NCBI GenBank assembly: GCA_034190875.2
Contig: CM067344.1
Span: forward strand, 18,205,612-18,269,611
Source: Urechis unicinctus
Taxonomy: Eukaryota; Annelida; Polychaeta; Xenopneusta; Urechidae
DNA length: 64,000 nt
Direction of reading: 5' to 3'
Part shown: piece by piece, positions 1 to 64,000 of the stretch
How positions within the stretch are numbered: position 1 is the stretch's first letter
How the letters are laid out: every line of letters starts with the position of its first letter
Position numbers and translations under genes: made by a program
The notes under the pieces: generated by a model
Told to the model about the DNA's origin: nothing
The model's input: only the letters and a program-made list of their open reading frames with translations
The model's database searches: none

Positions 1-1485
1 CTTGAACTTGGAAAACTGCCTTCAATAACTTATCCATTTTCAGCAACTGAGACTGATGTGGTTTCAGAGTCGAATCATTACTGCTCAAATGCACACAATT
101 GCTGTTTCTATGAGTACGCGGTTGGCAGATTTTGCTTGTAGCGCTCTCCTTCGTCGAGGTAATTTAGACAAATTAACTTGTCGGCACTAAATGAAGCAGT
201 TAGCCATATAAGAATGTGCGTGTAACGAAGTTGTCTTGACTGATTACAACTGACCATCAGCGTGTAATTACACGTTTGAGTTGACACACGCTATCGCTAT
301 GAGTGTGTAACATCCAGACGATATCCTCCATGGCCTCCTGGCGTTGTGTGTAGGATTTAAACACCGATCACCCAACTGCCTCACCATTTGACCTCCCCTC
401 AACTGTCGGAGACAATAGCTTCATTTATTCCATTATATACCAGAAGTCTAATGTGAAGTTGCTTGGGATGAGGTTTCATTGACCAACCCTATCGAGTATA
501 TGCACTTCAGGGGTTTGGGTAGAAGATAGTCATATATTTAAAGGGGTTTGGCGGCTGCGCGCGGCCTGTTGGCTATGTCTCCCAGGATGCTACAATGAGC
601 CAGGAAGTTCGCCCGCTGGGAATACTGAACTGTGGGTAAAGGGGCGGGGAAATTGCGCTCTGTGACATCACATCCGACCATCGGCGCAGCCTTCGAGCCT
701 GATGCATGAAGAATGCCACAAAAGCGCTTGGTACGAATTATTCTCTTAGGTGGTGTACAAGCAGCCTTCATATGCATGAAGGCCTCGGGATACATGGTAT
801 GGAATGAAATTCTAGATATGGTCAGCCTATTACCGGTTTTCTTTGAATCACCTTCCTGACATCATCTGGCAAGCAGAACTCTGGAGGATAGAGAAATCAC
901 CCTACTTCCTGTTGGAACAAATCCTTACGGAACTCTACAAGCTAGTTCGGATTTTGATTACATTTCTCCCATTTGATATTTGCACAGTTAAACTTTTCCC
1001 CTGATAGAGGTTTCATATTAGAACGTTAGCGTAGGAGAGACTGTTAATTTGTTAAGTGCTACTGGTGACATGTGTTGGGACCTCAAATTTGGCTGGTAAA
1101 GACTTTAGGGATGCGCTTCACCAGATGATCACATAACAACCAATGAATAATGTATGAAAAAGTTAAATTGCCTTAGTGGTCAACGGAGGCATTTTAACAC
1201 GAATACGCGCCACAACGACCTCACTCGTCTCCCAACAGCTGCCAACCCACGCAGTAATACTGTTGTTTTCCCGCCTCAACCATTTCCTAATGAACGAAAT
1301 TGCTAGTTTCGTCAAGATGTCGAAGACTTCTATGACTAATTTCATAGCTCACGTACATAAAACCATTTAGATCACCTACAATAGTACACACGTAATAACG
1401 TTACTGAAAGCCATGGTTGGACTAGCCTACTACCATGGCGCAGCTACAACGCTTGACACAAGGCACTACGTATCGTATAAACACA
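1..1485. other. No supported gene; short perfect palindrome at 764-783
   Basis: I see no convincing coding exon in this stretch. The open frames are short, have no recognisable domain and lack splice context. At 764-783 there is an inverted repeat with 8-nt arms (GCCTTCAT / ATGAAGGC) around ATGC. A GC-richer patch lies at about 540-700. Nothing ties either to a function. Confidence 0.5.
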
Positions 1486-1636
<151 letters not shown>

Positions 1637-1639
1637 TTC

Positions 1640-2790
1640 GTCAGCTTTTGTAGGTACGCCCCTCTTCGGCTAGGAGAATGCCATGACCACAAAATATCTA
1701 GTGACTGAATCTAGGATGCGTTTGGGATTGCTACACTGGATTCATTTGAGACTGAACTTGACTAAGATGGTCATCCTCCAACTGACTAATCAAGCCTTGA
1801 CTTGAAGCGAACAACAGATTATGTATATGTAAAGAAGCCCTATTGCACCTACCATTTTGGATGGGGCTACTTGCTGACTAAGTCATGTCGTCGTAACCTG
1901 ATAACCCTGTCTGACTTGCCCAAACAACTGGGCTTCATTTCGCACTTATATTCAAGATAACTAATAACAACAGGCATTCAGTCTTAAAAAAAGTTTCTTA
2001 ACTGATGAATCCTCCATATATAGTAGCCCAAGATGTTCTCTTAACAAACATCGAATTTGATATTTCTCCAAGTCGTGTTCACTGAGATATTGCATTGCAG
2101 AAGAAAAAAACCAAGAACTTTATAATAAGACGCCCAAAAGAACTAACAAAGGCATTCACCACTGATGTGAAGTCACCCAATAATACGATCATTGGCTCTG
2201 TGGTGTTGGAGTGTCATGTTTCCACAGCCTAGAATAGTCCAGCGATATTCACCGGTATGTTCATCTTCACCATACTTGTCCTCCGGTAGATCAAAGAGCT
2301 GCATGCTGCTTTACACCTTCCAGTAACACCAGTATACAATTCTAAATATCAAACGAACATCAAGGATTGATACTGTCAGCTATAGGCAGCAGTTACTTTT
2401 AGATTGACTGAAGAACTGATAGTTGGGACACGTTTGACTTACATTTATATCTCTCATCACCACATCAACAATATTTTGGATAGGTGCGGTTTTTAATTTC
2501 ATAACACTGATGTGTTAATTTCCAATATCTCTTCTGTTCTCAGATTCAATCATACAATTCAAATAGCCCAAAAAGCCAACAAATACAATTACAAATATAT
2601 CTTTTATCAAGAATACATCGAGCATTAGTTTTCCAAGGCATCATCAAAGTACACTGGCAAGTCTAATGTGCTAACCAAAGATTAAGAGAAGACTATACTC
2701 AGCACTGAGCATATTTGTAAACAATAAACACGTCTATAACTGAAGACAAGAAATGCAACATTTATCATGGAAGGGCAAGTGGATACAGAT
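1640..2790. other. Gene-free stretch downstream of CSTF1
   Basis: No coding signal is visible. The portion nearest 2790 is expected to hold the 3' UTR and polyadenylation region of the minus-strand CSTF1 gene, but I could not point to a convincing polyadenylation signal. Confidence 0.5.
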
Positions 2791-5700
2791 CTAGTCTGTC
2801 TCTGCTTTGCGATACCAGAAACGTGCCCTAAAATCCTCGCTGCATGTGATGAAGGCAGGGCCTGTTGGAGAATGTATAATACAGCCCACTGCACCATTGT
2901 GACCTGTACACAGAACACAGTGATACAGTGATTGAATGCGGATGTCAAAGTTTCCTGGGATCTATCCCATCCTTCCACTATATGTGAAATGGACTGAGGC
3001 TGAATTTGAATTTGGACTCACCCAGTGCTAGAAGGCGTTGTCTATCAGCATTTCTGGCATCCCAGCAACACAGACTGGTAGTTTTCTCATCAGGAAACAG
3101 TACTGAAAGCAAGCCACCCAAATCATCGCCTTACAACATAAGAACTGCTACATAGAACAGAATTAAGAATAGAACATTCTAAGATAACAGGGACACATAA
3201 GGCTCACTAAGAGTGGCCTAATTCTCCTTCCCCGTCACAGTCCAATACAGAAGGATGCCTACCGTAGTCCTCTGTGTGGTTGAAGACAGCTTGAGATTTG
3301 CGCTCCTGTTTGCCAGTAGTACCAGCACCTGTGTAAGCTATCAGGCAGCGTGCCGTGGACAGCTCCCATAACTTCACCACCGAGTCCTTGCCACTGGATA
3401 GTATATACTGTTTACAGCCATCAACACATTATAGTACAACATCATACATGGAATGACGTAGCATAGGTTCATGACCATCACTAAGCATCTTACATTGGAG
3501 AATGATTCACGAGTCTGAATCTCATCAACAGAATAACGATGACATGAAGTGTGGACCAGCTAACCTTGGAGTTTCTGGAGAACATGACAGAGCAAACCTC
3601 ATCACCATCATGTGCCTTAGTGAACGTGTTGACACATCGACTGCTCACTCCATCCCATACCTTGATGTCCCCATCCTCAGATGCCGTCACATACATGTTG
3701 GCAGATGCGCAAAACTTGGTCTGAAGTAGCAATATAGGTCTACTGAAGTTGAAGTAAGACAGTTGTACCATTGGTAATAAGCAATGTGTTTAGCGGCGTA
3801 GTTTGGCCCCTCATTAAGCTACAGTTAGTGCAGTCTTACTGCTGTAATGGGACCGCTGTGTTGTTCCTCTGGATTGCTGGCAACGAAACATTGGAATGTG
3901 TTCACATCATATAACCGCACTGCAACAGTCAGAGCGGCACAGATGTTTGCAATAAAATCTGGTACTGGCAAAAGGAATCATGTCTTACACCCACAATGGT
4001 CAGTCACATACCCAAACTCTCAAACCTTCCAAATACACTGTGTCAAGAGATAAATAGTACTATATATATAGCAGCCATAGACTGCAATATACCTGATAAA
4101 GTCTGCCGAAAACATAATGTAGAGCTGAATTCTGTTATAAACTCAAATCAGAGATGGAGTAAATATGCAGGGTTAGACTTACCTACAGGATGCTGAGTAC
4201 CCACTATTATGTAATCTCCTGAAGGATGAAACGATAAACACTGGACTTCGGCTGCTTCCTGGAGCAGTGCGAACATACATGCACAACATACTATTTAACA
4301 AACTAAAATAGATTGACAGTTTTAAACTTGGGCAAGAAAATGAACATATGACTTGAAGATCTGACTGTATGGCCAAACAATTCCACGCAATGGAGAAAGA
4401 TATTTTGTTGATTTGTAACAAACTTATTAATCAGACGACAAATACCTCAACTAAGTATGGGTGCATATAATCTTATTATAAGATGTTGGGGTCACCTGTA
4501 TACTTTTGTAGGCTTTCTTCACTGATGGCTTAGAGTATTCAAAGAAGCGCACACTGTAGTCTCTGCTGCCTGAAGCCAGGATCTGATGGTAGGGGTGGAA
4601 GTCCAGACAGGTTACTTCCTGGTAGGCATAACAATATGATCATAATGTCTGTCACATCTTATCAAGCCCAAAATCCAAGACTAGATGAAAAACTACTATT
4701 CTATATCAATTTACAAGAGTGAAAACATGCTAATTTATGTTGACAAGGCATGAAATGATAAGAATGCCCAGGTGAGGATGATCCTGTGGGTAAGTTAGTA
4801 ATCAGACAGCGCCCTCTATTGCTATTATATTATGCTAGAATCATATGGTCCTTTGCTTTCTGAGGTATAATATTAGCAGATGTCCTGGAAAGAAAGGCTC
4901 ATGTTGACGGGATCGCTCTTTGAGACTAACTAAAATCATCACAAGTAAACTGAAAGATTTACACCAGTCAACATCTGTTTTCAATACACGTACCGCGGAG
5001 TGGTCATAAAGAGTGCGGACCACAGGGTGATTTTCCATCTGTTGTTGTGGTGTTTCCTGGGCCAAAATATCAGCTGGGGTGGCACTTTTAGCCAACATAC
5101 GCTCAACGTCCAGTATCTGCACTCAAACAATGACAATTTACTCTACAACAATCAATAAAAATAATTTACTCTAGCCTATTAGACAGTTAGTATATTGCAA
5201 TAAGTCTATGCCAAGTGAAGTTTAATATTTTAACAAAATTAAATGCAACGACAATGCATCGTACATATTGAACATGTTGAGAAACTGAGTCAAGAAAAGC
5301 ACCTTGATTGATGAGTCTTCTGACCCAGTAGCTATCAGCTGCCCTGGTTACATTGGGTCAAACAGACAGAAGTTTTACAAAATCACCCATATAGCAGTGA
5401 TTCCTCTTCCATTTAACCAAAATGTCAGACCTAAAAGTATTACTCTGCTAAATATGCTGACCATTATGATGAAAGACACCAGCCCTGCAGGGGGCTTTGT
5501 GTGCTGTGACGTAGCAGGTCTCGTATTGGGCAGCTTCTGGGGAGATGGTTTGAACTGAACAACCAACATAGAAAACATTATGTGCTAATACAAGCATCAG
5601 CAGTAGTGAATGTTGATTTGTCAATTTAATGAAAATTCTTACTGCTTAAAAATATCCCTCAGTGGAAAATTATGTGAACTTACATGTACTCTGGGAATAT

Positions 5701-6369
5701 GGTCAGTTCACATATATGTATGAAGCAAATATACTGAACAGGCCCAACTTTTATTTTGATGGCTAGGGTGCCAGCTCTGATAAAATAGTCTGCAACCATT
5801 ATGGAAGACATATATCCTTGTTTGAGGTTTGCAGTTATTATTAACCTTTTTCATCCCAGTGCCATAGTTTATAAATTAAAAACATATTTCCACATCAAGT
5901 CTGGAATTATAGACAAAATTGCTGATATACAGTGTACCTTATTTCACGAAATAAAAATTCCACAACAGAGCACACAAGATAACACCCAATGATGGACAAA
6001 TAAAAGATGCGACAGTTCTATACCAAACATAATCTATTCCCTTACCATCAGTTTCAAATTCCAAATCAATGCCAGTGCCTGGAGCAACAGTTTCTCCTTC
6101 CAGGTTCTGTTCATTAGACTTATCTGTACATTAATCACATATCAACAAAATATCACATAAATATAACATGTGAATGTCCAGTAATGATTGTGAAATGTAT
6201 GCAGTAAATGTGTGAAGCAGCTTCAGTAAGTATCAGCTTACCATCCTCTGACTGTAGCCCTAAACCGACGACTTTGAGCAGGCGGTCAGAGGGAGGACAT
6301 GACGGTCGGGCATTGACAACAGCTGCCAGATTCACCGCAATCTGCTGGTGACCATCGTAAAACAGCTGG
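2791..6369 (-). CDS. CSTF1: Cleavage stimulation factor subunit 1 (CstF-50), N-terminal exon not found
   Basis: CstF-50 is the WD40 subunit of the nuclear cleavage stimulation factor, which binds the GU-rich element downstream of poly(A) sites in pre-mRNA 3' processing. Twelve coding exons can be placed by homology with GT/AG borders and consistent phases: 6369-6242 (dimerisation region, [14 protein letters not shown]), 6123-6046 ([14 protein letters not shown]), 5554-5462 ([14 protein letters not shown]), 5343-5303 (41 bp, [13 protein letters not shown]), 5116-4994 ([25 protein letters not shown]), 4618-4496, 4258-4183, 3919-3840, 3720-3565 ([17 protein letters not shown]), 3407-3263, 3102-3022 and 2903-2791. 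The last ends [13 protein letters not shown] and stop 2793-2791. WD repeats run from exon 3 of this list to the end. Similarity to vertebrate CSTF1 is high throughout. The short first coding exon expected before SQLFYDG was not found within about 1 kb upstream. The donor after 5462 is GTCAGC, unusual but GT. It looks functional. Confidence 0.95.
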
Positions 6370-8277
6370 CTGCAAGCAAATTTTGGGGGTCCACAAGAAA
6401 CTCGAGGGTCCAAATAGATGTTTCCTATTGCATACATATTAATTCGTTTATCAGCAATAGAGTTCACAGCTGCTTTCTGACAGTCAATGTCCTGAACAGC
6501 TGGACCCTCAATCTTGATGCGCATCAGTATCTCCAGCACTCTTTCTGACACCGAAGCACGTTTGCGAGATATTGTGACATTTGTATGGAGAAGTTCATGA
6601 AGCACATCAGAATAAATCTCGACGCTACGCGAAACGCACGATCGCCCTTTAATGTCCTTACACTGAGTTTCTCTAGCGCAGCGCTGCCAGGTAACAAGCC
6701 AACTGGGTGAAGCTCAGTTGGTAAAACAGGCTGTAAAAATGATTCTATCTGCATATCTCTTCCCAATAGAACATCTTTCGCCAGATAATGTCAATACTCT
6801 GAAACCAAACCTTCTCATCACTATCATCTAGACCAATGATTGAATTCGCTTATTTTCGCTGAGTAAAGAAAGCGTAACACCCATACGCTGTAGCGCATTT
6901 CTTGGCGGTAAAAGCTGTCGCCACTGCGTTGACCTGGCCAGCGCAGAGCTTATCATCGTGCTCTATTTATTCAAACAAGTCAGAAGACGCAACTTATTTT
7001 AGTCGGTAGTTTTAAATTGCACTCGCCAGTCGGGCGACGACTTTCGAGTTTTCATTTCACCTGCAGGTGGGCCAATTAACGATCTCGCGAGTTTGTAGCT
7101 TTGCTTAATGGATGCACGGCATCACAATTCTCGCGCGTCCACCCTACCCTACCCAACACTATCCGACGCTACCCTACCCTACCCAAGCGCAAACACTGTA
7201 TGCCACGCCCGGGACGCCGCGCTCTGGTCGCTTGTGACGTGCGAGCTAGGGGCTATTTTAGGTATGGTGCGTCAGCAATGAGAGTAGTTTAGCTGTTTAG
7301 GGCGACATCATTGCTTGTCAAAATAATGGAAATTTATATTGATGATGTTTATACTCAACGTTATTGTACATAAGTGAATCACACGCAAGTCCGGTATTAA
7401 TCTTAAATTTTGTGTACGAGTTGGTCTGGGTACGAGTTGGTCTGGGTACGAGTTGGTTTGGGTACGAGTTGGCCCGATCCCATATTTCCACCAAAAATCC
7501 CTATAATTGGAGGGCTTTTCTAGACTCCCATTATCAAGTCTGCAACAGCTACATTCTACTTAATGTATGTCTGCAGTACATACCCAAATATCAAATAACT
7601 ATTTGAAAAGTCCGGCCACCAGTTGGCCACATCGTTTTTATTTAGGTATGTTATGTTGCACTATAATTTCAATCAAATGTTATCGTAACAGGTAGCTCAA
7701 ATCAACCGTGGTCTCAAATCACTGTGGCGAGATCACCATGGGCCGATTTCACAAGCATTCGACATCACAGACACTGTATAGATACGCTGACACTGTATAG
7801 ATACTCAAATATCGCCCACATCATAAACAACGCACCTTATAATCAGACGATACAACTGGTCGCGTTCCTTTATTCCAAATTTGCTCATCGTTTCAATATT
7901 TCTATCAAGTTTCAAACCAAATGTATCGTCAGTTAACACTATTTTCGCTTTGTTTTTATTTTGCAAAGTCTAGTGTCCACCACCCAAACAAGTGTGAAAA
8001 TATATAAGTATCAAATAAGAACCTCACGAGACAAGCTATTTCTGGCACGGCCGAGAGTCAAATACTTTGCGCCAATCATATAAACACCGAGTAGAAGAAA
8101 ATTAGGATATTGGTCATTTAGACAGAAAATTAAATTTAACTGAAATCAATCGTTCAGCATAATCTGACACCATGAACCATATTCAATGTAATTTTGTTTA
8201 CCGACCCTCCTTCAATATAATTAACTTGGGGCCTAATAAATGCTCGCCTGGAAGACTGGGTGGTCAGGTTACCAACA
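6370..8277. other. Upstream region of CSTF1; no gene recognised
   Basis: This holds the intron or upstream region of CSTF1. Two minus-strand open frames (about 6153-6605 and 6524-6766) partly reflect the 6369-6242 exon and otherwise show no known domain. Two CTACCCTACCC clusters lie at about 7142-7190. A 16-bp tandem repeat lies at 7415-7472. The missing first CSTF1 exon might lie in or beyond this stretch. Confidence 0.4.
7415..7472. repeat. 16-bp tandem repeat, about 3.6 copies
   Basis: The unit TACGAGTTGGTCTGGG repeats almost perfectly (one C/T change). There is no coding context. Confidence 0.9.
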
Positions 8278-8281
8278 TTAA

Positions 8282-9911
8282 AGAGGATGTTCAGCCCCAT
8301 ATTGGGAACCCAGGGATCATTTGGTTAATACATAACTACGTTTAGCGCAGACGTAAATAATGCCATCTTTTAATTTGTGCCGCAAAGTTTACACATCGAT
8401 AGCGAGGTAAATATAGAGCGAATTGCGAGTCCGCGAGGCAGGCAGCGTCCGCGATCGTTGCCTTTAAATTTGTCAATGTAATTAGGTAATTAACTAATAC
8501 ATGTACATAAATATGATGCATGTAACAATATTCACAAAGTTTACTTGATCTCCAGCCTTTCAAATAAAGCTGTTTTGAATTAATAAACTGAGCGTTTTGA
8601 GTCTTGAAAACTAATATGTTAAACGTCAAAACCGTTGCTCCTCCAGTCCTGGCCGTCTGGTTCGCATCACATTGAGCTGATCACAAGTCTTGAGAGCTTA
8701 TATGTTGAACGTCAAAACCGTTCCTGATCCCGTCCTGGCACAAAGACTTGCGTCACTTTGACGTACCACCTCAAAATAAAGCTCCAAATGCTTTTACAGC
8801 TGCGGTTAAAGACGTAACACCTTGCAAACTGTACAATGAAATATACTTTTACATACAGCGTAATGCAGTCCTTTGATGTTCATCGAGACGCTCTGGCCTA
8901 CCAGCTGAGAGTATATAATCAGCACCAAATAGCACAAAATCATTCCACTCCAATTCCACGTCTGGTGTGCTTTGTACAAGACAATTCTGAAGTACGCAAA
9001 TCAAGTGATCAACCTTAATTAGAAAATGGGCCGAATTTGCGCGATAGTTGGTTGTGACAACAGCAATTATCGACATTTTGTGAAAGCCATCAATGTAATT
9101 ATGGATCGGCTGGTTGCACTTGCCCGCACCCTTTCACTTTGCACCCTTTTCCTACCCATCACGAAGTCAAACACATCTCACTTGTGCCTCTCATTGATGA
9201 CATTCTTGTTGTATGTGCAGCCATCTGCAACTTACACCCCCCACTTGTGAAGTAAATGTTTATCTGATAGGAGGGCTAGATAGATCTAAGTTAATAATTA
9301 TAATTGCTCATGTAGGAATTTACCTTCTTGCATGTGATAAATTAGCGTCGGTGAAAATAATACTGCATACACTGTTGCATTCTCATGCCGTTACAACAAA
9401 AGTGTGCGTGTCAATGTTAATAATTCATTGTGAAATAATCTTGCTTTTCTTTCCGAGGCCATACTGAGTCTCATTCACCACAAATAGCAAATTAAAGCAG
9501 AAATAAACACGCTGAAAAGGTACGAAATATCACAACTTGTGCAGCAAAACACACGCATCCACATCGAGTACACAAAAAGTTTACCCGAATTGACCTTTGA
9601 CCCGAGACCGGAAGCGCCTCGCTCGCGAGACTCCGAAGGGGTCTATGATTTACAGCTAACATTCGTGGGGTTCATGGTTTTAGGGAGGCACCGTTATCGA
9701 TGGAACTACACAACTAAATAAAACAGATTTCTACAGTACATCACGAATATATCCAGTCAAATAATAATGTTGAAAATTTATCAGCATGATTTTTGATCAA
9801 GTATAATTTGCGGCTCAAATTAAAAGATGGCATTATTTTTGGCTGAATTAAACGTAGCTATGTATTAACGAAATGATCCCTGAGTGCCCGATAAGGGGCT
9901 GAACAGCCTCT
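8282..9911. mobile_element. Non-autonomous DNA transposon with ~110-bp TIRs and TTAA target duplication (Kolobok-like)
   Basis: The segments 8282-8392 and 9801-9911 are inverted copies of each other, with scattered mismatches. Each outer end reads AGAGG(A/C)TGTTCAGCCCC. Each end abuts TTAA (8278-8281 and 9912-9915), and similarity ceases outside, which gives a sharp terminus. A TTAA target is used by piggyBac and Kolobok elements. A THAP-type peptide inside (9026-9073) favours Kolobok, whose transposases carry THAP domains. The interior also holds two direct repeats of about 36 bp (about 8600 and 8690, both with AACGTCAAAACCGTT). No intact transposase frame remains, so the element must have been moved by another copy. 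Confidence 0.75.
9026..9073 (+). pseudogene. THAP zinc-finger N-terminus remnant
   Basis: The frame starting with ATG at 9026 reads MGRICAIVGCDNSNYR. This matches the start of a THAP C2CH zinc finger (C-x4-C near the N-terminus). Homology fades immediately afterwards: the second half with the C-x2-H pair is not visible and the frame ends in unrelated sequence. It lies inside the TTAA element and probably derives from the transposase of its autonomous parent. The match is short. Confidence 0.45.
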
Positions 9912-9915
9912 TTAA

Positions 9916-12085
9916 GTTCGGGCAGCTGAGCTGACCGATGTCTTTGTTTGAGACTGCCCCGAGCCCACTTTATACACCGAAAAGTGGAATATATGACTAA
10001 GCAATATATGTCTGGGCAATAATTAATCGTTAATTCTCTTTCCACATAAAATCGGTAAATCGGCGATGACATCGAAGACTTAGTTGTCGTTTTGAATAGT
10101 TGAACCGATGCGCACACAAGAGCAGCGCCACTGACGCTTCGAAGAATGTATATGCAGAACAGTAGCCATTTGTGGCTGGGAAAGTGTTATAAGTACATAA
10201 ATGGGGGTTAAAATCACACATACTAATCACATGTCACAATCAAAATGAATTATACGGCAAAAAGTGTATGAATATCTTTGGGTTAGAACAGCCACATCAC
10301 GATTTGGCCCAGTCGAAGTGAAATAATACAATCATAACGTTAAGGATTACCCGGATTATTGTAGCGGCTGGCAACCCATGACGAGTAAACGAAGCCTTAA
10401 AACAATATCCCTCCTGCCCTACGCACCACTATAACCTTGGTGATCGATGGGGTAATAGTTGTTGTTGGACGCAGACCGACGCCCCCATGGCACTTAAAGC
10501 CACATTTTACTCTGAACGATGGACTCCGAGGGACAGAAGCTTCGCAGGCTCTTGCGGTATACCGTTATGGTCTCATCATAATGATCACATACTATGATTA
10601 TGCCGAATTATGAACTGTGCGAAATATTATAGAATTCAATCATGAGGGTTGAATGATATTGGTCAACTTCGAAATATATTGAAGGCCGATGAGGTTGGGT
10701 CTGCCTAATATGCAGGTAAACGGTGCATTTACCTAGTAAAATGTCGACAATCGTTGTAGGTTTCTAGACGATATCGCAGCTATGAGTTGTGCATTGATAT
10801 CCGATTAAGATTTTATGACTATTCAATAATCCTGGTGTGCCCTTTACCTGATCGTATTTATGTATCATTGTATGCTGCTCCAGTGATGAATGCCCAGACA
10901 TATCAAGCATAATTGCTGCTTGTTACAGATTTGAAGTACACACGCCGATAACAGGGACAACATCGCGCAAGTTAAACGTCTCCTAACGCCAAAGTCTTAT
11001 TATGATTACCGGGTCATCGATTTCGAATAAATTGAAGGGGCCCAGTAGTTGAGTGGGAATGGTTTCAAATACGAGTCGTCTGGGCTAGGTGAGCATTGCA
11101 TGATGCGGTTAACAGCACAGACAGGACCAGCGCCTTGCACGCACACACCAGTTCACTCCGTCTGTCCATCCAATGACAATAGGGTTGCAATGTAAGCACC
11201 GGTTCGCATAGCTATCGCATGGTCGTATGCATTACGTAACACCGGTGTGCGAGTGAGCGATAATCGCCGTGGATGTAGACCTAAGAGCGACGGATCATAG
11301 CTATACATCATCTCAATCAACGGTGAATACGCAGTAAGTGTCGCTCAATGCATTAGCCGCTGATGTCTATCACTTGTGGTTGTGCCTGGATTTGTTATCG
11401 ATGCATATATCTTCAGTGGTATGGACATTATGTAGATCAAACCGGGCCGTGTACTGACTCGTCTAGGCGCAGTCACCCAGTGAGGCCGGCATATGGGAAG
11501 ATGTAGTTGCTGCTCGCTCTATGATTCGCCATCCCGCTAAGTAGGTATGTAAGTATTCGTACATTAACCGCCTTCTTACATACATCACCGACTGTCAGCT
11601 CTCACAGCCGGTATAACGTATGTTTCAGCAGACGTCAAGGTAAGTCGCGATTTTTATGGCGTACTCATTAATTTCTCTGTCTTAAACACCCTTGTGATGG
11701 TGTATTGAGGCGGCTGATGGAGGGGGGGGGGGCGTAATGTAGGGCTGGGGTGGATATTCAACGCGTTAGGAATTCACTATTTGCCGTCCGATCACTCATC
11801 GTCATGTCATTCACGAGATGTGACCGGATAGGATTTATTGGAGGCATAATGGCATTTTACATAACGCCTGCTTCAGTCGCTTCGATATTGAAGTCATTGC
11901 TATTGGCTCGCCACCCCCATCCCCAAATAGCCTGTTACTGTTCGCCGTCAATGCGTACACTGATCAATGGTGGGGCGTTCATGGGTCGTCGGAGGTCATC
12001 ACATACAGCCAGCTGAAGGCGACTTGCCGTGTTACAAACTCGTTGTGGGTGTCAAGTCAATGAATCACTCATTTCTTCCCTCTAA
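9916..12085. other. Gene-free intergenic DNA
   Basis: No exon, RNA gene or repeat structure could be supported here. Open frames are short and without domain similarity. Confidence 0.45.
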
Positions 12086-12320
12086 CTGTTAGTCTGTATG
12101 ACGTAATTGATTATGTCGATGTATTTCCCAATTGTTGTTGGTCTGTATGATGTCATTGGTAATGTCGGTGTATTTCCCAAATACTGTTGGTCTGTATGAC
12201 GTCATTGATAATGTCGGTGTATTTCCCAATCACTGTTGGTCTGTATGACGTCATTGATAATGTCGGTGTATTTCCCAATCACTGTTTGTCTGTATGACAT
12301 AATTGATATTGTCGGTGTAC
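12086..12320. repeat. 49-bp tandem repeat with CRE-like palindromes, about 4.8 copies
   Basis: The unit runs from CTGTTGGTCTGTATGACGTC to TATTTCCCAATCA and is 49 bp. Five successive copies show increasing identity in the middle. Two copies carry a perfect TGACGTCA (12197-12204 and 12246-12253). The others have one- or two-base variants at the same place. The block lies about 2 kb upstream of the 14,285 gene. Confidence 0.9.
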
Positions 12321-14284
12321 TAACACATTATTAATTTCTAATTACGTCGATGTTAGTTTCCATATGCTCAACATCACTATCTGAGACCATCAGGACGAAC
12401 AGGTTCTATGACGGAGGCATTTCCTCTTGACTTCAAGCCGCCCTGACGTCATCGCCACCTCTCTGAAGGTTATTGTGGAAGGAAACGCCTCCGTCCGTTG
12501 ACTCACTCCTGACAGCATTTGCCACTCACACCAGGCAGCATTTATTGGCAAATTCCACTCCGCTTAATAGTGCTGTTTGCTCCTGGTCGTGGGCGTCATG
12601 TTGTAATTGTATGCTGTCACCTGTTTTGTTACGAAGTCGTGGTAGGTGACACCATTACGACCAATCTCTCTCCTCGATTATGAATAGTTAGCGATCACTT
12701 GTTGTAACTTTTCGTTGATAGTTATCAGTACAACCCCATGCGTGATTTATATAATTAATGGTATCATAACACAGTGGAATGTATGCAACACAGTGTAAAC
12801 ACAGAGCCCATTGATGCACTGAGATAATGATATTGATGCATTGATGCATAATAAAGATAATAAAAATAATAGCGGTAATTTTCCGATATGAAATTTCCAA
12901 TTATGATTTGTCCAACGATTAAATATATTTTCCTCTCCTAGCACGTTGAAACTGACGATATTCGGTTACTTCATTTGGTCACTTTTTTAGAGCATGCTTT
13001 TAACCACCCAGTAGGCAATGTGAGAACTTCTCCTGTCATGACAAGCTGTGCCTTGGCACAACAGGGGTGTGGTGTGTGTGTGTGTGGGGGGTGTTGGGGG
13101 GGGGACATGATAGGAACACCAGGCAATATCATGTCACTATGACGCCTGCATCAGTTGCAGTGTATTCGTGTTTCAGCTGATGAATGGTCTGTACCCCTTA
13201 ACCTTGTCCTTTGAGTGCTTGTGGAGCATTCATTCACACGAGGTGTTGTGTATTGTCAAGCTAGACTGATGGCTGCCGATGTCTGGTATGCCGTGGCGCC
13301 TCAATATAGCCAATGCCTCACAGCTCGTACACTTAGACCGAATAAGTGCACGAAATCCATACTTATACCCCAGCTGAGTCCTGCTGTTTATTGACCATTG
13401 AACCAAAAAGAAGACAAAATATTACTGACGTTCCGGTTAACAGCAACTGCTTGACGTCTTACAGCCACGATGTCCCAAAGCTATTCTATTACTCCAAATT
13501 TCTGGTGTGTTTCTTAAACCCGGCTTTCATCTGCCTGAAAGGCTAGCGTTATTTGAGGCCAGAGCTGTATCCTCGCCACGTCTCACTTCGTTACGCAAAA
13601 CCTGGCCTGTAAGACTGATATGTTATTCATTATACGCCAGTAAATAATAAATTGTGCGCGTCGAACGCCTTCCAGTTGGGGCTTTAGCCAGATCCAATAG
13701 GCGAAGGTAGTACTGGGCGGAAAGCGCTGTAAGCTGCCAGTACGGTCCACACGAGTGAGTAACCATCTGACGCGGCTTTAGAGGTGCTCTTTGAGAGAGA
13801 GCAAGAATCGTGGCGAGAGGCTCTCATCTAACAGCTGGTAGCTGGCTCAGTAAGTCTCTCACATACCTGCTCTCATTCTCGGTTTATTTGTGGCTTTTTG
13901 TGTCGACGTGATCACGCGTGACGTGGTGCAGCGCGGCTCATTGGCAGGTTATCTCCATGAAATTGCATGACCGCCACTTAATAGGGAACCTTATAGCTGG
14001 TAGATATAGTGGCAATTTGGCCCAATCGACGGGCTGTACACTCAAGCAGTCTCATCATGTGCTAATGCTTGTCTGCCCTTGTGTTGCAGGCTTCTGTAAA
14101 CAAGGAAACCGGTGGAGTGTAGGTAGGCGTGTGGCGTACATCTCACCATGCTCACCTGTTAGCCATCGTACTAACTTCGGTGAACGCATACGCACCAAGT
14201 AAGGGATTCTCTCAGAAGCCGCCCTCTTCCCCATAACATTGATATAGACAGTTAAATACACAAACGGATTTATTAGAGAGCGGT
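12321..14284 (+). other. Upstream region of the 14,285 gene
   Basis: No separate gene is recognised. It includes a G/T-rich run at about 13070-13105. A plausible splice acceptor (pyrimidine-rich tract ending TTGCAG, near 14089) could define a 5' UTR exon leading to the ATG at 14285. The promoter was not located. Confidence 0.35.
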
Positions 14285-17200
14285 ATGGAAGTCGGAGGTC
14301 ATATCCCTGACGAGGTCGACGGCGCAGGAGACGTGACCTCAGAGGCCGCGGAGGGCTTGGAGGCATCCCACGGCGACGAAACTCTGGCCCCCAAGGCCGA
14401 CGCAGTGGGACTGTCGAGTACCAACGATACCATAGTTCGTGGAGTAGATGATGCCGCATATGGCGACATGGATTCCGAATCGTTCCCCCCTGAGCCGCCC
14501 CAGCAGCCGGATGCTGAGGACGGTGAGGTGGTTTCGTGCGATAATGGGTCACTTAGTGCTGGGGGTACTGCAAAAAGCTCGCTTTCTCCTGCCTCTGACT
14601 GGGAGATGCTCGACGAAGAGGGTCGGGTTTCGCCCACGGCTGAGGTCACAATGGCACGGACTGGTCTCGACAATGACTCGGATGATATTGAGCAATCTGG
14701 AAAAGCAAAAGAAAGGATGGAAGCCATTGCAGAGGCCATAGTAAAGGATGCTTTAGAAGGGGCGCTCATTCGATCTGCCACGCACGAACATGCAGTGATT
14801 CCACAGGAAGAAGATGGCGAGGAGGATGAGATCGTCGGCGATGAGAAAGTCGATGGGTTAGATGCCGCCATGACAGAAGTCAGTGATGAGATGCGGGATT
14901 CTCAGTATTCAGACGACATTCAACCTGAATACCCTGGTGCTTACGAGTATACAGCAGGTGATGAGATTGAGGGTTACACTGAACGCATCTCACCAGCTAA
15001 CGGCGATAGCAGTCCGTATGATGACGTGGGTGGAGTGGTGGAGCCCGATGAACTACGTATTGAGCTGGAGCATCAACCCGTTATATGTACCATGCCACCA
15101 CGCGACACTCACCAGGAAGCGGACACAGGAACTGTTCATGATACACAAGACATGTCTGCCTATGATACACAAGACATGTCTGCTTGTGATGCACAAGATG
15201 TTATAATGTCTGCCTATGATACACAAGACATGTCTGCTTGTGATGCACAAGACGTGTCTGCTTATAATGCAGAAGACTTGTCTGCTAATGAAACACAGGA
15301 CGTGTCTGCTTATGATGCCAAATACGTGTCTGCTTATGATACACAAGACGTGCCTGCATATGATACACAAGACGTGTCTGCTTATGATACACTAGACGTA
15401 TCTGCTTATGATGCACAAGACGTGTCTGCTTATGATACACAAGACGTGTCTGCTTATGATACACAAGATTTGTCTGCTTATGAAACACAAGAAGTGTCTG
15501 CTTATGATACACAAGACGTGCCCACTTATGATACACAGGACATGCCTGCTTGTGATATACAGGACGTGCCTGCACATGCCAAACAAGACGTGTCAGTTTT
15601 TGAAACACAGGACATATCTGCTTATGATGCACGATATGTCGTGCATGTTGATGATACAGACGGTGTGCATGTCGATGATACAGACGGTGTGCATGTTGAT
15701 GATACAGACGGTGTGCATGTTGATGATACAGACGGTGTGCATGTTGATGATACAGACGGTGTGCATGTTGATGATACAGACGGTGTGCATGTTGATGATA
15801 CAGACGGTGTGCATGTTGATGATACAGACGGTGTGCATGTTGATGATACAGACGGTGTGCATGCATGTGTGATGATACAGACGGTGCTTGCGATGATACA
15901 GACGCATGTCGATGACACAGACAGTGTGCATGTCGATGATACAGACGGTGTGCTTTGTCGATGATACAGACGGTGTGCATGCTGATGTCGATGATACAGA
16001 CGGTGTGCATGTCGATGATACAGACGGTGTGCTTGTTGATGATACAGACGGTGTGCATGTCGATGATACAGACGGTGTGCATGTTGATGATACAGACGGT
16101 GTGCATGTCGATAACACAGACAGTGTGCATGTCGATGATACAGACGGTGTGCTTGTCGATGATACAGACGGTGTGCATGTTGATGATACAGACGGCGCGC
16201 ATGTTGATGATACAGACGGTGTGCATATCGATGACACAGACGGTGTGCATGTCGATAACACAGACAGTGTGCATGTCGATGATACAGACGGTGTGCATGT
16301 CGATGACACAGACGGTGTGCATGTCGATAACACAGACAGTGTGCATGTCGATGATACAGACGGTGTGCTTGTTGATGATACAGACGGTGTGCATGTCGAT
16401 GATACAGACGGTGTGCATGTCGATGATACAGACGGTGTGCATGTCGATGATACAGACGGTGTGCATGTCGATGATACAGACGGCGCGCATGTTGATGATA
16501 CAGACGGCGTGCATGTTGATGATACAGATGGCACACGTCATGGTGCCACTCCAGACGTGAATACCAATTTCGCCACTCCCCGAAATATTACCGGGAAAAC
16601 AGACGAATCTGACGGTTCTTTTGAAAATGTTGACCCAGCACCTAGTTTATCTGAGAATATTAAACCTGAAGCAGTCCCCGAGTGCGCAACTTCTCCGCGC
16701 TATGACGACGGTGTACCGGTCACAGATCTGGACGAGGACATTAGTGACCCTGACCTTTCCTCACCAGAGGTCGCCCCTAGCTCGGCCCCAGGTGAATTAG
16801 ACATAGGAGAAGGCAGTGGCCCATTCGAGTCCGTGCTGTGCCCGCTGGCTCCTGAAGGTGAGGCACTTGCCTTCGACGTCTACTCGTCGGCAACGCGCCC
16901 TGTGAAGGCATCACATTGGGCGCAGCAAATGGAAGGTATGTAGTAACGTTTAATATTTGGTGTTACCCCTTACAGCTTATTCATGCTCAGGTATACATAA
17001 CTGTGTAACTGTTGGCAGATCATAGGTTTGTGCGCTGTAGAGTCTATGACGAGCGACAATCGTGTGCCATCTCAGACTTTCAAAAGCTCTGTGGGTTGGA
17101 TGAATCACTCAAAGCAATCACAAGGATGTTATTGTTGTTTTGTATTCCTGTGATGTCAAACGTGTATATGATCATAAGGGTCGTGCGACTGAGGTTGTAT

Positions 17201-18404
17201 CAAATCTTTGCTGTAAATTCATGAATTGCGACTCAGTCATCATCATGTATCACAAGTTTCAGATTCCATTTACTCGTCGTCAAAATATCAACGGCTGCGG
17301 TAAATGCTAATTGTTAGTCCAACCGTTACTTGGCCCCATTCCTGACCGACTCCGGCCTGAGCACGTGCACGAGAGGGTTACTGCAATTTGATGTCGTAGA
17401 AAAGAGAGCCCTAGGCAACAAGCTAATTTGCGATGTTTGTATAAAACCGCCCAAGATAGCACAGGCTGTGTTGGATTCCCTCCGAATGAATCCTGTTAAC
17501 CATTCCACGTTGCCATGATACTTTCGCCCTGTTGGCGTAGCTTGGCGATGCATCACTAAGATAAGTTTATTCCCGCCTATTCTGGGACCTTCAACTATGT
17601 TCACAAATCTTACCCAATAGTGTAATACTATGAGATGAGAAACAGTTTTCCGCGCACGGCTATTGGTTCCACGTAGCTCGTATTTACCCATGGGATCCAA
17701 TCTGGGGAAAACATGGTCTGTGCAAAATAGCATTGAGTCTAGTGTTGTACTGGTTACGGGAAGCAAGTGAGACGCAGGTAACAGAGGTGGATCTGTCCTA
17801 CGTGCCCTCAGGTACTTGGTACTTGAGCTTATTGACGCGTTCAAGTACAAGTGTTACCCAGGAAAGTGACTTGGCAAAAATATTTGAGAAGAAAACCCAT
17901 AAAAAGCGGCTTTTGAAGTGCTGAGAACAGTGTGGCCTTCATTGTTTGTTGATGTGATAACGGATCTCAAGATGCCTACTTGTGTGTTGGTTCATGCAGC
18001 TGTCTTTTATAATACTGGGTGCATGGTTTTTTTGTTACTGATTCGTGTACAAAATATATTTTTAGGAATACATATATAATTTGTGTTGTGTTTAACGTAA
18101 ACATCTGTTCGATAGTGTACCTTTAAACCAACTTCTCCTGGCTGCCTGTGCAGATCCGTCAATACGAAAGCGTCACTACGTGGATGAAGAGGTGCTCACC
18201 GAAGCTCGAGTCGAGGTTGCTGCAGCACGGAGCGAATCGAGCGTTCTCGCCGATACAAACTGGGTCACTGTGGCCTACTTTCTCTGCCTCTCATTAGTGG
18301 CTGCCATAGTGTGCGTTTGCGCAGAAGGGAGCGTTTCCATGGGGTGGATACTTTCAGCGCTGGCATTTGGATGTCTCATTTTATTCGCGATATTGAAAGT
18401 TTGA
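14285..18404 (+). CDS. Acidic protein with two 8-residue repeat arrays and C-terminal membrane hairpin; one frameshift
   Basis: I do not recognise this gene. The first exon opens at ATG 14285 and reaches the donor AAG|GTATGT after 16935. The last exon runs 18154-18404 (acceptor CTGTGCAG), joins in phase and ends AILKV-stop. Residues 1-285 are acidic and low in hydrophobics, with one amphipathic stretch at 145-162 (MEAIAEAIVKDALEGALI). Then come about 21 units of YDTQDVSA and about 37 of VDDTDGVH. The post-repeat part is acidic and Ser/Pro-rich. The last exon encodes two hydrophobic segments of about 21 residues (WVTVAYFLCLSLVAAIVCVCA and MGWILSALAFGCLILFAILKV), suggesting a membrane-anchored protein with a large acidic cytoplasmic domain. 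One extra T at about 15953-15956 shifts the frame inside the second array: the upstream frame stops at 15962-15964, and the downstream frame carries the rest and the splice. A true indel and an assembly error are both possible. About 965 residues would result if the frame is continuous. Confidence 0.7.
15130..15644 (+). repeat. Coding minisatellite A, 24-bp unit (YDTQDVSA), about 21 copies
   Basis: The unit is GATACACAAGACGTGTCTGC plus TTAT, with point variants that often change T/C at synonymous or conservative sites. Copies at the edges are more diverged than those in the middle, as expected from slippage and unequal exchange. One 3-bp insertion at about 15200 (encoding VIMSA) keeps the frame. 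Confidence 0.95.
15645..16530 (+). repeat. Coding minisatellite B, 24-bp unit (VDDTDGVH), about 37 copies
   Basis: The unit is GATGATACAGACGGTGTGCA plus TGTC, much more uniform than array A. A local out-of-frame patch at 15862-15903 returns to frame, and an extra T near 15954 does not. Because 24 is a multiple of 3 and the unit has few stops, long open frames exist here in several frames on both strands; only VDDTDGVH connects to the flanking coding sequence. Confidence 0.95.
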
Positions 18405-18734
18405 AGCCACACCCCGAATATGAATATAATAATCCTTCGCTGTGTGTTATTGATACGGGGTGTGGGAGAAGTCGTGATGTATTTATTGCTCTATTTTGAT
18501 GCTACCAGGGCGGATAATGTATGCTGTGTGGTGTTTTGCTGAGCGCACTAAGTTTCGAGCTGTCATTGTTACTTAGCCACTTCATTATATTGCTGTTTCG
18601 AAAGCTAAATGAAAATATAAATGATGCGCCTTGTCTCGTTTTAAATTCATGTGTACGTCTGACAAGATTATATGTGGCGATGAATAGCGTGGGTTCATTC
18701 GTATTTGGAAAACAAACGCAGTCGAACTGGATGA
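18405..18734. other. Probable 3' UTR and flank of the repeat-protein gene
   Basis: No further coding sequence was recognised after the stop at 18402-18404. The poly(A) site was not identified. Confidence 0.35.
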
Positions 18735-18960
18735 TGTCGTAATTCTGGACAATGCCATCATAGTGTCGCAATGGGGCCAAATGCATCCGCTATGATCACC
18801 AGGCTGACATCTCGCCATATGTTACCATGGGAACGAGAGCTTATCGTCATCATTCGGTTTTTACAACATAACTTCACATGGATTGAAAACATTGTACGAA
18901 TCACAGTTGTATAAAAGGATCTTATACATTCACATTCTTTTGATCGAGTTGCATTCAATA
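18735..18960 (+). repeat. Fragment of the ~5.5-kb repeat family
   Basis: It shares an ordered set of words (TCTGGACAATGC, GCTATGATCA, GAGAGC...CATTCGGTT) with 25,447-25,570 and 33,775-33,900. All are in the same orientation. No coding content. Confidence 0.6.
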
Positions 18961-19014
18961 TGCCAAAATGAACGCTTTGATTTGAGAGCAACACGCTGAT
19001 AGGCACTATCAATC

Positions 19015-19298
19015 CCGGGGGGGGGGCACTTAAGTGCATAGAGGTAGTATATATGTGCCGCGCGACGGGGTATGTTTTTTCGGCCTCTCGACTTGTACGA
19101 CGGGTTTTTGGGCCTCATACTTGTACGACGGGGTATGTTTTTCAGCTTCAATCTGTACGACGGGTTATACATTCGCATAATACCTTGTACGACGGGGTAT
19201 GTTTTTGGCCATTTTGACCTTGCACGACGGGTACGGGTTTTCGAGGTCCCGCGGCACACCCCTATCCAGGTTAAAGCCAAGTGCCCCCCCCCCCAGGC
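19015..19298. mobile_element. 284-bp G-tract inverted-repeat element, copy 1
   Basis: It begins CCGGGGGGGGGGCACTTAAG and ends AAGTGCCCCCCCC, so its ends are inverted repeats. The interior has about six imperfect units around TTGTACGACGGGGTATG. The flanks TATCAATC (19007-19014) and AATCAATG (19299-19306) agree at 6 of 8 positions, a possible aged 8-bp target duplication. A second copy of the same length lies at 21012-21295. No coding capacity. Confidence 0.75.
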
Positions 19299-21011
19299 AA
19301 TCAATGCACGGCGTTGATGACCTACCTGATGACTTCGGATTTATCAACAACTGTTTATGTGAATCCAGGTATTGGTTGTACATAGCTTGTGAAACGACAC
19401 GTGCTCAGTGTTATATTTAGCTCAATATTCAAACATGAAGCCTTCGGGGTCGTTGTTGAGATTCCTTTAAAGTAAAGTAATCCAACAAACTAATGGCCAC
19501 CGATAGATGAACATAAATTGAGTAGGGCTAGATCCGCTTGGGCGTTGCTCGAACACTGTAGAGCTACGATAAATTGGATGTAAGATTTCACCTTGTATAC
19601 ATTCCATGTAATTGTATTGGATGTAAGATACTTTTGAGCGGAAACCCCCGAAAAATTACAATATTCCTCACCCTCACGTTGCTCTCATGCTGTGAATGGT
19701 ATCCAGGAACACGCTTTATTGTCAAGATGCCAAAAGTCAAATAAGCGTTAATAAGAAATTCGGCCTATAAAACATTAATATGTATGGGTATGGATGCTGC
19801 GAAATAGATCCTGTTTCTTGTGCTGCCAACGATAGTACAGAGACCAGCGAGGAAATAGGTTCCTTCCCATTAACTCGTTCCTGGCCACGGGCGTAAATAA
19901 CCATAGCAGATATATGTGTAGCGTTCGAGATCAAGATTAATTGCTACCGAGAATGAATGCTTTGCGTTTTATGTTTATATGATTAAACCCCTTGTTCACC
20001 ATAGTGCTCCTGTAACTTAGCATTTATAGCTCCGCCTCTGCCTATTTTCAGATTGGGATATCAATTAGTGTCTATCGCATCCCTTATCGGTTTAATAATC
20101 ACGTCTCGTCAATCGAAAGTATCAGAACCTGAAAAACGCCTTACATTTGATGAGTTTCCCTTCAGACCAAACTGTACGGATGTGAATGCTGTTGGGATGT
20201 AGATAATAAGGTTCTTCTCCACAGCCGTATTTGGATGGTTATCGATGTCTCTCATATAGATTGGACTATCACGCAAATGCCAAGTATACTTGTGTAATCT
20301 ACGTGTAAATCTGTCCCTAGCACAACAACGAACAAATACTGCACATGTGGTGTTCACTTTGTAGTTATAGAAAAGCATCACAAATGATTCTTTTTGGCCT
20401 TACCAATCATTCTCTGACCTCGTATAGCTGGTCGAATGATCTCTGCCAGTGTCCATTGAGCATTAAGAGCTTTATAGAGTCATTACGATGTTTAACTGAA
20501 GGAATACCCAGACAATATTATCCGAATCATAACCTTATCCGTATATATCGTAGGTGCAACCTATTCCGTGACGCTAACTTACAAAAAAACGCCTGTCATA
20601 GGTCGGGGCTTCGATGTAATGTCCCGTTCAAATTGTTTACGAATCTTATTGTCCTATGCGAATCTGACACTAACGTTGATAAATGCGGTCGTGTTAAACA
20701 AATATGACATTTCAGCGATCATCCTCATAATGAAGAATGATAACCTACACCTCACAATGATACTGTCGATCACAATCATGATCAGGTCGCTACAGCTACA
20801 TGTATTGCTAACACCCCTATCTCACATTGCCGGAGTAGTCCCTAAAAGACCCCGGAGCATCCCGGAGGCGCAATCCTTGTTACCTTCCCGGAGAGAACAC
20901 GGATCAGATTACGTAATGGACAAACACGGAGGCAACACGGAGTCGACATGGATGTGTACGGTGCCAAGACGGAGCTGACACGGATGCCCCGCGGGTCAAC
21001 GCGGTTCATCC

Positions 21012-21295
21012 CCGGGGGGGGGGGGGTACTTAAGTGTATAGAGGTAGTATATATGAGCCGCGCGACGGGGTATGCTTTTTCGGCCTCTCGACTTGTACGA
21101 CGGGTTTTTTGACCTCATACTTGTACGACGGGGTATGTTTTTCAGCTTCAATCTGTACGACGGGTTATACATTTGCATAATACCTTGTACGACGGGGTAT
21201 GCTTTTGGCCATTTTGACCTTGTACGACGGGTACGGGTTTTCGAGGTCCCGCGGCACATTCCTATCCAGAATAAGGACAAGTGCCCCACCCCGGG
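21012..21295. mobile_element. 284-bp G-tract inverted-repeat element, copy 2 (nested)
   Basis: This is a near copy of 19015-19298 with the same length and order of internal TTGTACGACGGG units. It is flanked by GGTTCATCC at 21003-21011 and 21296-21304, a perfect 9-bp (or 8-bp) direct repeat that looks like the target duplication. A 9-bp duplication would suit MuDR-type elements and an 8-bp one hAT-type; I cannot decide. It lies inside the Harbinger-type element. Confidence 0.82.
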
Positions 21296-21596
21296 GGTTC
21301 ATCCCGGAAAAGGCCCCCGGAAGACGACGGCAACAACACGGAGGACCCGGCAAAAAGACGGAGGATCCCGGAATAAACACGGAAGAGCCCGGAAGACGCC
21401 GGAAACAACACGAGTATCACAGAGGACGGCGGCAGCAACACGGAACGAGTACGGTTCTACCCGGATCGGGGTCGAAAAAGGCATAAAAGGCTGTACCAAC
21501 CATTCAATGGCACACTCCAGAATGTGAAACGTGGATCCTGCACTACTTCTATAAGAAGAAGTGGGCCTGCTTTTAAACACGTTAGACCTCACCTTG

Positions 21597-21830
21597 GCCT
21601 GCGCTAAAGCTGCTACTGCGCTGGAGGAACATACCGAAGCCACTAAAGGAAGAAAGAGACAAAATGCTGATGCTGCTGATGCTGAAAGACGAAGGAAAAG
21701 AAGCGTGTGTGGATGAAACATTGGCTGTTGAGAAACAGTATGGGCGCTATGAAAAACTGATCGCAGATCTGATAGCAGAAGATGGTAGCAGCTTCAGGAA
21801 TTTCAGGTACAACCTTCGCCGATTTTGTGG
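21597..21830 (+). pseudogene. Remnant of Harbinger-type transposase N-terminal region
   Basis: Frames here read a basic, Ala/Glu-rich stretch (TKGRKRQNADAADAERRRKR) and then, in another frame, YEKLIADLIAEDGSSFRNF. The second resembles the conserved region before the DDE domain of PIF/Harbinger transposases (Y-x-x-L-x-x-E-L-x-x-E-D-x-x-S-F-x-N-F). The remainder of the transposase is absent, so the host element is non-autonomous. The similarity is short and judged by eye. Confidence 0.45.
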
Positions 21831-23090
21831 CCGGAGGCTACACGGATGCCCCGGAGGCTACACAGATGCCCCGGAGGAAGCCCGGATAATCCAGGTCTTA
21901 ACACGGAATCAACACGGAGGCACTCATCCGGGGTGCTGCCGGGACAAATTTCCCAAAAATTGCGCAGGTTTAATTTTTCGTAAGAGCCCGGCCACAACAC
22001 GGACACATACCGGAGTCAACCCGTTACAGCGCGGAGCACCCCGGATTGCTACTCAGGGGTCTTCCGGGGACTACTCCGACAATGTGAGACAGGAGTGTAA
22101 GCAACCTGCCAAAATGCATAGTCAACCGTACCATCAATCAGCTGTGATGCTAATACGGCGTTTAATAGTGAGCTTCAATGGTGTCCAAGTACTGAGACCA
22201 AATATGGTCAAAAGAATTACCGATTTTGTTGGGCAGACCGACTCCAACCGATTCACAGAAGACACTGATCAGTGTCGGATGTGATAACATGGTAAATGTG
22301 CCTAACCGCCGTCAGACTGACATTCACGCTGTGACATTGGCATCTGTAAGCAGTCACTGTGATTCCTCGCTTTGGTACGATTTCATACATGATACGATGC
22401 AACCATTCCCTCTATGAAGCGACCAGACTGAACGCTGTTTTTGAGATATTTAGTGACATTAAATAATCCGATGGATGCTAAACTAGGCTTATGATCGATT
22501 TATTGAGGATTTCGACAACATAAGCAATACCTTTATGGTCTAAAAACAAAAGAGCTGCCCACAAATACGGTACATAGATTGCAAATTATGTTGATTCTAT
22601 GCCCGTCCAATTTATGGTAGCTTCAACTTAACACCTGCTTTCAGTGGTGCTATAGTTTATCAATATCTAGCGGCAAGTTTGTCAAATACCATATCAGACG
22701 GGTGACTTTTTACCGCGATGTGATCAGTTGTTGCCTCGGTTCCGCTATGACTTCCAGATATAACGTAAACATTATGATATAGCACAAATGACGGAGGAAG
22801 AAGTGACATATATGATAACAGTAACTAAGGTCGACAGTACCGGTATACGCCTCAACATAATAATGTTGACGCAAGCATTGTGACACATACCGTTAAACGT
22901 GTATGCGCATACAAATACACACACTCACGGACTGATACGAACCGATCCATATCCATACATAAACATCCAGAGGTTCACCCGCGTCCACTCGCACAGGTCA
23001 GTACTCACAAACACACTCACAATTGATGCATATCTTTACATACAAATGTATATTTACAAGAGCGCACACACGCATAAGCACAGGCACTCA

Positions 23091-23092
<2 letters not shown>

Positions 23093-23189
<97 letters not shown>

Positions 23190-23192
23190 ACA

Positions 23193-23224
<32 letters not shown>
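23093..23224. repeat. (CA)n microsatellite
   Basis: An almost pure CA array with a short interruption (CTCACACACAGACACA) near 23182. It lies in the CA-rich island that other copies of the surrounding repeat show in unexpanded form. Confidence 0.97.
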
Positions 23225-23227
<3 letters not shown>

Positions 23228-23331
23228 CGCACTTACACGTGCACCGACATATGAATTGGTACTCATTTGTATACATATCTATTTGCTCACCTGCACAAAT
23301 TGCATTATCATATGCAATAAAAAAACACACA

Positions 23332-23481
<150 letters not shown>

Positions 23482-26400
23482 GCTGGATATATTAAAGCCC
23501 CTTGATCACATCAAGGGAGCTGTCTGAAAGCTTCAAACGCTTGAGCCAAAAACACTGAACCCCATGTTTAAATAATAGCACGATTGGGTGGTCAATTAAG
23601 ACGCATTTATCAGAATGAAATCATTGCATGACACAACGTTACCGTGTTATATGCGAGTTGCTCACATGGCACGACCCAACGGACCCAAGAAATCGCACGA
23701 ATAGCTATAGAAGCCTGCGGCGTTATATCGTGATAGCGATAGCCTTTGTTAATCTCTATCTGCAGCGTACCAATATTTGTGCTATTCACACCTATGTGTC
23801 CATTATATATTTGGTTACATACAGCCGCCAACTATTCATCACCAATTGGACTTGCATGCGAGATGGGAGCACTAAGAGGGACGTGGCATGTTGTGGGCGA
23901 GGGCGACGGGCTGTAGTTCAACTAATTACAGCTTACAGTAACCTGCATGTTCTCTTTCCTAAAATTACTATGCCAGGTCATAATAGTTTCAGTTATTACT
24001 CTTGGAAATATACTTGTACTCATGTCAGTATGAACCGATGGCTATTTTCGATCGAGGGCAAGCACTGGTGTAAGGCAAAAGAATAATGGTAAACATGAAT
24101 TTATGATAATCTGGGATATATTCTACCTTTCAAAATTGCCATCCGAACGAATGAGTTCCCAGATTTAGTTACCTTAATCATTATTAGATTGGTTCTATTT
24201 GCTTCGCATGTAACATGGGATTTAAGGAACCTTCTTTTGTGATATAAGTGGGATTTATCGCTAATACAGCACATTTGTTATAAGTATGGAATATCATGTG
24301 GCTATTCCCTTCTAATTCCTGTCTAAGTATTGTGCCATCATATCGCGCTGGTTCTAAAGGCAATTTATAGGATTTTGTAGCAGTACCTGTGCAAGACAGC
24401 AGCTCAACCAGCGAAGTCTCCTGAGTGAACGACAAAAGCAATTTATAGTTGAGTTTGTAAAATTCACATCCGAGCTACGTTTATCATAGGCGTACATGAT
24501 CATTAAGTCATTGCCATCAGTAATCTCACCCTCATGTGTTGCCAAACAACTCAGCAAACGTATGACTAGTGGTGCCATTGATGGTCATGGGAGCTGTGAT
24601 ATTAAATACATCAAAGACAGCAACGTCATTGGTTTGACTGATTAGCCCTGTTTCAACGACATAATACACGATCAAGTAATAGCTAGTGCTGGCTGTGATT
24701 GTATCCTTGATGCCTAATATCGCTACGTCTGACAACATATTGGTGAAATATCTCCACAATCACGAACAATGCATTCCTACGAAATTGTTGTCATACAAAA
24801 GCCACATTTGCTTTAATTGTCACCATTCACCATAAGATGGGCTTGTCCAATATTTCTGGTCTGCCTGAATGGAAGGCTATGATTTTAATAGCTCGTTAAC
24901 TGACGTTGATGATGTAATATTGTTTAATGCCTCGACTAGATTTGATTAATATCTGGGCAAACAATCACAGGATATGCTCCAACGCATTTAATATTTTAGT
25001 GACGATATATGGAGCTATAGATATGCTTATTATTATATGTATTTTGAGCTTGAGCCGAATATCGCTTTCTACCTGGTGTATTGTACCATCGACCCATTCT
25101 CGTCGGTAATGTGAAGAGTATAAGGAACGTCTGCATAATTGTGGTGCTACACAGAGAAATATGACACCTATCTTGGTACCAGTCTGCATGTCAACTCAAA
25201 ATCAGCAGCATGGGGTATGACTGACGCGCTAAATAGTTTGTACTCATGTCATTATCGTTGCTCCGGCTTCGGTCTCCCACGCGTAAACTAATTAAGCCAG
25301 TTGTCCTTGTGTTGTGTTATTCAATGCCTGTCATAGCGGTGTGCACACATGGTACCGATAATGTAACGTGAGTCTCTTTCTAAAAGCTTTAGCTCATCAC
25401 TGAGAGAAGTGAAAACAAACACTGGATGCAATCAAAGAGAATGTCGTGAATCTGGACAATGCAATCATAATGTCGAATGCATTCGCTATGATCAACAGTA
25501 TGACCTTTCACCATTTTTCACTAGTGGTACGAGAGCTGCATTGACATCATTCAGTTATAACAAAGAGCTTATAGCTACGCTAAGATGGCTCATTCCGACA
25601 TGCTATGCGATAAGTATGCTACTGTGTGAAACACGTGCTCGTAGTCAGGTGGCTCTACTATACAATCAACCAATTCATATGAGACTGTTGTTCCAACGTC
25701 TGGGGCATCTGCCCCTTGCAGCTTATGTTGATGATATGGAGTCCTCTGATCGATCGAGCTGACCGCGCCCCCGAATCGACTAGAAAATTCCATGCGATTT
25801 TAAGAGATGCTTTGACGAAATGGTTCATATATCTTATTGGGCGTATGCGCGAGTGAGCCCTCTTAACGTAGCTATAAACTCTTGGGGTATAGAAAAGAAC
25901 ATATCATTTGAAATTGATTGGAGCATATAATGCGAAAAACTACTGCACACACAGGCTATGATTTGGTTAGTAGTTCCGGGTTACGATTCGGACAATGAAC
26001 AGCCACAGCAGCAGCAGCGTCATGCTCCAATTTAATGACAGCTGCACTTGCCTGCGACATTGACGAATCGACCTCACGACAGGACAAAGGCCTACTAGGA
26101 ACTACCCTTTCACTGTTCCCTAGCTGCTGGCAGAAATGACAAGAACAGATATAAGTGTTGCGTTGGAGACACAGATTGATTGATCACGAGCATAAAATTC
26201 ATGCCTTACCTATTAGGTAACTATAGCTATGTATATTTTTATATGGTGGGCTGAGGTTAAGTTCGCTGACATTCTCCGGGATCCACAATGGAACGACGTT
26301 AAAGAAGCTCTTTTCGGTGATGCATTTATTGACCCCAATCCGCCTGTTGTTAGCTTGCAATATCTCATTGTGTCTAGCGTGTGTCTAATAAGGTTATATA

Positions 26401-26867
26401 ATAATGTCTCGTCCATAAACAAATATCAGATGATATACACAAGGGAGTTAGACATTAAATATCTTCAGTTTCACAATCACACAACAGCTATGTAATCTTG
26501 TGTTTATCTGTCCCCCAGAAAGCGAACGAACAGATAATACACGCACGACGGAGATCTTTTAATTGAATAAGTGGATAAGAGATTATTCTTTGTGCCCTGA
26601 ACAATTCATCTCTGTCACTGTTGTCCCATATATAGTCTCTGGCTGGTCTTATGATTTCCGCCTATCTCCAGAAAACATCTGTGAGCAGATCGAAGCTTTA
26701 TAGAGTAATTAGCGCGCTTTATATAGACCCAGAAATATATTCCGGCGTGAGCCGAGGTCAACCGGAAATGACGCAGATACGAAAACCCAGTTTCTGCAGC
26801 CCAAGTCAGCTTCCATAGAAACCATGCGTCAACCGTGAATTTGCATCTTGTTCAGTCTGGATCAGTC

Positions 26868-28467
26868 ATGCCAAAACGCTGCGTGACCGCGAATTGTTCG
26901 AACATTTCTTCGGAAAGCGTTCGATTATTCAGTTTTCCTTGGGAGGAGAAGTTGCGTAAGCAATGGATATCACAAGTGCGGCGAACGAGGGCAGATTGGC
27001 CGGGTCCGACAACCCTCTCGTTTTTGTGTAGCGAGCATTTTGGACCGGAATGTTTTGACCAGGCACTTGCAGTGAGAGAAGCTCTCGGATTTGGGTACAA
27101 ATGTTCCCGGAATATTCTTCCAGCTGCTATTCCTACCATATTCATGAGAGGTTGCACGGATTCGCCACCAGTCAGAAAGTCTAAGGCAGTGGAGAAAAGG
27201 GAGCACCAAAAGGTGAGCTGACATGTTGCAATTTATAAAAAAATGTATGGTTTACCCAGCTAGATAATGACGCCGCCCCCCACCTCCAACCAACGCAAGC
27301 AGTGAAAATAAGTGGTGTATAAATATATATTTAGAAATCCATTCCTTTTGAAAGCATCAACAGAATTAGTTTAACTAAGCTAATCTTCTAATAAAATAAT
27401 GCAACATAGTATCAAAAATCACTTAGATGTTTACTTTTTCCATAATTTTGTTCTATAAACAAGGACTTTGTTCTGATTATCAGGCTGTGGAGATACTGTT
27501 GTTTGACTCACCTCTCCAGGAAAAAGAAAATTTCCTTGAAACACAAAAAAAAATCTTACAGTTAAATTGCTCTTTATGTCCTTAGATACGAGGTGTGCCA
27601 TGGAATTGGAAAAAATTATCACCAACAAGAGATTGTGCAAGGACATCAAGAGACTATCAAGCAATGCCCAGACCTCCTACATAGAGGCTTTCCGCAGCCT
27701 TCTGAACCAGTTCGCTTCAAAAACCTATGCTTTCAGCTACCCTGGTATGCTTTAACGGTAAATCTTACAACTATCCCAGTCTGCTTAGCAGTTAGATTTT
27801 CCCCTTTGTTCAAATGTAGGATTGTTTTTTTAGTTCTATGGGACAATTTTTACCTGAGAGTGGATCCATAAACAAAAACAAAGTGGACTAAACCAGCTGT
27901 TTAATTTCATGAAGTATCTTTCCTCACGTCATTCATTCTAGTCATGGATGAAGTTAATTTATTGCTGAATCCAAATTATCACAAAACATCCGATGAATCA
28001 AACATGAAAAGCACAAACATATCCTATTTCAAACTGATAGAAAGGTTCATAAATGATTTCAGATCTATCATTGCAACTATGTATTTCAATGAAAATGCTG
28101 GACGACAACAAAGAATAACAGCCCAGGGTGAAGACTTGTACAGCCTCCACTACCCCAAACACAAGGGAGGAGGTCATACAGTGAGGAAAGTGGTGAATGA
28201 TCCAACTTATGGTAGGGATTGTTTCTAAATTTCACATTTATGTGGAAATTATAATCTGTACTCTCAAATGAACAACTAACACATATATACAATACAGGCT
28301 ATGTAGAAGATTTTTTGGCAACGACAGTCAGCATATGCAAGGCCAGTGATATAAATGATGAGGAGATGGAAGCACTGGAGATCCCATCCAATCTGAACTC
28401 CACCTTCGAGATCCCAGAAAAGCACCAAGCAGTCAATCAGTTCCGCTCACGTTTCTCTGAGTGCTAG
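26868..28467 (+). CDS. THAP-domain protein with transposase-like C-terminal domain; middle missing
   Basis: Exon 1 (ATG 26868 to 27212, donor AAG|GTGAGC) encodes a full THAP finger: MPKRCVTANC, W at ISQVRRTRADWPG, CSEHF, then AAIPTIF. THAP is a C2CH DNA-binding domain of host factors and of P-element and Kolobok transposases. Three later exons join in phase: 27586-27744 (RLCKDIKRLSSNAQTSYIEA, FASKTYAFSYPG), 27942-28211 (FNENAGRQQRITAQGEDLY, HYPKHKGGG) and 28298-28467 (stop 28465-28467). They match the conserved C-terminal region of large invertebrate protein families I know only as uncharacterised or transposase-like. Exon 1 ends in phase 0 but 27586 needs phase 1, and no central domain lies between, so a middle section has been lost or an exon is unseen. 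The gene converges with the minus-strand P2X7-like gene; their 3' ends overlap by about 35 bp. Kolobok-type origin is an inference. Confidence 0.65.
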
Positions 28468-29602
28468 TTTCATCTGAACATCCCACATAATTGTTTGTCT
28501 CCTCAGGAAGTGTGTTTCGGATAATTGATGTCACACAGGATAGTATAGGGATACGATTGTTCTTTCCAAGATAATGGTAGCACCATCGGATGAACTGCCT
28601 ATATCCAGTGTAACGCTTCCAGCTGTAACACACAACCATACACAAACCCTTATACATCTTTACAGTGCTGAATATATATTATATTTTAACCCAAACATAG
28701 ATTTGATGATTGAGTGACAAAATGTTATCCTGGTATAAACTGTATTGATAATTCAGTCTGAATTGAAAACGTCATTCATTTGAGTAAAAATGACCCAGTA
28801 GTTTGGGGAAGTTTTTTTAACATAAATTTATAATTTGGTGTTTGTTGTCTGTCAATACTTACTTGTTTCCCTTGTATGGACCATGATGCTGCTTGTAGGC
28901 ATAGTATGCTGTCTCCAGCACATCTTCATTAAGACATACAGCATTAAAATTTGGATGCTGTGTCACACATATAATTTCTGGTCAATTTTCTATTTCAACC
29001 ATCACTTGCTCCCGCTCCACACAGCAGATATTTTCCCTGACAGTTGGCATGGTTGAGCAGCCTCCACATTGGAACCTAAAACCAGGGTTTCAAAAACCTA
29101 TCAAATACATGCCAGACTCTGTCTAAGACTAAGATTAGGGTGGTCAATGAAAAGGGTTGTATAACATGTGTAAATGTTCCACCAAGCAGGTTTGATAGTT
29201 TTATCGGGATGACATAAATTTAAAAAAAAAAGTATTTTAAGCATGACAACACAAAAAATATTTTTCGCCATGTTCGTTGGCGATTAAAACCATATTGAAT
29301 ACCACCAAGAAAAACGAAAACGGTATCAAACGACAAAGGTATTCTTCATTTATAATATAAAATCAAAGATAAAGATAGTTTCGCGGAGTGATTACAATTC
29401 CAATGGGACTCACCAGTCAATGTTTTGAAGACGGTTGATGTCCAGATTATTGCTTCTCGGAACACGAATCAGTCCAGTCACTGTCAGATTCGCTGGCGCT
29501 GTTTTCGGACAGATATGGTTCGAATCTGTACGGCACAATACCAGCTACATCCTCTGGATTTGAATTCTCAAACATTTGAGGCTCTTCAACCCAAAATTCC
29601 AT
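28433..29602 (-). pseudogene. P2X7 C-terminal (ballast) domain-like protein, disrupted
   Basis: Three exons are visible. 29602-29414: acidic N-terminus, VAGIVPYRFEPYLSE, then INRLQNIDW before donor GTGAGT. 29075-28863: QCGGCSTMPTVRENICCVE and CVTQHPNFNAVCLNEDVLET, donor GTAAGT. 28622-28433: YTGYRQFIRWCYHYLGKNN, IPILSCVTSIIR. This is the Cys/His-rich module known as the cytoplasmic ballast of vertebrate P2X7 receptors and as stand-alone proteins in many invertebrates. In P2X7 it binds zinc and guanine nucleotide. There is no channel part here. Exon phases agree, but exon A needs a one-base frame change (stop after SCSEKQ), and exon B has an in-frame TGA after VMVEIEN. It is therefore probably a recently broken copy. 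A CRE-like TGACGTCA lies upstream near 29702. Confidence 0.72.
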
Positions 29603-29895
29603 CGCCAAATCGTCCAACTTAAATACATCGCTCTCCGAAACTTCAACATTCGCCGTTGTTTACGGTGAAAACTGCGGACTTGTCAGTGACGAGTTCTCTA
29701 AGTGACGTCACGGGGTGCTGTGCCGAAAATTTGGAAAATGGGGGCGGGTGCCAAAAAATCGACTTTATAATTCAATTTACGCTAGGTTCGGGTAACTTGT
29801 TCGGAAATTGAACCACAAAAACAGAGTAATTGCAACTTTATCTTTCATTCGGTTTCAAAAAAATCATCATGGAAATTTGGTGTCATAGGCACTTT
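29603..29895. promoter_or_regulatory. Probable 5' region of the P2X7-like gene and right edge of the two-gene block
   Basis: It contains TGACGTCA near 29702. It ends CATAGGCACT next to TTAA (29891-29894), after which the surrounding repeat family resumes (compare 48,511 onward). A TTAA at the edge would suit a Kolobok or piggyBac terminus. A matching inverted end was not found on the left side. Confidence 0.35.
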
Positions 29896-32800
29896 AAGTA
29901 TGGTGACTGTCAAAGACATCGACCTTGGCTCAAACGAATTTGATATTGTAACGACCATTTGTGAGCTATACCAAATGGCCATCATTAGTGGTTTGTAGTT
30001 GAATTGTCATCACGAGGGGGACTGGTCCATGATAGAGTTAGGCATTGCATCATCTACCATCTCTCATGTGAAAACGAGGACGGGAGTCTGAAATGAAGAC
30101 CGCTTTCTTGTGGCGTTGAAGAGAGGACTTGAACGTTTAGCTACGTAGGTGTCTATGTGTCAACACCACATCAGCTGCGCGAGCACTGACACTCGTCAAA
30201 CAAAGCATACCGATTATCTTCGCAGCTGTGTGTAGATGTGGTAAACGTTCTTTAAACGTCGTGACATGATGACATTCTAACCGACGCATTATCGGAATTC
30301 AAGGCCTAATATATGCTCCGTCGTATTGCGTTACAGGTCGAATGATATGGTGTTGCGTGGCATGTCAAAGCGTATGGAGCATTTGTTTTGGGCGTGCGGT
30401 ACACGACATTGACGGCGTTAAATAGAGAAATCTTATCTAATTCAGACGAACTTATTACCTTAGTCGCTCATAAGGTTCAGTTGATGAGTGATCACTCCTT
30501 ATGTCTAGGTGTAGGTTCAAGCCAACATTAATGGGATGAATGTAGATCCAACAGCACTTAACCGGTTGGTTGACGTCATAATTATACCATTCAGAAACAT
30601 CGGACCTTCATCATCTTATATAATATGATAATGCATTTTGGAATCCGATTTATGTACATTTCTTTGCCTGAAGTGTCTGTAACAGCTGGATGAAGCCATA
30701 TGGTTAAATAATTGATTAGCATCGATATTAGAATTGTCATCATGTTTTCATCCCTGGACATGGACAAATATAGATCCTCACTTATATAACATCAAAGAAT
30801 TCACCTAATATAAACCATGATGCAATCATGACAAACTCTTACCATTCTTGCAACGTCGAACACAGTAGTCGAGATGTTAGATCGGTTAGGATTTACTGCG
30901 AGATCATCACCAAGAGAAATTTATCAAATATGAAATGACGTTCATTATGATAATACGTGATCTAATCCCCTTATTACCCGAAAAAAGCGAACACTTTAAT
31001 TTGGATATCTAGTGATATGGCCGATCCTACGCATGACTTATAAGGCGTATCGTATATTTATAAAGTTTTGGAATCTGTAATATTCTCATTGCTCAATGAG
31101 ATAGTGACGTTTATGGTATGCAATGTACGGTGCAACACTATGGTTGCAAGTTACATTGATTTGATGTTAGATACAAATGAGCATCTGTTTTTACAACTGA
31201 TATTATAGTGGTAAGTTTGTCAAGGACCACGCCAGGCTAGTGATGTTAGACCACGCTATGATGAGTTGCTGCTTTGCTTCAACGTAAATGCTATTATATC
31301 ACAAAACAGCTGTGAATGACGCCACTTCATGGATTACAGAAATTGCAGCCTGCACATATCACGCACACGTTTATGCACATGCTAAGACATCCATTGACAC
31401 TCAGCAACCAGACGTGGATACATACACTAATACACACACTCACCGTCCAAACTGTACGTACCGAACCGTATGCATACTCACCATGAAGCACACTCAAGTG
31501 ATCATGGGCACCTGTATACGCACAAGCACATACATAACTACATTGATGCATATCCATACACTCATATGTACATTCACATGTATGAACCCACAAATGAATT
31601 CGTACACATTCGTTTACTTATAGGGCATGCCCAAAACAACAAATCGTGCTCTCGTACGCACCCAAATAAATGCATACACTCATTCACGCACCTGCACCCA
31701 TAACCGAATGCACACATGCACCATACACACGCTGCATTACAGAGATTATTCTTATCTCTAAGCATCGACTTTTATCGTTTTATGCTTTTTACGAACCACT
31801 TCCTAGGCCTTGCAGCCAAGAAATGCCAACCACAATGATAGAAAAAGAGCAATGAAATTTAAAAAGTGAGAACTATGATGAAGATGATGGTGATCAAGAT
31901 GAGGATGATGATGATGTTGATAATTACGACGAAGTTGATGATCATCGATAAAAATACATTCCAAGCTACCACTGATAGACCACACACAATGTATTTGTAT
32001 ACACATAGCGTATTTGGACTTGTCAACAAGAAGCTCTAGTAGATAACCGCGATTTGATTCGTAGGATGCAGGCCTACCCTTACTATAATGTTCAAAAAGA
32101 TATCCTCCAATTATTTGTCAATAGATAAACCAAACCAAGCAATCAGTATGTCATCCGCCTTACAGATCCACTCGCCCTGACAGCACTGATACCAGTGATA
32201 TCATTGATAGCTCTGCTCAGACTTTGAAAGCCCCATGAGTAACACCTACTGTTAATGCAATATGTCATTGGTTGCAAATGTTATAATCAATAAGTAGCGG
32301 TTTATGAGAAAATATGAGCCATGCAATGGCTTTCCAATGGCACGAATGAATATCTTATATGCCCTTACATCTTTCACAAACGGTCATGGAACTTGTATGT
32401 TCTAATGCTACCCATCAATTTTGGTGAAGAAGCAAAAGGTTGTTATTTGATGTCATCTCTGACAATATAACTAAAATAAAGTTGTTGGATTGCAAGAGAG
32501 CTGCACAACCAGCGACTTTTCTTGGTTGGGCATAATTGCACAATGTACTATAGAACATATGTGAACAACAACAAAGAGTATAACCCCATTTCAAAGACAA
32601 AATACACCAGCGAGGTAATGCTATGATGGATGCGATTGCAGCTTTTATCCGTAATCTCGGTCCATCTCACATTCAAACAATGTCAGCAATGGAACCGCAA
32701 CCATCAACAAACAGCTATGCTACTAATTTGCTATCATACAATAACTGCTTTATGAATAATATTTGCGAAACATTCACATTAATTATCACCATTCACCGTA

Positions 32801-35500
32801 CGATGGGCTTGCTTAATAATATCCTGAGGTTGCTCGAATAAAAGATTGAATTTTATAGCTTCGTTAACGGCCGTTGGTGATGCAATATCGTCTAATACCT
32901 CATTTAAATTGGCTTAATGTCAGGGCAAACGATCCGGGGATATGATCCAACGGATTAAATATTTCCATTATGATTCATACAGCTATAAGTATGTTTTTAT
33001 AGGTAGGTTGTGGTTGAAGAACCGAATTTCCACTTTCTATCTTGTGCTATCAGTAATGAGGAAGTTGTTAAAACGTCCGCTTAATTGTGGTGATAAACAG
33101 AAACTTGGTACCCGTGTGCACGTCAACTCAAAACATGCTGCGCGATCACAGGATGACGTAAGTGGCTGTACTCGTCGCAGCATCGTGGCATCCCTTGTGT
33201 AAACAATTGCTCGAATTATTGCATGATGTAGCTGTATGCATGGCAAAAATGTATGGGGTGCCCTTGTACTTTCCAAACGGTTGCGAGAAGCTTTAAGTCA
33301 TTAAAGAATGTGGAATGGAAAGGTATGTGATGACATATGACGCTCATTATATTCACCTCTCCCATTGAAGTGAGAATGTTGTTATTAATTTGACCATAAG
33401 CACATGACATACTCTTGCATATAACAACACACGGTTCCAGTTCATCATGTGGTATATGACAAGCCCGTCACCAGCCGCAGTGTGTATCGGGAAGGTAGTA
33501 TACTGTCGTCATGCTTTCAAAGTCACAAATAATTAGCCTGGCTCTGGTAACGGGAAACGTTAATCACATTAATCTTTATCAAATCGTCTTGAAATTGTTG
33601 TGATTACGCGTGGCACATTGTATTGCAAATGGTATGAAATGCCCATTGTCTGGATGCAAGCCATATAATATTTCGCATCTTATTGCGTTACAGATCTGAT
33701 CCTGCGATTATTGTGCTGTATAAAAATTGATGCTCATTTGAACGTCCGAAAAAGTAATTAGTGGCGATGATGTCATAATTCTAGACAATGCAAACATTAA
33801 GTCGCAATTAGGTCGAACGCATTCACTGTGATCAGCGGGTTGACTTTGGCAAAATGTAAACAGGGAAATGAAAGCTCCATTGTTATAAGTTACACAAAAA
33901 GAATATCATTTAAAATCGATTGGAAACTATAGTGCAAAACACTACGTGGTTCGTATTCCCTAAATTAATGAATTAGTTGCCTTTTTCCTACTGATCGCAT
34001 TATATTGAATATGCTATGACTATTTGATAGATATCATTTTCCGCTATGCAACTATCGTTCCTTCTCCGCCTAATGTTTATGTTGGAACATACCATAATAT
34101 TAACAGCGCACCCTGGAAAGGTGATAACTACATCTCGTCAAAATGAAGATATCCGATTGATATGCAAGGTAATTAGACATTACAGTTTGGGTTACATCAG
34201 GCGTTTAATGTTTTTGATTAAACGGACCGATATTATGTCAGCCAGCTTTGTTCAGTTTTGACAATCAGCCATATATTCGTGTGTAATGTACGAGTATACA
34301 TATTCCTCTGCAAATCATGGCACTAATACTACACTTGTGATGGTGACGTTTTTAATTCTCATGAATGGATAATAAAAGACGCTTTTGTCCCTGAGAAATT
34401 GATCTCTATCACCATTGTCCTATATTGAGTCCATTGCTGGTCTTATTATTTCGCAAACGTCCAGGAGCCATTAGAGAATAGATCTTAGCTTTATGGAGTC
34501 ATTAAGGTGATTAATGGAAAGGAAACCCGCACTGTATTATCCCAATTGTGCAGGTTGATGTCTTATCCAACCGTATCTAAGATGCAACTCATTCAGTTAC
34601 ACATGACTGCCGTTGTTCATAGGCTGCAGAATGAGAACAAAATGATGGAGGGATTGCAAAATGCACATGGAACAGGTCGGTGTTTTGTTGTAATTTTCAC
34701 TAGTTTACAAAGCCATAATCTTTTTAAGATCAAGAGAAGACTACGCCGGACCTATTTGGGAAATCAGCTAGGCGATGTGTTGACAGCTGTTTGTATACGA
34801 ATTTCCCTGTCCTCTGTTAATGTGGTTTAGTGACCTTGACTCTAACATTGTTAATACTTATTATAATTAATGCGGTTGTGTTCAAACAAGATGCCAGTTC
34901 AACGATCACCCTTGCAATAAATATTGATTATCTACGCCTCGCAATGATACTGTCCATGGTTATCATTAGGTTGATGCCATCACCATTCACATCAACACGT
35001 GTTACTCAGCAACCTCATGAATACTTGATCATTCGTACCATTAAAAACACGCTGCATAGTGAGTCTTAGTGGTTATCAAATATTAGAGTGCTGTAACCAA
35101 ATATGGTAAAAAGGAATACCCTCACCAAGTTATCAGCGGTGCTGGATGTGAAACCATGGTCCATTGTGCACATTCTCAATTAGTCTGAGACAGTGAGTCC
35201 TCTCGTTGGCACGATTGAAGTCATGCCACAGTTAGCTTTATACAGCAAATACCGCAATATTATCTACTATATGGTCACACTCATGTCCGGTATCGCTTGG
35301 TTGCCTGAGTAAAAAGGCTGTGTGATAAATGGACATGTGTACGAAATGGTACAACTTTATCTGATCGGTGATTTATATTTGAAAACTGCCTAAGCCAACG
35401 TTCTTGGAGTTAATGCAAACGGATTAGATAATCTGTATGCGATACATGTCCTATGAAAATGATCACAAGTAGTGTGTGGTGGACACACAATTATCGTCAG
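29896..35500 (+). repeat. ~5.5-kb repeat family, most complete copy
   Basis: This is the reference copy for the unit. The section after about 35,470 restarts with the same words found near 29,990 (ATGTGAA...GGACRGAAGTC; GTGTCAACAC; CGCGAGCACTGA; GTGTAGATGTGGTAA; GGCCTWAYATATGC), showing head-to-tail arrangement. Nothing coding was found in it. It includes a CA-rich island (31,340-31,740) and an impure GAT run (31,870-31,930). Confidence 0.65.
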
Positions 35501-36047
35501 AAATATATACGGGAATAGATCAATGTTTTTCCTTGGCGTTGTATTATCACTCATCTTTCATGTGAACCTAGGACAGAAGTCATAAGTTACGACCGCTTAC
35601 TCGTGACGACGCGCAGAGGTATTGGACCTTCAATTTGATAGCTGTCTGTGTGTCAACACAACATAACCCACGCGAGCACTGAATGACATATTCATAAGCT
35701 TTGTTTACTACTTGTCAAGATATTCTTTCTCGAAACTCTACCTTACATGAGCAAACGAAGCAAACCGTTTATCATTGCCAGAGTTATATCATGACGCAGC
35801 TATGTGTAGATGTGGTAACCATGTATAGGCCGTCCTTTAGCATCCTTGATATGATGACATTAGAACTGACGCATCATCAGAATTCAAGGCCTTACATATG
35901 CCCCATCGTATTGGGCTACAGATCTAATAATATGGCATTCCGTGTCGTGTGAAAACATAAGTTGCAAACATGTATGCTTCATCATAGATTATTGATATTG
36001 GGTTCCAAGAAAGAGAAATGTGCCCGTTCTTTATACAATACGGTTAA

Positions 36048-36221
36048 TTGAAAGATGCACAGCTTCTTCACCTCAAGCACAACAGTGCTTATTACACTCA
36101 AGTGCAGGGACAGATGGAAATTTATGGTGTACAGGATTGTGACTTTGATGAAGAAAAGTTTGCAGAAATTGTGTGTAATGTGTCGCATTTTTCTTTTCAT
36201 CATTTCTCTTTCCAGAAATAA
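36048..36221 (+). pseudogene. YqaJ-type exonuclease C-terminal fragment
   Basis: The frame reads LKHNSAYYTQVQGQMEIYGV, then QDCDF and DEEKFAEIV, stop at 36219-36221. YYTQVQGQM-x-G-x-CDF is the core of YqaJ/lambda-exonuclease-like nucleases. In the usual family a stretch stands between CDF and (F)DEEFW; here it is missing, so the copy is internally deleted as well as truncated. YqaJ proteins are the second gene of ISL2EU-type DNA transposons, which fits the convergent THAP gene next door. Confidence 0.6.
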
Positions 36222-36565
36222 TTAAGTTGGGACAGCAAAAGTGTTATTTTTTCTGTGCTTTAATGTTTTGATGTATAGTTTGTTTTAACTGATAATATTT
36301 CTTTTCATTTTCTCGTTCATAATAGCCATAATGTTTATAAATAAATGCAATGGTAGTGTGTTTATTATTCTTTATTGTAAAATTAATCAATGTTTTGTAG
36401 AAATGGCAAGGAACTGTCTTGTTGTATTCTGGGGACAAATATATGCTGGTCTTCAACAAATAGATATAAACTATTGTTTTCTTTAACTGCAGTTAAGAAA
36501 AAAAATCATACTTTTAACACAAACATATATTTGAGTCTTGAGAACCTGTTTATGTTTTAATATGG

Positions 36566-37013
36566 TTACTTGGTTCTTGTTACACACACCAGGTTTTTGC
36601 TGCTTTGGCATGCGGGGATCAACACAGGATGTCTCTTTATGTGCAGGCCTTTGTTTTTTTGCATGAAGCGCTGAAGTTCAGTTTCTGATTGGGAAGTAAC
36701 AGGTATTGGGTTAGGATGCTCAATTGTTGGACCGTTTCCCCCGATGAAATGCTTTGTACAGCTATAGGTGCCCTCATTAACCGTCTCTGGTCCAAATTTT
36801 CTCGTCCACTAGCCGCGCACGAAGGTAATATAAATATATGAATAAGACGTCTTGCACGGCTACCCGTCCACATGCCCTGACCCACTCTCTGCATAACTTT
36901 GGATTGGAGCGTAGCTTTGGAAAAGGAATGAAAGACACGCCATTCATTCTTTCACGATCTCTATATCGGCTGTCTGAGTTGCACCAACCCCAGCAGCAAT
37001 CTTTCGTGGGCAT
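36566..37013 (-). CDS. THAP-domain protein, two exons, reading frame intact
   Basis: Exon 1 is 37013-36864 (50 codons): MPTKDCCWGWCNSDSRYRDR, NGVSFIPFPK, REWVRACGR. Exon 2 is 36808-36566: FGPETVNEGTYSCTKHFIGG, then TIEHPNPIPV, stop 36568-36566. Donor GTAGCC and acceptor GGCTAG are weak but phase 0 on both sides, and together they give a complete THAP finger (C-x3/4-C ... C-x2-H) of about 130 residues. THAP followed by HPDPIP is typical of the N-terminus of THAP/DDE_Tnp_4 (ISL2EU-like) transposases. The DDE part is absent here; downstream is the convergent YqaJ fragment. It is either a truncated transposase or a free-standing DNA-binding protein. Confidence 0.65.
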
Positions 37014-37985
37014 TCTGGTTCGATGTGATCGTAAATTATTTTGCAAAAACAGATTCAAAACATCATTTACGGTACGCTACAAACTGTTAATACAGCGTCG
37101 CTAAGGAAAAGTTTGTTACGGGTAGCAACAAGACGGGGTACGGGAAGAACTACTTCCGAGTCACCGGGAAACGGCCTATTTAAGAATCGTCACTGGATGT
37201 AGTCAAATATATATCGTCACTTCTTAACCGCATAACATAGCAAATAATTCACCAAATGTAAACAATGGTGCATCTTGCAACGTCTTATACAGTAGTCGAG
37301 AAATTGGTCAAGTATGGAATGACGTTCACAATAATCATACCTAACCTAGTTCTATTATTAGCCGATGTTATCATACTTCCCTCCACCTTTTTGGATATCT
37401 AGTGATATTGGTCAATTCGCTACATGATTAATTAGGTATTTTGTAAATGTATTGAGGATATTGACGACATCAGCGGGCTGGAATCAGCAATATTTTCATG
37501 GTCTAAATACAACAGAACGACCCACAATGTTGGTAAAATATGTTCGATGCAGCAATAAGATTGCAAGTTACATTGATTTAATAGTCGTACAATTGATGTT
37601 AGGTCCGACTGAGCATGACTACCATTTATCAGCGACAAGTTTGTCCCTATGCTGTAAAGAAAGCCCCAATGATCATATGAGCTGCCTGAAAGGCTGCACA
37701 CGCTTGAGCCAACAACCCTTGTACCACGTGTGTATAGCATTACGCGGTTTGTTCAGTCTTATCTGATGCATTGACCCTAAAGGTATTCATTACCCAACAA
37801 ACTCTTATCGTTTATAAAGAAACCGAAAGCTAACAGCTCATAACGAATGAGAATTTGCTTTCGAATGCACACCGTCTCCTCCTTCCCTCATTTGTAGCCA
37901 GACGAATAATCATGGTACCATCTTTATGTCGCGCTGCATACAAATTGCAGATTATCGGGATGTAGAATGCAATAAGAGGAATGCA

Positions 37986-38184
<199 letters not shown>

Positions 38185-38435
38185 ATAGCCGTGTGTCTCT
38201 GTCACTCTCGGGTACTTTTGAGTCGTCGTCTCTCATTGGTCAGTTCTACAATTTTCGAAGAACTTGTCCAACCGGACGAGTAATTTTTATGAGCCCGATT
38301 GGTTGTTTCAAGTTGAGTGGCACCATTAATCGCACAGTCAGCGAGAGAAGCTGACACACAACTGGTCTTTTTAACTGACTATTACGTAAACATACTATCG
38401 TGCAGCTAAGCGATTAAAGCGCCTGCTGTGGTGCC

Positions 38436-38618
<183 letters not shown>

Positions 38619-38950
38619 CGGTTGTTCGCGTAGTCGCGCGCGCCGCCCTGGTGAGCTTTTTGGAACTAACTTCTTTTGACTTCCGATTTGACGCGCTCTA
38701 TCTCACAACCCAGCTGTCAGGCTGTCTGCTTTCTGACAGATCTGCTCGGTGCGCAATGTGACTATAGATGAAAAGTTAAACGAAAGAACATGGGTAGAAA
38801 TTGTGCGTTACATTGTGTGTGCCAAGATTTAAATACCTCGTCAACATGGAAGCGAATCAAAATTCATATTTGCGCGTAACGTGCAAGGTGAATCAAGTGT
38901 ATATTCCTATATCGTTATGTCTTTGGGATTCAAGTCAGCTGGGTTGCGCC
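38619..38950. other. Gene-free DNA before the LTR element
   Basis: No gene seen. The last five bases (38946-38950, GCGCC) are the left target-site duplication of the LTR element. Confidence 0.6.
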
Positions 38951-39099
38951 TGTTATGTTATGTCCAAATAACTATATTGAGAAACACACACACGAGGACG
39001 ACACCATGTAGACCGGAACAGAACTGTCTTTATTCTTAACCACCATCCAACACATGAAGTGGACGTTATGATTTTTAGTGAGGGCTTCATAATGCAACA
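38951..39099 (-). repeat. 3' LTR of the retrotransposon
   Basis: 149 bp beginning TGTTATGTTATGTCC and ending TAATGCAACA on the plus strand. It matches 42867-43015 at every base I compared. Confidence 0.95.
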
Positions 39100-39284
39100 T
39101 CCCCCTTCTTTTAAGAAATCATCAATGACAGACATTATGTTAGTTGCTTGTCTGCAGTCACAAACAAAAAGGTAGCAGTCTGCCTGTTACAATAAAATGA
39201 CATACAATTTAAGTCTAGTCCCAAGTTGACATTCATACAAAACAATACTATCTGGTTCTGCTACAATATGAATATGTATTTAGA

Positions 39285-41123
39285 TTAAATATCTTCTATG
39301 AGACGACGTGGAGGCATGACATTTCGCTTGGGACGTGGTGTAGGTATTGTAGTATTTCCACTTTTCTGTATCGCAGGTGAGGAGACTGTTGCGTTGTGAT
39401 TCACTTTACTAGTAGGTGTGGAGATGGGATCAGGTACGGGGCTATCCTGTGTTGGCTGTAGAGGGGGTGGGGCAACTATCGGTGCAGCTGGTGGTGACAG
39501 AGTTGGGCTTGTGTAAATGTCAGTTAGATATTGGTCATGGAGGATCTCTGGGATCAGCAGTTGACTTCCCTTCAGAATGAGACCATTTTCAATGCTTAGT
39601 TCGTCTCGGAAAGGCCAATAAGGATGAATGCTGTGGTGGACGTCTCTTTGGCGTCCGGGAAATCCTTGGATAATGTATTTTGACAGGCGATTGAGTGTCT
39701 CGTCATTTGTTATTGCTTCACGAAGCTCATCGAGTCGTCTGTTGCTGAATTGAACGAAGCATACCTTAATATTCAGTTCAATGTGCTCATCAGCACTAGA
39801 CTTTGGGAGTCGAGAAAGGCTGTCCGCTAGAATCATCTCTTTGCCAGGTCTGTATTTTATCTCGTAGTCATAGTGTTGCAACCTCAACAGCATACGCTGC
39901 AGACGGGCTGGGGCAGATGTGAGTGCTTTGGCTGAGATCATCTCCAGTGGACGGTGATCTGACTCGATGGTAAATGGTTTGCCGTACAAATATGTGTGAA
40001 AGCGTTCTGCTCCAAATACACATGCAAGTAGCTCTCTTTCTATGTTTGCGTACCGCTTTTCGGTGTCAGACAAACTTTTTGAGGCAAACGAGATTGGGTG
40101 ACCATCTTGAATGAGTGCGGCGCCGAGGGCTTCTTGACTCGCATCAACTTGCAATACAGCTGGCTTGGTTGGATCAAAGTATGAGAGCAATCCAGCTCTA
40201 CTAATGAGCTGTTTGAGTTGGCTGAAAACTGCTTGATGCTCTGGATGCCACTGGAATTCAGAGTCCTTCTGTAGTAGCTGTCTCAATGGTCCTGTAACGT
40301 TACTCAGCTTAGGGATATACGGAGCAAGGTATGTGACCATTCCAAGGAATGACTGGAGTTCTGAGACGTTTGCTGGGGGCTTCAGGTCGATGATAGCCTG
40401 CACTTTGCTTGGATCAGGCTTGACCCCTGACTCCCCGTAGATGTTGCCGAAGAAGCATACTTCGTCTTGGTTGATTTTACATTTCTCTGCATTGAAGACA
40501 AGACCACATTTGCGAGCACGTTCCATCAACTGATGGAGATTGCGGTTGTGATCAGCTTGGTCAACACCGAACACAGTGATGTCATCTGCAATGGATATGA
40601 CGCCAGGCAGTCCATCGAGTATCTGATCCATTGCCTTTTGGAAGACGTCTTGGCTAGTTTTCAAGCCGAATGGGAGCCTTTGGAAACAGAACCTTCCAAA
40701 TGGACTGTTGAATGTAGTGAGGTGTTGACTGGCATCATCTAACTGCACGCTCCAATAGCCGGACTTGGCATCCAGTTTGCTAAACACTTTGGCGCCCTTG
40801 AGTCTGTGTGTGACCTCTTCAAGTGTGGGGGTGCGGTGCTGACCCCTCTTTAGCGCCTTATTGATGTCTTTCGGATCCAAACAAATGCGGAGAGACCCGT
40901 TTGGTTTTTGAACATATGTTATGCTCGAGACCCAGTCTGTAGGTTCACTCACTGGGCGGATGACATCTAGGTCCAGCATTCTGTCAAGCTCAGAGCGGAT
41001 TTGAGATTGGAGCTGGATTGGAGCTCTTCTTGGCGCATGGATTACAGGACAAGCATCCTCCTTGAGGATTAGTGAATGCTCTCCTTTGAATTTACCCAAG
41101 CCTGTGAATCGGTCAGGGTACAT
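39285..41123 (-). CDS. pol: Retrotransposon Pol: reverse transcriptase and RNase H, no integrase
   Basis: The 612-residue frame contains RT motifs (KPNGSLRICLDPKDINKAL; FSKLDAKSGYW with the first catalytic Asp; LPFGLKTSQDVFQ; SIADDITVFG, an ADD box in place of YxDD, seen in some Gypsy lineages). RNase H follows (LQVDAS, NIERELLA, TIESDHRPLE), then the connecting PARLQRMLLRLQHYDYEIKY region. At about residue 535 the sequence passes straight into a Pro-rich tail ending RPKRNVMPPRRLIEDI, the usual C-terminus after integrase, so the zinc-binding and DDE integrase core has been cleanly deleted. The ATG at 41123 is not necessarily the real start, as the frame continues upstream. A stop and frame changes separate it from gag-protease. 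Confidence 0.92.
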   Translation of the reverse strand: MYPDRFTGLGKFKGEHSLILKEDACPVIHAPRRAPIQLQSQIRSELDRMLDLDVIRPVSEPTDWVSSITYVQKPNGSLRICLDPKDINKALKRGQHRTPTLEEVTHRLKGAKVFSKLDAKSGYWSVQLDDASQHLTTFNSPFGRFCFQRLPFGLKTSQDVFQKAMDQILDGLPGVISIADDITVFGVDQADHNRNLHQLMERARKCGLVFNAEKCKINQDEVCFFGNIYGESGVKPDPSKVQAIIDLKPPANVSELQSFLGMVTYLAPYIPKLSNVTGPLRQLLQKDSEFQWHPEHQAVFSQLKQLISRAGLLSYFDPTKPAVLQVDASQEALGAALIQDGHPISFASKSLSDTEKRYANIERELLACVFGAERFHTYLYGKPFTIESDHRPLEMISAKALTSAPARLQRMLLRLQHYDYEIKYRPGKEMILADSLSRLPKSSADEHIELNIKVCFVQFSNRRLDELREAITNDETLNRLSKYIIQGFPGRQRDVHHSIHPYWPFRDELSIENGLILKGSQLLIPEILHDQYLTDIYTSPTLSPPAAPIVAPPPLQPTQDSPVPDPISTPTSKVNHNATVSSPAIQKSGNTTIPTPRPKRNVMPPRRLIEDI

Positions 41124-41252
41124 GGACTTGACGTCACTCAGCTTTCCAAGGTTTGCAGTGTCAGTCTGGGAGAGATATGGTACAGTTCATGGTCACCAGA
41201 CTGAGAGCTTCGCAAGTTTCCAATCCAAAAATTACAGGACCTGGTGTGTCAG
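41124..41252 (-). other. Broken protease-RT linker of the retrotransposon
   Basis: The gag-protease frame stops at 41253. The following codons are homologous to the protease-RT linker in the second frame, and the pol frame then resumes in the third, so there are two single-base frame changes at about 41,262 and 41,166. One could be a programmed shift; the second is probably damage. Confidence 0.75.
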
Positions 41253-42500
41253 TTACATAAAATTTTGTTGCTTGCCACTGGCTGTCCGCATAACGACACG
41301 GGATGGTAAGTGTACCGTACTGACGAATCGGAGTGCATTGTATGCAGTGAGTTTGGCGTCACTTTTAACTAAGGTTGTTGGCAGTCCGTCTTCATTTACA
41401 TGCGATGGGTATATATTGCGGAACGTTCGCAGAGGCAGGATATTCACTTGAGCACCTGTATCCACTTTACCTCGTAGATTTGTCTTCTTGTTGGGGTATG
41501 CCTCAATGCACAAGATTGCAAATGCTTTGTCCCGGCTTACTGTTGAAATGGAGAGAGTGTCGAATGTGCACTGTTCAAACTGTGGGTCATCCTTATTCTC
41601 AACACAAACAGAGTGTACATCAGGCTTCTGCTTCTGTTTGTTATACTTTGAAGTACTGTACTTTATTGAGCCACTGCGATGTCCTTGCGTAGAACTGTGT
41701 GCAGCAGTACTGCGACAAACTTTTCCCCAATGACCAACTTTTAAGCATTTATTGCATTTCTGGTCACGAGTGGGACATTCCTCCCGACGGTGTCTAGTCC
41801 CACCACAAAAGTGGCATGTGTTCCTTGAGGTCGATTCGGCATGTGGAATCGGTCCTTTCCTTTGGTTGTTTCGCTTTTGATGGATGCTATCCACCTTCGT
41901 AGCCTGCCCAAACTGATTGAGTTGTTGTTGTGTGGCTTCGTATGTTCGAGCACAGTCAAGAACTTTGTCAAGTGTCAACTTCTCGGGATCGCGGTCTAGT
42001 ACCTTTTTACGAACGGGGTTGTGCACAGTGCCAATAATGATTTGGTCGATCAGCATGTCCTCGAGAGCAGCCTCGAATTTACACTTCCGTGCTTGCACCT
42101 TAAGACGAGTTGTAAAGGTGTCAATGGGCTCAGCTGACTGTTGACAAATGTCGCGAAATTGAAAACGGGCAAGTCTATAGTTAGCCTTGGGCTCAAAATA
42201 GTCTTGGAATGCCTGCCACACTGACTCTGGCGTTTTCTTCTGCTCTACTGTCAGATGAGACCAGTTGTCGTAGACTTCTAAAGCATTGGGTCCCAACCAC
42301 AGTAGGATGTAGTTAACAATTTCGTGACCTGTTTTGTTACTGTACGTAGGAGTCGACAACAACAGTTCACAATAACGCTTGAATGAGCGAAACTGATGAG
42401 GCAAATCGTCACTGTCCCAGTTGAATGAGGGCAACTTGATACCGGCTAGATCGTTTGAGTGCACGTACTGCACGCTTGCTGCTGGGTTTGATTCCGACAT
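41253..42500 (-). CDS. gag: Retrotransposon Gag and aspartic protease
   Basis: Start chosen at the first ATG (42500). A capsid-like helical region is followed by two zinc knuckles C-x2-C-x4-H-x4-C (CHFCGGTRHRREEC and CNKCLKVGHWGKVC) and a basic spacer. The aspartic protease active site is GKVDTGAQVNILP (DTG). Length is 415 residues, typical for a Gypsy Gag-PR. It ends in the protease C-terminal part, where the frame breaks. Confidence 0.92.
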   Translation of the reverse strand: MSESNPAASVQYVHSNDLAGIKLPSFNWDSDDLPHQFRSFKRYCELLLSTPTYSNKTGHEIVNYILLWLGPNALEVYDNWSHLTVEQKKTPESVWQAFQDYFEPKANYRLARFQFRDICQQSAEPIDTFTTRLKVQARKCKFEAALEDMLIDQIIIGTVHNPVRKKVLDRDPEKLTLDKVLDCARTYEATQQQLNQFGQATKVDSIHQKRNNQRKGPIPHAESTSRNTCHFCGGTRHRREECPTRDQKCNKCLKVGHWGKVCRSTAAHSSTQGHRSGSIKYSTSKYNKQKQKPDVHSVCVENKDDPQFEQCTFDTLSISTVSRDKAFAILCIEAYPNKKTNLRGKVDTGAQVNILPLRTFRNIYPSHVNEDGLPTTLVKSDAKLTAYNALRFVSTVHLPSRVVMRTASGKQQNFM

Positions 42501-42848
42501 GATTTGGCGGGCGATAAACTGCACACTGTCACTGACGCGATGCAATTATTTACCACAACGTCCAACACGATCACTAGACCTGATATTGTCACATGTAGAA
42601 GCTTACTTGCGATTTGCACTTTGCGCTCGTTTTGTTGCTCGACATTCCAACACCACAGTCACACAATCCGTCGCCGACCATGTGCGTTTGAGCGGGGTCG
42701 TTGAGCCTTGACCTGCTTGACTTGAGGAGGTGAATTGCTCGGTTCACTGAAATCCGTTGTCACTGACCTCAAGACGACAGTCGTCGTTTCCACTGCTGAC
42801 TAGCGGAAGATAAAAACACTGTTTTTAATCACTATGGGTCGTTTTAGA

Positions 42849-42866
42849 TCTCACTTGCTGCCACCA
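42849..42866 (-). promoter_or_regulatory. Primer-binding site of the retrotransposon
   Basis: Immediately after the 5' LTR on the minus strand it reads TGGTGGCAGCAAGTGA. TGG plus TGGCAGC is complementary to the 3' end of leucine tRNAs of the ...GCTGCCA-CCA type. The match covers about 10 bases, so the identity of the primer is tentative. Confidence 0.5.
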
Positions 42867-43015
42867 TGTTATGTTATGTCCAAATAACTATATTGAGAAA
42901 CACACACACGAGGACGACACCATGTAGACCGGAACAGAACTGTCTTTATTCTTAACCACCATCCAACACATGAAGTGGACGTTATGATTTTTAGTGAGGG
43001 CTTCATAATGCAACA
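42867..43015 (-). repeat. 5' LTR of the retrotransposon
   Basis: 149 bp, same as 38951-39099. It would carry the promoter for the minus-strand transcript. Confidence 0.95.
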
Positions 43016-43140
43016 GCGCCCACAATAGTTTTTACTATATTAACCACCATCCAACACCATGGAATGGAAGTTTTATTCATAATGCATAATGCAAACAGCG
43101 CCCACAATAGTTTATCTGCGGAATGGAAGTTTTATTCCTT
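43016..43140. repeat. Diverged LTR-like fragments beside the insertion
   Basis: GCGCCCACAATAGTTT occurs at 43016 and again at 43096, and GGAATGGAAGTTTTATTC also occurs twice. The part ATTAACCACCATCCAACAC at about 43038 is the same as an internal word of the adjacent LTR. The new element therefore inserted next to, or into, an older relative. Confidence 0.6.
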
Positions 43141-43179
43141 TCCCAGCAACACTAGAGAAGGACTTGGATGATAGCTGTC

Positions 43180-43737
43180 AATAGGCTCGCTGTAGATGAG
43201 CATTGCAGAGAAATTTATGGAAAACCACAAGCAACAGCATTCAAGTTATAAACACAACAGCACTGCGAAATTTCTTGTGGCGATGAGTCCTACCGGTGCT
43301 ATCATTTATGTGTCTGACATGTGTGTGTGTGGGGGGGGGGGGGGGGGGGGCGTCGGACAAAAAAATCACGTCAGAATCAGATGTTTTGATGCAGACACTT
43401 GATGCTGGTGACCAAATACTGGTGGACAGAGGTTTTACCATTGCAGGAGATTGGCCTCCAGGAGTCAAACTGCTCATACCCCCGTTTAAAAACAAATTAA
43501 CTGGCCAGTTTACTGCAGAAAAGGCAATTTACTGCAGTTAAGGCAATTTACTGCAGAACAGAGTATTCAGAAAAGATCTCTGTGGCTCGTATCCATGTTG
43601 AGCGTGCTGTGCTGGGAAATTAAGGAATTTAGGATTTTAGAAACTGAAGTGAAAGTTGCAATGCTTAACAATTACGAAAACATTTTTAAAGCATGTGCAT
43701 TCCTTGTGAACTTCAAACGACCTTTCTTGATTTCCTA
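43180..43737 (+). pseudogene. DDE_Tnp_4 transposase fragment, disrupted
   Basis: Successive frames read QHSSYKHNSTAKFLVAMSP, GAIIYVSDM, ASDKKITSESDVL, DAGDQILVDRGFTIAGDWPP, then ISVARIHVERAV and FRILETEV...FLVNF. These are the core motifs of the DDE_Tnp_4 transposases of PIF/Harbinger and ISL2EU-type elements: the Asp of VDRGF and the Glu of HVERA are present, and the first Asp lies at or before the truncated left end. Breaks: a run of about 20 G at 43331-43350 replaces a short GGR region and shifts frame; GGCAATTTACTGCAG is duplicated at about 43523-43555; another shift falls after VERAVLGN. The family is clear but the copy is not functional. Confidence 0.8.
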
Positions 43738-44286
43738 AGATGTGTATATATCCATATAAGCTGTCAATTGGCATTGCATGATTTTTTTGGGTGTACAGGG
43801 TATAGCATTCCGTCCTTTTCAATTATTCTTTAAAAATATCTATATTCATGTTGTTGTTTTCATTATTTCATGCATGTCTTGCTGTATTTTGCAAGTAATT
43901 TATTTTGACATGCCCAGTTGTAGTTTGTATAACATTTATACCATAAAATCTTTCATTTATACAATATAATAACTTTAAAGTGATCTGTTACCAACATCAG
44001 ATAAGCCGAAAAAATGTGATAGGTAATGCAAGCCAATATAATTTAACTTAAATTTTATTCTGACAGAGATACTAAAACATGACAATCTTACAGCACACTA
44101 TTTATACATGTTTAGTGCATTAACCTGTGTCATACCACTTCATTCAAACTACCACTGCCACAACAAATCTCATTCTAATATTATACACTACACATCACAC
44201 CAAAATACATTTTGATAACAATCTCATCACATCAAAACACATTTCAATAAACTTGTCACACAAGAACAATTGTTCAGTAGCATATG

Positions 44287-44762
44287 TCACATGCCCTCAC
44301 ACTTTGGACAATACATCTCTGGCAACTCTTCCAATTCAATGCTTTTGAAATTTGAGCACCTCCAGTGGTACAACACACCACATCCACAGTTGCATTCACA
44401 CATACCACTAGCTTCCTCATTATCCTGAATGATACTTGCATCTGGAATGAGTCCCTTACACTTGTTATTCTTGCTGTTGAACTCCTCTATATCACCGGTG
44501 AGTGTGAGTGATTGTGTCATGAGCACGAAGAAAGTAGTCTGTAACATTTGAGAGTGAAATACATGGAGATTTCCTGATATCCTTGGTCCACCCTTGAGTG
44601 GTGCTCCTCAGAGATGTAAGAATAGTCTTCAAGAGCCCGGACAGGTGCTAAAGCCCAATGCACTGCAGAGAACTGAGTCTTTTCCCCATTAGGACACTGA
44701 TCATGCTGCTTCAGTGCAATGTTGAGCTGCTTGGCATTGAGCTGATGTACATCTTTGGCACT
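44287..44762 (-). pseudogene. PHD-like zinc-finger protein fragment, partner of the transposase fragment
   Basis: Exon from 44762 (acceptor TATATTTTTCAG): SAKDVHQLNAKQLNIALKQH, QFSAVHWALAPVRALEDYSY. A second exon from 44538 (acceptor AATGTTACAG) ends CECNCGCGVLYHWRCSN ... MYCPKCEGM with stop at 44287-44289. The C-C-C-C-H-C-C-C spacing resembles a PHD finger. I could not identify a good donor for the first exon. It converges with the DDE_Tnp_4 fragment, about 550 bp stop to stop. Its function is unknown; it may be the accessory gene of the same transposon. A start was not found. Confidence 0.5.
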
Positions 44763-45289
44763 CTGAAAAATATAAAAGAAATAAATATATAAACTGCAAG
44801 CAACTATAGTCAATACAATAAATATCACAACACGATGCACTACTAAACAATACACGGTAATCATTTATGTATCTGGTTGTATATAATTAAAATAATGTAT
44901 ACATTCTATATACACTTAGTATGCATTTTCCACAATATTGCTTACTTAATGTTATTGGCCAGTGGCGTTAGAGACAACTTATTTTGTCTACTATGTTCCA
45001 CAATGTCCAACACAATGCCAAGATTGAAAGGAAAAATATACATCGAGAGCGGGCAGAGATACCACCACAGGCACAGGTTTGGGTCTGGCAGGCATTTCTT
45101 TCCCAAGCTTTTCACAACAAAATATGGTTAATCGCCACGAAATTAATCCGTCCTGATATTCAATGAACAATAATAAACAACCACGCGCACATAAATCCAC
45201 AGAATCCGTCCAGTTAGTGTTATTATTTCACTTTTTCTAACGTGTGTAATCCATATATATATTGGAAAAGGTATTTCTCCTTATTTCTG

Positions 45290-45750
45290 TCCTAGCCATG
45301 GGTTAGTCATGGTGCACAAATGTCTCCGAAGTCTAGAGTTCTCAGCACTGTGAACCTGGCTAAAACAAATCAACTCTTATTTTGTCTAATTCATTGAACA
45401 TTTTGTATACCTGTATATGGTCCCCACCGAGATTAAAGAGATGACAGCCCAAACAAGCGCAATCTTCGTTCGTAGCCTAACTCAGATATACCGGCTACGA
45501 ACTTAGTAGCATACCTTTGTATTCAATACATTTAGGTCACGTTGAAGGAAGGCTGACCACGCCTGCATATTACACATGGGGCTTAACATGTTCCTTATAA
45601 AGTTTGATATAGAAACTCCCTTAGAGACTAGTGAACGTCCCGTTTGACCAATTATAAAACCTTCTTCTTCGACACATCATCTAGGGTAAAATCACCATTC
45701 AGTATTCATTTGCCTGACCTGTATGCAGTATTTAACATTTATTTAAGTTA
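45290..45750 (-). pseudogene. LINE reverse transcriptase C-terminal remnant
   Basis: On the minus strand, mixed frames read NGDFTLDDVSKKKVL, FLYQTL, SFNVT, IQRYATKFVAGISELGYERR and LRLFGLSSL, a CR1-like non-LTR RT tail (compare the usual VQRRATK-x-L-x-YEERL-x-L-x-L-x-SL order). It has many stops and is the 3' part of the element whose RT core lies at 46583-47250. The two are separated by an inverted-repeat element. Confidence 0.65.
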
Positions 45751-45751
45751 T

Positions 45752-46580
45752 GCCTAAGTCACATGAGACTTATGGGCTGTATAGGTTATCAATGGGCTGT
45801 GTATGGGACCCGCACGGGCAAAAACTATGCACGGCGTGTGGTGCGATTTGTCGAAGATGTTTGGCCCCGTACGAGCCCGTTGCAAAATATTTAACATATA
45901 CTTCTTTCAGACACGAGCTCCTTACGGGTTTAAGCCCGTATAGGGCCAATAGACAGTCGTGCAGGGCCTTTGTGAGGCCCTTGCTGGGCCTGTGCGGCAC
46001 CTGTACGGTTTTCTTACGGGTGCTCTACTGGCCCAGAGGTCGTTTGGGTCCCCCTGCGTGTCCTGCACGGTCCCCGTACGACTCAATTCGGCCATTTTGT
46101 TGCGTTCTTGCGGCGTATATATAATCACCATCGATTTTAACCTAGGGGTGCCGGCCTAGTAAAAAAATACCATTATCACCTGATCATATGACCATATGGG
46201 ACTGTTTAGTTAGAGCTCTGGACTTTAATTAATATATAGGACTTTACTCAGGTCTTTAACTTTTTGATAAAATAGAATAATATACAGTGCTTTGCGCTAA
46301 ATGACTTTATTTATGTATATTGTAATTTACACATGTTACGTGTGTCTATTTACATAATTACGCATGTTGTCGGTGTATGTAATATTGCCACTTGTAAAAA
46401 AAGGCACGCTTGTCAGAATTAATAACATTTTGATATATCTAAGAAACTTTAAGGAGTATATGAACAACTAATGGAACGCCCGCAAAGCATGTGATCACAA
46501 CATCTTGGGGGATGATTTCTTACGGGCTTCCTACAGACCACGGGCCCCGTAAGCACCTGTAGGTCTCATGTGACCTAGGC
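45752..46580. mobile_element. 829-bp inverted-repeat element inside a LINE remnant
   Basis: Ends are GCCTAAGTCACATGAGACTT and, inverted, GCCTAGGTCACATGAGACCT; similarity extends about 25 bp. AT flanks both ends (45750-45751 and 46581-46582), a possible 2-bp duplication. The interior is rich in ACGGGC/GGGCC words, especially in the left half and at the right end (GGGCCCCGTAAG). No coding capacity was found; the 124-aa plus-strand frame within it is a by-product of the GC-rich left half. The DNA on either side joins into one LINE remnant. Confidence 0.8.
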
Positions 46581-46582
46581 AT

Positions 46583-47260
46583 TCAAAAGTATGTGCCAAT
46601 CATGTTCCCAGTCTAACGCGTGATGTTAGCCTTCTTGTCAATTATATGCTCACTCTGGAGTCACGTTTGTTGTCATCTCCAAAAGCTTTTAACGTTATGT
46701 CAACAGCACCACTGTCTAAATCGTTTCTGTAGATAAGGAAAAGAGCGGGTCCCAGGACCGACCCTTAAATGAAACCGTTAATAACTCTTACTATTCTCTG
46801 CCTTCTTTGACCGAGCTATTTATCTATTCATGCTAATACACTACCGCTGATGCCGTAGGCCATATGTTTACTGCCTAATCATTGAGGGGAGCTTCATAAA
46901 ACACTTTTTCAAAGTCTAAATGAATAACATGTACAGGGTCCCCATAGTGTGCCATCTTAGTAACGTCCTCTAAATGGATGGTAAGACAAGACGGCTTGCA
47001 CATTAAATCATGCTGATATCTATTCAATCAGTTTTGTTTAAGTTAAATTTCTGTGAGTTTGCCTCTAAAAAGTGATTCTATTACTTTGCTCACCACAGAT
47101 ATTATGGTGACTGGCCGGTAATTGGCTTGCTGTTGACGATTGCCGTTTTAAATATTGGTGCAACATTAGCACAATTCCAGTCACCTGGAACAGTTCCCCA
47201 GATAGCTTATGGGATACGTTTGGAGCAATATCAACTGCCAAGCTAGCATGGTCACTGGAC
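46583..47260 (-). pseudogene. LINE reverse transcriptase core remnant
   Basis: Minus-strand frames read VTGIVLMLHQYLKRQ, QHDLMCKPSCLTIHLEDVTK, GDPVHVIHLDFEKVF, then GSVLGPALFLIYRNDLDSG and FGDDNKRDSRVS. These are the ordered motifs of a CR1/Jockey-type RT (first Asp in HLDFEK, GDD in the second catalytic box). Several stops and frame changes show it is dead. Confidence 0.75.
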
Positions 47261-47504
47261 ACTTATGTGGTTGACATTACTAACCTTGCCTTCCTGAGCC
47301 AAATAATGACAAGAATATTTCTACGTCTTGTTGGTTCTGATAATGCTGATACATTCTTCGACTTGGTCGAAAAAAGTTGTGCCATATGGGCCATCAGATT
47401 GCCAGTAAATATCAGTAAAATTAAAAACCACCAACAATCACACATTGCCTATCTGCAACAGATGACAGAAATATATTAAGTTTATCATTATTTTCGGTTT
47501 TACT

Positions 47505-47605
47505 ACTACTACTACTACGACGATGATGATGAAGACGACGATTCAAATGATAATGATGATTATGATGTAATTGATGATGATGACGATGGTGATGATGAAA
47601 ATTAA
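47505..47605. repeat. Impure (TAC)n/(GAT)n triplet repeat
   Basis: A TAC run passes into GAT/GAC triplets. A similar triplet tract occurs at 31,870-31,930. Confidence 0.85.
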
Positions 47606-47639
47606 CATTTTATATCAATGGATGATAAATGACTATTTT

Positions 47640-50600
47640 GACCCGGAGCAATTGATCTCTGCCATCGTTGTCCTATATTGAGTGTATACCTGGTCTTATT
47701 ATTTCCGCCAACGTCCAGGAGCCATTGGAGAATAGATCCTAGCTTTATGGAGTCATTAACGTGATTAATAGAAGGGAAACCCGGACTAAATTATACTAAT
47801 GGTGCAGGTAAATGCCTTATCCGACCCTTTCTGAGATCCAACCAAATGAGACTGAAATCATTGTGGGATTATAAAACGCATATAGAAGAAGTCGGTGTTT
47901 TGTTGTAATCCTATTCCTGTTAAAGTCGCGAGAAGACTACGGTGGACCTATTTTGAAGATTAGCCGGGCAATGTGTTGACAGTTGCTTGTTTATGCATTT
48001 AACTGAATTGTCTTATGCCACAGTGGTTAAGTGACCTAGACTGTTAATTGTAGCAGTGATCATGTATGTCTCGTTAACATTAGATGACATTTCAACAATC
48101 ATTCCCGAAATGAAGACTGATAAGCCATTACTAGCAATAATACTGTTCATTATGATCATCATCATGTCGCTGCCACCATTATTCTCATCAACACGTGTTG
48201 CTAATCAACCTCACAAATACACTAGTGGCACCATCAAGCAACTGTGGTGCCAGAACGACGTTACATAAAAAGTCTTAGCGATGGCAAAGTATTAGATTGC
48301 TATAATCAAATATGGTAAAAAGGAATATCGTCACAAAGTCATCAGCGGTGCTGGATGTGAAACCATGGTACAATGTGCCCATTCTCAATTAGTCTGAGAC
48401 AATGAGTCCTCACGCTGGCACGACTGCAGTCGTGCTTCAGCAAATACCCTGGTAATATGAACTATATGAGTAAAAGACCGCGATAACACGTTAACTGAAT
48501 GGTTCAATATAATCTGATCGGTGATTTACATTTAATAATCGTCCAAGCCAACGTTATGAGTTAATGAAACGGATTTGATCATTTAAGACGACATATGCGC
48601 TATGAAAATGATCATTAGTAGAGTGTGGTTGAAGCACACGTATCATCATGATTTGTAGCATGCTGCAGCTGTGTGTCGATGTGGTTACCATGTATGAGCA
48701 TATGCCCCGTTATATTGCGCTAGAGACCTAATGATATGGTACTGTGTGTAGTGTAAGAGTATGCGGTGCAAGAGTATGCGGTATCATCAAATATAATGAT
48801 ATTTAACAACGCAACAACTGCTTAAGTATCGTTTAACATAGCATTTTGCTATTCAATTCATATCCACTTCTTTGCTTGAATGGCTTGGAAACCGGTTCAT
48901 GGAGCTGTAAAGATAAGTCAGGATTCATGCAGTTATCAACGGCACTAACAAATCGATCCACATCGATTTCAGAGTCGTCACTATTTTTCTTCACTGGACG
49001 TAGACAAATATCGATCCTCACCTCTAAACCGTATATCATAGCAGAGTACTCACGAAACATAAATAATGATGTAATTGTTGCAACATCGCATATAGTAGTC
49101 GAGATGTTAGATCTGTTAGAATATACAGCGAGATCATCAGCAAGAGCAATTGGTCAAGTATGGAATGACGTTCACAATAATCATACGTGATCTAAATCAC
49201 TCCAAATAAGGACGAATCAATCATAATTCCTTCGTTATCTAGTGACATCGGCTATTTCGCTGCATTATTAATTGGGCGTTTTGTACACTTATTGAGCATT
49301 TTAAACAGCTGTCTCAATATGCAAGGTTCGCATGATCTTAAAACAACAGTGCTACCGGTAAATATGGTACGTTCGATGCAGCTATAAGATTGCAAGTTAC
49401 TTTCATTTATTAGCCATCCAATTGTTGTTAAGAGTATATATTGTTATAGCTGATATAGTATACCTTTTATCAGCGGTCAGTTTGTCAATAACCATGTGAG
49501 ACGAATGACCTTTGACGACGCTATGATCAGTTGTTGCGTTGATCCCAGTCAAAATACTATCATATTACGCAAACAACTGAGAATGACGTCACTTAAATGA
49601 TTATTAATATGACTGCCTTAAGTTTATATACTAGTCAAATGCATATCGAATTCGTACATGAGTATACTGTACGGTTAGTGATATGAGACACGTTTCAACA
49701 AGCTTGTGCTGCTTACTTTATTATTTACGTCATGAAGATCATTTTCTCGCGAAAAGCATAAATAATTAATATTTTGCTTTTATGGGTAATGGGTTAAGCT
49801 AACCTTGCACGTTAGTTCATTATTCTAGTCTTGCAAAATGAATGCAGTTAAGACGCTATATGTATTACAATATAAATTTCAGGCTAACGATCAAAAACAC
49901 AAATGCCTAAATAACTCAACTGCATTGTTTCAAGAGACTCCACTTTGTTACTGTTCCACTGTGACAAATCATTGCATTACTGCACGATTGCGCTGTCATG
50001 AAGCATCTATAGCGTTTTTTGACATGTCTTAAAGACGTTTAAGTAGCTAACCCTGATACGACGGTTACATAGTTGGCAGACCCTTTTCACCTTAACGGTC
50101 CTGTAGCTGGTAAATTGACTTGTTCTGATGCTACTCATCAGGGTGTCACTCTGAAAAATAACAAAGATGGTAACCTTTGTAGGATCGGAGATGAAATGCA
50201 TGACCATTAAGGAGATATGACTGATAAAATGAAATACAGGGCTATTAATGGGGTAGGACTGATGGAATGAAATACAGGGCCATTTATGGGATAAGACCGA
50301 TGAAATGAAATACAAGGCCATTAATGGGATAAGACTGAAGCAATGAAATACAGGGCCATTAATGGGGTAGGACTGATGAAATGAAATACATGGCCATTAA
50401 TGGGGTAGGACCGGTGAAATGAAATACAGGGCCATTAATGGGGTAGGACTAATGAAATGAAATACAGGGCCATTAATGGGATAAGACTGAATAAATGAAA
50501 TACAGGGCCATTAATGGGGTATGACTGATGGAATGAAATACAGGGCCATTAATGGGGTAGGACTGATGGAATGAAATACAGGGCTATTAATGGGGTAGGA

Positions 50601-51452
50601 CTAATGAAATGAAATACAGGGCCATTAATGGTGTAGGACTGATGAACTGAAATACAGGGTCATTAATGGGGTAGGACTGATGAAATGAAATGCAGGCCCA
50701 TTAACGGAATAGGACTGATGAAATTAAATACAGGGCAATTAATGGGGTAGGACTGGTGAAATGAAATACAAGGCCATTAATGCGGTAGGACTTGTGAAAT
50801 GAAATACATTGCCATTAATGGGATAAGACTGATTAAATGAAATGCAGGGCTATTAATGGAATAGGACTGATGAAATGAAATACAGGGCCATTAATGGGAT
50901 AAGACTTATGAAATGAAATACAGGGGCATTAATAGGATAAGACTGATGCAATGAGAAGCTTATCCAGACGGACGAATATTCAATAAGCCATGACTGTGTC
51001 TCTTGCGCGCTTGTTTTTTTAACGAGTATTAGATTGAGCCAAAGATAAACGGTTCCTTTTCTTTTATTGGCATCATTTATCAAGCGCTTTGTAGATATTT
51101 CATCGTAGGCTGGCTTCATGCTCAGTAGTATTTCACATTTCAAGGACGATATTTGACGTCATAAGAAGCACGAATTGACAATATTTATTATAGCTATATA
51201 GCATACTTTCTCGTAAAAATGAAATACCACCGGGCAATTATTCTAAAGTTTTGCATATTAAAAGCCTTATTCAGGAACAAATGCATAACCAGTCGAAACA
51301 TCAATCGATTTGAGAGCTATAATGAAATATGCATGGCAACAACGACCACAACTTTGCTTGTTAAACAGGTTGACACCATTCCAGTCATTACACCCCATCG
51401 ATGTACAGCTAGTGATGGATGTGATGGCATCTGTTATGCCCGATACCCGGTC
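47640..51452 (+). repeat. ~5.5-kb repeat family, distal copy
   Basis: 47,640-48,640 follows 34,383-35,500 and 48,640-49,600 follows 30,200-31,330, with the same landmarks in order (CGTCCAGGAGCCATT, GCTTTATGGAGTCATTAA, CAGCGGTGCTGGATGTGAAACCATGGT, GTAGTCGAGATGTTAGAT). 49,620-51,450 diverges and contains the 38-bp minisatellite. The family alignment continues in the duplicated segment from 51,453. Confidence 0.6.
50189..50952. repeat. 38-bp minisatellite, about 20 copies
   Basis: The unit runs ATGAAATACAGGGCCATTAA then TGGGGTAGGACTGATGAA. Variants alternate between GGGGTAGGAC and GGGATAAGAC, hinting at a higher-order pattern. Minus-strand frames (YFISSVLSHKWPCISFH) are artefacts. Confidence 0.95.
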
Positions 51453-52945
51453 CATCTGGCAACAACATTCCCACAACAATCAGGCGCAATTCCTGTCATA
51501 CAAAAGCTGATTCATCCAAAATATAAATTAACCATTTGCATTAATTAACACCATTGTCTTATATCTCTTTGCTCCCTGAATGACAGCCTGATTTCAGTAG
51601 CTCCGATTTCTGGTGTTTATGATGCAATATTGTCTAATGCCTCATTTAGATTTGTTCCAACAGATGTATATTTTCAATAACGATATATGGACCCATAGAA
51701 ATGTTCAAATTGGTATTTTGTAGTCGCACAACAGAATTTCCATTTTCTACCTTGTGTACGACATTGTATTATCAACCTATTCTCGTCGGAAACAAATCAG
51801 CAATGTGTACACTTGTGTAACAATGCGCCCTTTAACTTTCTAAGAGATGTCCAGAAGAGTTTGCCCCTTAGTGAGAGCAGTTGAATTGGAGAGGCCATTT
51901 AGCAACAACTATATATCCGAATGCATAGTGCTCATCTTATTCATCGTTCTCATAGGAGGTCAATTTGACCGTAAAGCGTCTGATATTCTCTTGCGTATAT
52001 GACTTCAGTTAACAAGGTGGCATATGACAATCCCACCTCTCGGCTCAATGTGATTCTGGAATGGCTAAATTCTCTGACTGCTGTCGTCTACCAGCGTCCG
52101 TCCGGAAAGTCTCAAATAATTAGCCCCATATTCCCATCCAAGAGGGCAATGTTGGCGGACATATAGTGCAATGCACTCGTAACCTCGCTATGAGCATGGC
52201 CTCACCATCCCACCGCATAGCATAAGACCACAGTGGCTGTTAATTATTGAATCTATGACCCCATTCATGACAATCAACGCGTCATAGTGAACGAATATGA
52301 CCTCTCATCAAATGTAACACAAACTCTACCCAGTGGTTCCGCCTGCCATTAAAAGGCTGTCATTTCGTTATGACAATCCTACTTTGTTCAACAATGCTCA
52401 TATTTAACATTATTCTTCATTACCGTTTGATTCAGTTCTTTATAACTCATCGAACTACTGATCAATTGAATGTTTATTTGTGATGTGAATCGGTCAAGAT
52501 GTTCTAAGCTTCAAGTTCACGGGTCAACATCTAAGATGAGGCGTATTCGATGAATCTAGACACTAACCGAACGGTGCCCTACATAATCAAGACAATGGGA
52601 GGGGGTGCGAGCGGATTTGGTTGTCCAAGCAGTAGGCCCGACAGAAGCGCTTTGGCGGGCTGTGGTAAGCAAGCGTGTTGTTTTACAAAACATTATGATT
52701 TCTGAACGTAATGATACCGGGATGAGACAGCGGTGACGGGGCCCGGTGACGGGGGTCTGCTGTTGCACGTTTTTTCGAATAAAGCTTTTACTTGATTGTT
52801 TAATGTGGTGTTGTGAAGTTGCCTTATCTTTGCGTCGAGGATAAATTATCACGTGAAGCAAGGCACGATGACGGTACAGTTGACAGCGTGTTACCAAAAT
52901 TGACGACCGGGTTGTCTATCGAGAGATAAAGCCAATGGTAACATT
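51453..52945. repeat. 1,493-bp tandem duplication, first copy
   Basis: It starts CATCTGGCAACAACATTCCC and ends AAAGCCAATGGTAACATT; the same sequence restarts at once at 52946. The segment belongs to the ~5.5-kb repeat family (it follows 32,750-33,700) and carries no gene. Confidence 0.95.
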
Positions 52946-54438
52946 CATCTGGCAACAACATTCCCACAACAATCAGGCGCAATTCCTGTCATACAAAAGC
53001 TGATTCATCCAAAATATAAATTAACCATTTGCATTAATTAACACCATTGTCTTATATCTCTTTGCTCCCTGAATGACAGCCTGATTTCAGTAGCTCCGAT
53101 TTCTGGTGTTTATGATGCAATATTGTCTAATGCCTCATTTAGATTTGTTCCAACAGATGTATATTTTCAATAACGATATATGGACCCATAGAAATGTTCA
53201 AATTGGTATTTTGTAGTCGCACAACAGAATTTCCATTTTCTACCTTGTGTACGACATTGTATTATCAACCTATTCTCGTCGGAAACAAATCAGCAATGTG
53301 TACACTTGTGTAACAATGCGCCCTTTAACTTTCTAAGAGATGTCCAGAAGAGTTTTGCCCCTTAGTGAGAGCAGTTGAATTGGAGAGGCCATTTAGCAAC
53401 AACTATATATCCGAATGCATAGTGCTCATCTTATTCATCGTTCTCATAGGAGGTCAATTTGACCGTAAAGCGTCTGATATTCTCTTGCGTATATGACTTC
53501 AGTTAACAAGGTGGCATATGACAATCCCACCTCTCGGCTCAATGTGATTCTGGAATGGCTAAATTCTCTGACTGCTGTCGTCTACCAGCGTCCGTCCGGA
53601 AAGTCTCAAATAATTAGCCCCATATTCCCATCCAAGAGGGCAATGTTGGCGGACATATAGTGCAATGCACTCGTAACCTCGCTATGAGCATGGCCTCACC
53701 ATCCCACCGCATAGCATAAGACCACAGTGGCTGTTAATTATTGAATCTATGACCCCATTCATGACAATCAACGCGTCATAGTGAACGAATATGACCTCTC
53801 ATCAAATGTAACACAAACTCTACCCAGTGGTTCCGCCTGCCATTAAAAGGCTGTCATTTCGTTATGACAATCCTACTTTGTTCAACAATGCTCATATTTA
53901 ACATTATTCTTCATTACCGTTTGATTCAGTTCTTTATAACTCATCGAACTACTGATCAATTGAATGTTTATTTGTGATGTGAATCGGTCAAGATGTTCTA
54001 AGCTTCAAGTTCACGGGTCAACATCTAAGATGAGGCGTATTCGATGAATCTAGACACTAACCGAACGGTGCCCTACATAATCAAGACAATGGGAGGGGGT
54101 GCGAGCGGATTTGGTTGTCCAAGCAGTAGGCCCGACAGAAGCGCTTTGGCGGGCTGTGGTAAGCAAGCGTGTTGTTTTACAAAACATTATGATTTCTGAA
54201 CGTAATGATACCGGGATGAGACAGCGGTGACGGGGCCCGGTGACGGGGGTCTGCTGTTGCACGTTTTTCGAATAAAGCTTTTACTTGATTGTTTAATGTG
54301 GTGTTGTGAAGTTGCCTTATCTTTGCGTCGAGGATAAATTATCACGTGAAGCAAGGCACGATGACGGTACAGTTGACAGCGTGTTACCAAAATTGACGAC
54401 CGGGTTGTCTATCGAGAGATAAAGCCAATGGTAACATT
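52946..54438. repeat. 1,493-bp tandem duplication, second copy
   Basis: It differs from the first copy only at two homopolymers that I could find: GTTTG against GTTTTG (about 51859/53353) and T6 against T5 (about 52770/54263). The lengths are therefore equal. Confidence 0.95.
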
Positions 54439-57400
54439 ATCGTAAGCGCTGCGAACAAATCTTCACACACTTCTGCGTTCAAGACACGCTACAGACTGCG
54501 CGGCTAAGTATCCGCTGCCGACAAAACAATAACTACTCTTGAAGCTGGAACATAATCTCGAATCCAACCCCACTATTAACCAGTAATGGGGTCCAACAGG
54601 TCACGTGACCTAGCTTCCCTCGTGACCGGCGGAAAGTAAATGCTAGTAGAATTCATTCATTTCAAGAAACGGTTCGAGCTATAACCGAAGCTCTGATGCC
54701 TATTAACAAACAATAACGGAAATATGTTTCTGCCTCGACTGTCAATAGTACTTGAACCACTGCGCCAACTACTTCACAATTACAGTTCTAGTGGAAACAG
54801 CATTCACAGTCAGCAAGGTTATGCTGCTTTATGCTCCAGCGCTAACACATTATGGAGATGTGATGTTGTCAGATATAAAAGCATGGATGGCGTGATGAAC
54901 CCCAAGCCAAAAAAGGCAGGAAGAGTCTTGAATGTTGAATGATTCTGTATGGAAATAGAAAATATTCAGTGCAATGCAATCGGGACATCTAGAAGCCTCT
55001 AGAATGAAATAACCTGCCTATATGTGGTGAAAATGTCCTATTGCATCAATAGGAACGTTTTAAACGACAAAGGGCCCGTATCCACATAGCTCTTCCCCTT
55101 CCCTTTCCAACGCATTGCAATCAGTGTCGTTAGGCGACCAACACGATGCGCTCGCAAGAATGAAATAAACCATGAAATGACTCATCGCTTGATAGACTAG
55201 ACATATGATGTCGCTGGAATTAAATCTTTCCATGGGATAAGTACATTATCAGATGAGCTTGTTACTTTGCTGTCTTGGTGCAGCGCTAAATACGCATGCA
55301 TTTCGTCACGGCGATCGGTCTTCGTGGGGATATATCAGAATCAATGTCGACGACACCTGGGAAAATCAAATAAAGCATGTTTTTAAAATGCGACGGAATG
55401 CACATCAAAATTTGTTTAACCAAGGCATGGGTCTGCATTTGATGTCCACCGTACGAACCCATCTTTATCTACCAACCCCCCCCCCCACCAACAACCGGCT
55501 AGGAGTTAGATAAATTGGATGGTATTAGTCCCCTGCATAATGCAGTATACACATGTAACCAGCTGCCAATCTACCCAGTGATATTAACCGAGCACATACT
55601 TCATGCAGCCCGTCCCTCTTATGAAGTCATTCTAAATTAGGTCATGATATGTAGGTTTGCGACTGACTGTGAACAGCGATTTGTTAGGGTAATAATACTC
55701 ACCCAGCAGATAATATGATTGGTGTCATAGTTTAGGTTTACATGGCAGTTTGCTAATATCAATGGTATAAAATGGTAGTATAATGAAAAAACGCATTTTC
55801 TTGCAAAAGCAGTGGCATGTATTGTAAACGTGTTGCGTAGCTTTGTCGACTTATGTTACGCTGCTGGGAAAGATATAGTCATTATATAACCATCGGTCAG
55901 TAAGTGTAGACGCTGTGTTGAATAGCAACGCAAGGCTGTTATGCCATTCTGTTTGTCAGTGTAGCGTTTATCAGGCCAATACGATATGTAATCCTAGTTA
56001 TAAGTGATATTTAATTGATCGCATGGACAAACGTTAATGCTTTATTAAACTAGTTTCGTAGCGCTGTGATTTATGCAGACACATATTCTATATATTTTCA
56101 AAATGTGGATGGGTGTAAGGCCTTGCATTTCCATTGGTTGTCAATGCGTTAGTCTCATATTATCAACTACGTGCTGGTTGCAGAACGAATGGCTGCAATT
56201 AATATGAATGCCTCACTGACTGCATGTGAAATCGATTACTCAACGGATATAGCAGGCCACGAAAGTTCACGGATGAGCATACATTTGATTAAAAGAGACA
56301 GGACGGGACGCTGTTGCTGTTGGTGTATTCTCGTGTCGAGAGTCTTTGCCTCAAGGTTAAGTACAGTCAACCGATTGGGTTACCTGTAGGTGCGCTCTGT
56401 GTGCAACTTATTAAAGAAGTATATTCTGATCAAGACGCATTGGTGCATTGACTAGGTGAAAACGTAAAAAAAGCAGATACGAAATCTGAGCTTCTTGTAA
56501 AGTATATATCTTCTCTTCCCACAGTGGACATTTGACATCCCTGTTCAAAGATGCAACAACGGGATGTAAAATCTCCCTAATGTAGCCGTCATGATCGGCT
56601 CTTCTTACAATCAAACCATTCACCAACCGGTGGGACGTCAGACAAAATCATCAACCATTACCCCTCCTGGATGGGGTTCCCATCATGAAGTGGCCTTTAC
56701 TAAATAATGACGGCATCATATGTTAATGTGCGCTGTTGTGCGATAGAGAGATAACGTTAGATTGATTATGTTATTTGTCCATGCGATTTAAGTAATTAAT
56801 AAGAATATACGCAACCATAAGAACGTCGTTGGCTCGCGTAAAAAGCTCATCTATTGCCGATATTTACATCCCTCTGAATGCCAATGAATTGAATGATCGT
56901 AACACATCATGCCAGGAGTATAGTGAAATCATCAACATGCGCCAAAATTGCTGTCACAAAATTGAGCGCGGCCATGATCATAATGTCAATTACTTATGCA
57001 ACAAATTTTCTAGTTTTATTGAGCTTCATGTCGCTTTTCAAAAAGAGAGGTACTGAAATAATCGTCTTGCAACATCGTATCGAAACAGCATGAGTTGTAT
57101 CATTGAGTACATGAGATGTATCATTTAGTACTAGAGAACAGGCAACTGATAACATTGACTGATTGTATAGCAGCGTCACCGGAGAGTTTTATGACAAATG
57201 CTGGTGTTCATGTCCAGCAGACACCATCATTAATAGCCTGTGAGCATATACCAAGTTATCCACTGCGTTCGGACTAGTCATGCAAGCGTGGTAATTTATA
57301 AAGTTATTCTCGCTAGATGTATTGTTACTCGATCAGATCAAATTTAATATCATATATGCTATAAACGAAAAGACGTAAATGGCTTGTTCTACAAAGATAT

Positions 57401-58585
57401 CTGGATTCAGCCTCTTCCCCTGAGAACGAGGTGCCATTATTCTTCGACTTCTATACAAGCAGTCCGATCTGACTCCGGTCTTTTGTAGCAAATGTGGGTC
57501 TTGACGCGAATAATTAACACCACTTTCCTCAGAATACGATGTACTTCACCTTACAATATGACCCCTCCTCGCCATCAGCTTGTAACTCATCGGACGTGAG
57601 CATATTACACACATATGGCGTAAACATGATTGAGTAAAATATCTCACAAATAGAATATACATTCGATTTCAACATAAGTACATGACCAAAATCGAAATCA
57701 ATCATATATTTTCACTTCATTTTCACCTTTCAGAGAGCAACATATACAGTGCCACAGTTCTTATATTATTTTCTGTTGCTGTACTTAGTTTTGTTTGTAT
57801 AAGTAACATCCTCATGGTGAATTCTATCCGTCCTAGATGCTATTCGCAAAAGAATTTGTCCTCAAGATTCTAATCATCAATTCAATTGCCAGCTGATCGT
57901 AATAGATTTAAAAGATGGTATTTTCAGTTTGAACAAAAATAAAGGCGCAGTTATTTGTATAACAGTATTATGATTTCCTGGTTGTGGTATCTGTTTCAAC
58001 ATTGATTAATCATAATGAGGTGTTATATTTTTCAATAAAATATCAAGACATAGTATCTGACATTACACTTCTATGAAATATGTAATTGTGTAGTTTATCA
58101 ACGAAAGGTTTGCTGATTTCATGAAAGGAAATACTCCTCGTATCTGCAAGGTATTGACTAATATTCTCATCCCTCAAATGCTCTGTTGTGTTATTGCATA
58201 CGGAGACCGAGGTGTTTAAATATCTTTTTGTTCCAATATCGTAGTCGCTTGGTCAAGAATAGAACCGTTCGAATCTGAAAACAAACAACCCCAAATATCA
58301 CATGTGATCATATCAATTAGTTTTAAGCCATTTGTGATGGAAGTAGGGCGTCCAACTCGAATCATGTTACTGGGAAATAAGTGTTAGGAATGTATAGTAC
58401 AAATAAGAGCAATCCTTGCCTTACACTACCAGCCAGTTTGATAACGCCATGTTTAGTAATTATATGGCGGTTGGAGGATATCATGAGCTAATTTAAATGC
58501 ATTAAGCGTCGCCAACAGCCCGTGAAATTGATTTGTGGGTGAGCACGTATTCAGTCAGAAGATGAGCTAGTGTGACCTTGTTGCT
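54439..58585. other. Gene-free stretch
   Basis: No domain, RNA gene or clear repeat structure was found. A C-run lies at about 55480. Open frames of 60-90 codons are at chance level for this composition. Confidence 0.4.
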
Positions 58586-58589
58586 GCCG

Positions 58590-58870
58590 ATGCATCCTCG
58601 TGTGATTACCTTGGCGCTAGCGTAAGCAGTAGTACGACATCCTCGTGTGGATTACCTTGACTCCATGTTAACTGTTTTACGACATCCTCGTGTGGAATAC
58701 CTTGACTCCAGTGTTAACTTTAGTACGACATCCTCGTGTGTTTACCTTGACTCCAGTGTTAACAGTAGTACGACATCCTCGTGTGATTACCTTGAATCCA
58801 GTGTTAACTGTAGTACGGCATCCTCGTGGGGATTACCTTGACTCCAGTGTTAACTGTAGTAAGACACGAT
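58590..58870. repeat. ~45-50-bp tandem repeat, about 6 copies
   Basis: Repeating block TACGACATCCTCGTGTG ... TTACCTTGACTCCAGTGTTAAC. Copies vary by one- and two-base indels, so it is not frame-preserving. It stands immediately upstream of the LINE remnant. Confidence 0.9.
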
Positions 58871-58889
58871 GGTTACCTTTGATGCTGCT

Positions 58890-59576
58890 GAATAAATATT
58901 CGAATGCTTGGAACAAAAAAACGCATTGTGTTTGTACGTCGGTCTACTGTCGATTCTCTACTCCCAAAGGATTTATACTCCACTCTGTGGAATCGCAAAA
59001 TAGCTATTCGACCACGAGTAGGAAGACACGAGCAGGAAATAATTTTACGAAGTTATGCCTGCTGAACGCCAGATCAGTTATAAATATAGCTGACATTCTT
59101 AAAGATTATATTGCGGATCACAATTTAGACATCCTCAACAGAGACATTGTTACGACCAGGAAAGCGATTGATTTATGTACGAATAGCTTTGCTTTGCTGC
59201 ACCATCCACAACAAGGACGAGTAGTTGGTATGCTCCATTGGACATACATTCGACCAGACAGCATAAAAACATCAGGGACGTACATATCATTTAAATGCAT
59301 ACATTACGTCATTCGCTCAGATAGAAAACACGTCAGATTGATTGCTGTTTACCGAGTTCCACCAAACACAGAGTGATTATGGGTGAGTTGGCAGCGTTCC
59401 TAGAAAAACAAATGTTGACCCAAAAGCTTATTGTTGGAGATTTCAATAACCATGTCGATGATGCCAATAACACCGAGTCAGCCCAGGTTAAAGTGCTCTT
59501 GCTGTCATTTGATCTTGTGCAACATTTTAACGGACAAACACACAGTCATGAATTGCATGCGTTGACGAAGATCTAA
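58890..59576 (+). pseudogene. LINE endonuclease-domain remnant
   Basis: Frames read FTKLCLLNARSVINIADILK, LIAVYRVPPN, then, in another frame, FLEKQMLTQKLIVGDFNNHV. NARS near the start and GDFN-x-H are motifs of the apurinic-like endonuclease of CR1/L2-type LINEs. A stop and frame change fall near 59373-59376, and the region with TETW is lost or replaced. Confidence 0.75.
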
Positions 59577-60084
59577 GCTTGAAGTTGACAGGCAGAGCTA
59601 AGTTATACACCGTCGGCGGATTGATTCACTCTGTGCTGCAGCAAAACCTAAGTGTCTGAGGGCAGATGTATTAGAGAACGCCAATGATCCACATAATCCT
59701 TGAAGATTGTTGAAAGACTGACACATGCAAGAGGAGACACCAAGCTACCGGCCAGCCTGGCTACCAACTATTGGCAGATAAATTGGTATTGTTTTTTTTG
59801 CACAGAAACTGCGTACCATCCTATTGGAATTGGCAAAGATGCAATGCAACTCGCCAGACGTGGTCCCTGAGAAATGCTGTGACTCTGAGGTAAGTGTATT
59901 AAACAAGCAACGGAAAATGAGTGAAATACATAAATATATCCAACGTCGCGTGATTTAGACCCCTTTCCAACAAGGATGCTAAAAGAATGCATAGGTATCC
60001 TTCTACCTGTTATTACACATGGTCAATCTTTCTCTAGCTTCTGGTTCTGTGCTAGAAAGATAGACAGATGCAATCTTGAAACCA

Positions 60085-60900
60085 CTGCTTAAAAATAGCA
60101 ATCTGGTTTCTGAATTAATGAAAAACTATAGACCAATTTCGATTTCAATTTTGAGCTTCGTATCCAAATTAACAGAGAAGGTTATGGCAAATCGATTTCA
60201 GAACTAAAAATCAGTCAACCGACAGAATGACAAGTATCAGTGGGCCTACAAACCTGCCAATAGTACTGAGACTGCACTTCATCGAGTATACAATGCCATA
60301 GCTTGTGCTGTTTACCAGCACTATGCTATTACTGTCGTGCTTCTTGACCTCAGCGCGGCGTTTGATACTGTCGATCATGAAATCTTGTTTCGGCGCCTGT
60401 CCGAAGTTTCGGCCTAAATGGAAAATGCCTCGCATGGCTCAAGTCATACCTCTCAAATTGCTAACAACGAGTCTGTGTTGAACGCAGGTATTATGAAAAA
60501 AACCAACTGTGCCACAAGGAGCAGTCCTAGGGCCATTATTATTGATATCACCACTTGATAAAACTGAGATTTTTCGCATCTCAGTACAAATGCCTTCGGT
60601 TGATATTGGCGATATGACAGAAACAGCCAGAAACCTCGGTATTCTGATTGACGTGTTATGAAATCAACTGAACCTCTCTTTCATCAGATTAGAAGATTAA
60701 GCAGCATAAGAAAGTACATGAACCAATCCATAACTAAAATTCTTGTCCACGCATTTATATCATCTCGGCTTGATTATTGTTATCCGCTGCTGTTTGGAGC
60801 CCATTCGTACCTTATCGCAAAACTGCAACACGTACAGAATACTGCCGCCCGCTTTGTTGCAATAGGAAACAATTAATTAATTAATTGGCTTCCTCTACTC
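60085..60900 (+). pseudogene. LINE reverse transcriptase remnant
   Basis: Ordered motifs in shifting frames: LMKNYRPISISILSFVSKLT; AVTVVLLDLSAAFDTVDHEI, with the first catalytic Asp; GLNGKCLAWLKSYLS; ARNLGILID; IRKYMNQSITKILVHAFISS; LQHVQNTAARFV. The part with the second catalytic box (YADD) is lost. It belongs with the endonuclease remnant upstream as one CR1/L2-like element whose tail ends at the TATG microsatellite. Confidence 0.85.
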
Positions 60901-61036
60901 GCCTTTGAGGCTGTTAATAGAACCGCGCTAAGCTACCTACAAGAACTTACTGCTGAACATCAGCCTGCAAGGGGTCCTCTATCTATGGACACGTTTCCAA
61001 ATTTCCAATTATGTCTTCATACGGTGCCAGAGCGTA

Positions 61037-61645
61037 TGAATGAATGAATGAATGTATGTATGTATGTATGTATGTATGTATGTATGTATGTATGTATGTA
61101 TGTATGTATGTATGTATGTATGTATGTATGTATGTATGTATGTATGTATGTATGTATGTATGTATGTATGTATGTATGTATGTATGTATGTATGTATGTA
61201 TGTATGTGTATGTATGTATGTATGTATGTATGTATGTATGTATGTATGTATGTATGTATGTATGTATGTATGTATGTATGTATGTATGTATGTGTATGTA
61301 TGTATGTATGTATGTATGTATGTATGTATGTATGTATGTATGTATGTATGTATGTATGTATGTATGTATGTATGTATGTATGTATGTATGTATGTATGTA
61401 TGTATGTGTATGTATGTATGTATGTATGTATGTCTGTATGTATGTATGTATGTATGTATGTATGTATGTATGTATGTATGTATGTGTGTATGTATGTATG
61501 TATGTATGTATGTATGTATGTATGTATGTATGTATGTATGTATGTATGTATGTATGTATGTATGTATGTATGTATGTATGTATGTATGTATGTATGTATG
61601 TATGTATGTATGTATGTATGTATGTATGTATGTATGTATGTATGA
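61037..61645. repeat. (TGAA)n then (TATG)n microsatellite, ~600 bp
   Basis: It starts with a few TGAA units and continues as TATG with occasional TG insertions (about 61206, 61292, 61407) and a TCTG variant (61432). All open frames over it are artefacts. Confidence 0.98.
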
Positions 61646-62954
61646 ATGCATGTATATGACTGGGCATGTTCTCTACATACCAATGATCGAGGTTGGTATC
61701 GATTGAAGCTGAAATATTAAATAATCGAGATCAATGATAACTTGAATTAACAATATAGTTTCTATTAATTTTTTTATATAAGAGTGTTTGAGTATTCTTA
61801 TTCGCCAAATGATAGTAGCAGACATGATATATAATAGATATCATGAATGCAAATGACTTCAATTAAGAATCGGATCCATAAATAGTCTTCCGTTACCTCC
61901 AAGGCTAATCAATTCGAGGGATGTGCTATTACGTGAAAGCAATTGCAGTTGTCGCATATCGTTAATCATTGTTCTCCACTTGCTGATTGTGTGTGAAATC
62001 AATTGATCATTGAGACAAGAAATGTTGCATGCAATTGTATACAGCTTTTTTTGTATCAAACATCTTTTTGATTTATATTTCATCAGTTTATGACTAAGAT
62101 TGTTTTCTGGCGATGCCAACAGTTAGCAAGCAAAACTTACAATCAACCTGCCATCTTGCGTCAGTTCTTGCCACATGATGCCCACATATCTGACCACAGG
62201 TTTTGGACTTGATCTATGCACGTTGTTGACAGCACAACAAGGTAGTCCCCTGCATATGGTAATACGGAACCCCCAAACCCGGATGCAATTTATCCCTTTC
62301 ATTTGAACCCACATCCTGTCTCTGTGAGATTAAGGATATAAGCAAGCCACTGTGTGCCCGTCATTCTGTCGACTGTCCCACATAGTCACAAATTATCTAC
62401 CTCAAAATATCTGTTATATTCGTTGATATGCGAAGCAATTGACACAGGAGTTAAGGGCAGCCAGCAAAAAGCCCAAAACCCAAATATTATGACCCGTATT
62501 GACCGCCACAATTCCGGAGCGAAGCCATCGGATATAGTCACACGAGGCTGGTGGAGAGCCGCAACCTCTTAATTCTCTTGATGCCAATATGAACCTTTAG
62601 AACTATGTTTACGTTTAAACTTAGTGCATAATACCGTTGTGACGAAAGTGCTATCACAAGCCTTACCACATACAATGAAGCGTCGTATTACAATTCAATA
62701 ATTCATTCTTTTTGTGTTTGGATGTTGGATGTATCAAGCGCATGTAAGTGACGTGGTGACTTGGAACGGTTGTTGTTTGGTATGTTTGAAAAGATATTCT
62801 TAGATAATCTGAACAGGAAGACCTTGGATCCAACTAAAGAACGTTACCTTCGGCTGAGAGATACAATAGAATACACAGAATATTTCAACGTGAACAATGT
62901 CATAGACGTCGATTTCAAATGTCAATGTCACTATAATGATAATAAGGATCTGCT
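61646..62954. other. Gene-free stretch
   Basis: No recognisable gene or mobile element. Short open frames only. Confidence 0.4.
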
Positions 62955-63045
62955 TTAACTACTACTACTACTACCACTACAATTGCTATAACTACCGACT
63001 ACTACTACTAATAATTATAATACTAATAATATTAATAATAGTGAT
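62955..63045. repeat. Impure (ACT)n/(AAT)n triplet repeat
   Basis: CTACTACTACTACTACC passes into AATAATATTAATAAT triplets. Confidence 0.85.
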
Positions 63046-63519
63046 GCATTCATTGAGGAATACGCGCATATGGACAGGATACCTCTCAAGAAGAGTTGAT
63101 TTTGCATGATATTATCATTTCACTAACAGAATGCAATGATATAACGTATACAAAGTGTAATGATTATCATGCCTTGTTAATATTTCAGTCATGTGTTGCA
63201 CAACAATACACGATGACACGGCTACTACACTTCACTTGCAATGTAGCCACATTTAGAATGATTGGAGATGGCAATAATTGTGTTGTAGTAATGAAGGCGA
63301 ATGTATTCAGCTTATTCTCGTTAAGTGCATTTATACAAGCAATCCAAATGTCGCAGATGACTTTTTGATGTGCTTTTGATATTACTTCCGATCACATTCG
63401 ACGAAACGCAGCGTTAGGCAAGGGTACCTAGCGGCACCCTTGCTATCGGTATGTCAATCTCGCGTAATGAACTATTCAGTCGTGTTGAGTAACGTAGGCT
63501 GTGATTAATAGCAATGCAA

Positions 63520-63577
<58 letters not shown>

Positions 63578-64000
63578 TTGTTTGTTTGTTTGTGTACAGG
63601 CTGAATATAGACAGTTTTGAACGTGCATGGAGAAAAGTCGATTTTTGCTGTTTGCACATCCTCGTGTCAATTGTATTGGTCTTTAAGGCACGTTAAGTAC
63701 GTAAAACTGGGTGTTGAGAGAGCATGCTTATCTTTGCATCTTTAAAACATAACATGAACATGAACATCGCATATGCTCTCACATTACACAATTCATTGCA
63801 TATTTCATATTCTGTGGTGGCTCAAACGATTTCAAAGTTTATATCAGATCTACAAGGCTGCATAAATATTCAAAGGGAATGCCACGGAATTGTCCATTTT
63901 CTATCAGAAATTTATTATGCTGTGCAAGCAGATAATGGCAGCAATACATATATTGTGGGACCCGAACAGATTGCTTACCCTTTTCAATGAGATATCTTAA
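63046..64000. other. Gene-free stretch with (TG)n at 63521-63573
   Basis: A TG array of about 26 units, followed by GTTT units. The frame at 63724-63990 has no recognised similarity and was left unannotated. Confidence 0.5.

Follow-up and report, generated by a model that had tools for sequence, protein, structure and literature searches.

The DNA analysed here, referred to as the window, is a stretch of 64,000 nt from the genome of Urechis unicinctus in which two genes on opposite strands face each other (Table 1). The gene on the plus strand was found to consist of one THAP exon and three C-terminal exons, as an earlier note on this DNA had described. The THAP domain, a DNA-binding domain and a feature of the Kolobok superfamily, scored above the curated Pfam cut-off; a Pfam search of the core, zinc-finger and C-terminal transposase pieces gave none above the cut-offs.

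The note had described a minus-strand gene of three exons resembling the C-terminal part of P2X7 (the ballast). This gene, here called KolX, was recovered by Pfam P2RX7_C (PF20478, E 1.6e-7, above the curated cut-off) when its exons were joined, with X at the in-frame stop. Among solved structures, at E values up to 1, the KolX of the window matched no P2X7, the best match being a glutamate receptor (E 0.14); the KolX of another family in the same genome (L043) matched residues 476-593 of solved P2X7 (E 3.7e-14). The plus-strand stop ends at 28467 and the minus-strand stop at 28433, an overlap of 35 bp (28433-28467) that reproduces the tail-to-tail layout and the overlap of about 35 bp reported before.

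Table 1. Features of the element and its flanks in the window
Feature	Position	Strand	Evidence
Left host-repeat flank	26557..26723		BLAST to 34350-34504 and 47619-47770; 26724-26744 lies between flank and element
Copy of a Kolobok-type DNA transposon, non-autonomous, without about 150 bp of the left end	26745..29893	+	Genome-wide DNA matches, end comparison
Transposase exon 1, THAP domain, open in the window copy	26868..27212	+	Pfam PF05485, E 3.7e-13
Intron with internal-deletion junction at 27528-27531, core missing there	27213..27585	+	Alignment to longer element L070
Transposase C-terminal exon 2, in-frame TAA at 27753-27755	27586..27757	+	89% protein identity over 55 residues to L070 exon; end from splice sites
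Transposase C-terminal exon 3 (FNEN), open	28063..28211	+	Ends from splice sites
Transposase C-terminal exon 4 with stop codon	28298..28467	+	Sequence reading
KolX exon 3, overlaps transposase 3' end	28433..28622	-	Sequence reading
KolX exon 2, cysteine-rich half of ballast, in-frame TGA at 28982-28984	28863..29075	-	Pfam PF20478 over joined exons; genome search also gives one TGA (C3:18234473)
KolX exon 1, frame broken in the window copy	29414..29602	-	Sequence reading of ends
Right terminal inverted repeat GGTGTCATAGGCACT	29879..29893	+	End comparison among 30 copies
TTAA target-site duplication, right side only (left lost)	29894..29897		Right end then TTAA in 21/21 copies

The earlier note had taken the block 26712..29895 for a mobile element and had proposed a search for other copies. 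The genome (1.19 Gb, 926 contigs) was searched with window positions 26700-29910, which gave 1680 candidates, 40 of which were scored. Seven of the ten matches ranking after the window itself ran from query positions 46-48 to 3198-3203 with 91-95% identity, so that the block is multicopy. The proposed start did not hold: family homology begins at 26745 rather than 26712 because the window copy has lost about 150 bp of its left end. On the right side the span had stopped inside the TTAA.

The block does interrupt an otherwise collinear repeat, as had been suggested: window positions 26557-26711 match 34350-34504, and on the right the flank 29893-30381 could be aligned with 35372-35966. Comparison of the window flanks with this sister copy indicates that about 0.8-0.9 kb of host repeat is therefore also missing. 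Taken by itself, the initial 143-bp stretch of the right flank scored 58.2 against a best score of 55.2 in 50 shuffles, a weak margin. The other sister repeat carries TTTAA at 48531, where the right end in the window inserted, in a weaker alignment made without a control. The simplest reading would be that the element inserted and that a single deletion spanning its left end came later.

The ends of 30 loci, the window's own included, were compared, allowing up to 3 mismatches for the right end. The element has inverted ends of 15 bp, AGTGCCTATGACACC...GGTGTCATAGGCACT. The right end was located in 21 of the 30 loci and was directly followed by TTAA in every case; the left end was located in 23, about 150 bp beyond the start of the window copy, and was preceded by TTAA in 19 of them. 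Both ends were present in 18 copies, with TTAA on both sides in 15 and different surroundings each time; one or both ends were absent in the other 12. Inverted ends and target duplications, which the earlier note had proposed looking for, are thus features of this family. Where the ends were found, the left one began with AG in 21/23 copies and the right one ended with CT in 20/21, giving 5'-RR and YY-3' termini. Exact matches to TTAAAGTGCCTATGACACC, the complement of the right repeat with TTAA before it, numbered 151 forward and 174 reverse in the genome, and the reversed control gave 0.

Altered left target sites were observed in three copies, TTAG in L022 and L024 and TAAC in L025. L022 and L024 lie 4.25 kb apart at C4:3696951-3703966, in the same orientation and with the same TTAG, apparently as a local duplication. 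At C16:50192820-50231185 eleven KolX exon matches occur on one strand, each with one TAA and with 7 of the 10 spacings at 3.29-3.39 kb, apparently a tandem array of the element.

A longer relative was identified at C1:49195152-49199821, a 4.66-kb element having the same exact ends. A 2.4-kb stretch within it (L070) contains, besides the end of the THAP exon, a core and a zinc finger, as well as a C-terminal exon with 89% identity to that of the window. The core carries the motifs GDGRADSPGH, TDRH and DIWH, the catalytic motifs being assigned by eye. The zinc finger, between the second D and the last E, was recognised by similarity and position in L070 and in L008, and is deleted from the window copy.

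When the window element was aligned to L070, positions 1-115, 117-225 and then 1890-2401 of the latter were covered, with four bases shared at the junction; window positions 27230-27414 had no counterpart in L070. The gap from 225 to 1890 means that about 1.67 kb, core included, is missing from the window copy. This L070 interval, corresponding to the DDD/E core with the C/DxxH signature, was absent from the window copy as from 30/30 copies. The junction 225|1890 was found in 14/30 copies and the junction 139-140|1878 in 4/30 (L026, L030, L032, L035), the rest having further losses or slightly shifted ends; the internal deletion apparently happened at least twice. The window element was classed as a non-autonomous derivative because it has no core and longer elements sharing its ends carry a similar one.

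In L070, phase 0 is found at the end of the THAP exon and phase 1 at the end of the exon preceding the C-terminal one. Since exon 2 therefore starts in phase 1, the deleted form cannot join its THAP exon to the C-terminal exons in frame.

Exact ends facing inward less than 8 kb apart formed 18 pairs among 100 of the 325 ends, and 7 of these 18 were 4.55-4.77 kb long; all seven hold THAP and/or KolX matches. KolX in the elements of about 4.65 kb is known from genome search matches with an open exon, the part read as sequence being the left one; at L070's own element there was no match among the 150 KolX matches listed. The best 24 core matches showed 95-100% identity over 164 residues with no stops, and eleven KolX exons scored alike, with 97% identity and no stops. 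The long form therefore looks young and homogeneous. The partner that serves the short form in trans is likely to be found in the elements of about 4.65 kb, which have ends identical to its own and carry THAP, a core and, facing them, an open KolX exon.

The short form has decayed. The C-terminal stop of the window recurs in 17 of the 30 copies and its KolX TGA in 19, all within a group of 23 that includes the window; elsewhere in this group the site is changed, deleted or missing. Seven copies lack both stops (L015, L018, L026, L028, L030, L032, L035). Because the stops are common to many copies, we infer that both genes were already damaged when much of the sampled family multiplied. Divergence at codon positions 1, 2 and 3, compared with KolX exon 1 left out, was alike in the group of 23 (0.058-0.089) and no lower than in introns (0.056), so that purifying selection on the genes of the deleted form was not seen within this group. 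Most exons in the seven-copy group were alike across positions, with some third positions higher (KolX exon 3: 0.051, 0.065, 0.101). Fixed differences between the two groups, as raw counts, were 11, 8 and 15 at codon positions 1, 2 and 3 (395, 395 and 391 sites) and 15 at 620 intron sites. The window copy is dead and non-autonomous, which the earlier note had missed, and exons among the copies are no better conserved than introns.

The same note had proposed asking whether ballast-domain genes lie within about 5 kb of THAP/FNEN-type genes more often than expected by chance. Between 143 core loci, merged from the best 150 core matches, and the best 150 KolX matches, 47 core-KolX pairs were found within 6 kb, with 0.22 expected; every one was tail to tail, with a spacing of 1.56-2.53 kb. 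Smaller lists (85 core and 115 KolX matches) gave 44 pairs, again all convergent. THAP-KolX pairs within 6 kb numbered 11 (0.23 expected, best 150 x 150 loci), all convergent at a spacing of 3.34-3.46 kb. The expectations were calculated from coordinates and assume uniform, independent placement. The 47 pairs represent mostly one family and its close relatives and are not independent events, because both queries come from the family of the window and the best matches only were used. Independent support for the convergent layout comes from its presence in other families, namely L040, L043 and L008; the last, together with L069, represents a further family with THAP, core, zinc finger, C-terminal exons and a facing KolX.

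At 12 of the best 30 ballast loci, two of which (L040 and L043) supplied probes, the opposite strand carried Kolobok transposase pieces no more than 1.5 kb downstream. No transposase piece was found within 1.5 kb at 17 of the 30; even so, the contrary pattern named beforehand, each gene mostly alone at a fixed place, without multicopy boundaries or shared termini, was not seen. The proposal that the ballast module is the accessory gene of a THAP transposon is thus supported by copies, inverted ends, TTAA and convergent pairing.

Two loci showed other arrangements. At L045, the remaining one of the best 30 ballast loci, a ballast exon of another family is preceded on its own strand by C-terminal transposase exons belonging to the window's family (88% identity); one element may be nested in the other. 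At C9:77154610-77154828 (minus strand), a 911-aa open frame contains a KolX exon of 95% identity and without stop, and a transposase core lies on the opposite strand at a distance of 2.2 kb; the frame is either a fusion or due to chance.

The Kol0 lineage of Kolobok was described by Kojima and Bao (2022) as encoding a DDE transposase and the accessory protein KolX; KolX has the P2X7 ballast fold, and P2X7 is proposed to have arisen by fusion of a P2X4-like gene with KolX (PMC9587614). The central idea of the earlier note was therefore right and already in print, the origin of the P2X7 ballast included. In the open-licence PMC literature, preprints excluded, KolX was found by name in that paper only. 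Rump et al. (2020) traced the ballast through animals and named no transposon, "THAP" and "transpos-" being absent from its text (PMC7016195).

The element resembles Kol0 (the Kolobok-1_XT group) in its DDE transposase, its TTAA duplications and its 5'-RR and YY-3' ends (PMC9587614); a KolX with the ballast fold is indicated here by the P2RX7_C match in the window and by open KolX exons near the cores of the longer elements. The window form differs in having no core and in that both genes are broken. The strand of KolX in Kol0 is not stated in the available part of that paper; here all counted pairs were convergent. A Repbase name may already exist for the family, and the placement of the family in Kol0 is based on KolX and on features of the element rather than on a phylogeny of the core.

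KolobokP has a similar layout, in that an accessory protein is encoded downstream of the transposase on the opposite strand, but it carries long direct repeats at its termini (about 450 or 660 bp) and a His-Me finger nuclease, whereas the second gene here is KolX (PMC9587614). No direct repeats between the first and last 800 bp were found in any of 13 complete copies tested, 12 of which had an inverted match at the termini. The THAP, DDE and H2CH transposase, AG ends and TTAA are shared with Xenopus Kolobok and T2-MITEs, and Xenopus Kolobok transposases have been proposed to activate non-autonomous elements (PMC6004289). T2-MITEs are short, whereas the deleted form described here keeps remnants of both genes. 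P2X7 ballast and Nanor share the fold, as judged from the KolX match of L043 to solved P2X7; they differ in being host genes (PMC7016195), and the window's own KolX had no P2X7 match among solved structures.

In view of its ends and target sites, its copies and gene order, the deletion junction, the stops held in common and the lack of clear codon bias, the block is very probably what decay and an internal deletion have left of a Kolobok cut-and-paste transposon belonging to the KolX-bearing (Kol0) type; a longer partner would mobilise this short form. We infer the movement in trans and the biochemical roles as follows. The working form would be about 4.65 kb long, with THAP, DDE core, zinc finger and C-terminal part of the transposase facing KolX tail to tail on the other strand, the whole bounded by 15-bp inverted repeats and flanked by TTAA. 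By means of its THAP domain the transposase would bind these ends; it would then cut the element and insert it at TTAA, and KolX, judged by its recurrence, would act as a zinc-binding accessory factor. Internal deletion of about 1.67 kb, core included, would leave a short form of about 3.0-3.3 kb, which could spread on the transposase of the long element since this would recognise the same ends.

Fortuitous proximity of two host genes, or of fragments of two repeats, would also place a THAP gene beside a ballast gene, and could accord with the 17 top ballast loci lacking a nearby transposase and with Pfam-based lists (best 150 of 3056 and of 2592 candidates), in which a single THAP/P2RX7_C pair lay within 10 kb, with 0.38 expected. 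It has next to no probability, given that the two genes travel together between common ends at many different sites and that all 47 core-KolX pairs are convergent. Equally implausible is a piggyBac transposon with a KolX-like protein: piggyBac also targets TTAA, and a few of its families carry such a protein (PMC9587614), but the window exon encodes a THAP domain, the longer element has a Kolobok-like core and zinc finger (motifs named by eye), and the AG...CT ends fit the 5'-RR...YY-3' rule that sets Kolobok apart from piggyBac (PMC9587614).

The KP protein of P elements is a repressor of transposition, and by analogy the core-less THAP and C-terminal protein might have been kept for such a role. 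Exons are commonly open in single copies (THAP 13/28, exon 3 25/30, exon 4 24/30), and the raw counts of fixed differences between groups show a slight third-position excess. A repressor is nevertheless very unlikely: exon 2 is open in just 5/26 copies, a direct splice from the THAP exon to exon 2 would be out of frame, and the three codon positions of the larger group are alike and no less divergent than introns. For the transposon reading preferred above, the open exon near young cores and the recurrence in several families argue that KolX matters to the element. A stronger version would have the transposase of this lineage depend on KolX, which would then be no passenger, and would give the constant tail-to-tail 3' overlap a function of its own, for instance as an antisense brake on transposition; it seems to us unlikely. 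On this version the P2X7 ballast would be a re-used transposition regulator.

The data from one whole genome, with a chance expectation, support the published view that the P2X7 ballast is found in animals as the second gene of Kolobok transposons, and ballast genes appear to be spread by copies no longer carrying a working transposase. The long, near-identical copies provide material for assaying the role of KolX. Nothing is opened here beyond what the 2022 paper had proposed (PMC9587614).

Other repeats were observed in the genome and in the window. THAP exons at L001-L003 lie in frames of 531 aa (L001, L003) and 287 aa (L002), the C-terminal part of which is transposase-like but different; they represent another type of THAP transposon. 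Window positions 39285-42545 (minus strand) contain Gag-like (zinc knuckle) and reverse-transcriptase-like frames, enclosed by 155-bp direct repeats (38951-39105 and 42867-43021) that are 99% identical; the whole looks like a recent LTR retrotransposon, named by eye. Long open frames encoding acidic repeats run over 24-bp tandem arrays of about 20 and about 37 copies at 14243-16943, and a direct duplication of about 1.49 kb, with stretches 100% identical, occupies 51453-54438.
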